NCBI GenBank assembly: GCA_015179125.1
Contig: WHVA01000093.1
Location: 213,158-277,157, forward strand
DNA: 64,000 nt
Reading direction: 5' to 3'
DNA from: Gautieria morchelliformis
Taxonomy: Eukaryota; Basidiomycota; Agaricomycetes; Gomphales; Gomphaceae
The translations under genes were made by a program, and so were the position numbers. Under the pieces are notes generated by a model. It made no database searches. It was not told where the DNA came from and was given only the letters and a program-made list of their open reading frames with translations. Below are positions 1 through 64,000 of the stretch, piece by piece; position 1 is the first letter of the stretch; the number at the start of each line of letters is the position of its first letter.

Positions 1-301
1 CAACACCGCATAGATCCTACGACGACGCACAAACTTCTAGGAGTGATCATAGACCAAGAACTCAGATTCAAGGAACACACAAACTACGTGCTAAAGAAGG
101 GTGAAGCGTACATCGGTCAATACAGAAGATTAGCAAGGCCGACCAAAGGAACCACAGCTAAGCACATGAGAACTTATTATCTTACTGTGGTGGTGCCAAA
201 ACTGCTATATGCCGCTGACGTGTTTCTTGTACCAGCAAGCGAACAAGGCAAAGGGACCAAGGGGAAAATTAACAAGCTAGATGCCCAGCAACGACGTGAA
301 T
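1..301 (+). pseudogene. LINE (non-LTR) reverse transcriptase C-terminal fragment
   Basis: The frame is open from base 1 and reads through a segment typical of the end of the RT region in fungal non-LTR retrotransposons: LLGVIIDQELRFKEH, then a YIGQYRRLARPTKG stretch and VPKLLYAADVFLVP. Normally this is followed by a long Q-R-R-A tail leading to an RNase H-like region. Here the match stops near LDAQQRRE (about base 300), and the next bases belong to a different sequence, a truncated NLR copy. The frame reaches a stop at 333. The left part lies outside the window. The family is a confident call; the clade (Tad/CRE-like) is not resolved. Confidence 0.75.
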
Positions 302-941
302 GTGGGTTCCGTATTAGGCATCGAAGTCTATAGGCATCATACATTTGGTAGCGATGAATACATTGGCGGGGCGAAGGAACGGATTGAGTTACTGCTTGAG
401 GAAGGAGCAGCAGGAGGTCAGTCCTCGTCGCTCAACGACTGAGTGCACATGTAATCATCCAACTCAGCGGCCGTTCCTCTCAAACTCCGTAAATACGACG
501 AGGCAGGGAACATGCATGAGGTTCAGACTGGCCTAGGGTTCACCATTACGTCTCTCGGGACGCCCGACGAGGCGCAGGAATTCCAGTTGAACGAAGCGGT
601 CAGCGACGTGAAAGTGGTCGATAGTATGAACCCAGCGCCTTCCAGAATTATTGATGCAGGAAATGTGGTCGACGGCATCACCAGTAATACTGTCATCCCG
701 ACAATGGCGGCCTGGGATCCTCTCCTAGACAAGATCAAGCTATTTACTAAGATAGTGGACGGGATCTCCGAGGTATGGTTCAAACGTCGGCGGTCTCCCA
801 GGTCATCTCATGTACACGCTTTGCTTGATTCTAGATCCATCCTTACGCCAAAATGGCATGGTCTATCCTGTCTAGTGTGCAAAAGGTAGATCTGTCCCAT
901 GCACCGGCTGAGTTGACATATCTGACTTCTTGCACAGGCTT
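302..941 (+). pseudogene. Truncated 5' copy of the NLR gene (C2 end plus helical domain)
   Basis: This is a diverged duplicate of the 5' part of the NLR gene found on the other strand at 10392-14581. It starts inside the C2 region (GSVLGIEVYRHH, then YIGGAKERIELLLEEG), has an intron with donor near 411 and acceptor near 462, and continues as LRKYDEAGN, FTITSLGTPDEAQ and WDPLLDKIKLFTKIVDGI. A second intron starts at GTATGG (774), followed by HPYAKMAWSILSS and a third intron start at about 887. Similarity is lost after about 941, so the NACHT and WD40 parts are absent. Intron positions match the intact gene, so this is a DNA-level duplication, not a retrocopy. It abuts a LINE fragment at about 302. 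Probably not functional. Confidence 0.8.
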
Positions 942-1289
942 GTGTAAGCAGTAGAGGACACAGGCTGAGTTTGAGTGAGCCAAGGTACCGGAGTTGTAGG
1001 TGCTTGAGTGCCTGCAACTCCGAGTTCACAGTTCGTGGGAAGCTCCGGTGGGAGTTTGAAACTGAGTGGCTGTGGCAGAGTTGTGGACCTGCATGGATGC
1101 ATAACTCTGCCTGACAGAATAAGGAGTTTTTGAGCCAGGGAAGCCAGGTTAAATGGCGAAAAAATAAAGGAAATTCAAGGATATTTGAATAGAATTCTCC
1201 CAACAATAGCCATGTGTATTAGCTACTATCAGCTGGGAAAATAAGGTTTTACAGCGATTTTTATCCTTTTTTCATGAGGCTTTTTGTTA
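942..1289. other. No gene seen
   Basis: About 350 bases between the truncated NLR copy and the first gypsy fragment. No frame longer than about 130 codons and no family motif could be recognised. The minus-strand frames here look like chance ORFs. Confidence 0.5.
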
Positions 1290-2747
1290 GCAACGGTTCC
1301 CACACACGAACCTCCCCTCGGACCCCATAGCCAAGTCGCACCTCAGCTTGGTTAATGACCTGAGGTGGACCACAGACCCCGAGGGCTTTCTCAAGCTTGA
1401 CAATCGAACCTATGTTCCAGCGGCCCAAGACCTTCGACTTCGCATCCTGCAATACAAGCACGACAACATTCTCTTGGGACACTTCGGGGTTAACAAGACC
1501 TTGGAGTTGATCCAACGAGATTACACTTGGCCAGGGATTAGATCCTTTGTCAAGGAGTATTGCAAGACTTGCACTACTTGTATGCGAAGCAAGCCGCAAC
1601 GTCACAAGCCCTATGGTCTCCTCAAACAACTCCCCGTTCCTGAGAAGCCTTGGAATTCCATCTCTATAGATTTCATTGAGCAGCTCCCACCTTCATCCGA
1701 GTTCACCTCCATACTAGTGATTGTTGACCGCTTCACTAAGCAGGTTATCTTCATCCCAACCACAGACAAGATAACCTCGCAAGAGCTCGCTCACCTCTTC
1801 GTCCTTCATGTCTTTTCCAAGCATGGAGTCCCCTCCCATGTCACCTCAGACAGGGGTTCCGAGTTCGTCTCCACTTTTGGCGTTCTCTAGGGAAGGCCTT
1901 GGACATGCGGTTGCATTTCACCTTGGGATATCATCCTGAGGGTGATGGTCAGACTGAGCGTGCTAACCAGACCTTGGAACAGTACCTCAGGATCTATTGC
2001 AACTATCAGCAGTCCAATTGGGCTTCACTCCTTCCCCTCGCCGAGTTCGCTTACAACAATGCGCCTAGCGCAACCACCGGTATATCCCTGTTCTTTGCTA
2101 ACAAGGGTTACCACACCAACCTTGTGGTTCACCCCTCACGCCACCTTGCCTCGGCACAACCTCGAGACTTTGTGGTTGACCTGGACGAGCTTCACCAAGG
2201 ACTTCGCCGCGCCATCCTCAAGGCCCAAAAGACCTACCAAGCCTTGGCCGATGTTCGTCGCAAACCCGCCCCTGATTTCCAAGTTGGATCCCTCGCCTTT
2301 GTAAAGGCACAGTACTTCAGAACAACTCGGCCCACCAAGAAACTCGCTGAGAAGTTTTTGGGTTCTTTTGAGATAATTTCCTGAGAGGGTACTCACTCCT
2401 TCACCCTTTGACTTCCAGAACACATGCATTCAGTCCATCCAGTATTCCACATATCCATGCTCGAACCAGCCTCGCCCAACACCATTCCAAACCAAGTACA
2501 GCCTCCTCCGCCCCCAGTCGTCATTGACGGTGAGCCTGAGTTCGAAGTCTTGGAAATCCTCGACTCGAAGATCAATAATAGACGAAAGAGCTGCAAGCTG
2601 CTCTATCTTGTTAGGTGGACTGGTTACGAGGGTACCGATGAAGAAACCTCGTGGATCCTCACTTCTGAGCTTGATCATGCCTCCGAGCTGGTCACAGATT
2701 TTCACGAGTCTTATCTGGGCAAGCTGGGACCTTTGACTGCTCTATGA
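1290..2747 (+). pseudogene. Ty3/gypsy pol 3' fragment (integrase + chromodomain), copy i
   Basis: Remains of the integrase end of a chromodomain-containing Ty3/gypsy element. From 5' to 3': the linker DPIAKSHLS, the HHCC zinc module (HDNILLGHFG then CKTCTTC at about 1567-1583), the DDE core (SIDFIEQLP and TSDRGSEFV with the two Asp residues), the GDGQTERANQTLEQYL motif, the C-terminal barrel (FQVGSLAFVKAQYF) and a chromodomain (LLYLVRWTGYEGTDEETSW, 2600-2660). RT and RNase H are missing, so the copy is 5'-truncated. Frameshifts lie near 1885 and a stop near 2384. It ends at a TGA at 2747 and is followed after 139 bases by a convergent minus-strand ORF, the same arrangement as in copies ii and iii. 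Confidence 0.88.
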
Positions 2748-2886
2748 TCATTTCCTTGTTTAACCCCCATGACCCACCAGTAGTTAGATAACAAAATCCC
2801 CTCGCAATCAAACAACAAAAAAAAAAACAAAAAAAAAAATCAATAAATCCCAGAAAAATCCATTATTCCATCACATTAGTTTTAGT

Positions 2887-3282
2887 CTACTCCAACATCC
2901 TCAGATCCTCCACCTCGCTATCCTCGCTATCCTCCCCCAACTCCGCCTCATTACTACTACTACTTCGCTCCACTAGACCCCCATGTCCCCCATAGTCTGC
3001 CAAGTCTCTTGCTGCCTGCATCCGCTTCAAATAATTTCGCCTCCTCCTTATCCTCATAAACTCTACATCTGCCCTGTTCATCCTGTCATTCACAGCCCTA
3101 AACTCCCCCAACAACTTGGTTTCTCCTACCTCAAGTTCTGTGCATAGGCAGCCTTTGCTTTCTTAGACATCCAAGGGGGTAATCCATGATACCTCCAGTT
3201 TTGGTTTTCCCAGGCAGCCATTGAGCCAGAAATGCCTTGTGAGTATGCTGAAATGAATCTTGAAGATTGATTTGCATAGCTA
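2887..3282 (-). pseudogene. Antisense ORF remnant downstream of gypsy copy i
   Basis: Minus-strand coding remnant ending at 2887, convergent with pol copy i. The C-terminal part reads LLGEFRAVNDRMNRADVEF, a basic RRRRNYLKRM stretch and an acidic tail (ELGEDSEDSEVEDL). Upstream, after a frameshift near 3140, it continues with MAAWENQNWRYHGLPPWM. A basic helix plus acidic C-terminal tail, and its position about 140 bases after the chromodomain stop, match the antisense ORFs beside gypsy copies ii and iii. No enzyme motif; function unknown. It is bounded on the right by an A-run (3283-3308). Confidence 0.5.
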
Positions 3283-3369
3283 CTCCAAAAAAAAAAAAAA
3301 AAAAAAAAGAGTAATATATATTCAGACGATGGACTTGGAAACCACTGACTGCTGAATTTGCATCAATGG

Positions 3370-3845
3370 GATATTGTTAAGGAGGATACTCAAAATGGTC
3401 ATGTGATACAGCATATATGAGTATATAGTATATATTATAAGAGTATTAATAACAACATATAGGAATTATAGTAGTATCTATAAGGAGAATAATAGATGTT
3501 ATTAGAATATTCTGTATATGTTTAAACATCTCGGAGATATATATACATATGAGAGAGTATCTGACTACAAGATAGAATAACAGATACTTGGATAGACACT
3601 TCTAATAGGTATGAATAGGAGTATTAGTATGAATAGTTATAATGATATAGTTTATCTTAAAAGTGGGTAGAAAAAATAAGAAGGGGCATTCCCATTGGCG
3701 GAGCCGCCACTCGGGGAGGGACAAAAGTAAATTTATTATATCCCAACAATAAGATTGCCATGTACTTTCACCCTCTTCTCTTCTATAATCTGAGAATAAA
3801 ATGGGTGAAGCTACAGGTAATAAAAATTGTGAGCATCTGCCCAAG
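3370..3845 (-). repeat. Dispersed AT-rich repeat, copy 1
   Basis: This segment has a second, inverted copy at about 23405-23975. Shared landmarks are GGAGGATA near the left end, GGTCATGTGATACAG, a long series of TATA/ATAT motifs, GTGGGTAGAAAAAATAAG, and CTACAGGTAATAAAAA near the right end. Read on the minus strand the GC-richer end encodes PVASPILFSDYR in both copies, so this is probably the 3' end of a mobile element whose AT-rich tail is non-coding. No TSD was found at either copy. The superfamily is not known. Confidence 0.65.
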
Positions 3846-3960
3846 GCAAGCAATCACATTGTGCTCCATGGCATCCATATCTGTCGTTTGTGTACTTGAC
3901 CTGTATCGGAACTTGACTGCACGCCAGTATTGCTCAATAAAGTTGAGCTCACAATGAAAT
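3838..3960 (-). pseudogene. DDE transposase fragment (Tc1/mariner-IS630-like)
   Basis: The minus strand encodes FLPKFHCELNFIEQYWRAVK followed by FRYRSSTQTTDMDAM. The pattern (P-K-F-H-C-E-x-N-x-I-E-x-x-W) is the region around the third catalytic acid of DDE superfamily endonucleases of the Tc1/mariner-IS630 type, common in basidiomycetes. Only about 40 residues are recognisable. It directly abuts the dispersed AT-rich repeat and could be its coding part. Confidence is limited by the short length. Confidence 0.6.
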
Positions 3961-4414
3961 TTGGGAGAAAAGTCATTTGGGGCACCTTTTCTCAGGTTTT
4001 TGAGGCATGCTAATCATGCTTTAGACTTCCAGCCCATGCTGGATGCTCTAGGTATAGAGATGTGGTTGGTTTGGCCAGCTTTTCTTCAATTTTGGTGCCC
4101 CGCTGAGGTCACGTGACTGATTACATAAGCGGCCAAATGTCCTTCATTGTCCTTGCCCAAAAATTTTCTGAGCATGTCCTTGCATCATACAAGTGATTTC
4201 CTGCACATTTGTAAAATTCAAGTTTTTTGTCTATATACAGCTTAATTTTTATTCAAATAATATCCTGTTTCCTGGGACTCATTTCTAGAGGTTATTTGCA
4301 TGGATTGTAGGAGGCAAAGTGACCATGTGAACGTCTATTGAGCTCAAAATATTGGGCTAAAGTAGATTATATAAGGGTGCCCTATTAGAGCGTCCTCTGT
4401 CTTACTGGCAATTT
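3961..4414. other. No gene seen
   Basis: AT-rich spacer between the transposase fragment and gypsy copy ii. No supported coding frame or repeat signature was found. Confidence 0.45.
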
Positions 4415-6917
4415 GTGAAGTGTTTCAATGTTGGAGACACTATTTGGAGGGCTCCAGCTCCCCTATCAACGTTGTCACTGATCATAAAAACTTGGAGTAT
4501 TTTGCCACCACAAAGTTACTAACCCAAAGACAAGCCCGCTGGTCCAAATTGCTCTCACAGTTTAACCTCATTATTTGGTTCTGTCCCAGAAAGCTCAGTA
4601 CAAAACCCGATGCTCTTACTAGATGATGGGTTGTCTACATTAAAGAAGAGGTAATGACTACAGCTCAGTCAACCTGCAGAATTTCCAACCGATTTTCACT
4701 AATCAACAACTGTCGGAATCCCTCTGGGCAACTTGTTTGCTTGAACCCGTTCTCCGAGCAAGCACTGCGATGGACTCCAAGAAGCTTCATGCCAACATCT
4801 TATCCAACCTGGCATCTGATCCCATAGCCGCTTGGCATCTTGGTGACAGTTCCAACCCGAGATGGACACAAACTGAGGACGGCTTCCTCCGCCTCGACGG
4901 CCGCATATACGTTCCCAATGCCGATGATCTGCAGCTGCGAGTACTCCAGTACAAACATGACCATGTACTCTCGGGACACTTTGGCCAAAACAAGACCTTA
5001 GAACTCATACAATGGGAAATACATGGCCCGCACTTCGGTCTTTCATCATAGACTTCTGCAAGTCTTACACCACTTGCTTGCATTCGAAGTCACAGTGTCA
5101 TCAGCCTTACAGCTCCCTGCAGCAGCTTCCGATACCCAAGCAACCTTGGAATTCCATATCCATGGATTTTATTGAGCAGTTGCCAGCGTCTTCAGGATTC
5201 ACTGCAATCCCTGTGGTAGTTTGCCGCTTAACCAAGCAGAGCATATTCATCCTGACTTATGACATGGTCACCTCCACAGACCTCACCCGCCTGTTTGTCT
5301 TGCATGTATTGTTGAAACACAGTGTCCCTAGTCACATGACATTGAACCGAGGTTCAGAATTTGTCTTGCACTTTTTCCATTCCCTTGGTAAGGCTCTCAA
5401 CATGAAACTGCATTTCACTTCAGGATATCATCCCGAAGGCGATGGTCAAACCGAACGTGTAGACCAAACTCTGGAGCAGTATCTTCATGTGTATTGCAAC
5501 TACCAACAGGAAAATTAGTCCGAGTTGCTTCCACTTGCCAAGCTTGCATACAACAATGCTCCAAGTGCAACTACTGTCATCTCACCCTTCTTTTCCAACA
5601 AGGGATACAACCTGAACCTCATGGTTCACTGTTACGTATCGAGATTTCCGCTAAGTCGGAACTGGAAAGGACAGCGGCTTCAACTTGTAGGTTGCGCCCC
5701 CAATGAACTATCGTCCTAGGTATTTCAGAAATGAGTCGGAAGTCGGAAAGTACTGAACTGAAGGTTGGTCGGAACTTGAGGCGGAACTGAGGCAGAAGGC
5801 GGAAGTGAGGCAGAAGACGGAAGGTGGAGGGACAGAGGTCTTGCTAGACTCGCTGTGATAAGAACAGGAGGTGGAGCGAAGGAAATCAAGTATCGAAGGT
5901 GATTATCTGATTGCAGAATAACAGACATACATGACAGGCTTTTATACAAAGAGCTGAGACAACAGGTAATGGGATGGCACTAAGCAAATTCCGGGGGAAG
6001 CGGAAGTCGAGTAGACAATGCGTGGGAACTAACTAATTGGGAACAATGGGACTACAAGGGGGGTTCAGGGTAAGGTAAAACAATGGCGAAGAACAAGGGG
6101 TCGGGAAAACATATCTGACAACGAAACACAAGGAGGGCCGGACATATGGTCTTGATGAACGATGAAGCGGGTCCGGTGGGTCCAAGTAATAGAGTTGAAA
6201 GAACAAGGGAGTAGAACAAGGGGCAGAATGTCGGAAATATTGGAGGGATGGAAAGTGTTGCGGAACTGAAGGTCGGAAGTCGGAAATGAACAGTTGTAAC
6301 ATTCACCCAAATGGGACCTCACATCCTCCCGAGCCCGAGACTTTGCAGTTGACCTTGACTAGTTACATGCTACCCTGAAGGAGCAAATTAAGCTCGCTCA
6401 ATCTCGGTATCAAGTCTCGGCCGACACATGTCGCGCTCCCACTCCCAAGTTTGTAATAGTATCCTCCGCATTTGTAAAAGCTCAGTTCTTCTGGACAACC
6501 CGGCCCTCAAAGAAGCTGGCTGAGAAGTACCTCGGTCCCTTTGAGATCATTCACCAGGCCGGATCCCAAGCTTACATTCTATGCCTCCCGGATAGCCTTC
6601 GGGCAGTCCACCCGGTCTTTCACATCTCCATGCTCAAACCCGCAATCCCAAACACCATTCCAAATCAGGTTCAGTCTCCACCGCCTCCAGTTGAGATCAA
6701 CGGTGAGACAGAGTATGAGATTTCTGAGATTCTTGATTCCAAGATCGACCAACAACGTAGACCCTGTAACCTCCTGTACCTCGTCCGTTGGGCTGGTTAT
6801 GAAGGTACTAACGAAGAGACGTCATGGGTCCTTGCAACCAAGCTCGGCCATGCAACCGAGATCATGACTGATTTTCACTCGGCCTACCCTGCCAAGCCTG
6901 GACCATGGGTTCCTTGA
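4415..6917 (+). pseudogene. Ty3/gypsy pol 3' half (RNase H, integrase, chromodomain), copy ii
   Basis: A longer relative of copy i. It begins inside RNase H ([17 protein letters not shown], then PDALTR at about 4620). After a diverged linker comes the integrase: DPIAAWHLGDSSNPRW, HDHVLSGHFGQNKTLELI, a frameshift near 5010, the HHCC pair (FCKSYTTC, with the first Cys of the usual CxxC replaced), SMDFIEQLP, RGSEFVLHFF and GDGQTERVDQTLEQYL, then an in-frame TAG near 5516. It is split at 5629/6302 by a solo LTR. It resumes with the C-terminal barrel (FVKAQFFWTTRPSKKLAEK) and a chromodomain (LLYLVRWAGYEGTNEETSW), ending at 6917. RT is missing. Clearly inactive. Confidence 0.9.
5630..6301 (-). mobile_element. 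Solo LTR (family TGTTAC...GTAACA) inside gypsy copy ii
   Basis: A 672 bp insertion with perfect terminal inverted hexamers TGTTAC/GTAACA, flanked by the 5 bp target-site duplication TTCAC (5625-5629 and 6302-6306). It interrupts the integrase of copy ii, whose reading resumes directly on the other side. On the minus strand it contains TATAAAAG (5938-5945), so the minus strand is probably the sense strand. The same family forms the LTR at 50505-51161. No internal region is present, so it arose by LTR-LTR recombination. Confidence 0.92.
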
Positions 6918-7156
6918 ACCCGAGCTTCGGCTCCCCTGTTTCCTGTCACTCATTTTATGGTCACCTTCTTAGTTAGACACAACACTCTTTGCTATGTTTT
7001 ATCTCGGCCGTTTTGCCGAATAGCTACACTTGTAGTTCTTGGCATTTCTCTCTGTTCTTTGCATTCACTTCTGTTCCCCATTCCAATCCTGAAACAAAAA
7101 ACACCAAGAAAAAAGATTCACATTAAGATAGAAAACCAGAAAACATCAGTAGTTTA

Positions 7157-8559
7157 TTAATTGTCTTCCATAGTTGCATCCCCGTCTGCATCCTTTTCAC
7201 CGTCATCCCCCGAATCCTCACCCAAACCCCCGTCCCTCATCTTCTTCGCATCCTCGTTTCCATTTTCTGAGCCTGAACCCGTCTTTGCTCTTTGCTCTGT
7301 TTCCTTTTCCTTCTCTTTTTCTTTTTCTTTTTCTTTTTCTTTTTCTTTGTCCCCATTCCCCGAACCAGACCCTGAGGCATTCCCTAACAAATCGAACCTG
7401 CCCCAACCAGAATCTGAACCCAACCACAAAGCAGCTTTTTCCACTGCTGTGGTCCACAAACCGATCCTTTTGTTCATCTGAGCATTTTGCCGCTTGATTC
7501 ACTGCACGAAGTCCAGTATGGCCTGGAGCAAATGATTGGTCGATTCCAACTGCCAAGTTTGCTGGGACAACAAGTCCCTCAACATCCCGGACACCTCTTC
7601 TCTGGAAAGGCCGTTGGGTTTTAAACCCCTCAATCCCGATCCTGATGGCCCAGAGCCTATGTTGACCAACAGTATGGCCCCGACGGTTTGATGGGGGCTA
7701 CCTTTGCCTTCTTTGGCCCCGGCCCTTCGTTTCCCTCCTTGTCCTTCCGCTTCTGCTTCCCATCCAGGAAGCTGCAGCAAACCTTTCGATCCACGCAGTC
7801 CCAGCACGTGGTTTTCTTCCCACGTAGACACCTTGTGTCGCGACGCCTGCAGGCGTTGCATGGCTTGCACTATAAAGGCATAAGACAAAACCCGAGCTGA
7901 ACCAACCGAGTACCCACCTCTTCATCCTCATCCGACTCGTCTGACTCCTCAGTTGTTTTCTTTTTCTTCGGTCCAGAGGACCTCGGCTTCGACTTAGCTG
8001 AATTCCATTCTTGAGTGTGTTTGGCCATGAGAATCCCGGCCTGAGCAGTTGCTGAGTCCATGACAATGGGCTCAGGTGATGGGATATGGATGTTCTGATC
8101 CACCGTTGCTTGCCGAACCTTTTCAGCTTCCAAGAGGTCTAGCAGCCTCTGGCACTCACACTTGGCTACACATTCCCACTCCCTGCGGTCCTCCTCAGCT
8201 TTTGCTTCCCACACTTTTCGCACGTCCTCAGCTTTTCGCGCCTCTTCAGCCTTCCTCACAGCTTCGGCCTGCGCTTCCTGTTCCTTCTGAGCCTCCTTGG
8301 CTTTCTTCTCATCCTCCCACCGTTTCTTCTCTAAGGCCTCCTTGCACTCTTGCACAAGTCGCCATTTTTCCATCAGTTCCTTTCGGCGCTCTTCGGCCTT
8401 GCACTCAGCTTGGGGCAACCCACAAGGTTGAAGCCAAGCCCTCTGCCCTGAGACCTGAGTTTGGCTTTGGTGAAGCCGAACTACAGTATGACTCTTAGTC
8501 TTAACACAGACCCCTTGTTGATCCTTTGAATGCCACATATTCAAAGATTTTCCATTCAT
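7157..8559 (-). pseudogene. Antisense coiled-coil/Cys-rich ORF downstream of gypsy copy ii
   Basis: A minus-strand gene convergent with gypsy copy ii; its stop (7157) lies 239 bases from the pol stop. From N to C: a long K/E/A-rich coiled coil (about 8440-8130, with WEDEKKAKEAQKEQEAQAEA), a basic-acidic linker (PKKKKTTEESDESDEDEE), a GT-AG intron (about 7911-7864), then a Cys-rich module (CKPCNACRRRDTRCLRGKK, then TCWDCVDRKVCC; about 7863-7775). After a frameshift it continues as a helical C-terminus (EEVSGMLRDLLSQQTWQLE), one TGA near 7500, and a tail with an EK repeat made from a TTTTTC-type microsatellite. The Cys pattern resembles a DNA- or RNA-binding module, but the function is unknown. 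Confidence 0.65.
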
Positions 8560-8639
8560 TCTAAACTGTGCTAGTCACCCACCGTCCATCTTGCCACACA
8601 GTATCTGAAGCCATTGACCTTCATCCTACAAGCACTGCT

Positions 8640-9130
8640 GAGGGATGTGGAAGACTGGGGGCAAGGTTCACATTGCCGATGGTGGTGACTGCATGAGAAC
8701 TAGCAGGACAACTGGCTGTGATCAGTCATTCATTTGGGTGTGCACACATCTCCTATTTTATTTATTAGTGATGATACTTGATTTTGAGTTCAATTTGCTG
8801 GCCAATGTCTATGCAGACAAACTGAAGCAGCCATCTGTCTTTGAGAGACAGTGCTTCCATAGACAGCTCCATCACATTCTTGTATGTGAACTACCCACTG
8901 AGCCCCTCTTTGAAGCCTGTCCCATAAGACACTTGCTCATGGCTGTGAAAAGGTGTCATACAGTCAGTTTGGACATGACAAAGGAAATGGTAACATACAT
9001 GACCACGCAACCACAGTTGGAGGTGATCGAGCTTACTGCCATAAGCTGTGCATACAAGTAGGGATGGGGAACAATTGGAGCATCATTGACCAAAGCAGAG
9101 ACCTAGGCAACATTTTATTCATGACCCTGA
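8640..9130 (+). pseudogene. Plavaka/CACTA-type transposase C-terminal fragment
   Basis: The frame from 8645 reads GKVHIADGGDCMRTS, then VFERQCFHRQLHHILV, VKRCHTVSLDM and LEVIELTAISC. After a frameshift near 9045 it continues as CIQVGMGNNWSIIDQSRDL. The order K(V)-x-I-A-x-G-G-D-x-x-R-T, F-x-x-Q-L-x-H-I, and G-N-x-W-x-I-I-D-x-S matches the C-terminal end of basidiomycete Plavaka transposases as I remember them. About 165 residues remain of a protein usually near 1000 residues. It is a relic, though relevant because a CACTA-type MITE sits at 25.1 kb. Confidence 0.65.
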
Positions 9131-9135
9131 GCTAA

Positions 9136-10391
9136 TTGAGGAAATGGATGCAGTGTAGGACTACAATATACAATATATCCTTGAATTGATGGCTTACTAG
9201 CCTTTTTGAGGAAAAGTGTTCATTATGTCTTGGTTTTATCATGCATATACTCATGGACATAACCAAAACGTATCCATGGGCTTGGCACTCAAATTGGGCA
9301 GGTATACTATGTATGATATATGCAGTATCATCACGACTTAAATGAGTGTATTTTCTAACTAACTACTGGTAGGAAATCCATGTTTTCATTACTTCCCACA
9401 TACTGACCTTGTGACTTTCCCAGAATTTATTCATGGTCCTGGTCATTTTTTTATCCACATATTTTGTTCATGGATAAATACGTGGGCCAGGTATCAGTGG
9501 GAATTCCACATATACCGGATTGTACTTGGGATCTCCATGTATTATATGTGGAGATTTCTCGCAGTGAGTGGCTGCTGCCACAGGGCATGTGGGTGAACTT
9601 GCAGGAGTTGGACCCAATCTGTGGGCAGTACACACATAACTTGGTCAAGTGTGGAAGCACTGTCAGCTGTCTGTCCTGGGTAGCACCCATATCACCTGTA
9701 TTTAGAGGTTTGATGGCACCACTTGTGCAGTTCTAGTTAGAGGGACCTATATAACCTACAATGTACCAGCAGTCAAACCAGTGCTCAGCAGTCACTAGTT
9801 TTTTTTTTTTTTTGAAAAAACAACACCCTAGCTTATCCCTGTGCACCCCTCATGCTCCGGCGAGTCTATCTTTGTCCAGATCCTGTACCTTCCATCAAGG
9901 ACCACTGTGGGCCAGGCTGAACAAGGGAAACAATGAGGGCACTGTAGCATAAGCCTACAATCACTTCTTTAGTAACCCAATCCTTGACTCTCCACCCAGA
10001 AACATTCCTGCAGCAGTAAGGGTGATCAAAGCCCTTTCAATGTGTGTACAACACACCAGAAGTTGAATTGCTATGATAGCAGGAGCTGCAATATCTGTGT
10101 GTCAATGAACATTTGCCCTGGGAAACTTAGGGGCCTCTCTGCACTGCATCCATGAAGTCCCATGCTCAAACCGGCTGAGATCAACCTTTGTGGACCCCTT
10201 CCCAATGACAGCGGTATTTGCCGGCCACCACAAACCTAACTGAGACCAGGGTGGGACCCAGAATAAAAGTTTTGAGGGTGAGTTGAGTAACCAGCCATTT
10301 TTGAGCTGGGAGTTGTTTTGAAACCCAGGCCCTAAAGCTGAGCAAAGGATATTAGCAGATTTCATCATGTTCCAACAAATGAAGATAACAG
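9136..10391. other. No gene seen
   Basis: About 1.25 kb between the Plavaka relic and the 3' end of the NLR gene. It contains a T-run at 9800-9815 and no supported coding frame. The part next to 10391 should hold the NLR 3' UTR and polyadenylation site (minus strand), but no clear signal was identified. Confidence 0.45.
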
Positions 10392-13300
10392 CTACTGACT
10401 AGCCTGACCAGTGAATGGTGCTGAAATCTCCCCGGTGTCTGCATTCCACACACGGATTGTCTTGTCACGAGACCCGGAGACGATGCGCTTGCCGTCGTGC
10501 GAGAACGCCACCGACGTGACCCAGTCGGTGTGGCCTTCGAATGGTGCTGAAATGGCCTCCCCGTTGTCTGCATTCCACACACGGATCGTGTTGTCATCAG
10601 ATCCGACGATGCGCTTGCCGTCGTGCGAGAACGCCACCGACGTGACGTAGTTGGTGTGACCTTCGAATGGTGCTGAAATGGCCTCCCCGGTGTCTGCATT
10701 CCACACACGGATCGTCTTGTCATAAGACCCGGAGACGATGCGCTTGCCGTCGTGCGAGAACGCCACCGACGTGACCCAGTTGGTGTGGCCTTCGAATGGT
10801 GCTGAAATGGCCTCCCCGGTGTCTGCATTCCACACACGGATTGTCTTGTCACGAGACCCGGAGACGATGCGCTTGCCGTCGTGCGAGAACGCCACCGACG
10901 TGACCCAGTCGGTGTGGCCTTCGAATGGTGCTGAAATGGCCTCCCCGTTGTCTGCATTCCACACACGGATCGTGTTGTCATCAGATCCGACGATGCGCTT
11001 GCCGTCGTGCGAGAACGCCACCGACGTGACGTAGTTGGTGTGACCTTCGAATGGTGCTGAAATGGCCTCCCCGTTGTCTGCATTCCACACACGGATCGTC
11101 TTGTCATAAGACCCGGAGACGATGCGCTTGCCGTCGTGCGAGAACGCCACCGACGTGACCCAGTCGGTGTGGCCTTCGAATGGTGCTGAAATGGCCTCCC
11201 CGGTGTCTGCATTCCACACACGGATTGTCTTGTCACGAGACCCGGAGACGATGCGCTTGCCGTCGTGCGAGAATGCTACCGATAAGACACTGCTGTCGTG
11301 GCCTACAAAGACGTTTTCAATAGCTGGCCACATCTTTAGTTTCCCTCTCTCTATGCGGAGTAGTCTTGGAAAGTCTGGGAGGTAGGTCTGTGACACTATG
11401 GAACTTTCGGGTGCAAGCGGGAGTGCCGACAAATACAGATGAGGAGTGCTCTCCATGATTGCGCTCCAGAAAGTAGCAACAAACTTGCGGGTATCCCATA
11501 CAAATGCTGTAGTGTCATTATCCTGAAGTTCATTAGACTCACGTCGGAGCTCATAACAACTGGGGCACTCACCTGACTCCAGTCTATTATTGACGAGAGC
11601 GCTGCTGAAGCATCGGGTACCTTCCCGATCAGACTCAAAACTTCCAGCCAGTAGAGTAGCTTAGTCTCGAAGAACTCCTTGACCCTTGCACCTATAGCCG
11701 GCGTAAAGGTAGTGGCGCGAACATGGTCCGCCCAAAAACGGCAAGAGTAGGAAAGTTGTGGGGATATATACTTCTTGGTCCGTATCGCCAAGTCGACAAC
11801 GTCGTCGTTACGCAGATGTGATGTTTGAAGCTGACAAATGTTGAAATGAAGTTCATCCTTCATGACACGCAAGCATGAGAGTGCAAGGTTGTCATGGTGT
11901 GAAGATGTATCAGATGTATCGATGTAGTATGCTTCACTTCGGTTGTGATCTGTCAAGAAGTCGCGAAAAGACGTGTGCAGCAGAGTGATTGCGCCAGATT
12001 CTTGAGAAGGAAGGCTCAGCAGAGCCCCCATGGGTCCAACTATTGCATGAACCTCACTACCCGACTCATCTCCGTTGCACAGCTTCTGCAGGGCAGACAT
12101 CGAGAGCGGTTCTCTGGCAGTCAGGATGCAGCCCATCACCAAGTGAAAGCGACGCTTAACATCGTCCGTGAAGTCATCGCCATCCCCGAATATCTGCTTG
12201 AGGATACCGAGATACAGGTTACCCATCCCAAGCAGGTTCTTGACTAAAAGTTCCTCCAGTTGATCAACAGGAACCCGACCACCCTTCCCATCTCCTTTGA
12301 CAAATCTACAAGCCGTGGACGCCCATTGAAAGTGGCCTTCAGATTTCTCGACTAATAATCGACACCAGCCATTGTTGGGCCATTTGCGCTCGAGGGCTGT
12401 AATGTTACCTAGTTCATCTTTCACAAAGCGGGCGATGGCATCGGCAGGATTCGGGTCAATATCCTTTAGGGACCTGGAAAGCACATGCTTCTTCCCAAAA
12501 AGGGCGCGCTGGATGTCTTGTTCAGCACGGGAAGTGATGAGAACGCGGAAGTTAGGCGGCAGTTCTGCAGCTTCATTGCCAAGGACAGACAAGAGAGTCT
12601 GGCGAGATTCCATGTCTCCGCTCTCATCCAATGCATCAATAACGATCACGCTCGGTCCAACGGCCGTTAGGTCTTTGGAGGCGTCCAGAATGAACTTTTG
12701 GAACTGCTCACGAGGTACGCGTGTGGTCCGAAGTGCTTTCTGCTCCCCGACGACTTTCAGCAACGATGCTTTTCGTTCTGGATCCAGATCAGCCAGATCA
12801 TGAGCAATCGTGCTAAAGAGATTGTCGGGGGATCGCTGTGCCTGAAGAGCGCGGTCAAAAAAGTACGACGACCCGAGACGTTTGATGTTACTAAGTCGTT
12901 TAGCGACCTCATGAGCGATGGCAGACTTGCCGGCACCCGCAACATCGTTCAAGAAAAATATGCGTGGCGTGTCCTCGCTATCCTCGTTGACCCAATCCCA
13001 GATCTCCGCAATAACTGTCTCCCGGGTATCCCGAAGACATCCTTTTCCAGGGTTGAACTTAGCACCGTCTGCGTAGGGCATGTCACTCAGCAGAACTGCT
13101 CCACCTGGTTGCAAGGTGTATTAGCCTCGGGAAAGGCCTAAAGTCGGAAAACTCACAAAGGTCGCCGACGGCATCCAGAACACGTAGTACTTTGATTTCG
13201 GTATGAATGACGGCGTTTTCCTGTAGCGCCAACCTGAGTGTGTTGAAGGCTCGCTGGTATTGTGTGACCGTGGTGTCGACATCCGACCATATATTTTTCG

Positions 13301-14581
13301 CGGTCCTTTTCCCTAAACAAAGATGATCAGTATGGCCACCAGATACACTGGGACCAACATACAGAAGTTCCTGTGTTTGGCGTAGTCGCGGATAAAGTAA
13401 CTACACTCGAGCGTTTGACTCGTCAAGGATATGATAATTGGCCTTTGCGATTCAAATTTCTTCAACGGCTCTACCAGATGGACGAACTCATAGGTGTCTC
13501 CAATGAGTTTCGCCAGCGCAATGATGCTGTCGTCCCGGTCCTTCTGAGCAATGATCGTCTGCCCAGATGTCAGATATGTCTATCAAGCTGGTGCATGTGA
13601 TAGATCTACCTTGTGCGCAATAGACAGGATAGACCATGCCATTTTCGCGTAAGGATGGACCTAGAATCAAGCAAACCGTATACATGAGATGGCCGGGGAG
13701 ACCGCCAGCATTTGAACCATACCTCGGCGATCCCATCCACGATCTCTGTAAACCGCTTGATATTGCGCAGGAGTGGATCCCAAGCCGCGATTGTCGGGAT
13801 GACCGTATTATTGGTGGTGGAAATGAGGCCGTCGACCACATTACCTGCTTCAATAATTCCGGACGGCGCTGGGTTCATACTATGGACCACTTTCATGTCG
13901 CTGGCTGCTTCGTTCAACTGGGCCTCCCGCGCCTCGTCGGACGCCACGAAAGACGTGATGGTGAACTCTAGGACAGTCAGAACCTTACGCATATTTCCTG
14001 CCTCGTCGTATTTACGCAGTGTGCGAGAAACGGCTGCTGTGTTCCATGATTACAAGTGCATTCCATCGACGAGCGAAAAGGACTGACCTCCAGTTGCTCC
14101 TTCTGCAAGCAGCGACTCAATGCTTTCCTTCGTACCGCCTATGAAATTATCAGGTCGGATGGTACGATGCCCATATACTTCAATTTCCAACACAGAAGAC
14201 CGAGTCAAGTGGAAGCTGTGGGTGGATTTAAGATTATATTGACAGACTAACGCTGCAATTCACGCACAAATGGAATGGCTCATTCCACGAGGCAGTATTG
14301 GCTCTCGCAGAAAGCGTAGTCTTCTGGATATCCTTATCGACAACGAGTTTCACGAAGAACTGACTAGGACGCTTGCCGAATAGTGAGACATTGGGAAGGT
14401 GACCGCATTTCAGGTCTGTTGTCGATGGCCAAGAGTCAGTATACCATAGATAGCGCAAACGAAAGAGTCTTTCCAGCCACTTTGATTCCTGCAGGAATAC
14501 TTCGGGGTGGAGTGAACAGTTGGCTCTAGAGATGCGATCGTAGACTTACGTTGCTGTCACAGTGCCCTCCACGTTGTTCAT
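10392..14581 (-). CDS. NLR-type gene: C2 - helical domain - NACHT - WD40
   Basis: Ten exons inferred from GT-AG borders: 14581-14550, 14488-14445, 14415-14268, 14215-14088, 14036-13723, 13660-13610, 13558-13363, 13312-13157, 13104-11573 and 11522-10392. All phases agree and give one frame of 1243 codons. N-terminus: a C2-like region (LPNVSLFGKRPSQFFVKLVV). Then a helical domain of fungal NLRs (WDPLLRNIKRFTEIVDGI, HPYAKMAWSILSIAHK, AQKDRDDSIIALAKLIGDTY). NACHT: P-loop AGAGKSAIAHE near residue 415, Walker B SVIVIDALDES near 512, sensor-type FRVLITSRAEQD. C-terminus: seven WD40 repeats. Such STAND NTPases are expected to oligomerise on ligand sensing and act in allorecognition or defence. The first two exons are the least certain. 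The start ATG was chosen because it precedes a good GTAAGT donor. Confidence 0.88.
10400..11330 (-). repeat. Seven near-identical WD40-repeat units (129/126 bp)
   Basis: Inside the last NLR exon, a unit of 43 codons starting GHT(D/N)(W/Y)VTSVAFSHDG is repeated about seven times with almost no synonymous change. Variable positions fall in the order R, Y, DD, R, Y, DD, R (VSGSRDKT, VSGSYDKT, VGSDDNT), so the array has a second-order period of three units. The DD units are one codon shorter, and the last unit lacks one codon (TGEISAPF instead of TGEAISAPF). Seven blades make one closed propeller. Confidence 0.93.
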
Positions 14582-16463
14582 CGTGCGCCGTGTTCGAGGC
14601 GGGTGGTAGACGGAAAAAGACGTGAGGCGCCGCCGCACGAGACTCCGACTGCGGACCTGTCACCGAAGCTGGCTCCCACGTGTCCCACGTGTTCCCGGCG
14701 TCACTGAGAAGCGCCCGTCGATGACGGAGCCACAGTAGGTACCGTGTCTCAGAGGCAACGCGGCTACATACCATGTCGTGCCTTGCAGCGAGTGAGCTCC
14801 GTGCATTCCTGAGCAAGTTTCGTGGATGCCGCGCACCCAACATGTGCATCAACGCAAGGAGTCTATCCCGCCCTTATACATATGAGGTCAGTACACGTTC
14901 ACACCTGCAGTTTTTTCGACTTGTCCCCATTCCCAAAGCAGCGCTACCAGATCTCCAAATGCGACACTTCCCTCCAATCCATCTTCCCTCCCGACTTTTC
15001 AAGCTTGCCTAGACCCCCCAATGCCCCACGTCCCGTTCCACTAGTACTACCTCCGCGGACAGCGACCGTACAGTCCCCGGGGACTCCTCCAAGTCTTGTC
15101 AAGCCCTGAGAGCGTCCAACGCCATTCACTTCCGAATCGTCCAGTACCAAACCGCCCCCAAATGGTTCACCCTTCGTTCCCCGCCAACGCGCTCTATGAC
15201 CCCGCAAGCCGCTGTCTTTACGGGAGTTTGCACGAACCAACTCCAGCCAAGCCCCATACCCAGCCAAGCCCCCAAACCTCCCGAGACTACCACTCCGCCT
15301 GGTGGCGGCCCCGCGAAACATAAAAATCTCTCGCCCAATCATCCGCGGCGGAATAGGCTGCGATTTGATTCATCACACTCGTCTCCTGTCCGTCTGACAG
15401 TTCCGCACTAACCCCGCACCTTCCAGCGCCGCATTCTCCGTCCGCTTCCCCGCCGACGGGTGGGTCCTCATGAGGCTCGGCGCAGATACTTATATGACAC
15501 GGTCACCGGAGAAAGCCCTGTACATGCGCGACACGAAACCGCGCGAGAGATAGAACCCAACCACCGTCACCCGAAACTGTCCAGTACCAAAAACAAGCAC
15601 AAAAACAGCAACACAACGAAACGCGACCCACAAGCCCCCGGGCCCATTACGCCCCCCGCAGCCAACAACGCACAGGCCACGCGCGCGGTCTCGACTTCGC
15701 CGCGGAGGATAAGGCCGAGGACGTACGCAGGTTGTGGCACCTGGGCATGCGAGACATCGAGTAAGGGTGCACAAGACATCGTCTAAGGGTGAGCCGTCAA
15801 ATCCGTATATATACATCAACCATGCCCATCCGCCTCACCGTCCTATTCATATGGACACTCCCGTCAGAAACGGAACAACCCCGCACGACAAGACGCGGGC
15901 CGTACGGTGCGGGTTATGACTCGGTAGTTGAGTCGTCGAGTGTGGGGGCCATGTGTGGGAGGCAGGGGCGGTGTCGCGTGGCGGGAGGCGTGGTGTGCAC
16001 CGTGCGGGTTCTGCTAGCGCGGAAAGTCGCTCGGGGGGGTGGGGGGGAGGGTGGTCGTGCTGCAGTGTCTGTGGCGTGGTACGCACGTGCAGGCATCTCA
16101 TCTCACGCTCCTTCGTTTGTCTCGGCGCGTTGCCTCCAATAATAAAGCACCGCGCAAGGGCACCCTTTCACCCCGTCTCACCCTCCGTCTCTCTTATGAG
16201 CGGGCTGCGTCGTCGCCGCCTCCATCAGACGACCCTCCGAATCCCCTTCTTCGCCCGCGCAGGCGGGGGATCTATTTTGGTGGTACTGGATCGGCACAAA
16301 GACAGACTCACTGGAGCATGAGGTCCTTCACCTTAGATGAGCCATACGGGTACACCGTGGAGGAGATTTCTGTAACAGCAGTCTTACCTCAGTACGTTGG
16401 CTTCGCAGTTGATGAGCAGCTAATCCCAGTGTAACCGCTGCAGAGATACCGGCACTATTAAGT
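14582..16463. other. Divergent intergenic region between NLR and GMC genes
   Basis: About 1.9 kb upstream of both the minus-strand NLR gene and the plus-strand GMC gene. No ORF here has a recognisable family. The region is GC-rich and pyrimidine/purine-skewed in parts, with a G-run cluster at about 16031-16056. It presumably contains both promoters, but no specific element could be assigned. Confidence 0.5.
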
Positions 16464-18582
16464 ATGTGGCCATTCAGCCCTAGTTATACCCAGCGCAGTG
16501 TCGATACACTCGAAATTCAATACGACTATATTGTTGTCGGGGGTACGCTACTCCACTCATCGCCCTCGTGTGTTCCTTACTTTCGTTTCGTTTCGCCAGG
16601 TGCGGCGTCTTAGCGAGGATACCGGCAGCACAGTCTTGCTGATTGAAAAAGGCGATGCGGGGGACTCGTAAGTGTCGAATGCTGGTCTTTATTACGTCCC
16701 TGACCCTTTCCGATTACACAGCTGGCTCCACAGGGTGCCTCTCACATCGCACCACCACTGGTCCGACCGCAAACACAGCCTCGTGTTCGACAGCGCCACG
16801 GACGCACGGCTCGGGCGGGCCTTTCCCCTCATCTGTGGCTTAGGCCTGGGCGGCAGCACCCGCATCAACGGCGGCCAATACACGTGCGGGGTGCCTGCAG
16901 AGTACGATGCCTGGTGCCAGGACGGACGCACAGGCTGGTCGTATGCAGACCTCAAGCCGTATTTCAACAAGTCCGAGCATTGGATTGGGCCGGCGCCCCG
17001 GGAGTTCCACGGTCTGAATGGTGCGGCGCTCAGTATTCGTTTTCGCGGACGTTGCGGGCTTCATACGCGTCCCGCCTTCTAGGGCCCCTGCACGTGAGGT
17101 CCTTCGCAGATTACCACTATGCCTGTTCGGAGAGGTACACTCGTTCCCCGGCTATAGTCGTGGCTGTATGCTCAGCGATGTTTGTTTAGGGCGGCCGAGG
17201 CTGCGGGCCGGATGGGCTTTCCTTGCATCAATGATATGCACTCCCCGTTGGAACCGGGGATCGGGTGGAACAAGATGCAGTTTACTATCGACTCGGAAGG
17301 CGGTCGCCACTCGGCCTTCCGCGCGTACCTCCCGGACGCGCTTGCGCGCGCCAGGAGCGACCGTCTGCACATCTGCACACGAGCCGTGGCCTGCAAAATA
17401 GGCTTTGCAAAACAGGCCGACGGGACTGTTCGCGCAGAAAATGTGGAGATTGCGAGCGTCGACGGCCGACATGTTCGCACGGTTACAGCTGGGCGGGAGA
17501 TTATTTTGACGTGTGGCGCGCTGCGCACACCCCAACTTCTCATGCTCAGGTAAGAAGAGTGCAGGCGCCCGTATACTCGGTCGCGTATTCTGATCGTTAG
17601 CAGCGGTATAGGACCGCAAGATCATCTACAGGAGTTGGGCATCGATGTCATTAAACATTCTTCAGGCGTGGGAAATACCCTGGTACGCCTCGCTCTCTCA
17701 ACCACGTGTCGTCGTCTCCTCACGACGTTGGTTTTTCATGCAGGAAGACCATATCTATGTTACGACTACGTACAACTGTCTGCTGGCAGATTCGGTATGG
17801 TCCATGGTAAAACGCCCGACGACGTTGCTTAGAGAGTTATACTATTATATCAGACATGGAACAGGGTGGCTCTTGGGCACCATGGTAGAGCTGGAGATAT
17901 TTGGCCTGGCGGCGCTTATCTCGGTGGACGGCAGCCCACATACGCTCTCGAAGGAGCAAACCAACGCGGCGGATGCAAAGTATATCCCCGATTTTTCCGT
18001 GATGGCTGTATGTGCCCCTTCCGCTCCGTCGAAACTCTCTGTTCATGCCACACGAACCAGGTACCCATCGGTGATCCTCGGGGCCCCGGAATCGACAGGT
18101 CAAAGGGCTTCTTGGGCCTCAATGCCGCCCTGCTCAAGCCGAAGTCTCAGGGCCGTCTGCGCTTGGGCTCCCGAGACCCGAACGCCCACCCCGTCTGCGA
18201 CATGGCGTATCTCACGTCTCCCGAGGACTACGCCACGCTGCGTGCCGCCCTCCGCGTCACAGTCCGTCTGGCCGCCGAGATGCGCGCCGTCGGATACCCG
18301 CTCGACGCTGTCCACGTGCCCGACACCTTAGACGACGCCGCGTTGGACGCGTTCATCGACAGCCGGGCGGAGACCATGTTCCACTACTCGAGCTCGTGCC
18401 GGATGGCCCGCCCCGACGACGACAAGCCCGGCGTAGTCGATGACCAGCTTCTCGTGCATGGGATCTCGAACTTGCGCATCGCGGACGCAAGTGTGTTCCC
18501 TACTGTGCCGGCGACGCATCCTCAAGCGCTGATATACGCTGTCGCTGAGAAATGTGCCGATATGATTCTAAGCACAGAGTAG
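16464..18582 (+). CDS. GMC-family FAD oxidoreductase (choline-dehydrogenase-like), N-terminal lesion
   Basis: Eight exons inferred: 16464-16542, 16600-16667, 16722-17020, 17083-17134, 17190-17549, 17601-17682, 17744-18007 and 18061-18582, about 575 residues, a normal GMC length. GMC signature 1 appears as GLGLGGSTRINGG, signature 2 as GALRTPQLLMLSSGIG (split by intron 5), and the active-site region as FHYSSSCRMA with the second catalytic His in THPQALIYAVAEKCAD. Exon 1 has DYIVVGG and exon 2 RRLSEDTGSTVLLIEKG, but the intervening GxGxxG FAD-binding loop is not recovered and the two exons join one base out of frame. Either a few bases are lost or a micro-exon was missed. Such enzymes oxidise alcohols or sugars with FAD. 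The substrate cannot be told, and no signal peptide is evident. Confidence 0.85.
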
Positions 18583-19068
18583 GGGGCCCATAATTGTGAT
18601 ACTATTCACTTCGTCACCCGCATTTGGCTGACAAAAATAAGTCCTCTGCTGGAGGCATGGGTCAGTTTTCCCACTTGGCCAAACACTCAGGAATAGGAAG
18701 CAGTTCAATTTTCCCATAGTATTCCGAGACAAAAACCTTTTTTCAAAGTTTAAGATCTAAGAGCCCGTTCGGTGGCGGCATTGCATTTTCGAGTTCTCAG
18801 CTCAGCCGAACAGGCAGGCACTTTTGTGTGATCTGGCTGTAGCAGCTGAACGCAACGTTTCATTTGAATGCGGTAACAATCTGCCTCGGTAAACCTGCTA
18901 CTAGCTTGGTGTATGCGTCTGTCCGAAACAAAGGAGCATCTGAACAACTCCAGAGACGTCGAGTGGCACTTATATGAAGGGCCACTCTATTTGCGCTCAC
19001 GCACACAATGGCCGCAACAAGGTTATACTACACAAATTACATAGAAAGATTCCCACTTCATACTTCAA
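18583..19068. other. No gene seen
   Basis: Spacer downstream of the GMC gene; it should hold its 3' UTR. No supported coding frame or repeat was recognised. Confidence 0.45.
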
Positions 19069-19107
19069 CTAGGTGGGTACCCGCGCTTCGCGCGGGGGAT
19101 TAGGTCA
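19069..19107 (-). mobile_element. Putative Helitron 3' terminus
   Basis: On the minus strand a perfect 7 bp GC hairpin (CCCGCGC GAA GCGCGGG) is followed by TACCCACCTAG and then T. A short GC-rich hairpin about 10-12 bases before a terminal CTRR, with insertion next to T, is the standard Helitron 3' end. The element would extend to the right. No 5' TC end and no Rep/helicase coding sequence were identified, so it would be a non-autonomous copy or a relic. Confidence 0.55.
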
Positions 19108-19172
19108 AATGCATCAGTAAGGTTAAATGCATCGGTAAGGTCAAATGCATTGGGGTAAATAAAATGCATCAT
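19106..19172 (+). repeat. Short tandem repeat, about 18 bp unit
   Basis: Three to four imperfect copies of GGTCAAATGCATCAGTAA directly beside the Helitron-like hairpin. Confidence 0.75.
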
Positions 19173-19667
19173 GTACAATATATCCTCTTCTCATGTTTCC
19201 CATGTCCCCTTTATGTCATGTGCTCCCTGTGTGTATATCCTCAAAAGGTGTGATGATTATGAGCATTTTCACTGTATGGGATGTTCATATATACCTATCA
19301 TCTACTTCATAAAGGTCTGGGTCATATGTCTCATTATCAGCTGGGTTGCCCAAGGTGCAGGGATACCAACTTAAGGGCCTTGAGGAGCTTTGATCAAGTG
19401 TTTCTGTGCTGCAACCTGCACTGCGGTTCTCCTAGTGCACCCCAGTATGCGTAGGGTGTTCCCTGGTGTGTAGTGTGCGTACACAGATATGAACATGCAG
19501 ACCCCCCTCTCTACATCTGTGATGGTCCTCGCAGCAACTCTAGATATGAAAGTGGTAATGGTCTTGACTGAATAATCAGGTATTATAAGATTGCACCTAT
19601 TATCATAATCCACAGGTTTCAAAGCTTTGAGAAGGCTTTCAACATCAGTAGATAGCATGTCCACACA

Positions 19668-19735
19668 CATAGTGTGTCCTCACACGTAGCATGTCCTCAC
19701 ATGTAGCATGTCCTCACACGTAGCATGTCCTTGTT
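19668..19735 (+). repeat. Minisatellite TAGCATGTCCTCACACG, small array
   Basis: About four units of a 17 bp repeat (variants with ACATG or ACACA). The same unit forms a larger array at 20297-20640. The bases between the arrays (19736-20296) are single-copy and include a TATATAAA at about 20047. Confidence 0.9.
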
Positions 19736-20296
19736 GTGAAACTGACTGCACGGTGTTCTGTCACCCTCTTGCCCACCCCGATCCAATTGTTTACTCACCT
19801 ACCTCTTCCCCCGCACGAGCATTCCCTGTCCTTCGAGGCGCACCAAACAGCGCACTGAGCCGAGCCAAGCCGAGTCAAGCCGAGACACCCCGCAAGATAT
19901 CATGCAGGTACACGGGCCCCAGTCGCCGTGTCACCACCCTGGACAATCTGGATGATCAGGGCACACACATTTCTTACTTTTCCTTTTTCATTCTGTACCT
20001 GATACTATAGGATCCACTCCCCCGACCATTACCTGTTAACCAATCATATATAAACTTAGGTAGTACTCCGCGCCAACCCTTCCTACCGTAGCGCTCCACA
20101 TCCATTATCTACCCCCAGCCCACCGTCGTCTGACCATTCCCTTGCCCATGCCCCCTCCTCCACTTCTACTGGTCATTTCCCCCGGCGCTTGAGTTCTAAG
20201 CACATCGAGTCCTAGCTGAGACATTCTGGGTCACTCCAGACCCTATTTCCTTAGCTACACTTAGTAGCACACCCCGTAGTTACTCAGTATTCTTTA

Positions 20297-20640
20297 GAGT
20301 CCTCACACATAGCGTGTCCTCACATGTAGCATGTCCTCACCCATAGCATGTCCTCACCCATAGGGTGTCCTCACACGTAGCATGTCCTCACCCGTAGCGT
20401 GTCCTCACACGTAGCATGTCCTCGCACGTAGCGTGTCCTCACCTGTAGCATGTCCTCACACGTAGCATGTCCTCACATGTAGCATGTCCTCACCATAGCG
20501 TGTCCTCACATGTAGCATGGCCTCACATGTAGTGTGCCCCTCAAGTATACTGTGCATAGCATGTCCCTGTGAATAGCATGCGTTCCCCAAGTGTAGTGTG
20601 TCCCCTGAGGGTAGCATGTCCCCCATGTGTCCTCACAGTG
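20297..20640 (+). repeat. Minisatellite TAGCATGTCCTCACACG, main array
   Basis: About 14 clear units of 17 bp followed by increasingly degenerate ones (GTCCCC-type variants) up to about 20640. Units vary at CG/TG positions (ACACG/ACATG/ACCCA). No coding potential. Confidence 0.92.
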
Positions 20641-22240
20641 AAATTATTATTGTATAGAAGAGAAGATAAATGAATGTCAGAAGTGAATATTAGAGAAATA
20701 GACTTATATTTGCAAGCAGGGGCTGTTACTTATCATTAACTTTGAGCAAAGCCATGGTAATTTATTACTATCTATATACAGTATATAAAATAACATAACA
20801 AAAGAACCCACATTGCAAGCAGAAGCTGTTGTTGAACAAAGTCTATTTTTGAAAAAAAGGTGAAAAATATACAGTACATATGGTAAAATACTTTTTTTTC
20901 CAGCAAAGTTCAGGGATTTTATTGAAATATATTTTCGAAAAAATTTCACAAAAATATAAAGCATACATATCTTAAAATACAATAAGAAAAGAAAGACAAA
21001 TGTCAATGGGATTGCATTTGGATAGAAAAGAGAAACTTACCTACCAATAGAAAGACAGCCACTGCAAGAAAAGCCTGCCATGACAGTAGGCAGACACCCA
21101 GCCACAGCAAGAGAAACCAAGCCACAGCAAGAGAAACCCAGGCATAGCAAGAGAAACCCAGCCAAGAGTAAGCCAGCCACCAGTACAGCAAGAGACCACC
21201 AGAGAGGAATGACCAGTGACGGCTCTCCAGCGTTGCTCTCTTTATACTGAGTGAAGCCCGTGCATGGACCACCCTCGTGTATGTGGTTGTGAGGGACGCG
21301 AATGGGTCACGTGACCAGCCACGCTGCCAGCGTCAACTTGCGGCGGTGGCGGTCGCTTGCGATTGCGATTGGACTGGTAAGTGATGCTGGCTTGCGATTG
21401 GTCGGCTGACTAAGCTTACCAATCATGACATAAGTGACACCCACAACTACCCTGGCCTGCGCGATTCACTTTTTGGATATTGTCAGGAACCAATTAGGAA
21501 TGCACAAGCATGTGTCCCTCAAGCTGTGTTCCAAACTCGCAGACAAAACTGGCCCTGGGCATACACTCCATGTTTTGATAGAAGAACAGATTGCTATTTT
21601 TCTATATACAGCAGTAACCAACCTCTCTAATAGGATGATCGCAGAATGCTTCCACTGAAGTGGGGACACCATTTTGAAGTATGTAGCCCCCAACCTCTAA
21701 TAGATTGGGAACTCATAGTCTGGTCTTAGGTGCTTCCATAGAGTCCTTTCCACCCTTGCTGCTACTGAGTTCTACAAAATCTATGTTTAGTTTTGCTATG
21801 ACCATGCCACTGTATGGGATCTTGCTTTGCCGGACAAACAGGATATTTTCGATGTATTTTCGATATAGTGACCTTAAAATATAGCATACAGGTATTGCTA
21901 TCATTGGACATGAACTATTTAAACTTCCTCTTATTTTCCACCATTTTTTCGCTATTTTTAACAAAGTCTTTGGCTCAAAACACTTCTATTCTGTTGCAGC
22001 AGAGTTATGAATCCACATGTATCCACAACTCTGCTTATTCAAGCTCCGACGCGAGTCGAGCCTGTGCACACTTACGCACCCACAAACTCTGGCCAACCTA
22101 CCGGTTCAGACTCAGCACTCTGGAAATAGCAATTTATTCCCAAGCCTCCACAACACAGTTTGTGCAATACAAACTCAGCACAACCAATGCTACCATAGCA
22201 ACAAGGCTATGCTAGGCTGTGCTGTCCCATGACTCCACTC
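20641..22240. repeat. No gene seen; small tandem repeat near 21.1 kb
   Basis: AT-rich sequence without a supported gene. At about 21098-21170 three to four copies of CAGCAAGAGAAACCCAG-type units occur in tandem. Remaining ORFs are short and lack family resemblance. Confidence 0.5.
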
Positions 22241-22249
22241 CTAAATGGA

Positions 22250-22745
22250 ATTAGGGTCATGACTCACTGCCAAGCTGGAGTATTATTGGTCCAAAGTCTT
22301 GTGACTTGGGAAATGACTCCTGCATGACTCAGAGCCTGACTCAGCCCGTGACTCATGCTCGGACTCTGGCGTATCATTGGCTGAGCGGCCTCTTACCCAA
22401 TGGAAGGCTGTGTTGAGCTAATCCTCTTTAAGAATAAGGGTGTATCTTATTCTTAGACGTGACTCATGCCTGACTCACTACCCCATTTCTGCATGACTCA
22501 GTGCATGACTCACTCCCTGATCGTGGGCTGCAATTGGTCAACACGAGTTCTGACTCATTACCCTTTTTCACTCTGACTCACTACCCCATTTCTGCGTGAC
22601 TCAGTGCATGACTCACTCCCTAATCATGAACTGCGATTGGCCAACACATGCTCTGACTCACTACCCTTTTTCTCAATGACTCACTACCCTATTTCTTCAT
22701 GACTCATTCTAGTCTATTAATAGATAGTAGATACAATATAAAAGG
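22250..22745 (+). promoter_or_regulatory. Cluster of 15 TGACTCA motifs ahead of a TATA box
   Basis: Fifteen exact copies of the 7-mer TGACTCA lie between about 22258 and 22710, interspersed with CCAAT/ATTGG motifs and followed by TATAAAAGG at 22737-22745. TGACTCA is the known binding site of Gcn4/CPC1-type and AP-1-type bZIP factors. The repeats are partly organised in longer units (TGACTCACTACCC, then TGCATGACTCACTCCC). The layout suggests a promoter, perhaps an LTR of an unidentified element that continues to about 23060. No intact gene follows. Regulation is inferred from motif identity only. Confidence 0.55.
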
Positions 22746-23078
22746 AGGCCTTACTGCCCACCTTTCATCAGCCTAAGGTACGTGTGACTTGCCAAGCTAG
22801 CACAGCTTACTAAGCTGCTAACCCCAGCTAGGGTTATTACACTTACTTAGTGTATTAATTCTCAGTTAAGTAGTTGTGTTTCTACTTAGCCACCCAGACT
22901 AACACTCTAGGTGAAATTCTGCAGAGTGAGTCTGACAATTGATTTCCTTGTCAATTAGCTCTCCGATACCCGAGACGAGCTGATCAGTGACTTTCCTGTT
23001 CAGTGACTTTCACAAGTCACTTCTTAAACCCTTGTCGCTTGTTTATTGCGGTGTTGTCAAACTGTACACTGAGACCAC

Positions 23079-23420
23079 GTGATCTCAGCCAAACAATGCG
23101 TCACCTGTATGACTCTCACTCCAGCCAACCAATCAAATTTACGAGTCTACATCTCTGAAGATAAATTTCGATGTGTGGCTGGGAGATCACTGGATAAGGT
23201 GTGTGATATATCGAACAATGCTACTGTGACTCATGGGCATGCCATGCGGACATTTGGGGACCTCTTTTAGCAATGCACAGCGTGAGATGCAAGTGGGTCT
23301 CAAGGGCTTCAGGTGCTGCCAGTCTAACCAATATCCAGTGATAATAATGACCCAGCAACCCTCACACTGGTTTCATGGATGAAGCAAATGGCTCCTCATG
23401 CCGCTCATGCCAACGCAGAG
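23079..23420 (+). pseudogene. Unidentified transposon-like coding remnant
   Basis: The frame reads ISEDKFRCVAGRSLDKV and VTHGHAMRTFGDL, then after one frameshift NAQREMQVGLKGFRCCQ and YPVIIMTQQPSHWFHG. It then runs into the coding end of the dispersed AT-rich repeat (copy 2), so both may belong to one element. The sequence looks protein-like, with conserved-looking W, H, C and G positions, but I cannot name the family. Confidence 0.4.
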
Positions 23421-23975
23421 GTGGATGCTCACAACTTTTTATTACCTGTAGCTTCACCCATTTTATTCTCAGATTATAGAAAAGAGAGGACGAAAGTACA
23501 TGCCAATCTTATTGTTGGGATATAAATAAATTTTCTTTTGTCCCTCCCTGAGCAGCCGCTCCGCCAATAAGAATGCCGATTCTTATTTTTACGCCTCTTC
23601 TTATTTTTTCTACCCACTTTTAATATACACTATATCATTATAACTATTCATATATATTACAAATATCTAGACAACTAGTATTACTCCATATGGTAGTCTA
23701 ATACTCTCTCATTATAACTAGTCATACTAATACTCCTACTCATATCTGTTAGAAGTATCTCTCCAAGTATCTGTTACTCTATCTTGTAGTCTAATACTCT
23801 CTCATATGTATATATATCTTCGAGATGTTTAAATATATACAGAATCATCTAATAACATCTATTATTCTCCTTATAAATACTACTATATATTCCTATATGT
23901 TGTTATTAATAATCTTATAATGTATATTATATACTCATATATACTGTATCACATGACCATTTTGATTATCCTCCA
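23405..23975 (+). repeat. Dispersed AT-rich repeat, copy 2 (inverted relative to copy 1)
   Basis: Reverse-complement counterpart of 3370-3845. It shares TTATTACCTGTAGCTTCACC at one end, GGGATATAAATAAATTTTC, the long TA-rich middle and CACATGACCATTTTGATTAT at the other end. The two copies differ by many substitutions and small indels, so neither is recent. Confidence 0.65.
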
Positions 23976-25113
23976 GACAGTTCAGCTTGTCCCCAATCTA
24001 GCCAGCTTGACGCATCGCAATGATGAGATGTCACAGGGCTATGGCACAATCGATCATCCCACCTACACCCTTCTGTGATGAAATATCTCCACAACCTGGT
24101 GACGCTTATGGTTCTCACCATCACCAAGACAATCAAGTGTGTCACACCCAATGGCATTGAGACTGCTCATGAGAAGCCCCGTGAGTTGGATACACCTGTC
24201 GGTGCTACAAGTGTGTTGAGTCCATGTACCTGCAGCTCTCATGCCCATCTATTTGCCTATTGAGGGTTTGACACAACGTGGAAACCACCCAAGGCTGCAA
24301 CTTTTGGTTGTGAGGGCCTCAAGTTGCAAGAGAAATGGAGTGAATACCCTCTTGCCTATTTGGGCATTGCGACTGATGGCTTTCCAAACTGGTAAGTGAT
24401 ATAGCGATCTCTTCTTGGAACTCACTTCCTCTTTCCTCTAGGTTTCTTTCCCTAGGGACAAATTCAGGAGTTGTCACAGGCTCATTGCTTGTTATTATAG
24501 AACGATAGAATGACTCCACCATGGCTGCGATGGCGACATTGCAACATGAGAGACCCAAGGCAAATGAAGTCAAAACAGCAGCTGTTAAAGACATTGATAA
24601 AAATCTTGAAGTGTGTTACAAGTTGCATAGCGATACACCCTGATCAGTCTGTAGCATTACTTCCCTCAGGCAGGATGGTCTAGATGCATGGTAGGGGGCG
24701 CCATCTGGTTGAGGTACACTGAGCCGATGTGCACCATACCGAGGGGCCACCTATGGTGCACTTGCACTGTACGGACAGGCAGCCTATGGTGCAGGTGCAC
24801 CCTACTCACAGGCACATGGTGCATGTGCACCTACGGATGGGCGGCCTACAGTGCAGTATCCAGGAGGGAACAATGTCAGAAGTGGTGGAGTGGTTGGCAG
24901 AACTGGCAGAGTCTTGAGTTGCGGAACTTGATGTGTGGCTGTTTTGGAACCCTTCAAGACTTTGGTGTCAGAGCTAACACTTATGGTCTATCAGAACATG
25001 TCGTATATGAAACTGCAAGAATATTAAACACTACTGGCATAATGAATAATAAACTATTAGTCTGTAGGTTTGAGGACAACTATCGGGGTCCAAGTATTCC
25101 AAAAAGATAGGAA
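23976..25113. other. No intact gene; protein-like scraps
   Basis: Short frames such as MMKYLHNLVTLMVLTITK (24075 onward) look like transposon coding remnants, but no family could be assigned. It includes the first cluster of the palindromic minisatellite (24727-24862). Confidence 0.4.
24727..24862 (+). repeat. Palindromic minisatellite, cluster 1
   Basis: Three to four units built on GTGCACCATAC...GACAGGCGGCCTA(C/T)GGTGCA. Each unit contains a self-complementary core of the type GGTGCA(T/C)GTGCACC. The same unit recurs at 26011-26217 and 27060-27460. Confidence 0.8.
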
Positions 25114-25497
25114 CACTAGGTGCAAGTCACTGTTTGTTTACCATAACCTATGTCAACAAATAGTGAAAAAAGAGGAAATCTTGTAATAATTTGAAACTAT
25201 GGCAAATGGTGAAGAATACTTTCTTTTTGTTTACAATTTAAAACATCAAGAAAATCTGAATAATGGCAAATAATAATTTCTTGCATCTTATGCAGTGAAA
25301 AGGATTTATTTTGTCACAATTTATTTCTTATAAATGTTCACCTGTGTTTATTCAGATTTTCTTGATGTTTTAAATTGTAAACAAAAAGAAAGTATTCTTC
25401 ACCATTTGCCATAGTTTCAAATTATTACAAGATTTCCTCTTTTTTCACTATTTGTTGCCATAGGTTATGATAAACAAACAGTGACTTGCACCTAGTG
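25114..25497. mobile_element. CACTA-type foldback MITE with 3 bp TSD
   Basis: A 384 bp element that is almost entirely a long inverted repeat: the left arm from CACTAGGTGCAAGTCACTG pairs with the right arm ending in its reverse complement. Arms are about 150 bp with a spacer of about 85 bp. The ends start CACTA and the 3 bp GAA is duplicated outside (25111-25113, 25498-25500). CACTA ends with a 2-3 bp TSD are diagnostic of the CACTA superfamily, to which Plavaka belongs. It has no coding capacity. Confidence 0.88.
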
Positions 25498-26010
25498 GAA
25501 TGGCTTCACAGGAGAGTTTGTAAGTGGACTGACCCAATTAACATCAATGAGCTGACTCAGCTTTGAATTGGCAACAATCCCATGATATCGGCTGCCCAGA
25601 GGAAGGCACAGGGATGAACAAAAGGGCAGAAAGGAACATGAACCCACCCAGCCCCCCTGTGGGGTAGTATCTCCCAATACAATGCAGTCAGGCCAATAGT
25701 CGCCTGCCTCATACAGAGCACCTGGAGCAGTAGTCATGTGGCCAACTCATGACACACGTGCTATGTTTTATTGATTCTAACTTACATAATAATGACGACT
25801 ATCAAGTCGACTTCACTGACCTGAGGTATGTTTCAGGGAGTGGCAAACCATTTGGGCACTCTACTAACCCACAATCCCAGGTCCATGCATGCCTACTTTG
25901 GAATATCCAAGAAACAATGCCCTTTCCATAGGAAGGTTTCAATGGAAAGGAGGGTAAGTGGTCTTGCAGATCATTGTCACGCTCTAATCTGTCCAACAAT
26001 ACTCGTAGGC

Positions 26011-26217
26011 CTCATGCACGTGCACCATACTGAGGGGCAGCAGCGTATGGAGAATGTCCAGGAGGGTATGTTGTCTTGCAGATCGTCATTGTGCTCTAAC
26101 CTGTGCAGCCAAGGCTCATAGCCCTCATGCATGTGCACCATAGTGACAGGCGGTGCAGGTGCACCGTGCAGATATGGTACATGTGCACCATACTGAGGGG
26201 CAGCCTACAGTGCATGT
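26011..26217 (+). repeat. Palindromic minisatellite, cluster 2
   Basis: About three separated units with the core CATGTGCACCATA plus GACAGGCGGTGCAGGTGCAC and CTGAGGGGCAGC spacers, matching the clusters at 24.7 and 27.1 kb. Confidence 0.75.
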
Positions 26218-27059
26218 GTTGATTTCGCCAGACCCGCCGTCTTTTCCACAATGTGCTAGGCCCGCGGCCTGCACAATTATTTTGGAACCTCGAAGAGAAG
26301 GAATGTGGCCAGTTTCTTGGTTGCCTGTTAGACATGCCAGATCAATTCCTCTCCCATATACGACAGTGAGCACCCTCTGTTTGTTCACACCACTATTTAT
26401 CTTCAACATGAACTAATCACCGCAGGGGCAATAATACTTAGTATTTCTTATGGTTATGATGTATCGGAAAGCCAGAAGGAGCTGCTAGTGACCCTTTCAG
26501 AGTCAATGGTAGATGAATTCTCCATAGTGGTGACCCCAGGTGCATTTCTGGTCGATTTTATACCGTGGTGTATGTTTGGTTTCTCATACTTTGCACAAGA
26601 TGCAGCATGTTCATTTATGTAATCTCAATGAAGTACATTCCAGCCTGCCTCCCAGGGATGGGATTCAAGAGAAAATCGAGAGGGCAGAAGAACATAATTG
26701 ACATGCTGGAGTTACCTCATGAGTTTACTAGAAGTCAAATGGTGCATTATTTCCTGGCAATGCGCAAAGGTTCTTATATTCCTTCAGGCCAAAGGACAGG
26801 CTCGAACTTTGTTTACCTCACAATTGTTTGAGAATGGATGTACACTGGAGAGTGAATCAGATATTAAGTGGGCAGCCCTATCTCTGTATGCAGGTAATAC
26901 CATTGTCCAAGTAGTTTCCCTTGATACTCAATTGGGCCAATTTTCAGCTGGAGCCACCATGGTGCATCTTACTTTACAGTGTCGCCTCTCTTTCCAGTAG
27001 CCCATGATGTTGTGTGTAGGTTGTCTCATTGATCATGACATTCTTCCTTGCCATGTGCA

Positions 27060-27460
27060 CACATCCTCCACCATACCGACAGGCATACTCACAGGCCGGG
27101 TACAGTGCATATGCATCGTACCAACATATCAGGCGGCCTATGGAGGGTGTGTACCGTACCGACAGGCAGCATGCACCATATCAACAGGTGGCCTATGGTG
27201 GGTGTGCACTGACGGGAAGTGTATGGTGCAGATGCACCATACGGACAGGCGGCCTACAGTGCATGTGCACCATACCAACAGGGGGTGTACAGTGGGTGTG
27301 CACTAAGGGGTGGCGTATGGTGCAGGCACACCATACTCACAGGCCGGGTACGGTGCATGTGCACCGTACCAACAGGTGGCATACGGTGGGTGTGCACTGT
27401 ACTGACTGACAGGCAGCCTACGGTGCACGTGCACCATACTGAGGATGTGAGGGGATGGTT
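27060..27460 (+). repeat. Palindromic minisatellite, cluster 3 (largest)
   Basis: About ten degenerate units of roughly 40 bp: GCACCATACCAACAGG, a GGCCTA(T/C)GGTG core, GTGCA(T/C)GTGCACC and so on. The units can form cruciforms because both GGTGCA and TGCACC occur in each. Confidence 0.85.
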
Positions 27461-27630
27461 CAGGTGAACTGAAGGTGGAGGCGTAAGGATGGGCGTCTGA
27501 ATTGCATACCCATGGATTTTACAACAGGTTGTATATGTAATTTACAACAGGCTGTACATGATTCAAACATCCAGTGTCGGACTGCTATCCGGAAAGTGTG
27601 CACCAGTGTTGAGCCTACCATAAGCTCAAA

Positions 27631-28330
27631 TTGTTCGCAATCATTCCAGAGACTCAGTTTGAGAAGTTGAATGAGAAGAATTATGTGGATTGGCCTTATA
27701 TTATGGAGGCACTGCTCATTGAGATGGACCTTTGGGACATTGTTGATAGGACTGAGGGCCATCCTGCAGGCACCAACAACTCCAAAGCTGTTTGCACTTA
27801 TGTCAAGAAGCAGCAAGTGGCCCAAGCCAAAATCACCCTTGACATTGAACCCTCAGCTTCCCCATGCCCAGTTCAGTGACCCAGAAGAGATCTGGAAGAA
27901 TCTCAAACAAGTCCATTGGGCTCACAGATTTGTTACTGGCCTTGCCCTTGGTTGTGAATTCCTGTATATTAAGAAATGTGACAACCAGGTGATGAATTCA
28001 TGGATCACCAATGTCAAAAATACTGTGTACCATCTTGACACTGCTGGAATTATGATTACTGATGAGGAAATCATTCTCACACTCACAGCCAGACTACCGG
28101 ATTCATATTCCACACTCATCATCCTGCTTGACAACCTTCCCACAAATGAACTCATGCTCATGAAGATGTTGTGGAACTCCCAGGACTTGTCTATTCTGTA
28201 CAAGATGCCAAGAACAAGAAAATTAAGACTCAACTTTCCAAAATTACTTGCTACAGTTGTGGCAAGAAAGGTCACTACAAGTCTAATTGTCCAAAAAGAA
28301 ACAGGTGATAAAATTGTAGCTTCTTTGTTC
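27631..28330 (+). pseudogene. Ty1/copia gag fragment (UBN2-like)
   Basis: Reads FEKLNEKNYVDWPYIMEALL, the opening typical of copia gag polyproteins (x-L-x-x-x-N-Y-x-x-W). After a frameshift near 27870 come DPEEIWKNLKQVH, MITDEEIILTLTARLPDSYS (long helices of the UBN2 type) and, in a further frame near 28250, a zinc knuckle CYSCGKKGHYKSNC (CX2CX4HX4C). No protease, integrase or RT follows. It is a different copia family from the one at 41.4-46.7 kb. Confidence 0.8.
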
Positions 28331-28435
28331 TGATTAGCCTCTCGACTTTCCACTGCTTGAGGTGTGTTGAATTGTGAGTGACATCACATTGGTGTCACTC
28401 ATAGTGCCCACTGCCAGGCTGAGGTATAGTATATA

Positions 28436-29010
28436 CAGTCAAACCTGAGATAACCCATACCCTTCCGTGGACGCCTCAATGTATGGGTTGTCACAGAGTA
28501 TGGGATAGCACGGAGGACCTTTTTGGTGCTTAAATCCAGGACTATCAGGTGACGAATTGAAGTAACCTTCGGATGAATATAGAGACACTTTTAATGTTAT
28601 CTACAAGTGTTTTTAAGAGAAGTAATCAGTTATTTTTGATGTCTCCATTGAGAGAGAGTGCTCAAGACGTGTCTCACAACCAAATTTTCTCAGCACAACT
28701 TCCAGCTCATGAGCTTGACATCAGCAGTAAGCTTAGCAAAGCCCACTTTCAGCACTTTAAGTGGTGGCAGGGTCATATTTGGTCAGACACTTGCATGTAT
28801 GAAGTTTTTTTAGCGCTTTTCAGAGTTATTTTTTCCACAAATAGATAAGTTTTAAAAAATTCATGGGTTATGTACCGCCATCCGATCATGTATTATTGGT
28901 TATGGCAGAGTTGATCAGATTAATTATGAAACATCTCAGTGGACAGCCAAAAGTATGGAATGTAGCCGAGTATGGGTTATCTCAGGTATGGGTTATCTCA
29001 GGTTCAACTG
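28436..29010. mobile_element. pogo/Tc1-type MITE flanked by TA
   Basis: The left end CAGTCAAACCTGAGATAACC and right end GGTTATCTCAGGTTCAACTG are inverted repeats, continuing into (A)CCCATAC / GTATGGG. Both ends are bordered by TA, the target duplicated by Tc1/mariner/pogo elements, and CAGTC(A/G)AACCT is a common start of pogo/Tigger-like elements. The right arm carries the end motif twice in tandem. There is no transposase ORF in the 575 bp. Confidence 0.82.
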
Positions 29011-29474
29011 TAAGTTAGTACTCAATGTACATTACCCCTCATGTGGTTGTAACCCACCAAAATCGACCTATTGTTGTTGTTTATAACCTCGTCTTCTATC
29101 AATAACTCCGACTCGTCGATCGACCATCGATGTCGTGCAGCAAGCAATAAGCCGACACTTTAGCGTCAGTCGATCGAGTCGCACCAATTAACCCTTGTCT
29201 GACTAATATAACCTTCGACATTAAATTGAATACAGTAGGAGGATCGATAGCCCCCTAGGCCGTAACATCGAACAGAGCAGCATCGTTCTCACAGCGCAGC
29301 GTCACGCAGTTGTCTTCGAGAATGCTCGCCGGATAAAAGATAAGAACAAATATATGGAATACAGAGAAATGCTAGCTTAGTGATTATCGATTAACTTTCG
29401 GACAAGCTGAACACCCGATGTCACTGATACTCGCATACTAGACTGTTCGATCCACTGCGGGAGGCAGCCTGACT
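29011..29474. other. Spacer; 3' flank of the EF-hand/ZZ gene
   Basis: No coding frame was recognised; it presumably includes the 3' UTR of the minus-strand gene that ends at 29475. Confidence 0.5.
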
Positions 29475-32400
29475 TCACTCTGCCTCAATCCCCCACTTCT
29501 TGTGCATCGATTCAAGCAATTTCTCCACCTTACATAGCCGGTCGTCCACCTTTGATTCGAGTTTGACAAGCCTCTCGTCCATTACTTTTTCATGGTTGGC
29601 AAATTTCGCTTCGAGACTGGCGAGCTGTTCCTCGATGGATGCGTCAACATCAGCCACCAACTCTTGGCATCTAACGAGGTCATGAGTGTCGTAATCGTGT
29701 GCGCCCTTATACTTGTGAGATTTTTTAAACGCTGCAAGCCCTTTTGCGTCACACTCGTTACAAATAAACGATTCGTCTAGGTACTTATCTCAGTAAGAGA
29801 TGTCAATAGCATGCAGGAAACTTACCTCCGCACTGCACACAGTACCAACATGGCTGTGTGAGAGAGGCATCGCAGCCAATGCATCTCCGCTCCTCCTCCT
29901 CTATGCTCGGGGAAGGTGTTAGTGTGATGATCCCATGCATTCGTGTCCGAGCCCGAACCTATAAGCTGCCTGGCACGTTCGAGTGCACTTTTTGCCATCT
30001 GTTCAAGTTGGCCAACCTGGCCTAAATGTACGACACGTCTCACTTTGATGAAATCGTGAGTTGGAAGATGTGGCCGCTTTAGGTCATGCCGGACAACTTC
30101 CGCCGCGACACATTCCGGTGCATCGCATAAATCTACGGAGTTCCACTGTCTTTAGCTTGGCAGACCATGCACTGTATACACGAGCCACCAATATTCCCTC
30201 CACAGCCATCACAACCTCTCCTAAAGAAGACCATTGTCAGCTAAGAGCGAGAGGTATGACGGGCAGCAAACTTGCCCGTGTCCTGGGGTAATCCGTATCC
30301 GATGGAGAGCGAGGGAATGGTAAAAGTTGCTGTCGGCGGTGGTCAGTCCTTTGAGTATTTGGGACAATTCGGCACGTTCAGCCTCATCCAGAGGTTTACC
30401 GAAGCCCGTAGTCACACCACGGATGTATAAGTGGATGAAACGTTTTCGGGTGTCTCTGCGTTCGCGAAAGAAGCTCCACGACCATGATTGTCGACGAACA
30501 TCGCCCCGAGCAGCAGAGAGTGCGAATGTCCAGAGTGCCCGTGCTTTGTTTGCCTCAAATGCTGCAGGAGATGGTCGAAAGCGTAATTGATCAGGGGATG
30601 TTCTTTTGAGGAAGAAGGTTAAGGAGGTCGGCATACGCTCCTCGTCGAAGCTGACCGTACCCGTCATTGTGTCTGTGGCGGGGTCGAACTGCCCATCCCA
30701 ATACTGGGGTCCTTGGCGGGCAGCAAATGTTCTTTTCAATGAAACAGCGATGATGCTTTGAGTTTCACCAGGACTGCACGTGCCCGAGATCTTGAAGTCA
30801 TGCCCATTGCTTCTGCCGGACGCCTGAAATTCATTATCGCGGCTCCCCGGACAAAGAGTGAATGATATCATCCCAGAATTTGTAACTTGGCCCGTGTAGT
30901 ACAAATTTCCGTTCCAAGGTCCAAGGGCAGCTTTCAGAGATAAATTAGGCTGAGAAAGTCTAGGGACTTCCTCGGAAGATGGCGGGTCATAAGCAGCATG
31001 ATCGAGGCCTTGCTGATCGAGTGGATAATTGCAGATGTCTTCCGCCTTGAGATTTTGCTCTTCGAGCTTGTCATCATAAGGATAATAGGGCGGGTCCCTC
31101 TTTCGGACGCTTTCAGGAGCTCATAGTCCAGATGGTTCATTGCAATATTCAAACTGAGAGAAACAGTAATCCACCAGGAAATGGTAAGTGGCAAGTGATG
31201 TGGAAAACTCATCGCCGGGACACTCACGAGGCCATGCGCAAATGTTTTAAACTGTTGGTTTACATCAAGTTTCTGTTGCTTGAAAATAGCTGTATGTAGT
31301 AGGTGCATGGTCAGAGATCATCTCTGTCTGGGGAAACAAAGGCTGACATCGCAAAACATTGACACGTTCATACACTGCCGAAATTACTCACGTGATTGTG
31401 TCTGAGGCATCCTGGGACGTCCCCTAGGTCAAAAACTCTGCAAAGGGGCAGAAAGACGACGAACCCAAAGCTCGTCGGGATGCGTGATCCGTGTCTGCGA
31501 AATTCTGAAAATCTCAAAGTGACGCTTCAGGAGCAAGTACAGGAGAGGCAGAGCAAACTATGCAATGGCCTTAAGTTAACATTCACATTAACAACAGAGA
31601 AGCTTACTCTTTCAATCCTGCCAGGGCCAGTAACTAGAGCCAGGGTATCCCTTGCGTCGATATCATAGTCTACCTCATCCAGGTTTATCCTGAGCCTCTC
31701 CTCCTCGGAATCTGTATAGCTCTTGAACCGCGCCCGAAGAGCATCGCTGCGGGGACAATAATTGATTGAATCGATGAGTGTCGTCACTGGTTCGTATACT
31801 GCTAGAAGGTAATCGTTCACGGCGTTTCGATTTTCGGGCTTAACGGTAGGAAGAACGGCGAACATCTTCCCCACGAGGGCTCGAATATTGTCACTATACT
31901 CAGTGAGAGCCTGATGCCAACCTAAGGGCATGACAATGGTCAATTATCGAACACGTATTAAAATAACCCAGCATGTTTACCAACTGCCCAATATGCGATC
32001 CAATGTGGTAGGCTAAGGCCACACTCAGGTCATTTTCGATGATGTTAAGAATGACCAACATACCTCCAGCCAAGTGGCCGCGAAGTCGTAAAGGTATTCG
32101 CTTCAGTCACTGTGATAAAACCAGAGGCATCATCGTCAAAGGCCTCGCTAATCGGCTGTAACTTTATCACATTCAGATGAGCAAGTGCCCAATCATCGAC
32201 TCCGTGAGTGTCGGTGATTAGTGGAAGCTGTATAGAATTTTTTTCGTTTCCATGGCCCTGTGTGCTCCACTTCTCGTGGAAATAATCGCGTAAGGTCATA
32301 ACGAAATGTCGTGCTTTCACACTTCCGCGCCAATTCTACGGAAGATGTCTAGTTAGCATATGTCTAGCAAGTAAGACTAATTATACCATTTCTTGCCAGA

Positions 32401-34085
32401 TTCTGTAAACATCCTAAAGCAAAAGAGCATATGAGCCCGACAAATAGGTACGACGCTACAGTATCACTCACAGGGTCGATTATCTTGTCGTGTGGGCCTG
32501 ATGTGATAGCACTAATGATGCGATCACCCTCTCTTCTCATGACCTTGGAGAGCTCCTCAGTGATCTGACATTTCTGGATCTCGAATTTGCGTGAGAAGGC
32601 GATCATATTCTTCTCCATCGCTTCATCGGGATCAGTGTGCAGATCTTCTTTGAGCTCGTCAAGGTCATTTGCAAGTCGAGTCTTGAGTCTTTGAGATCCA
32701 ACAGTCCCCGTGTCAAAAGCTTCGTTCTTCTTTTTCTCAACTTGACTAAGTTCTTGGAGGATATTGTCATTTTCCTGGCACGCTTTTGCGCCGCCTTTCT
32801 TCTCAATAAGCAGCGCCATATCTTTTTGCTCTGGGAGCACAAAGCGTTCGAATATCTTCATCATCGCGTCCACTTTGGCGTTCATTTCCTGTGTCGTCTT
32901 ATCCAAATTACTTAAAGTCTGGTTTGCCGCATCCACTCCGCGGGCTGTGTGAATAGTGAGTGCAAACTCAAACTCGGAGCGTCGCTTGGTAAAACGTCCG
33001 ACGAAGTCAAGCAACTTGCTTTCCCAGACAGGGCCTTTGATCACCTTCACTGTGGTGGGGTACATTCAGTGGATGCGGAACCAGTTTCCGGATAATCATA
33101 CGAACCAACGAGCTTCTTCTTAGAATAAGTCTCACAAGCGTTGGCACAGGCCTTGATGTCATCCGCTGTGCCCTGCGCGAGGCCCTGCATCCGTCCCTGG
33201 ATTGAAGTACCATCATGCGCAACCTCCGCAGGGTCCTTTACATTCTTGAGTCTGATGTAACTATAAGCTGGTTGTATCATGCACCAAAACGCAGGACGTA
33301 CTGGATGAGAACTGTCATCATGTTTTTCATTTCAACGTGCAGAGCAATGATCCGCTTGTCGTTTTCCCGCCGTTTCATTTCGAGGGTCCAGACGGCCTGA
33401 ATTTTCATGTTAGGTACTCACGGTTGTAGGAAAGATGATCAGTCAAACATTGAATGCCATGACCGCAACTATGCATGTGTGTCAGCACTTATATTAGCAT
33501 CGTTGTGTTCGCGACCCGCACCTCCAACGAATGGGTAAAGTTTAGCTACTTCGTCTAAGCTCTTCATGAGAATGGCGCTGCCTTCTAGGAAATGATTTAC
33601 GCCCTGTTCGATTGCTTCCAGCCCTCCAGTCGCGCCCAGTACCACCGATACGCCATTGATAAGGGTGGCGTTATTGTCTCGTCCGGCTTGTACCCCCGAC
33701 ACTTGATTTTCTATGTGGACATTCAGGGAATGTGAAGCTTACAGCCAGATGGTGGGCAAATCATACCAACTTGTTGCAGGACTTTATCCGTCTTAGACAG
33801 CGGAGGTGCCGTGTTCGCTACTGCCCACGCGGAAGCGAGCACATCGTTCTCTTCAATATTATCCCTTTTGGGAGGTAGCGGAGGTGTCGGAGACGCCGTC
33901 GCCGTGATGGTGGACGAAGGCGTCACCTTGTGTCCATTAGAAAACTCCACAGAGCTCTTCGGAGGAGGCAGTGGCGGGGGACTGGGGGGCTGCTGGTCAT
34001 CTGGCAGCAACTTGGAGTCGATGGACTGGGTCCGTTTACGGAGGTTTTTCTGGCTTAACCTCTTGAAGAGACGAGGGACAGACAT
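29475..34085 (-). CDS. Long EF-hand / ZZ-zinc-finger protein of unknown function
   Basis: Multi-exon minus-strand gene of about 1200 codons. From N to C: a Pro/Ser-rich start (MSVPRLFKRLSQKNLRKRTQ), a helical part (GVSVVLGATGGLEAIEQGV), long coiled regions (ATLKKVKDPAEV-type and EFALTIHTARGVDAANQTL), an EF-hand loop DDDASGFITVTE (about 32111-32146) with acidic residues at 1, 3 and 12, GRIER..FEIFRIS, IFKQQKLDVNQQFKTFAHG, a beta-rich part (GPWNGNLYYTGQV, SWSFFRERRDTRKRFI), two CxxC-rich ZZ-like segments (CDGCGGNIG; CIGCDASLTQPCWYCVQCG...FICNECDAKG) and a C-terminal coiled coil. I recall similar Agaricomycete proteins without known function. Introns are short GT-AG. Frameshifts are apparent near 31440 and 30150, so it may be a recent pseudogene or carry sequence errors. 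Confidence 0.78.
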
Positions 34086-34828
34086 TGCGACTTTGAAGGT
34101 ACTTGAGCCTCGGACTCGGAGGAGGTAGTTGTCGCAAGAGATCCGAAGACGAAGACCCGAAGAGGAACAAATTACCTATATGTATTATCAGTATACGGTT
34201 ACGCAGCAGGGTACATCGTCGGCAACGTGGACACGTGTGCAGCTCACGCACTCAGGCATGCTGACCAACTCGAAGACGAGCTCGAGAACGCCTGCTGGTG
34301 CCACCGGCTGATGTGCAAGTTTGGGTTCATCGATGAGCGCCCGAGTGCGTGCCACCCTCGCTCTCTGCGCTTGCGTCCTGCTTCAACTTTGAAAGTACAC
34401 TGTAATACTTTTACATCCTGTGTCAGCCGGACAGCAGGAAGCGCGGAGGAGGGGGATGCTTGAATGGCCCATTGGCGCGTGAACATCACTCTATAATTTA
34501 GTTTTCACACACGCCCTCGCTCACCCACCGCTACGTATGCTCACGCTCACGCGCGCGTGCCCCCCAGATTCTACCCCGACCTGCGCTCCAAGACGGGGAC
34601 CCCAGCACATCAGGCAAAAACGCAATGTGTAGATAGGGTTTCATAGACGAAATAGCGCACATAGAACGAACGCCTACCCGTGTATATGTACCCCTGCATA
34701 GCCTCCCCGTACCTGTTCATAGCCCCAGATAGCGCACCATAGCGCCAGGGTATCCCCCCATAGTCACCGCGTTTTAGGGGTTTCTACTTGTAGTTCGAAT
34801 GATTCAGATTGGCGGCAAATGGCCGAAG
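34086..34828. other. Upstream region of the EF-hand/ZZ gene; no gene seen
   Basis: No supported frame. It probably includes the promoter of the minus-strand gene starting at 34085; no specific element was identified. Confidence 0.45.
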
Positions 34829-35248
34829 CATTACCTGATAGCAGTAGGAGATTGAGGCCACGTTTGGTTAATCTATTGAGACCCCACAACAAGCCTCGAG
34901 CTGGATCGAGCGTTTCTGACATTATCTAACCTGCTGCAATCAGGTCAACTAATGGCAGTTACGAGCGGTTGATCTGTCCTTGCTCCAAATTTGTCCTATT
35001 AGCTTCATATCGATAGTATCGTCGTATTTAGATCACCTAAAGCATTACCTCGTAACCACAGGTGACTGTGGTCACGATTAGCTAGTCTATTCACACCCTA
35101 CAACAAGCCTCAAGCTCGATCGACCATTTCCGACATCATCTGATATGCTGCAATTGGGTCGACTAATCCCAGCTCCGAGTGGTTGATGTGTCCTCGCTCC
35201 AAGTTTGCCTTGTTAGCTTCATATCGGTAGTATCGTCGTATTTAGATG
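34829..35248 (+). repeat. Tandem duplication, two diverged units of about 210 bp
   Basis: Unit 1 (34829-35038) and unit 2 (35039-35248) share AAGCATTACCT, CAACAAGCCTC(G/A)AGCT, GCTGCAAT and TTAGCTTCATATCG(A/G)TAGTA followed by TCGTCGTATTTAGAT at both ends. They differ by many substitutions and a few indels. Non-coding. Confidence 0.85.
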
Positions 35249-36517
35249 GCATCCAGTATCAAGTCGGGATGGATTTGAGCACGGCCATGCCATGCCGGCC
35301 ATGCCGCAATTAAAATTTTGACTTATATACATATTTATGAAGAGCTTCCAAAGAAAATAGATTGTGGTCCGATTTTATGTAATGCACGTGTGGTCCGAAT
35401 GCATGAGAACCAAGCTGTCTTGAGGCCTAGCGTTTATCTATCAACGAGGCGGGGCATTATTCATATACACGCTGGGGCCTCTTTTCCACCACAACCCTCA
35501 CGAGTAACCACCAACTAGTACTGACCCCATCTTCCCTAATGTCCCAGGCCTCCTTCCATGTTGCTGCTAGTATTAGAGCGTAAGTCCAGTATTTGCCCCA
35601 CTATATCGTCTTCATTGATGCTCAGTGCATATATGAGCATATGCCACATCACTTCTTATAGAAGACATCAAGCCGGAACGGGTTGGGCGGGGAGCAGCTC
35701 ACGGTCACGGATATGGGGCGCACGTTTGCGGAGAGATGATCAATGTGGATCCAGAGCTGAGGAAAAGGACGTTTGAGGGGTGAGTCGGATTTGCTTGTCA
35801 TTTTGTCTTTTGCATTCTTTTTTTTTCTTTTTTTCACGTGTCACGCAAGTGTTGTTCTGCACTCCCTCCATGCGTGTCCCGTGTTTGTTGTGCATCAGTT
35901 TCCGTATCCTCTTTCCTCCCGCCGGTTCGCTTCGTGCCATGTCCGTCTGCGTGCTGACTTGTTCTTGGTGTTCTCGCACCACCCCGTCCACCTGCGCAGC
36001 CTCAAGCACAACCTCGACGACATGTTTGACGATGCCGCTATCGCGGCCACCCTGCATGCTGCGACCGGGCCACTACCACACGTGGCACGCCCACCATCGT
36101 AGATGATGGGGATCGAGCAGGGGGGCGGGTAGGGCATGTGCATGGTGCGTTTTCTTTTTTTTTTTTTTTTTTTCTTTTTTTTGTGGGCGGGAGCGGGGGC
36201 CCTTATGCATGTGACGACTCATTGGCCTTTTTGAGTGAGGTCCACACTGTTACCGCAGTATTTTATTTTTATTATCGGTTAGTCTGTACATATAGTACTA
36301 TTTAATTGGAGTGCAATGCAGGTACTAGAACAGATTTGGATTGTGCAGAGATATATATTTAAGATGTGCTCTGAGCCAGTAGAGTGTAACTGGAGTATGA
36401 GTGGCTCAGACGTGTGGATGTAAATGGTTGTAACTGAATCTATATGCTCAATGAGTACATGGTATGTCTGGATCTATCTACATGTGACTACATATAGTTG
36501 CCGCCTGTGCAAGGAAC
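35249..36517. other. No gene seen
   Basis: Includes short T-runs at 35818-35834 and 36150-36180. The plus-strand frames at 35773-36110 are split over a T-rich run and have no recognisable domain, so they are not annotated as genes. Confidence 0.45.
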
Positions 36518-37545
36518 TGTCATGACCTGTCTATTTCTCTTACCCCACTGCCTCTATGTTCCCCCTTGTCACTCCCTAGCACCTTCGCCAGAGTTCACCT
36601 CACCCTTCGACCACTCATCCTCTACATCCGCTCTATTCGCTGTTCGCCCCATTCTCCAACCGCTATTCGCTGCTTGCACATTTCGCCAACAGGCACGCCA
36701 TCAAATATGATCGATACCATTTACCCGGCGTGATGGTTCATCACTAACGCCATCATCTTCTTAATCCAACCCCTTTGGGTTTTCGTATGGCCAAAGTATG
36801 TTCGCAGGGCGTTCCTTCCATCGGTCATGTGGGATCAACCCAGTGGACGAAGAGTCCGTGCAGGGTGGCATGTATGCGGGTCCCAAGACATGGTTTCGTA
36901 CATAAGTGCCTTTGCCACCTTTACTCTCCGACATTTCATGTTTGCACTCTTCCCTCACTCTATTGTATGTTTATTCCATCTCCTTAGTATCATGACTGCA
37001 CACCCCTATCCAACCCTGACTCGTGGCGGCCTCTTTCCTATTTGCTGATACCTTACGAGCATTCGATATAAGTAGTTTACATTCACATGTATATTCCCCA
37101 GTTCAATTATCATACATCGTCCATCTTGTGCAAACTTGACCTCACTGTGATCATCGTCTTGAGCCACCTCCTGGAGATTTCTATCTTAGACCAGAAGAGG
37201 ACTTAGGCATCACTGGTGAGTTCTCATACTTCATCTTTGTTACCTTAGCCTTCAAACTATTTTCTGTGCTGTCGGCGAAGGGCTCCGAAGGAGCACCTTC
37301 GCTGGTGAAGGGATTGTCGATACTTACAGCCCTTCCGTGACACCTTGCACGTTAAATCGTCAAGTGCCACGGGCGATTTTGCTACGACTGTAGATAGGGC
37401 GAGCCCCGTTCGGGCAACCCTCTTATCTTGTGAACATTCATTGGTTCACCTATTCGCTGAACGGCATACTTATTCGCACAAGTTATTCGGGCATTCGCTG
37501 TGTTCACTAATACACGATATTAACGCCTAAAAACCAATCTTGACA
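36518..37545 (-). mobile_element. Solo LTR A (family TGTCA...TGACA), with TSD
   Basis: On the minus strand it starts TGTCAAGATTGGTTTTTAGG and ends TCATGACA. The 5 bp GGAAC is duplicated on both sides (36513-36517, 37546-37550). Length is 1028 bp versus about 1.22-1.28 kb for the copies at 38.6, 47.2 and 51.5 kb, so it carries internal deletions. There is no internal region. The short frame near 37345 inside it is repeated in the other copies and has no recognised product. Confidence 0.93.
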
Positions 37546-37550
37546 GGAAC

Positions 37551-38610
37551 ACACTTGAAGACTAGATAGACCTTGTGGTTGCCAGTCTGATGGTAAGCTG
37601 TACTAGGATATCAAGTGTCTCCAGAATGAAAGCCTATTAACGATCGGGCAGATGTACTCATGATCTGTTGCCTTACTCTCCATGCCCCACAATTAGCCAC
37701 CCTAAACCCCGTGATTGGTGTCTATTCGGACTATGAATACCTGCCGCCTCAACGCGTATTCTCCCCCATGCACGCTGGAGCGCTATCAGGTGAGGGACTC
37801 ATCTGAGCGCACAATAGCGATACAGATACTATATAAACAGAGGGGGTCACTGCAGTGACTCGGGGCACTTAATATAAGTATATCACGCACCAATTTTTCA
37901 TTGCCCAAGTTACTGATAATAAGTAACCGGGGAGCGGATTTTTGACACTTCCTCTCGATAAGCAGGGTACCGAAATCTAGTAGCTAAAATGTCTGCTTTC
38001 AGCATTTTAGAACGCTGATTTTCAGCTCTTAAGTTACTTATAAATGGTACTTTAGAACACAATAAAACATTGCTTTCTATTACTGAAAAGACACTTGGAA
38101 ATACATTGACTGAAAGCTGTTGTGAACAATGAAATAGACACAGTTACAAACCATGCATGCCGAGAAAAGACCAGAGCTGATGGACGGTTGTGACATGTGC
38201 GAGAGCGGAAGCAATGTATTAGGGTGTTTCATGCTTGTGTTTTCATGGCATTTTCAAGGCGTTTTTGGAAAAAGCGCCAGAAAAACGGGAATTGGAAAAG
38301 TGTGGCTGGTAGTAATGCACACCGTGCCGTACACCCACGGCTATATGGTGCCGTATTACGGCCACTGCACCCGTACCGTCAAGGGTCTGTGTGCTGTGCC
38401 GACGGTACGGTATACAGTACGGTTTGATGCCGTCCCCGACTCTCTCCCAGTAATACACGATTCACTGGGGCCGGTGCCGCACGGCACAAACCACCGCTGA
38501 CTTTCGGCCGTCAACGGTGGCAATTACCACTTCAAGCACTTGCGCCCACTCCCACCCACCCTCAATCTGCACCGCATGCTGTTGCGCGTTGTCACACAAC
38601 GCGTGGCACC
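37551..38610. other. No gene seen
   Basis: Spacer between LTR A and LTR B. A GTACGG/CCGTAC-rich stretch at about 38315-38490 is internally repetitive. The 115-codon frame there is not supported by any domain. Confidence 0.45.
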
Positions 38611-39885
38611 TGTCAAGATTGGTTTTCAGGCATTAATATCGTGTATTAGTGAACACAGCGAATGCCCGAATAACTTGTGCGAATAAGTATGCCGTTCGGC
38701 GAATAGGTGAACCAATGAATGTTCACAAGGTAAGAGGGTTTGCCTAAACGGGGCTCACCCTATCTACAGTCATAGCGAAATGGCCCGTGACTCTTGACGA
38801 TGTAACGTGCAAGGTCTCACGGAAGGGCTGTCTAAGTCTCGACAATCCCTTCGCTGGCGAAGGTGCTCCTTCGGAGCCCTTCGCCAACGGCACAGAAAAT
38901 GGTTCGAAGGCTAAGGTAACGAAGATGAAGTATGAGAACTCACCAGTGATGCCTAAGTCCTCTACTAGTTGAAGATGGAAATCTCCAAGAGAAGGCTTAA
39001 GACGATGACCACGGTGAGGTCAAAGCTGCACAAGATGAACGACGTATGATAATTGAACTGGGGAATATACATGCGAATGTAAACTACTTATATCGAATGC
39101 TTGTAAGGTATCAGCGAATAGGAAAGAGGCCATCACGAGTCAGGGTTGGATAGGGGTGCGCAGTCATGATACAACATAGATGAAATAAACATACAATAGA
39201 ACGTGAGAAGAGGGAGAACATGAAACGACGGAGAGTAAAGGTGGCGAAGGCACTTATGGACAAAACCATGTCTTGGGACCCGCATACATGCTACCCTGCA
39301 CGGACTCTTGGTCTACTGGGTTGATTCCGCACGACCTATGGAAGGGATGTCCTGCGAACATACTTTGACCATACGAACGCCCAATGGGGTTGGATTTAAG
39401 AAGACGATGGGGTTAATGATGAACCATCATGCCGGGTGAATGGTATCGATCATATTTGATGGTGTGCCTGCTGGTGAATGATGCGAGCAGCGAATAGCCG
39501 TTTGGTGAAATGCAAGGAAGGGCAAACAGAAGTGACATAGGGGAGGAGAGGTCGAGGTGGAGGGCGAAGCCGAGCGAACACTGAGGAGGAGTAGCGAAAG
39601 GGAAAATGGGGATACCAAGGTGCAGGAAATACACAGGTCATGACAACCCAACTATCAGAACACCATCGGAAGAGGGTCGAGCAGAGGAGGTGGTAGGCCC
39701 AGTGATGACTGCTGAGTCAGTCCCAAGACGTCGATCGTGCGTTTGACGGCGTGGCTATGGTAGTTGGCGCGAACAGCGAGAATTGGTTGCTGAACATGAC
39801 AATGGTGATCGGAACGAACATGAAGGTGGGGTGAGAAAATAGGAAAACTGAGCTTCTGAGTATGGGAAATAAACGTGTCGTGACA
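38611..39885 (-). mobile_element. LTR B (TGTCA family) with adjacent polypurine tract
   Basis: Begins TGTCAAGATTGG and ends GTCGTGACA on +. Directly outside its right end the minus strand reads CTAGGAGGGGGGTAC just before the LTR, which fits a polypurine tract, so LTR B would be the 3' LTR of an element read on the minus strand. Flanks GCACC (left) and GTACC (right) differ by one base. The internal part follows to 40864, where another LTR copy (C) begins. Confidence 0.8.
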
Positions 39886-40065
39886 GTACCCCCCTCCTAG
39901 CTTCGGAGTCCAACGACGTAGTGCTCTGGGATGGGGGATGAGTCTGAGGACGTAATAGTGCTCCCGATACGATATCTCGCCGCTTGGTCCGTGCATGGCT
40001 CAGCCCTGGGCTTTAAAAGGCGTTGCGACGTGAGGCGACGGGTTCATTTCACTATTCAATTCCTT

Positions 40066-40864
40066 ATGGCTCCTAACGAGTCCTCCTCTCTCTCTGTGCT
40101 CATCGAGCGAACGTGGGTCAAGCTGAAGGTTCGTCCTGACCTTCGGGGAGCCTTGCGCGAAGAAGTGGAGCAGTGGGCTGTCGAGGCTGAAGAGCTTCAG
40201 GTAGGAGAGCTCCCTCATCAAGGATTTTTGCTGACCACCCCATCACAGGCCGAGCTGCGTACCACATTGCGTGTTGAAGCGATCGCGGATCCCGACTTCG
40301 AACATCCGTTGGAAGTGGACGACCTGGTGAGGGAGGTGAAGGAAGCGAAAGAGTGGTTCAGGAGTGTGGGTTTCTTAGTTAGCCCAGAGTTCCTTGATGC
40401 CGGGATGAACACGGTGCCAGAACCGATAGCATCGCGAGGTCCGTCGAAGGAACCCGAGGTAGTGGGGGGTGCTACGAAGGAGCCCCGAGTTGAGGGGGAC
40501 AGTATGCGGGAGTCTGAAAGTATGTGACACTTGTTTATTTGCTGGCCTCCTGACTTGAAGTTCTCTCGAAGATCCCGCTCGCACAGCTGAGCCTATCGCT
40601 GGATCACCTGGACAATCGGCCACAGTCCAGCCCGTGCGCACGAAGCGGTGACCCATGTTCCTGTCGTCTGAAGACGAAGGCGAAAATACCCAGACACCGA
40701 AGAAGGCTCGGAAGGAACGCACTCGGAGTCCTTTGCCAGAGGTTGTCGCAGTCGAGCCGACTCCTGCCCACCGTTGCAAGGGTCGGGCGAATGCGCTGGT
40801 TACTGAATCGGACAAGGTTCCTCAATTGGTAGTGAAGCATGGTTACCCCGAGCATGCGTATTTG
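40066..40864 (+). pseudogene. Antisense ORF between LTR B and LTR C
   Basis: Starts with ATG 180 bases from the end of LTR B. It reads MAPNESSSLSVLIERTWVKL, an acidic helical region (LREEVEQWAVEAEELQVGEL), DDLVREVKEAKEWFRSVGF, and an acidic/Pro-rich part to 40527. A likely intron starts at GTATGT (about 40520), and after one in-frame TGA comes SSEDEGENTQTPKKARKER and a region with Cys/His (HRCKGRANAL, HGYPEHAYLCQ) cut off by LTR C. It is opposite in sense to the polypurine tract of LTR B. Placement, charge and the Cys/His end match the ORF at 7157-8559. Function unknown. Confidence 0.55.
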
Positions 40865-41416
40865 TGTCAAGATTGGATTATAGGCGTTAATATCGCATGT
40901 TAGTGGCGAATGCCCGAATAGCGTGTGCGATCTAGCGAATCGCCCAGCGAACAGTACCGAAGAGGTAAGGGTTAAGAAGTAAGAGGGTTACTTGAAAGGA
41001 ATTCGCCCTGATATACAGTCATAGCGAAATAGCCCATGGCACTTGACGATGTAACGTGCAAGGTGTCACGGAAAGGTTGTCTAAGTGGCAACAATCCTTT
41101 CGCCGGCGAAGGCACTCCTTCGGAGCCCTTCGCTGACAGCACAGAAAATAACTCGAAGGCTAAGGTAATGAAGATGAAGTATGAGAACTCACCAGTGATG
41201 CCTAAGTCCTTTGCTGGTCGAAGATAGAAATCTCCAAGAGGAGGCTCAAGACGATGATCACAGCGAGGTCAAGTTGGCACAAGATGGACGACATATGATA
41301 ATTGAACTGGAGAATATACATGTGAATGTAGACTACTTATACCGAATGCTCATACGGTGCTAGCGAAATAGGAAAGAGGCGGTCTGGAGTCAGGGTTGGA
41401 TAGGGGTGCATGGTCA
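40865..41416 (-). mobile_element. LTR C (TGTCA family), truncated by a copia element
   Basis: Begins TGTCAAGATTGG and follows the other family members (CGCTGACAGCACAGAAAAT, GATGAAGTATGAGAACTCAC) for 552 bp, then stops at GCATGGTCA where the copia LTR starts. The missing right half is not found on the far side of the copia element. Confidence 0.88.
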
Positions 41417-41914
41417 TGTGGAGGACAGGAATTATAGGCAGTAGGTATGGACTTGTTATTCAAAAGAGTAGACTAGAAATCAATTCACTCTCTCAGTGAA
41501 TTTAGTGGTCACTGTAAATATATTATACACTACCTAGAAATCAATTCACTACAGAGGATTTCTAGGTCAATAAATGTAAAGACTACTAGACTAATTTACT
41601 TGCCTCTCTCAGTGAATTTAGTGGTCACTGAGAGAGGGGGAAATGTGTTCCACTGCGCATGTACTACTACCCGGCCCTTTAGCGCCCAAGAGCTCGCGCG
41701 TCGAAGTCATTTCAGACTCCGCTGGGTGCAGCCGCTTGTGAAAGTAGGAATAACAAGATGAAATAGAGAGATAAGGAATGAGTGGAAAATTTCGAAAATA
41801 ACCAGAGAAATGGATGCATAATACAAGAACAATGTGAGAAGAAATTGGAAGGCCACACAACAAATTGGATATATTATGCTTGATTTTGGTGCAGGAGCAT
41901 AAATGCACCCAACA
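41417..41914 (-). mobile_element. 3' LTR of Ty1/copia element
   Basis: 498 bp, TGTTGGGTGC...CCACA on the minus strand. It is preceded (minus strand) by the polypurine tract AAGCTTGAGGGGGCG right after the RT stop codon. It is close in sequence to the 5' LTR at 46168-46666 and to the solo LTR at 52077-52574, more so to the latter. Confidence 0.93.
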
Positions 41915-41927
41915 CGCCCCCTCAAGC

Positions 41928-43691
41928 TTAATATATTCCAATTTGCTCGTTGAGAATCTTCACTCTAGGACTAGGAAGTCCTTTAGTGAGGATATCTGCC
42001 AACATTTGTTCGGTTGGCAAATAAACGAGCTTGGCTTGTTGATTTTTGATTATATCTCGAAGGAAATATAATCGGATGTCGAAATGCTTGGTTCTCGTGT
42101 GTTGTTGGGTGCCATACGTGATGGCAATGGCTGATTGATTGTCTGAATAAACTTGGATGGGTCTGTTCAGTGGTTGGAATATTTCAGAAATAAAATGGCG
42201 CATCCAAAGAGCCTCTTTGCCCGCATGGGTCAGGGCGACGAATTCGGCTTCAGTTGATGAGAGGGCTACTATCGACTGTTTCTGGCAACTCCATGAAACA
42301 GTGCCTCCATCAATCTGAAATAAGTATGCCGAATACGAACGCCTATGACTCTGTGAACCCCAATCCGCATCTGAATACCCCATCAAGCCGTCTCGATTTC
42401 TTCTAAGTGTGAGCTTGTAATGCTTCGTGCCTTTCAAATATTTGAAGACACGTTTGACTGCATTCCAATGTGTGCCACCTGGATTTTCGAGGAATTGCGA
42501 GAGTAATGACACCGCAAATGCAATGTCAGGTCGAGTGGCTACAGCCGCCCACATCAGTGATCCTATAGCTTGCCTGTATGGAAACTTCGACATGGCTTTC
42601 TTGCCTCTCTCTGTAGAAGGACATTGGTCTTTAGATAATTTTACGGCTGGATCAAGAGGCGTAGCATAAGTCTTTGCATCTTCGAGATTAAATTTTTTGA
42701 TGATCTTCTCGATGTATGCAGGTTGTGAAATTGCAATGGTCTTCTTCTGCCAGTCTCTTTCGATTTTAAGATTCAATAGCCAATGAATCTCGCCTAGATC
42801 TTTCATACTGAAGACCTGAGCAAGATCTCGTTTGACTTCGTCCAGGACTGACTGATTCTCAGCTGTGATGGTAAGGTCGTCCACAGCTGTTGCAATGATC
42901 ACATGCCCCTTTCCGCCACGTCTATAAAATACAGCCCCGTCTGTGGCTGACGTAGTGAATCCTAACTTGTGGAATTCACCACTTAGACGTTTGTACCATT
43001 CTCTTCCAGATTGCTTGAGGCCGTAGAGTGCTTTCTTCAAAAGTAGCACTTCGCCTTTGTCTCCTGACTCATATCCATACGGCTGCTTCATGTAAATAGG
43101 TTCGGGCAACGTAGCATTGAGGTATGCATAGTCCACGTCCATTTGATGGATAGGCCAGTCATTCCTAGCAGCAATGGCGCATATGATCCGTAGGGAGGAT
43201 AACCGAGCAACAGGTGAGTATGTCTCATCATAGTCGACTCCAAACTTCTGCGTGAAGCCTTGGGCGACCATTCTCGATTTAGGCATTATTGGTTTCCCTT
43301 CTGGATTACGCTTCCAAAGGTAGACCCATTTATTACCGACAATATTGGCTCCAGGAGGTGGTTTGGCTCGTTCCCACACTCCCTTGTCGATTAGGGCCTC
43401 ATACTCTTTGTCCATTGATTTCTTCCATATAGGATTATTCAGAGCTTCGTCTGCATTGCTAGGTTCAATTTGATTCAAATCCGGCGCCTTGTTATTGTTT
43501 TGACCGTCGGTTAGAAACGCACTGATGGCACACTCATAGCTACTGATGCCATCAATCTCGGAGGATAATTCTTGGTCGAATAAATCTTCTTTATGGTCCT
43601 CAACGTCCTCGTAAGCTAGCGTAGTCATATGTGCGCCAGCTTGTCTCTGGGTTTGAGATCTTGTTACGGGACCTGATGGGGCCGGCTGCAC
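41928..43691 (-). CDS. Ty1/copia reverse transcriptase-RNase H (587 codons, open)
   Basis: Uninterrupted reading frame for the C-terminal half of a copia polyprotein. It has KEYEALIDKGVWERAKPPPG, the NKWVYLWKRNPEG entry motif, FTQKFGVDYDETYSPVARLS, QMDVDYAYLNATLPEPIYM, the catalytic TAVDDLTI (in place of the usual YVDDL), FSMKDLGEIHWLLNLKIERD, and RNase H with GYSDADWGSQSHRRSYSAY, SSTEAEFVALTHAGKEALW, YSDNQSAIAI and HTRTKHFDIRLYFLRD. It is the best preserved mobile-element gene in the window. The upstream part of the same polyprotein is frameshifted, so the element is not intact as a whole. Confidence 0.93.
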   Translation of the reverse strand: MQPAPSGPVTRSQTQRQAGAHMTTLAYEDVEDHKEDLFDQELSSEIDGISSYECAISAFLTDGQNNNKAPDLNQIEPSNADEALNNPIWKKSMDKEYEALIDKGVWERAKPPPGANIVGNKWVYLWKRNPEGKPIMPKSRMVAQGFTQKFGVDYDETYSPVARLSSLRIICAIAARNDWPIHQMDVDYAYLNATLPEPIYMKQPYGYESGDKGEVLLLKKALYGLKQSGREWYKRLSGEFHKLGFTTSATDGAVFYRRGGKGHVIIATAVDDLTITAENQSVLDEVKRDLAQVFSMKDLGEIHWLLNLKIERDWQKKTIAISQPAYIEKIIKKFNLEDAKTYATPLDPAVKLSKDQCPSTERGKKAMSKFPYRQAIGSLMWAAVATRPDIAFAVSLLSQFLENPGGTHWNAVKRVFKYLKGTKHYKLTLRRNRDGLMGYSDADWGSQSHRRSYSAYLFQIDGGTVSWSCQKQSIVALSSTEAEFVALTHAGKEALWMRHFISEIFQPLNRPIQVYSDNQSAIAITYGTQQHTRTKHFDIRLYFLRDIIKNQQAKLVYLPTEQMLADILTKGLPSPRVKILNEQIGIY

Positions 43692-45208
43692 TTGTTGTTG
43701 ACGGATCCTTTCGCTTCTCCTTATCGGTTCAGCTTCTCTAGGTCTGTCATCAACTCCCTGAATAGGTTGCAGCTTTTAAGATATTCTTCCGGTGCACTTT
43801 CATCAATTTCTTCGATCTTTGCCTCTTCGCTGACTAAGCGACCGGGCACAGGCACTGATGCCGGAATGGCCTTCTTCTCTTCTCTAGACGTAGGTAGCTT
43901 GGATTCCTCAATAGAAATGATTGGGACCTTTCCCTTCTTCATCTCTGAATCAAACACAACGTTCCGCTCGACAGAAACTTTGTGCGAGTCAGGCCAATAA
44001 ATATAATGACCATGGCTCTGCGCAGAAATTCCTATCCACCGAGCTCTCTTGGCACGAGCTGCCAATTTATCTCCCTGAGTGATTTTAACATAAATTCAGT
44101 TCCCCACGCGTGAATGTCTTTGAGATTCGGTTTTCATGGTGAATCATCTCGTAGGGCGTTTTATCTGGTAGAGCTCTTGTATGCGTCCTGTTCCTAAGAT
44201 AATTGGCATGCTGTATCGCATAGCCCCATAATATCTTAGGAAGGCCTGATTCTAGCAGCATGGCACGAGTTCTCTCAGTGAGAGTTCGGTTCAGGCGTTC
44301 CGCAACACCATTGGACTCTGGTGTGTCGTGTACCGTCAACTGATGCTTCGTGCCTTGTTTGGCTAGATGCTGTTCGAATTCAGAGCTCAATACTCGCCCC
44401 CTCGATCAGAAACAAGTGCCTTGATGTGCACATTTCTCTGTCGAAGCATTAAAGCCTCGTAGAGCTTGTACTTTGAGAATGCTTCTGATTTGTTCGCCAT
44501 GAGATAGATCACCGATTCTCTTGAGTAATCATCGATAAAGGAGACATAATATGACTTCTTATCGATTGTGAGGTGCCTTGCAGGTCCCCAGACATCAGAA
44601 TAAATTCTGTCACCGAATTTTGATGTTCGGTCTCTGGGTTCTCGAGGAAGAGGTTTGCGCGCAATCTTGGCCTGAATACACGCATCACAACAATTCTATC
44701 GCCTGTGGAGCTCAGTTCAATGCCCAATATCATGCCATGATTTAATAGATGTTGTAGGGACTTCTGCGAGATATGCCCCATTTTTGATGAATTTCCATGG
44801 CAGATAAACACATATGGGCTTGAGCACTTGGTGACTGGAGGTCTAGTCGATATAAACCATTGACCTTCGGTGCTTGCATCAATACCTTTCCAGTAGCGTT
44901 AGATATTGTGCATTTCTGGCCACCGAGTCGAATGTCGTAGCCAGCATCATCGCACCGACCGATCGAGACGAGGGTAGCAGCAATTTTGGGGCATAATATG
45001 TATCTTGCAACGTGACTTCTACTGTTTTATCTCCAACTTTATTGGATAATACAGCAGTCCTGACCGAAGGCATCAAAAGTTCCTTTGTTGGCTGCTCGGA
45101 TAGTCCTCGGCTGTGAGAATTGACAGTAGTTCCTCAATAAATTTTTGTGAGGAGTCATATGCGATGTCGTTCCGGTGTCGAGTATAACTATAACTCCTGA
45201 GGATGTGC
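43692..45208 (-). pseudogene. Ty1/copia protease-integrase region, frameshifted
   Basis: Upstream continuation of the same polyprotein on the minus strand. The protease motif ILDTGTTSHMTPH lies at about 45145-45195. The integrase core includes YSDVWGPARHLTIDKKSYY, VSDRGGEY at about 44395 and ESNGVAERLNRTLTERTRAM at about 44290, supplying the D, D and E residues. A linker (ARWIGISAQSHGHYIYWPD) leads toward RT. At least three frame breaks were seen (near 45210, 44395-44385 where one base is missing after GGEY, and 44090), plus one just before the RT frame. Confidence 0.85.
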
Positions 45209-46162
45209 TCAAATTGAAATTAGAGCACTCGTCAAAATTGGTGAAGGCAAGATGGCCATCACCACTTTCCTCAGAAGAGGACTCTTCTTCGGCAACATTC
45301 GCTTTTGCTTTACCCTTCTTCTTCTTCTTGGTTTGGCTTTTTTCTTCTGACGTGGTCCTTGACCTTCTTTACCACCTCCTTTAGCCCAGCAATTTTCGAT
45401 GGAATGTCCAGGCTTTTTGCAGTTGGTGCATACATGCGCCTTCTGCCCCTTCTGGTCCTTTTTAATAGATGAACCAATAAACACCTGCTCTTCTTGCGGG
45501 AGTGTTTTCTTCCTGTCATACTGAGCCTTTAGTACCCTAATAATATTATCAGGGACCAATGGCATCCCGCATTCTTCAAGCGAAGTGGTAAGGGCATTCA
45601 TGACTGCCTCATAGGATGGTGGAAGTGACGCAAGGATGATGTCCATAAATTCTTCTTCGGAAACTCTGGCTCCCATCTCATTAAGACGAGCATATAGGTC
45701 TTGGGCCTTGTCCAAATGATCTCTCAAGTCTCCATCCTCAGGACATCTCATACTGCGGAGTTGTCTCTGCAGGCTGGTGAGGACCATCTTGGGCTTTTTG
45801 GTCATCTCATTGACCAGTGCATCCCAAGTCTCTTTTGCTGTCTTCTGCTTCTGTAGCATCAGGGCTAATGACTCTGACACTGAGACGATGATTTGGGTCT
45901 TGGCTTGTCCTTCTCTAGCAAGGTATCTCTCCAGCTTGTCCTCAGCCTTATCCATCTGAGTTTCCTCAGCTTCTGTGAGAATATGGCCTGGGGGCATAAC
46001 TGGAGGATCAGGAGGTCTAGTGACTCTCCCTTCTACATGCTTGAGTAGATTTTTGGACTCGAAATAGCTGATGAGAGTGGCTCGCCACAATGGCCAATTA
46101 CTTCCATCAGTAGCAAGCTTCTCAACACCCAATAGCTTCTCAGAAGTGTCTCCGGGGCCCAT
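45209..46162 (-). CDS. Ty1/copia Gag
   Basis: 317-codon frame starting MGPGDTSEKLLGVEKLATDG just inside the 5' LTR, with the copia opening L-x-x-D-x-S-N-W-P-x-W-R, a long helical UBN2-type domain (ERYLAREGQAKTQIIVSVSE, VSEEEFMDIILASLPPSYEA), and a CCHC zinc knuckle CTNCKKPGHSIENCWAKGG followed by a basic tail. The end of the frame after the knuckle is probably shifted relative to protease, so the last residues (SPLLRKVVMAILPS) are likely not original. Confidence 0.88.
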   Translation of the reverse strand: MGPGDTSEKLLGVEKLATDGSNWPLWRATLISYFESKNLLKHVEGRVTRPPDPPVMPPGHILTEAEETQMDKAEDKLERYLAREGQAKTQIIVSVSESLALMLQKQKTAKETWDALVNEMTKKPKMVLTSLQRQLRSMRCPEDGDLRDHLDKAQDLYARLNEMGARVSEEEFMDIILASLPPSYEAVMNALTTSLEECGMPLVPDNIIRVLKAQYDRKKTLPQEEQVFIGSSIKKDQKGQKAHVCTNCKKPGHSIENCWAKGGGKEGQGPRQKKKAKPRRRRRVKQKRMLPKKSPLLRKVVMAILPSPILTSALISI

Positions 46163-46167
46163 AACCC

Positions 46168-46666
46168 TGTTGAGGACAGGAATTATAGGCAGTAGGAATG
46201 GACTTCTTGCTCAAAAGAATAGACTAGAAATTAATTCACTCTCTCAGTGAATTTAGTTGTCACTATATAAATATATTATACACTACCTAGAAATTAATTC
46301 ACTACAGAGGATTTCTAGGTCAATAAATCGAAAGAATGCTAGACTAATTTACTTGCCTCTCTCAGTGAATTTAGTTGTCACTGAGAGAGGGGGAAATTGT
46401 TTCACTGCGCATGTACTACTATCCGGCCCTTTAGCGCCCAAGAGCTCGCGCGTCGAAGTCATTTCAGACTCCGCTGGGTGCAGCCGCTTGTGAAAGTAGG
46501 AATAACAAAATAAAATAGAGAGACAGGGAGTGAGTGGAAAATTTCGAAAATAACCAGAGAAATGGATGCATGATACAAGAACAACATGAGAAGAAATTGA
46601 GAAAGCACACAACAAATTGGATATATTATGCTTGATTTTGGTGCAGGAGCATCAATGCACCCAACA
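46168..46666 (-). mobile_element. 5' LTR of Ty1/copia element
   Basis: 499 bp, starts TGTTGGGTGCATTGATGCTC and ends TCCTCAACA on the minus strand; the gag ATG follows 6 bases later. The right flank (AGTTG) does not match the flank left of the 3' LTR (GGTCA), so no TSD is present. Confidence 0.93.
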
Positions 46667-47208
46667 AGTTGCACTCACATGTACAGCCAATGAAGCATTC
46701 CAGGGACCTAGGGTGGTGAACAGTGGGCCTCCTCCACCACCAGTTTTTTGTAAGGCAGGTGAATTGCATACCAGGTTTGCCACACAACTCCCTTTGAGGC
46801 CAGCGATACTACCAGTGACCACACCCCTCCCAGCTGCCTCTGGACCCGCTCCAATGGGTGTGGACACCGTGAAAAGGCGATCCCCACAGCCACTCACCTG
46901 TTGGTGTGGCAGGAAGGTCGGATGCTTCGCATGAGAATGTCCCCAGGCCTACAATGTCTGCTACAAGACAGCCAATGAGTGTGAGGAGCTACTGAAGCAC
47001 TGGATGGTTGCTGCAGACACGCGAGATGTCACCGAAGAAGAGGTCGAGAGGGATGTTGTGGAGGATTTTGCGTCATGCAGAGAGTGAGAGATGTGCCCTT
47101 GCTGCCCCTGTCCAATCGCTTTGCTGCCCTGTCAATAGCCCCAGATACTGAAGGTACTATTCACATGTTTGAAACTGGGTTGTATGCAGCAGGCGATAAG
47201 GATGCATC
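46667..47208 (+). pseudogene. Unidentified coding remnant
   Basis: Shows protein-like text in shifting frames: PRVVNSGPPPPPVFCKAGEL, then CWCGRKVGCFA*ECPQAYNV, ECEELLKHWMVAADTRDVTE and RDVPLLPLSNRFAALSIAPD. The C-x-C...C-P spacing recalls a zinc-binding module, but no family can be named. It ends at LTR D, which inserted into it (TSD GCATC). Confidence 0.4.
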
Positions 47209-48424
47209 TGTCAAGATTGGTTTTTAGGCGTTAATATCGTGTATTAGTGAACACAGCGAATGCCCGAATAACTTGTGCGAATAAGTATGCCGTTCGGCGA
47301 ATAGGTGAACCAATAAATGTTCACAAGATAAGAGGGTTGCCCGAACGGAGCTCGCCCTATCTACAGTCGTAGCGAAATAGCCCATGGCACTTGACAATGT
47401 AACGTGCAAGGTGTCACGGAAGGGCGACAATCCCTTTGCCGGCGAAGGTGCTCCTTCGGAGCCCTTCGCCGACAGCACAGAAAATAGTTCGAAGGCTAAG
47501 GTAACGAAGATGAAGTATGAGAACTCACCAGTGGTGCCTAAGTCCTCTTCTGGTTGAAGATAGAAATCTCCAGGAGAAGGCTCAAGAGGATGATCACAGC
47601 GAGGTTGGGTTTGCACAAGATGGACGACGTATGATAATTGAACTAAGGAATATACATGCGAATGTAAACTACTTATATCGAATGCTCGTAAGGTATCAGC
47701 GAATAGGAAAGAGGCCGTCATGAGTCAGGGTTGGATAGGGGTGCGCAGCCATGATACAGCATAGATGAAATAAACATACAATAGAGTGAAGGAGGAGTGC
47801 GAACATGAAATGATGGAGAGTAAAGGTGGCGAAGGCACTTATGTACGAAACCATGTCTTGGGACCTACATACATGCTACCCTGCACGGACTCTTCATCTA
47901 CTGGGTTGATCCCACACGACCTACGGAAGGGGCGTCCCGCGAAAACATTCTGGCCATATGAACACCCAAAGGGGTTGGATCGAGAAGCTGATGGGAGTAG
48001 TGACGAACCATCCTACCGGGGAGGGGGCGTTGATCGTGTTTCGATGGCGTGCCTGTTGGCGAATGATGCGAGCAGCAAATAGTTGTTCAGTGAAATGTGA
48101 GGAAGGGTGAATGGAGATGGCATGGGGGAGGAGTGGTGAAAGGGGAAATGGGGATAACAAGGTGCAGGAAATACACAAGTCATGACAATCTGATCATAGG
48201 AACACCATCGAAAGAGGGTTGAGCAGAGGAGGTGATAGGCCCAGTGATGACTACCAAGTCAGTCCAAAGACGTCGATCATGCTTTGACGGCGTGGCTATG
48301 GTGAATGGTGTGAACAGCGAAGATCGGTTGCTGAAACGGCAAGGGTGATCAGAGCGAACACGGAGGTGGAGTGGGGAATGAGAGAACAGAGCATCTGAGT
48401 AGGGGAAATAAATGCGTCATGACA
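47209..48424 (-). mobile_element. Solo LTR D (TGTCA family), with TSD
   Basis: 1216 bp, begins TGTCAAGATTGG and ends GCGTCATGACA on +, with the 5 bp duplication GCATC at 47204-47208 and 48425-48429. No internal region. Confidence 0.93.
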
Positions 48425-48581
48425 GCATCAACCAATGACATTCTAAAAGGTCCTTCCCCACAATTGACGCATTGGGAGGGAGCCCTCCAAAGCACTTTGT
48501 GGTTGCAACTGTTCTCTCTCCAAATTTGCCGAGCCTCAGGGTGGAGATCTGGATGACAGACACAGCTGAGGTCAAAGAAGC

Positions 48582-48965
48582 TTATAAGGGCAACCTAGGC
48601 AGACACTCTACACTCAAGTGGTGAACTGGTGAAGGGGGATCCAAAGTAAGATAAACATAGACATACCTGGCGAAGGGGGATCCAAAGAGAAAACTCTAAA
48701 GAACTCCTTCACCAGCTAGCTACGACTATAAGCTGTGGGAATGCTAGCCTGATCACTGAATGCCTGAGTTACATAAGTGATCGCACTGGCGATAACAGGA
48801 ACAAGGACAGGACAGATAAGAAAGGAATGATATTGGAGATGGCTGGGACAGGGAGGGAATGACTGGAACACAAGGCAGAAGGATGCCAAAGGCTGGGAGA
48901 GTCTTGGAGGCCTTGATCTCACATCACACTGGGGTGCACACAGTGCGATGATGGTTCCCCTGAAA
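48582..48965 (-). mobile_element. LTR F3, 3' LTR of gypsy copy v
   Basis: On the minus strand it starts TTTCAGGGGAACC directly after the pol stop in a purine-rich AGAGGGGGAGTGA tract and ends GGTTGCCCTTATA. The ends correspond to TGTCAGGG...CCCTTACA of LTRs F1 and F2 with one-base changes. It shares their internal duplication of a GGGGGATCCAAAG-type motif. Diverged and old. Confidence 0.7.
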
Positions 48966-50504
48966 TCACTCCCCCTCTAGAATGCAGTGATCTGACGCAT
49001 GAAGGCCTACTGGTGGAACAGGGGTGTGATTCTGAAAGGTGACAGCCTCCAAGGTGTGAATGCAACAAGGGGCACCCAGATGTGAGCGGTAGAAGTCAGC
49101 GATGAGGTCAGGAGCTTGGACATCACCCTCATTCTCCCATGAATTCTCTTCGTAGCTGTATCCCTTCCACTTGATGAGGAACTGCAAGTGATTAGCTTGC
49201 ATGCGACTGTCCAACACCTGTTCAACTTCAAAGTGCTCATCGCCCTCCCTAAGAACCAGGGGGGCGGGGTGGGGCAGGTCACTGACCCAGGATTGGATAG
49301 CAGGGAGCAGGAGTCAGCTTGATGACAGGGAAAATGGGGTGGAGGTGATTCAGAGACTTAGGGAGGCGGAGACAATATGCGTGCGACCCAACTTGGCATT
49401 CAACAACATAGGGCCCAAGTCACCGATGAGCCAGCTTCTTTGATGGATGGGTGGTGCATATATCACTTGCATTGAGGTACACCTTGTCACCCAGTGCGAA
49501 TGTAGGTGCAGGCTCAGGTCGGTGATTATAGTATGTTGCCATGTCCTCCTTCAACTTTGTCAGTGCTGACTTTTTTTCTGACAGTGACTCCTCCATGTGC
49601 TCCTTGAATTCATTGACAGATTCGAGATGTGATGGAGGTTGATGTGGTTTGAAGCCCATTTGTGGGTGCTGCCTGGTGTCCAGCATGAAGGGTGACTGAC
49701 CAGTTGAATCATGAACGTGGTTGTTATACTGCAACTTGGCCATGGGCAAAATAACAAAGAGGCGAAAGTACTGCTCCAGCTCTTGATCGCTTTCTAATTG
49801 ACTAATTAATATTTCAAAAAATTAATTTTTTTTTTTTTTTCAAATAAAAATAAAAGCGAAAAAATTAATTTTTATTTGTAGTTGAGTCACTCCATCTGTC
49901 CATCAGTCTGCAGGTGGTATGCTGTGGAGGCTGTGATGTGGATGCCCAGGAGGCAATAAAGTTCTTGATTGAATTCGCGCACAAACTGGATTCCATGATC
50001 TGACACAACTGTTTGTGGCAGCCCATGCAGCTTCCAGACATTGTGTAGAAAAAGTCATGCTGCCCCAGCTGCAGTGATTGTGGTGTTGGTGGGGATGAAG
50101 TGGGCCCACTTTGAGACTGAATCCGCCATATTCATCACAGCGTCATACCCATGTGGGTCAGGCAGTTCCACAATGAAGTTCACACTGATTGTGTCCCAGC
50201 AAGCAGGGACAGGGGCTGTCTTCGTGCCTTGTTCTGCAGCCACAAATCGAATGTCTTGGAGTACTCGCCAATGTACCATGACATGTGAGGCCACCAGTAA
50301 TTCTGCGAGACGATCTCAAGGGTCTTCCATCGCCCAGGATGACCAGCAACTAGTGAATTGTGGTGCTGGGCAACAATTCATCACCTGAGGTCCTGGACAT
50401 CTGGAACATACACTTTGCCTCAGAATGTGAGCAACCCATCCATCTCAGCCCGCTCTGCAGACACAAGCAATTTCCCACCCGACTCTTGCAGCTTCCTGAC
50501 TGCC
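48966..50504 (-). pseudogene. Ty3/gypsy pol 3' fragment (integrase + chromodomain), copy v
   Basis: Minus-strand integrase region of a second gypsy lineage. It begins with the linker ESGGKLLVSAERAEMDGLL (about 50490-50430), then VSKWAHFIPTNTTITAAGAA, KLQYNNHVHDSTGQSPFML, FALGDKVYLNASDICTTHPS and a chromodomain (LQFLIKWKGYSYEENSWENE, about 49190-49130). It has many frameshifts and stops. About 95 bp of AT-rich sequence (49795-49890) is inserted between DGQ(M)E and the ELEQYFRLFV motif. It is cut on its 5' side by the LTR at 50505. Confidence 0.85.
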
Positions 50505-51161
50505 TGTTATGTATTGCGATTTCTGGAAGTTGGGACTAGAAAGGACAGCAACTTCAACTTATGTGTTGTGCCCCTGATGAGCTATCATCCTAAGTTTTTT
50601 GGATCAGAAGTTGGAAGTCAGAAAGTAAGTATCAAAACAAGTAAAGGTTGGAGTCTAGGTCGAAAGGTGGAATATGGAGAGACAGAAGTTCGGCAATACT
50701 CACTGTGCTAAGAACAGGAGATAGAGTGAAGGGAATCACATATCGAAGGCAATTATCTGATTGCAGAATAATGAGCATACATGAGGGGGTTTTATACAAA
50801 GAGCTGAAGCAACAAGTAATGGGGTAGTACTAAGCATATTCTGATGCCGGTGGAAGTTGGGTAAGACATATGGGGTAAGTAACCAATCTAGAACAAGAAC
50901 TACAAAGGGGGTGCAGGGTAGTGTAAAGAACAAGGGGCAAAAGAACAAGGGGAATAGGAAGGATTATTGATAACAGAACAGCGGGACTCCTAATGGTTCG
51001 GGCCTAGTGTTTTGCTGTATTGCGAGGCAGGTCTGAAGGGTCCGAATAATAGAGTCAAATGGGGAACGAATATGACAAGGGGCTGGAGCATTGGAGGTAT
51101 CAGGATGTCGGAAAGGAAGTGGAACTGAATACTGGAAGGTGGGATTGACATGATCGTAACA
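50505..51161 (-). mobile_element. LTR of TGTTA...TAACA family, 3' LTR of gypsy copy iii
   Basis: 657 bp, same family as the solo LTR at 5630-6301 (shared ATTATCTGATTGCAGAATAA and TTTTATACAAAGAGCTGA). On the minus strand TTAAAGGGGAGATAC lies immediately before TGTTACGATC, a good polypurine tract, and TATAAAAC occurs inside. It should thus be the 3' LTR of the minus-strand element whose antisense ORF begins at 51282 and whose pol ends at 54233. It abuts the 5' end of gypsy copy v. Confidence 0.82.
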
Positions 51162-52076
51162 GTATCTCCCCTTTAAGGTTGAGCCCAGCGAGACCACAAG
51201 GTAGATCACATGTCTTGTGAACAAACACGGTGGAGTTTGAAAGATAGGCGGGAGAGATAACGTGTCTTGTCCTCAACCGCCATGGACAATGAAATCGACT
51301 TCTTGAAGATGAGCAGTGCTCAGCTGGAAAAGCACTTTGCAGACATTGTTGCAAAGAAGAAGCAGGACAAGGAGTGTGAGAAACGTGAGGCTGAGGAACA
51401 TGAACGCAAAGGCAAGGAGAAAGAGAGCAAGGAACGACTTGTGCAAGAAGAGCGAGACTGTGAGAAGGAGCAAAAACATAAGGCAGTGGAACAGAAAGCT
51501 GCTGTGGAAAAGGCAGTGTCAAGATTGGTTTTTAGGCGTTAATATCGTGTATTAGTGAACACAGCAAATGCCCGAATAACTTGTGTGAATAAGTATGCCG
51601 TTCGGCGAATAGGTGAACCAATGAATGTTCACAAGGTAAGAGGGTTGCCCGAACGGGGCTCGCACTATCTACAGTCGTAGCAAAATCGCTCGTGGCACTT
51701 GACGATGTAACGTGCAAGGTGTCACGGAAGGGCTGTCTAAGTATCGACAATCCCTTCACCAGCGAAGGTGCTCCTTTGGAGCACTTCGCCGACAGCACAG
51801 AAAATAGTTCGAAGGCTAAGGTAACAAAGATGAAGTATGAGAACTCACCAGTGATGCCTAAGTCCTCTTCTGGTTGAAGATGGAATCTCCAAGAGAAGGC
51901 TCAAGATGATGATCACAGCGAGGTCAAGTTTGCACAAGATGGATGACATATGATAATTTAACTGGGGAATATACATGCGAATGTAAACTATTTATATCGA
52001 ATGCTCGTGAGGTATCAGCGAATAGGAAAGAGGCCGTCACGGGTCAGGGTTGGATAGGGGTGCGCAGTCATGATAC

Positions 52077-52574
52077 TGTTGGGTGCATTTATGCTCCTGC
52101 ACCAAAATCAAGCATAATATATCCAATTTGTTGTGTGGCCTTCCAATTTCTTCTCACATTGTTCTTGTATTATGCATCCATTTCTCTGGTTATTTTCGAA
52201 ATTTTCCACTCATTCTTTATTTTTCTATTTCATCTTGTTATTCCTACTTTCACAAGCGGCTGCACCCAGCGGAGTCTGAAATGACTTCGACGCGCGAGCT
52301 CTTGGGCGCTAAAGGGCCGGGTAGTAGTACATGCGCAGTGGAACACATTTCCCCCTCTCTCAGTGACCACTAAATTCACTGAGAGAGGCAAGTAAATTAG
52401 TCTAGTAGTCTTTGCATTTATTGACCTAGAAATCCTCTGTAGTGAATTGATTTCTAGGTAGTGTATAATATATTTACAGTGACCACTAAATTCACTGAGA
52501 GAGTGAATTGATTTCTAGTCTATTCTTTTGAATAACAAGTCCATACCTACTGCCTATAATTCCTGTCCTCTACA
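52077..52574 (+). mobile_element. Solo LTR of the copia family nested in LTR E
   Basis: TGTTGGGTGC...CCTCTACA, 498 bp, with the 5 bp duplication GATAC at 52072-52076 and 52575-52579. Nearly identical to the 3' LTR at 41417-41914 read in the opposite direction. Confidence 0.94.
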
Positions 52575-53238
52575 GATACAACATAGATGAAATAAACATA
52601 CAATAGAGTGAGAGAAGGGGAGAACATGAAACGATGGAGAGTGAAGGTGGCGAAGGCACCTATGCAAGAAATCATGTCTTGGAACCCGCATATACACTGC
52701 CCTGCATGGGTTCTTCACCTACTGGGTTGATCCCACACGACCTATGGGTAGGATGTCCCGCGAACGCACCCTGCTCATATGAACACCAAAAGGGGGTTGG
52801 ATCGAGAAGCTGATGGAATTACTGACGAGCCATCATGCCGGGTAGGGATGTCGATCGTGATTTTATGGTGTGCCTGCTGGCGAATGATGCGAGTAGCGAA
52901 TGGCTGTTCAGCAAAATGCGAGGGAGGGTGAACGGAGATGACATAGGGGAGGAGTGGTCGAGGTGGATGGCGAAGCCGAGCGAACACGGGGGAGGAGTGG
53001 CGAAAGGGGAAATGGGGATAACTAGGTGCAGGAAATACACAAGTCATGACAATCCGATTATCAGAACACCATCGGAAGAAGGTTGAGCTGAGGAGGTGAT
53101 AGGCCCGGTGATGACTGCCAAGTCGGTACCAAGATGTCAATCATGTGTTGACGGCGTGGCTATGGTAAATGGCGCGAACAGCGAGAATCGGTTGTCGAAC
53201 ACGGAGGGGGAGTGAAAAATGGGAGAACAGAGCATCTG

Positions 53239-53661
53239 TCAGGGTTCACGCGTTTCCTTCCACAAATTTCTATTTCCTTCCATGAGTTTCCGTCACCTTC
53301 CGTCAGTTTCCATAACCTTCCGTCACCTTCTGTCACATGTCACATTCTGTCACATGTCACCTTCCGTCACATGTCACCTTCCGTCACATGTCACTTTCCG
53401 TCACTTTCCGTAACCTTCTACAAGTTTCCATCTCCCCTATTATGTAAGCCTTGCCAGCGCTATAAGACTGTAGCCCGTGTGGTGGCGTTTCCTCAGCTTG
53501 ATCTCTGAGGATACCCACTACACAGGCAAGTCCCCATGTATCTATCATTGGTAGAGTTATAAACTGAGGATACCCACTACACAGTTGGTCATTGTCCTAG
53601 TATCGGCTCTTATCTCCTTGAGTATCTTTGGTTGTGGCTTCGTCATTAGTGTTGCCCTCAC
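53239..53661. mobile_element. hAT-type non-autonomous element nested in LTR E
   Basis: 423 bp inserted between two copies of the 8 bp AGCATCTG (53231-53238, 53662-53669). An 8 bp TSD is typical of hAT elements. The ends TCAGGGTT and TGCCCTCAC form a short imperfect inverted repeat around CAGGG/CCCT(C). The left half is a tandem array of TTCCGTCAC / ATGTCACCTTCCGTCAC units. The right half has a direct repeat of CTGAGGATACCCACTACACA. No transposase. Confidence 0.82.
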
Positions 53662-54232
53662 AGCATCTGGGTATGAGAAATAAACGTGTCATGACAGGCA
53701 GCCACGAAAAAGGCGGCAGAAAAGGTGAGTCTGGAATATTTGTAGGCCCATGTACGATGCTGATAAGAGAACTAGAAAAAACTTGAAGAGTATGAATCAG
53801 ATACAGAGTCAGAGTATAGTCTGGAAAGTACACCAGTGCCTCTGGGAAAAGGCAAGAAAAAGGCAACAGCTCCCGTGGAAAACCTGGTGGGGGCTCGGAT
53901 TGAGTTGCCAAGGGTAGGATCAAATGGCGAAGCGGCACTGAGTAGGGCAGCGGAAAAGGTGGTGGAGGTGGAACAACAAGTGGAGGTGGAGGTTGAGAAA
54001 GCTCAGTGGGAGCAAGTGGGGGATCTGGCAGAAGTGAGAAACAAGGTTGGAGAAAAGAAATCAGGTGAAGAGGGAAATTGGTGAAACATTGAGGGAGGAG
54101 TAGGGTCGAGGGTACTTGTAATATTTTTCTTGAAATGTCAGAAACTTAGATTAGCGGAAATGATAATCAGAATTTGACTTGTGACTTGAGTGGGATGAAT
54201 GAATAAGGGTATTGGAGCTGAGGGCGGAAAGA

Positions 54233-54752
54233 CTAGTGCACGGGAAGGGGTCCAGGCTTGGAGGGATATGCCTTGTGGAAATCAGAGATGAGCTCAGAGG
54301 TGTGGTTGAGTTCCATAGCAGAAATCCAAGAGGTCTCTTTGTTGGTGTTTTCATAGCCTGCCCACTTGACTAGGTACTGGACTTGGCAGCAGTATCATCT
54401 GTTGAGCTTGGAGTTGAGAATTTCTGAAATCTCATATTCTGGTTCTCCGTTGATAATGACTGCTTGAGGCGGAGGTTGTTCGTGATTCAGAATAGTGTTT
54501 GGAACTGATGATTCAAGCATAGAGAATACTGGATGTACTGCACACATATTGTCAGGAAGTCTGAGAGTGAAAGAATGGCTGCTGGCCTTAGCAATGATCT
54601 TGTAAGGGCCAAGGTATTTTTCAGAGAGCTTCTTCAAGGGGCAAGTGGTGCAGAAGTTTTCTGCTTTGACAGAGACTTTATCGCCGATTTTGAATGCTGG
54701 TTGTGGATTGTTTCTGATTGGTGGAAGTTTGATATCTGTTTTGGGCAGTGGA
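54233..54752 (-). pseudogene. Ty3/gypsy pol 3' end (barrel + chromodomain), copy iii
   Basis: Minus strand: FKIGDKVSVKAENFCTTCPL, KLSEKYLGPYKIIAKA, LPDNMCAVHPVFSMLESSV, then the chromodomain (VQYLVKWAGYENTNKETSW) after one in-frame TGA, ending PSKPGPLPVH with TAG at 54235-54233. Closely related to copies i and ii. Cut on the 5' side by LTR F1. Confidence 0.85.
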
Positions 54753-55239
54753 TGTCAGGGGACACCCTGTTTTCCAGTTCTGACACCATGCCAAGTTCCA
54801 GGCCCATTTCTGACTCCCCTTCCAGTTCCGCTTCAATTTTCGACTCCGCTTTTGGAAATGGTTCTACTCCCTGGGGAACTTCCACCAGTTCCATTCACAT
54901 TGCCAATTCCACTCCACTTTCCGAATTCTGCTCTTGGAACAGTGTTGGGAGTCAAGCAACTCACGTAGTAGGTGGCATCAAGGGTCGATCAAGGGTCAGG
55001 GAGGTCAAGGGGATGCAGGGTTGATGGTGAGTGCTGAGTGTTGTCCCTGGCTGTGGACTGGCGTAGTATAATACGGGCTCGCTGACATCGGGGGTCCTTA
55101 GACTTTTCTCTTTGGATTTCCTCTTGTCAGGTGAGAATCCCCTCTCTTGTATACTCTGTTCATGTATACATACTTCTGATTTCCCCTTGTCAGTTGTGTG
55201 GTAGTGTGATCTCCTCAGCCAGCTAGGGTTGCCCTTACA
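54753..55239 (+). mobile_element. LTR F1, 5' LTR preceding a gypsy gag on +
   Basis: Starts TGTCAGGGGACACCCTG and ends GGTTGCCCTTACA on +, 487 bp. The gag of the same kind of element follows on +. It is inverted relative to LTR F2 at 56159-56639. Flanks GTGGA and GCAGA are similar but not identical, so a TSD is doubtful. The left third is made of short GGAA(C/T)/TTCC repeats. Confidence 0.8.
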
Positions 55240-55351
55240 GCAGAAAGGTCTCTCCACTAGAGGACCAGCAGTTGTACTGCATATTGCATTTGCCATAGGT
55301 GCGTTTGGAATCGGAGACAGTGACTCAGAGATTGTAACCTCTTCCGCACAC

Positions 55352-56158
55352 ATGGTGTACGACAGCCCCTCTTCTTATGTTGAGCTCCCAACACCAGAAC
55401 TCCCATCCCATACTTCTCCTTCTGACATGGATCTGGACAATCGTCTTCGGAATATGGACGAGGAGTTGACGTGGAACTGGATGAAGGCCAACGCAATTGA
55501 AACAGCCTTACAAACAATTTTGGCTAAGTTAGATATTCCATGAAGTGGTGGAAATGCAATGCAGGATGAGTCGGATTTCGGAAAAGTGGAAGAGAGGATG
55601 TCCACAAAGTTGGCAAAGGTCAAACCCGCAACTCTGGCAGACTTTGATGGAGATCAGGCGAAGAGACGTGTGTTCTTCAACACATGCAGCATCTAGTTCG
55701 CAATTGTCGCAGACCTATTTCCGAATGACCAGTCTCAGATTCACTGGGCATTGTCCTTTTTCAAGTTGGACCATGCAGCCCATTTTGCAAACAAGGTGAT
55801 CCGAAATGAAGCAAAGGGCAAGGGCAACTACTTCCGGGACTGTGACACCTTTGAGAAAACCTTTTCCAATCAGTTCTGCCCGAAAAACGAGCAACTCACA
55901 GCCCTTACAAAGCTTGAGGGGACCAGCTGGTACCAGGCCAAGGATCTGGTCGATGACTACATTGATCACTTCCAGGAGCTCATTGACCTTGCAGAGTACG
56001 ATGACAACAAGACGATCGTCATCAAATTCCGACGAGGACTTGATCCAACACTCCAGAACCAAGGCGCACTGCTTGGGGATGGAGCTCCGGATTTCGATGA
56101 CCTAGAAGGGTGGAATCAAGCTGCGCAGAGGGTGTCCCAAAACAGGGAAGCAAATGAG
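55352..56158 (+). pseudogene. Ty3/gypsy gag fragment next to LTR F1
   Basis: Reads MVYDSPSSYVELPTPELPSH, a helix (MDEELTWNWMKANAIETALQ) to a TGA at 55543, then after a shift KPATLADFDGDQAKRRVFFN, FPNDQSQIHWALSFFKLDHA, FEKTFSNQFCPKNEQLTALT, YQAKDLVDDYIDHFQELIDL and IVIKFRRGLDPTLQNQGALL. This is the capsid region of gypsy Gag proteins (F-x-x-D-x-A-K-I-x-W-A-L-S-F pattern). It ends abruptly at LTR F2, so zinc knuckle and pol are missing. Confidence 0.85.
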
Positions 56159-56639
56159 TGTAAGGGCAACCCTGACTGGTTGTGGAGATCACACTACCAC
56201 ACAACTGACAAGGGGAAATCCAAAGTATGTATAAATGAACGGCGTATACAAGAGAGGGGATTCTCACCTGACAAGGGGAAATCCAAAGAGAAAAGTCTAA
56301 GGACCCCCAATGTCAGCGAGCCCGTATTATACTACGCTGCGCAGCCAGGGACAACACTTGGCACCCGCCATCAACCCTGCATCCCCCTGACCCTTGATCG
56401 ACCCTTGATGGCACCTATTATGCGAGTCGCTTGATTTCCGCCACTGTTCCGGGAGTGGAAGTTGGAAATTGGAGTGGAACTGGCAAGGCGAACAGAACTG
56501 GTGGAAGTTCTCCCAGGAGCGGAATCATTTCCGAAAGCGGAGGCGGAGATGGAATTGGAACTGGATGTGGAGTCGGAAATGGAATCGGAACTGGGTGTGG
56601 TGTCGGAACTGGATATGGAAAACAGGGTGTTCCCTGACA
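56159..56639 (-). mobile_element. LTR F2, 3' LTR of gypsy copy iv (minus)
   Basis: 481 bp. On the minus strand it starts TGTCAGGGAACACC directly after ACTAGGGGGGGGTGA, a polypurine tract that also contains the pol stop codon, and ends GTTGCCCTTACA. Same family as F1 but in opposite orientation. Confidence 0.85.
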
Positions 56640-57869
56640 TCACCCCCCCCTAGTGTGCTGCATCCTCGAAGCACGGGACACGAGGGATTGAAATGCCAGT
56701 GAGCGGATTCGGCAAGGGGCCCCAGGGTGGGTCCTATAGAACTCGCGGAGTTTGTCCGGAGCGGAGACATCTTGCTCCGGGACCCACGAATTCTCCTCAT
56801 ACCCATACCCTTCCCATTTCACAAGGAATTGGAGTCGTCCTCGCACAAACCGGCTGTCCAGGATCCGTTCCACCACGTAGTGCTCTTCCCTATCTACAAT
56901 TTCTGGTGGAGGTGGCGGGTGAGCCTTCCGACCTGGAATTGGGTCCTCAGGCGTAGGGAGTAACTTCACCACGTTGAAGACGGGGGTGGAGGCGGGACAT
57001 GGACATCGGAAGTCAGAGGCGGTATGCATTCCGTCCAACCCTCCGCATCACTGTGAAGGGCCCAAGGTAGCAGTGGGCAAGCTTCTGTGAAGGGCGTGTG
57101 GGGCGGATGTCACTTGCATCTAGATACACCTTGTCTCCAACTTGGTACTCCGGGGCAGGAACCCGGCGTTGGTTGTAGTACTTTGCCATGTCATCCTTGG
57201 CCTTCACAAGGGCCGACTTGGCTTCCGAAAGGGTGGAGTCCATGCGGTCTCGGAACTCATTGACCATCTCGAGTCGGGACTCAGCCTGGTGTGGTTCGAA
57301 GCCCATCCGTGGGTGTCGTCCAGAGTCAAGCATGAAGGGAGTCTGTTGTGTGGCGGAATGGACATGGTTGTTGTATTGGAATTCCACCAGTGGAAGCAAG
57401 GCTTCCACTCATCCCAGTCATCCTGCCTCTCATTGACAAAGAGGCGGAGATATTGCTCCAACTCCTGATTGACCCGTTCCGTCTGTCCGTCACCTTGCGG
57501 ATGGTACGCTGTGGTGGTAGCCAGCTTTATTCCGAGCAGGCGGTAGAGCTCCCGAGTCAGTTCCGCGACAAACTGGGGACCTCGGTTGGAAACAACTTGC
57601 TTTGGGAGCCCATGCAACTTCCAGACATGTGCAAGGAACAGGCGGGCCGCTCCAAGGGCTGCGATCGTCGTGTGCATCGGAATGAAGTGGGACACCTTGC
57701 TTACCGAATCCACGACATTCATGATCGCGTCGTAGCCATGAGACTCCGGGAGTTCAACAATGAAGTCGACGCTGTTGGTGTCCCAGCGGGATTCGGGAAT
57801 CGAGAGCGGAACAAGTTCTCCGACAGGCGGGTGTCGTTGTGCTTTGGTTCGGAGACAAAGGTCACATGT
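56640..57869 (-). pseudogene. Ty3/gypsy pol 3' fragment (integrase + chromodomain), copy iv
   Basis: Minus strand integrase starting within the HHCC zinc module (TTCDLCLRTKAQRHPPVGE, about 57869-57815). Then WDTNSVDFIVELPESHGYDA, SNRGPQFVAELTRELYRLLG (the second core Asp is Asn here), HPQGDGQTERVNQELEQYLR, a frameshift near 57410, PRMGFEPHQAESRLEMVNEF, YQVGDKVYLDASDIRPTRPS and a chromodomain (LQFLVKWEGYGYEENSWVPE, about 56850-56790). It ends at TGA 56642-56640 inside the polypurine tract. Its 5' part is cut by the LTR at 57870. Same lineage as copy v. Confidence 0.9.
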
Positions 57870-58085
57870 TGTAAATAACCTGTGTATCTACATGTACATT
57901 AGTTATTACATAATCCCAGTGGGCCCCTTAGGGACCCACTGTATAGTTCATGCGTGGGAACCGGCCAGCGGTTCCCATCGCATCTTACTCTTACCTGTCA
58001 CTACGTAGCATTCAGAATACCACTCATTGGTCAAGTTCTGTTGTGCCCTTGTGATACAAGGTCTTAAGATCAACACCCTTTACAC
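57870..58085 (+). mobile_element. Putative 5' LTR of the last gypsy element
   Basis: Bounded by TGTAAATAACC and CCTTTACA, with the perfect terminal inverted hexamer TGTAAA/TTTACA, 216 bp. It interrupts integrase of copy iv and is followed by a 135 bp leader and then gag. The second LTR lies outside the window, so the call rests on ends, position and following gag. Confidence 0.65.
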
Positions 58086-58222
58086 CTTTTTGAACTATCC
58101 TGCGGTTGATTGCCACGCGACCAACCGATAGTGGATTCGAAGCAATCTTGAAAAAGATCGCTGCGTCGACGACTAAACATCGTTGAGACCCTCCAGTAGA
58201 CCCTCTACTGTCAGCTGTGAGC

Positions 58223-60780
58223 ATGATGATTCCACGCAGTCGAAGACGGACACGAGCGACGAGCTTGAGGTCCACACCCCAGGCGCAGCCCAGTGACACG
58301 ACAGCTGACGCTACCCTGGACCAAGAGACCAGGACGATAGAAGACGGAGAGATCGTAGATCTCACCGCCCTCGTCCCCTCAGCAGAGGACGAGGAAAATC
58401 CCGACCACGTCTCGTTGAGCGTGGCCGAAGAAGAGACGACGCCGGGCAACGAGTCGGCGCCGCCCCCCCATCTCTCTTTGCCCAAAGACAAAGGAAAGGG
58501 CAGACAAGTCTCGCCGTCATCAGACGGTACAGCAACAATGTCGAGGCGGGAACAAAGCCACGACTCAAACCGACGCTCACGAAGTAGAGCGACGACGATC
58601 GTCCCTGAAGGAGGACGACGGCAAAAGAGATGAGCCCCAGACGATGGTCAGGACTCGGAGTACTCGAGCTCTAGTCGCAAGGGCTCGAGAGCTCACGCCA
58701 TCGACCACGAGACGGCAGAGGCCCCCAACAAACAGGTGCAGGCTGCGCTGCACCGAAGTACGCTGACATGCCTCAAGCACGATCAGCTGGCCTCGCAGCT
58801 TGACAACGCCGCCGCCGCCCTAATGGCAATCGGCAAGGAACTCCACCAGGCGGAGGAGGTAAGGCTGCAAGACGCAGCCACGCTGGAGGACGTCCAGAAA
58901 GCACTCCGCCCACGCGGGGAACGTGATGCAACTCGTCCGAGCTCGCGACAGTCCGCAGCTAACAAACGCAGTCGCAATGTGCACCGAAATGAGCGAGACA
59001 AACAGCAAATGCCGCCGCCAGCCGTCCCGGTCGAACAGGACGTAAGGTTCAGAAATGAACCTCAGGAGCAACCAGCTGCCCCGACGGACAGCCGTAAAAT
59101 GATCCAACAGATCGTTAGGGATCAGGTCGCCTCAGAGCTTGACTCTGAAATGACGACCGAGAGCCTAGAGCTCGAAGTCGCACACTGGCAGCGTAAATAA
59201 GCCACAGCCGCGCGCCGCCACACACGGGCACTCGAGCTACTAGCAAAGAACGCTGAAGAAACGGTGGGCCACAGCCACACCGCTCAGCTACCCGACGAAC
59301 AGCTCACGCAAGCCGTACAAGACGCACGGCAAGCGCGCGCAGCCTACAACAGCAGGCTACGGATCCGCAATGCGGGACTGACCGGGGAGACCAGGCACAA
59401 AACACCCCCGGAACCGAGAGCACAAAATGCTCCCGATCCCGAGCCTGACCCGGGCCCGGGGCCCGTCAGGGCATATAACAGCCTGCCCCGCGCGGCATCA
59501 CAACCGCGCGAGAGATCGGTGGCACCAACGGAAGGCCAGGGAATCCCTGACCAGGCCGACGTCGTACCAATGGAGCTGTACGACGGGATCACATGGATGA
59601 TCCACGTGGCGTTGGCAGACGCCGCGGACACAGACCCGGAGAAGTCTGTGCTAGTGAAGGCCGGCGTAAAATTGGCCCACCCCGAACCATATGCAGGGGG
59701 ATCGGACCTCGAAGAGTTTGAAATCTTCGTGGCAGCCATCCTACGATGGCTAAAAATGAACTGCCTCTAGGGCCAACCAGCATTGACACGCAGGTCAGCT
59801 ATGTGGGCACTCGCCTCACCGGCGAAGCCCAGGAGTGGTTCTTTCGAAACGTTGAACGTTCGATCGCCAGGTCCGCAGCTGGACGCTGGAGTCAGTGATG
59901 CAAGGCCTCCAAAAGAGGTTCCTGCACACACTGACATACCATCACGCATCGAATAAATTTGACGCGGTTATGCAAGGCATGAAAACCGTTCAGGAGATGC
60001 TGAACGAGCTCACGAAATACGCGGCAGTATGATACAGCCGCCAGACGAGTATACGTTCCGGAGACGGTTGTATCGGTGCTACGCGAAACGCTGCGCAATG
60101 AAGTCCTCAAAAAGGGCTATAATGCTGAGAGCAGCTCAATAGAGCAACTCTTCGAGACGGCCCGAATGATCGAGGAGGCATCCCGATACAACATGGGGAT
60201 GCGCCGCGCAGAAAGCGCGGCAGCAACGGCAAGTGCCGCCCGGCTCACAGGGAGCAAGCCGTTGACACAAACGGGCCTGACCAGACCCGCCTGTTCACAA
60301 GAAGCGGAACAGGACAGCAGCTACCCCCTCACGCCCAGCACAACTGGACGCCCGCCTGAAGCTAAACAGCCTCAAGCGTCAGGATCGTCCCCGGACCTGC
60401 CCCACCAACGAAAACGTCGGGCCGGCCGGGCAGCCAAAGCAACACCACATGCTTGAATGGGCCAACTGGCCACAAGAAGGCAGAGGGCCCCCGGCTTAGG
60501 TCCGGTATGAGGACAGCAGCCGTGAGGCACGACGGTGAAGCCGAGGATCCGGACAGATCCCGATCAAAACTCTCTCAACAAATGATGAAGAGGGGGAGGG
60601 TGATCCCCAACCCAACGACACTCCGGATAACGGAGACACGCCCGCGGAAGAGTGGGACCCGAGCCGTCCCAATACTATGAATGGGACGAAGAGGTGGAGG
60701 AACCACCTACAGGTCCAGCGCGATCAGATTCGCGTGGAAGAGAAACCGCCACGAAAGTCAGGCGGCCGCACATCGGTCAC
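58223..60780 (+). pseudogene. Ty3/gypsy gag with many single-base losses
   Basis: Gag polyprotein of a common Agaricomycete gypsy lineage. An acidic N-terminus (TIEDGEIVDLTALVPSAEDE) is followed by a long coiled coil (58.7-59.4 kb), then the capsid: AHPEPYAGGSDLEEFEIFVA, RWLKMNCL and TGEAQEWFFRNVE, FLHTLTYHHASNKFDAV, LRETLRNEVLKKGYNAESSS and MIEEASRYNMGMRR. A CCHC knuckle (about 60446-60490) and EWDEEVEEP..YRSSAIRF follow. The frame breaks at about 59768, 59858, 60030 and 60068 are each one base; all but that near 60030 are clearly explained by one missing T. The knuckle also needs several Ts to read C-x2-C-x4-H-x4-C. T content falls steadily along the gene. Confidence 0.82.
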
Positions 60781-60812
60781 GCCAGACAAGGCGGCCGAGC
60801 CGGGGTATCACC

Positions 60813-63800
60813 ACCGAAGCAAACACAGACGCGGCCAACGGCCGCGCAGGGAGAACCGACCCGAGCGGGGACGGGGAAAAAACGGCGAAAAGCCCACGGC
60901 CGGCGAGAGAGCGGCAGCGAAGGGGACGGCGGCCCCCGAAGGCACGCGAGCGACAGGGATGAAGACAGGCGCCCGGGAGCAACCAAGCGCGCGGCAGCGA
61001 GCCGGCAGAGGCAGCCGGCCACGAGCAACGAGGAACGAACACGACCAGCAAGGGGGGCGGGGACAGACGACGAAGAGGCGACGGAGCAAACGGCGAAGAG
61101 GACGACGCGAGCGGAGGGACACCGGCCGAAGGAGAGGCGGCAGAACCCGGGACGGCGCGAGCCCAGGGACGAGCCGCAAGGGAAACGAAGGGAGCCCCAC
61201 GGGCAAGGGCGCAGGCGACGAGACGAAGCGAAGAACGAGGACAAAGGGCCACGGGGGAGCAGGAGCACCCAGCGCCGAAGCCGAACCGGGCGCAGGGAAG
61301 CCAGGAGGACGAGGCGCGGACGACGCGGCCGCGAACGCACCCGACAGCCGGAGGGAGAGACGCGCGCACCGAACGGGGAAAGCGAGGGGAAAGAGGAAAG
61401 CGGGCCCGGCGCCGCGGGACCGAAGAGACGCCAACAGCGCCGAAGGGCGGCGAAGCCAACCACACCAGCAGCCGCACGGAGGAGGACCGGCCGCGCCGCC
61501 GCGAGGAAGGGAGGGAAGAAGCACGGACCGAGGCAGGGGAAGGCCAGGAGAACGCCCGCCACGCGGGAGAGCAACCAGGAGAGCAACCGCAGCGAGCCCA
61601 ACAAGCACAGGCGGGAGCGACGACCGAAAGGCCCCGAACACGGCCGAGAGGAACGGGCGGCAAGAGAGAACGAGACACCACGGCAAAGGGGGGAGGCCGG
61701 CAGGGCGCAGCAGGCAGGGCCCAGGCGGGGGGGGCCGAAGAAGAACGGGACGGGAGAACCGGCGGCGAGCGGCGCCAGCAGAACGAGAACACGGGGAAGG
61801 ACGGCACGCCCGGCCCGGAGCAGGAGAGCAGCGCAGCGACAGGGCGCGCGGCCGAGAGCGAACAAAACGCGAGAGGGCAGAAGCAGACGAGCAGAGCCGG
61901 AGCCAGCCGGAGCACGGAGCAAAGACAGCCGGGGCCACGAGCCGGGGCACCGGCAGGAGCCAGGGGAGACAGAGGGGGACGGGAACGCCCCAGCAACAGG
62001 CCAACGGCGGAGGACAGCCAGGGGCCGCGACGGCAGAGGGCGCGGCGGCCAGGGAGACAGGGACGACAGCGGCAGAGGCGCGCGCGCAAGACAAGAGCAG
62101 GAAGAGCACCGCGACAGCGGCGGGGACAGACGGAGGAAGAACCACCGCGGGCGGAGCAAGAAAAAGGGGGACCGCGAGCCAGCCGAAGGGAGGGCGCGGC
62201 CAGAGAGCGAGGGCCGAGGGGGACAGGCCGACGAGGAAAGAGGCAACGCAGCCGCGAGGGGCGCAGGCCACGGACGGGCAACGACGGCCAGCGGGGCCGC
62301 GGGCGGGACAGGAGCGGGCACACGACAGGCCAGAGGGGAGCGCAGAGACCACCCCCGAGCGGGCGGGGCGCGGAAGAACCGGCCAGGCGAAGGGACCCAC
62401 GCGGACAAAGGCGGGCAAAGCAGGAAGGCGGGGGCCGGGAAGGCCCCGAGCCGGCGGCCAGGAGACGCAAGGGGCCCAGAGCCGAGCGGGGGGAGCACCG
62501 ACGGAGCAAAAGCCGGCGGCGGGGCGGGCGACGGCCAAGGGCCGGACGGGAAAACGGGGCGACCAGCCGGCGGCGGGGCAAAGAAGGGCAGCGGGGCGCA
62601 GCAACACGACCGGACGCACGAGCACGAGACGAGCGCGGGGCGCGAGGCGCGCAGGAAAGGGGAGGACAAACGGCGGGGGCGAAGGGGCACCCGCGGCACA
62701 GACCACAAGGGCGCGAGGACGGCGAGACCCAGAAGAGCCGAGCGGACCGACAGGGCAGAGGGGGGGAGGGGCGCGCCCGGGGCAAGGGCAACACCGGGCA
62801 GGGGACGGGGGAGAGAACAAGGGAGCGGACGGCCGGGCGCGCGACGACGAGAGCGACACGAGGGAGGACAAGCACCCGGACCACGGCGGCGGGAACGCGG
62901 AGGCGCGGGGAGACCCGGACGGGGAGGGAGGGCCCACCGACCGGGAGGGCGAGCGGCGAACAGCGGCGACAAGACGCGCGAAACGCCGCGCGGAGAAGAC
63001 AGAGGCGAGAGGAACGGAAGCCGCCGCAGGAAACGAGGGCGCACCAGAGCCCGCGAACGGCGCCGCGGCAGCGACGACGACGAGGACGGCAGAGCCAGCG
63101 CCGCAGGAAAGGACGGCGCACCCCGGCGCCGGAGCGGCGAGCAAGGCGGAGACCGGGCGAAGGGCCGACGAGACGCGGACCACAGGGACACCAGGGGCAC
63201 AAAGAGCAGGGCGCACCCGGACGCGCACCCGAGAGGCGGGAGCCGGGACGGGCGGAGCGGGACGAAGAAGCAGCGCAAAGAGACGGCAGGGCCGGCCCCC
63301 GCGCGGGGCGGCAAGGGGGAAGGAAGCGGAGCGAAAGGAGCAGCGAGCGGGCACAGCAGAGAGGCGGCCACGACGGCCAGCGGAAGACGGCGAACGACGG
63401 GCGAAGAGCAGAGGGGGGCCGGGCAGGAGCCCAGACAGAGAAGCGGGCGGCACAGCGGGCGCGAGGGGCAGAGGACGAAAACCGGGCCACAACGGCCCAA
63501 AGGCCGACGACACAGCCGACCCAGGCCGAGAGGCCGGGGCAGGCGAGGGGCAGCGACGGCAGGGGGCCCCGGCCCAAAGCCAACGACGGGGACGACCGGA
63601 GGGGAGGCAGCGACCGACGAACGGCGCGCGGACACCGCGGACCAACCACGACGAGCGGGGCAGCCAAGGGAGGAGCCGGGCGGGGGCGGAAGGAGGGCAG
63701 CGACGCACGGAGGGCCCGACGCCAGCGGCGCGGACAGAGACGCAAGGGCACGGCGAGCGGCGGGCGGGAACGACAGCGACGCAGGGGGACGAAGCGCCGC

Positions 63801-64000
63801 AGGGCAACGGCCGGCCAGCCCCAAACGGAGGGAGCACCGAGCGGGCAAACCGCGCGAGCGGCCAGAGAGGGCGCGCGGGCGGCAGAGACGAGCAGAAGGA
63901 GGGGGCAGGGAAAGGCCCAAGGGGGGAGGGCGCCCGCAACAGCAACGGCAGCGCGACCACAGGGGGCGCACCGGGCGAGCGGAACCACGGCGAGAGGCCG
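60813..64000. other. T-free tract, probably pol of the same element with all Ts missing
   Basis: After the last T at about 60812 the + strand holds a single T (60960) in 3188 bases, while A, C and G continue in a non-repetitive order (about 23% A, 42% G, 35% C in a sampled line). Because every stop codon and every ATG contains T, and the reverse complement of every stop contains T, both strands are open in all frames. Near 60905-61050 the remaining bases line up with a gypsy protease region if Ts are assumed lost: SGSEGD, then RATGMKT, LEQP and, at about 61010, GSR. No gene is annotated here. Most likely a base-calling or assembly artefact. Confidence 0.85.

Follow-up and report, generated by a model that had tools for sequence, protein, structure and literature searches.

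A T-free tract at a contig end in Gautieria morchelliformis reads as a Ty3/gypsy-like copy with T written as G, very probably through a read-level artefact

The DNA that we analysed, a stretch of 64,000 nucleotides from Gautieria morchelliformis hereafter called the window, forms the right end of contig C1037 in a genome of 122 Mb in 1113 contigs. Its terminal part consists of a copy of a high-copy retrotransposon that carries a long tract without T (Table 1), and the contig stops at 277157, the last base of the window, within this element, while other copies of the element extend beyond the point where the contig stops. A domain scan of one aligned copy (L010) detected zf-CCHC, RT_RNaseH and Integrase_H2C2 above cut-offs in three ORFs. 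Since L010 thus combines a Gag zinc knuckle, an RNase H and an integrase zinc-binding domain, the element carrying the tract can be classed, from its predicted domains, as Ty3/gypsy-like. It shares these domains and its many copies with fungal Ty3/gypsy LTR retrotransposons, but such elements do not account for the missing T, which is present at normal levels in the copies that we compared.

The part of the element that leads up to the tract and across its edge (58001-60900) has at least 46 other matches in the genome, at least 34 of which cover all 2900 bases with 91-94% identity (40 of 2365 candidates scored). The tract has at least 40 other matches, those scored showing 78-81% identity and none being near 100% (40 of 1230 candidates scored). 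It aligns over its full length with intact Ty3/gypsy-like copies of its own genome. One of the copies, L015, lacks about 775 nt of the tract near window positions 61800-62600, an internal deletion in this one copy.

Table 1. Position of the retrotransposon copy, the T-free tract and its onset in the window
Feature	Position	Strand	Observation
High-copy Ty3/gypsy-like retrotransposon copy carrying the tract (class from predicted domains)	57870-64000	+	Alignment to L010 from 57870 to 64000
Onset, first part	60401-60808	+	45 T columns: 39 kept, 3 G, 3 deleted (two bins summed)
Onset, last part	60809-60960	+	21 T columns: 14 G, 6 deleted, 1 kept (T at 60960)
Fully converted tract, each T of the copies written G	60961-64000	+	0 T in 3040 nt; 502/502 all-T columns G; reaches contig end

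Base counts of the + strand gave 0 T for the 3040 nt of 60961-64000 and 0 T for the 151 nt of 60809-60959, the T at 60960 being the only one in 60809-64000, and the second-longest T-free run in the window measures 61 nt. Under a model of independent bases, a T-free 3040-mer has a chance of about 1e-387 if T is as frequent as in positions 1-60800 (25.4%), and of about 1e-179 if it is as frequent as in positions 58201-60800 (12.7%); given the base frequencies of the window, a T-free tract by chance is excluded. The composition of the tract (A 0.260, C 0.290, G 0.449) parallels that of the intact copy L018 (A 0.261, C 0.289, G+T 0.450) when G and T are pooled in the latter, the G content of the tract (44.9%) equalling the G+T content of the copy (45.0%). 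Upstream of the tract, positions 58201-59700 are also poor in T on the + strand, with 7-18 T per 100 bases. This segment is the gag-side of the element, and because four compared copies carry about the same number of T here, most of which the window retains, its low T content is natural. Across 60758-64000, six of six reading frames on both strands are open (1012-1154 codons), because no stop codon is possible without T on the + strand and without A on the - strand, and these open frames would mislead gene finders.

To follow each letter through the alignment, we counted columns in ten copies (L010, L013, L016 and L018-L024), leaving aside L012 (partial alignment), L014 (whose contig ends before the tract does) and L015 (for its missing segment). 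The tract has G in 502/502 of the columns in which all ten copies have T, and it retains A in 739/741 all-A columns, C in 761/762 all-C columns and G in 700/701 all-G columns, or 2200/2204 for the unanimous A, C and G columns together. A second count, with L010 as the reference and restricted to columns covered by at least three further copies that all agree (six bins from 60961), yielded 531 T columns, in which the tract has G 518 times, A once, a deletion 12 times and never T, along with 2245 A/C/G columns, 2231 of which were retained (5 substitutions and 9 deletions). Most differences between the tract and the intact copies in the alignment are T-to-G changes, and the tract is a full-length element copy in which T has been replaced by G, not removed. 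The mean divergence of the tract is 1.07%, compared to 1.22% from copy to copy and 0.81-2.14% for single copies, values that bear on whether reads of several copies were mixed and that are not decisive.

The upstream border of the tract is graded when viewed in the same columns. Between 57901 and 60400, T was kept in 308/311 T columns and replaced by C in the other 3 (four bins summed), and in 60401-60600 private deletions of other letters are clustered (14/158 A/C/G columns). In 60809-60960 the changes are T-specific, with 20/21 T columns lost or changed versus 1/119 A/C/G columns. Deletions of T relative to L010 then amount to 10/175 sites in 61001-62000, 2/202 in 62001-63000 and 2/176 in 63001-64000, a fading in line with a conflict between normal and converted reads close to the edge. 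A MAFFT alignment, which past 62000 was for the most part devoid of usable unanimous columns and in which the placing of gaps at the edge is doubtful, served only for the upstream part and for viewing the edge. The sequence-only reading had described a + strand made of A, C and G alone from about 60813 except for a T at 60960, and the base counts agree with that description. The abruptness that it saw holds for the base counts, which change sharply, but not for the errors, as private deletions and losses of T accumulate from about 60401; its premise that one base had been removed is false, the T sites being occupied by G in every unanimous column of a sequence of full length.

The tract differs from L018 by 35 deleted and 5 inserted places, and we related the deleted bases to runs of letters. 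When runs are defined on the converted letters, those of at least five hold more than their share of deleted bases (6/124 versus 29/2946, p 0.002; p 0.08 with the cut at runs of at least four), a result to be taken as support and not as proof, the cut having been picked after the table was seen. Runs of at least three defined on the original letters show no excess of deletions (5/375 versus 30/2695, p 0.61), and a test on mixed T/G runs was weaker (13/634 versus 6/748, p 0.06). As the deletions track runs of the converted and not of the original letters, they suggest that G had probably taken the place of T before run lengths were called, and so tell against a change made to the text at a later stage.

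The tract has normal counterparts in the same genome from which it differs by a one-letter rule, and it lies where the consensus is expected to be weak, at a contig end and in a high-copy repeat. It is very probably a base-calling or assembly artefact at the contig tip, the real DNA being an ordinary copy of the high-copy Ty3/gypsy-like element. We hold with equally high confidence that T was miscalled as G at the level of reads, whatever the reason for the miscall, and the cause of the tract is almost surely technical, with no biological feature behind it. The assembly resolved copies of the stretch with less than 1-3% divergence at non-T sites, so the reads used would have been long, and since the conversion affects one strand, without A-to-C changes, the reads behind the tip would have been of one orientation. 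The accuracy at A/C/G sites, where 2245 columns hold 5 substitutions and 9 deletions, is above that expected of one raw single-molecule read; several faulty reads, a pre-corrected read or a consensus must therefore be assumed.

According to the mechanism that we propose, two dyes sharing an excitation or detection channel would no longer have been distinguished, and a few long reads of one strand would have had T called as G. Such faulty reads would agree better with one another than with normal reads and would not be outvoted, and where the normal anchored reads run out in the repeat, the faulty ones alone would fix the consensus. Polishing reads are often not placed at high-copy repeats, and here they could not have been placed to mend the tip. 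At the onset, T-to-G reads would take over from normal ones in the pile-up, and a gap would be called wherever the two kinds disagree. A dye-channel step is the source of the miscall that we favour, albeit with moderate confidence. Four-colour Illumina sequencing uses one laser for G and T, and in single-molecule fluorescence sequencing the T and G dyes are probably neighbours. The tract is akin to dye cross-talk or channel miscalls in fluorescence sequencing in that one base is called as a fixed other one, on one strand and with the rest right, but it differs from them in being complete over 3 kb and in having been carried into a finished contig. To our knowledge, a complete one-letter miscall over 3 kb in a finished contig has not been described. 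The titles and abstract beginnings returned by a literature search contained no account of such a complete miscall and did not confirm that T and G share a channel or are neighbours in colour-based long-read sequencing, and the passages of PMC3623877 that we consulted hold no base-to-dye table for a sequencer.

Deletion of T instead of its replacement, for example by dropout of a channel without a call, was the initial hypothesis, as it would also leave a tract without T, and in a first-scoring alignment a T-stripped L010 (3155) indeed scores much like the full L010 (3173). However, the T-stripped copy needs 565 gaps and the full one 62, the T positions of the copies hold G throughout the unanimous columns, and deletion explains only 12/531 T columns; we rejected this hypothesis, the least probable of those considered and to our mind practically negligible, since the full-length copies can be aligned with few gaps and G stands at their T sites. 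A two-bit code that lost one bit would have changed C as well, and this possibility was ruled out by reasoning. A T-to-G replacement made afterwards in the text of the assembly file, be it by a script, through a corrupted file or as a planted test, would agree with a conversion that is complete from 60961 (0 T in 531 columns) and that leaves the other letters untouched beyond the few substitutions and deletions counted above. Nevertheless, such a replacement makes neither a graded onset with T-specific deletions nor deletions that track runs of the converted letters, and the tract stops exactly at the contig end in a repeat, where a weak consensus is expected, so that we regard a change of the text as improbable.

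Hypermutation in vivo or a modified base, a strand-specific process by which more than 3 kb of one copy would have exchanged each T for G (each A for C on the opposite strand), would have in its favour that a letter-specific change struck a repeated mobile element, the type of target of repeat-directed mutation. Against it stand a transversion that is 100% complete and spares no site (502/502), the restriction of the tract to a contig end and the 40 other copies among the matches listed at 78-81%, the identity that unconverted copies show, and it leaves the deletions of T at the edge unexplained. A real strand-specific process, or a modified genomic T that is taken for G in copying or reading, acting along more than 3 kb of a single copy, thus appears highly improbable, far more so than a change of the text. 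Known mutators obey other rules: RIP as well as APOBEC- and ADAR-type editing make transitions, RIP changing C to T (G to A) in repeats and APOBEC/ADAR-type deamination turning C into T or A into G on one strand, and diversity-generating retroelements change template A sites to various letters. RIP in fungi is alike in being a repeat-linked, letter-specific change in mobile elements, but it turns C into T, whereas the tract has T-to-G changes and kept 761/762 all-C and 700/701 all-G columns. Deamination of the APOBEC/ADAR type does not fit a transversion that kept 739/741 all-A and 761/762 all-C columns, nor does mutagenesis by diversity-generating retroelements fit a single fixed outcome (T-to-G, or A-to-C on the other strand, 502/502). 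The sequence-only reading had likewise judged that RIP, deamination and similar processes fail to explain the tract, and we concur, the change being a T-to-G transversion with C kept. It had left a choice between an artefact and something genuinely new, of which the former is supported by the alignment to intact copies, while the evidence goes against a new process.

We also searched for further instances of the change. Among 40 scored candidates there was no second T-to-G copy of the stretch, and 40 sampled contig ends out of 2226, a weak test, held no letter-depleted stretch, defined as a 200-nt span, moved in steps of 20, in which some letter occurs fewer than 10 times; the sample took 3000 bases from each left end of C1-C20, and 500 bases from each of 19 right ends and from the left end of C1037. 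Searches by exact words, also a weak test, found 0 and 0 matches for 16S rRNA words changed T-to-G and A-to-C in a collection of genome contigs, and 0 matches for a changed 18S word in the fungus's own genome. The tract indicates that a contig tip can hold a complete one-letter miscall and yet look like complex sequence, and a simple filter for stretches of some hundred bases without one letter would catch such miscalls. As biology the tract is most likely without importance, and its use lies in the caution that it teaches.

The remainder of the window holds further genes and repeats. On the - strand, 10352-13120 encodes an NPHP3_N/NACHT-type protein followed by a run of repeats with a spacing of 126/129 nt, which we take to be WD40-like; within it, 10428-10727 and 10812-11111 are identical across 300 nt, a sign of recent repeat expansion. 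A GMC oxidoreductase is also encoded in the window according to the domain scan; together with the NPHP3_N/NACHT-type protein and an RVT_2 reverse transcriptase, it suggests fungal DNA, probably that of a basidiomycete. Two minisatellite arrays (19625-19769 and 20265-20511) share a 17-nt period and lie about 0.6 kb apart, and 25114-25497 is a near-perfect inverted repeat with 150-nt arms that are 99% complementary and separated by a spacer of 84 nt. Finally, dispersed direct and inverted repeats are dense in 36658-53149 (families D3-D9, D12 and D13; pairs I1-I3, I5, I6, I8, I9 and others), and a Copia-type RVT_2 reverse transcriptase is located inside this cluster at 41931-43775.
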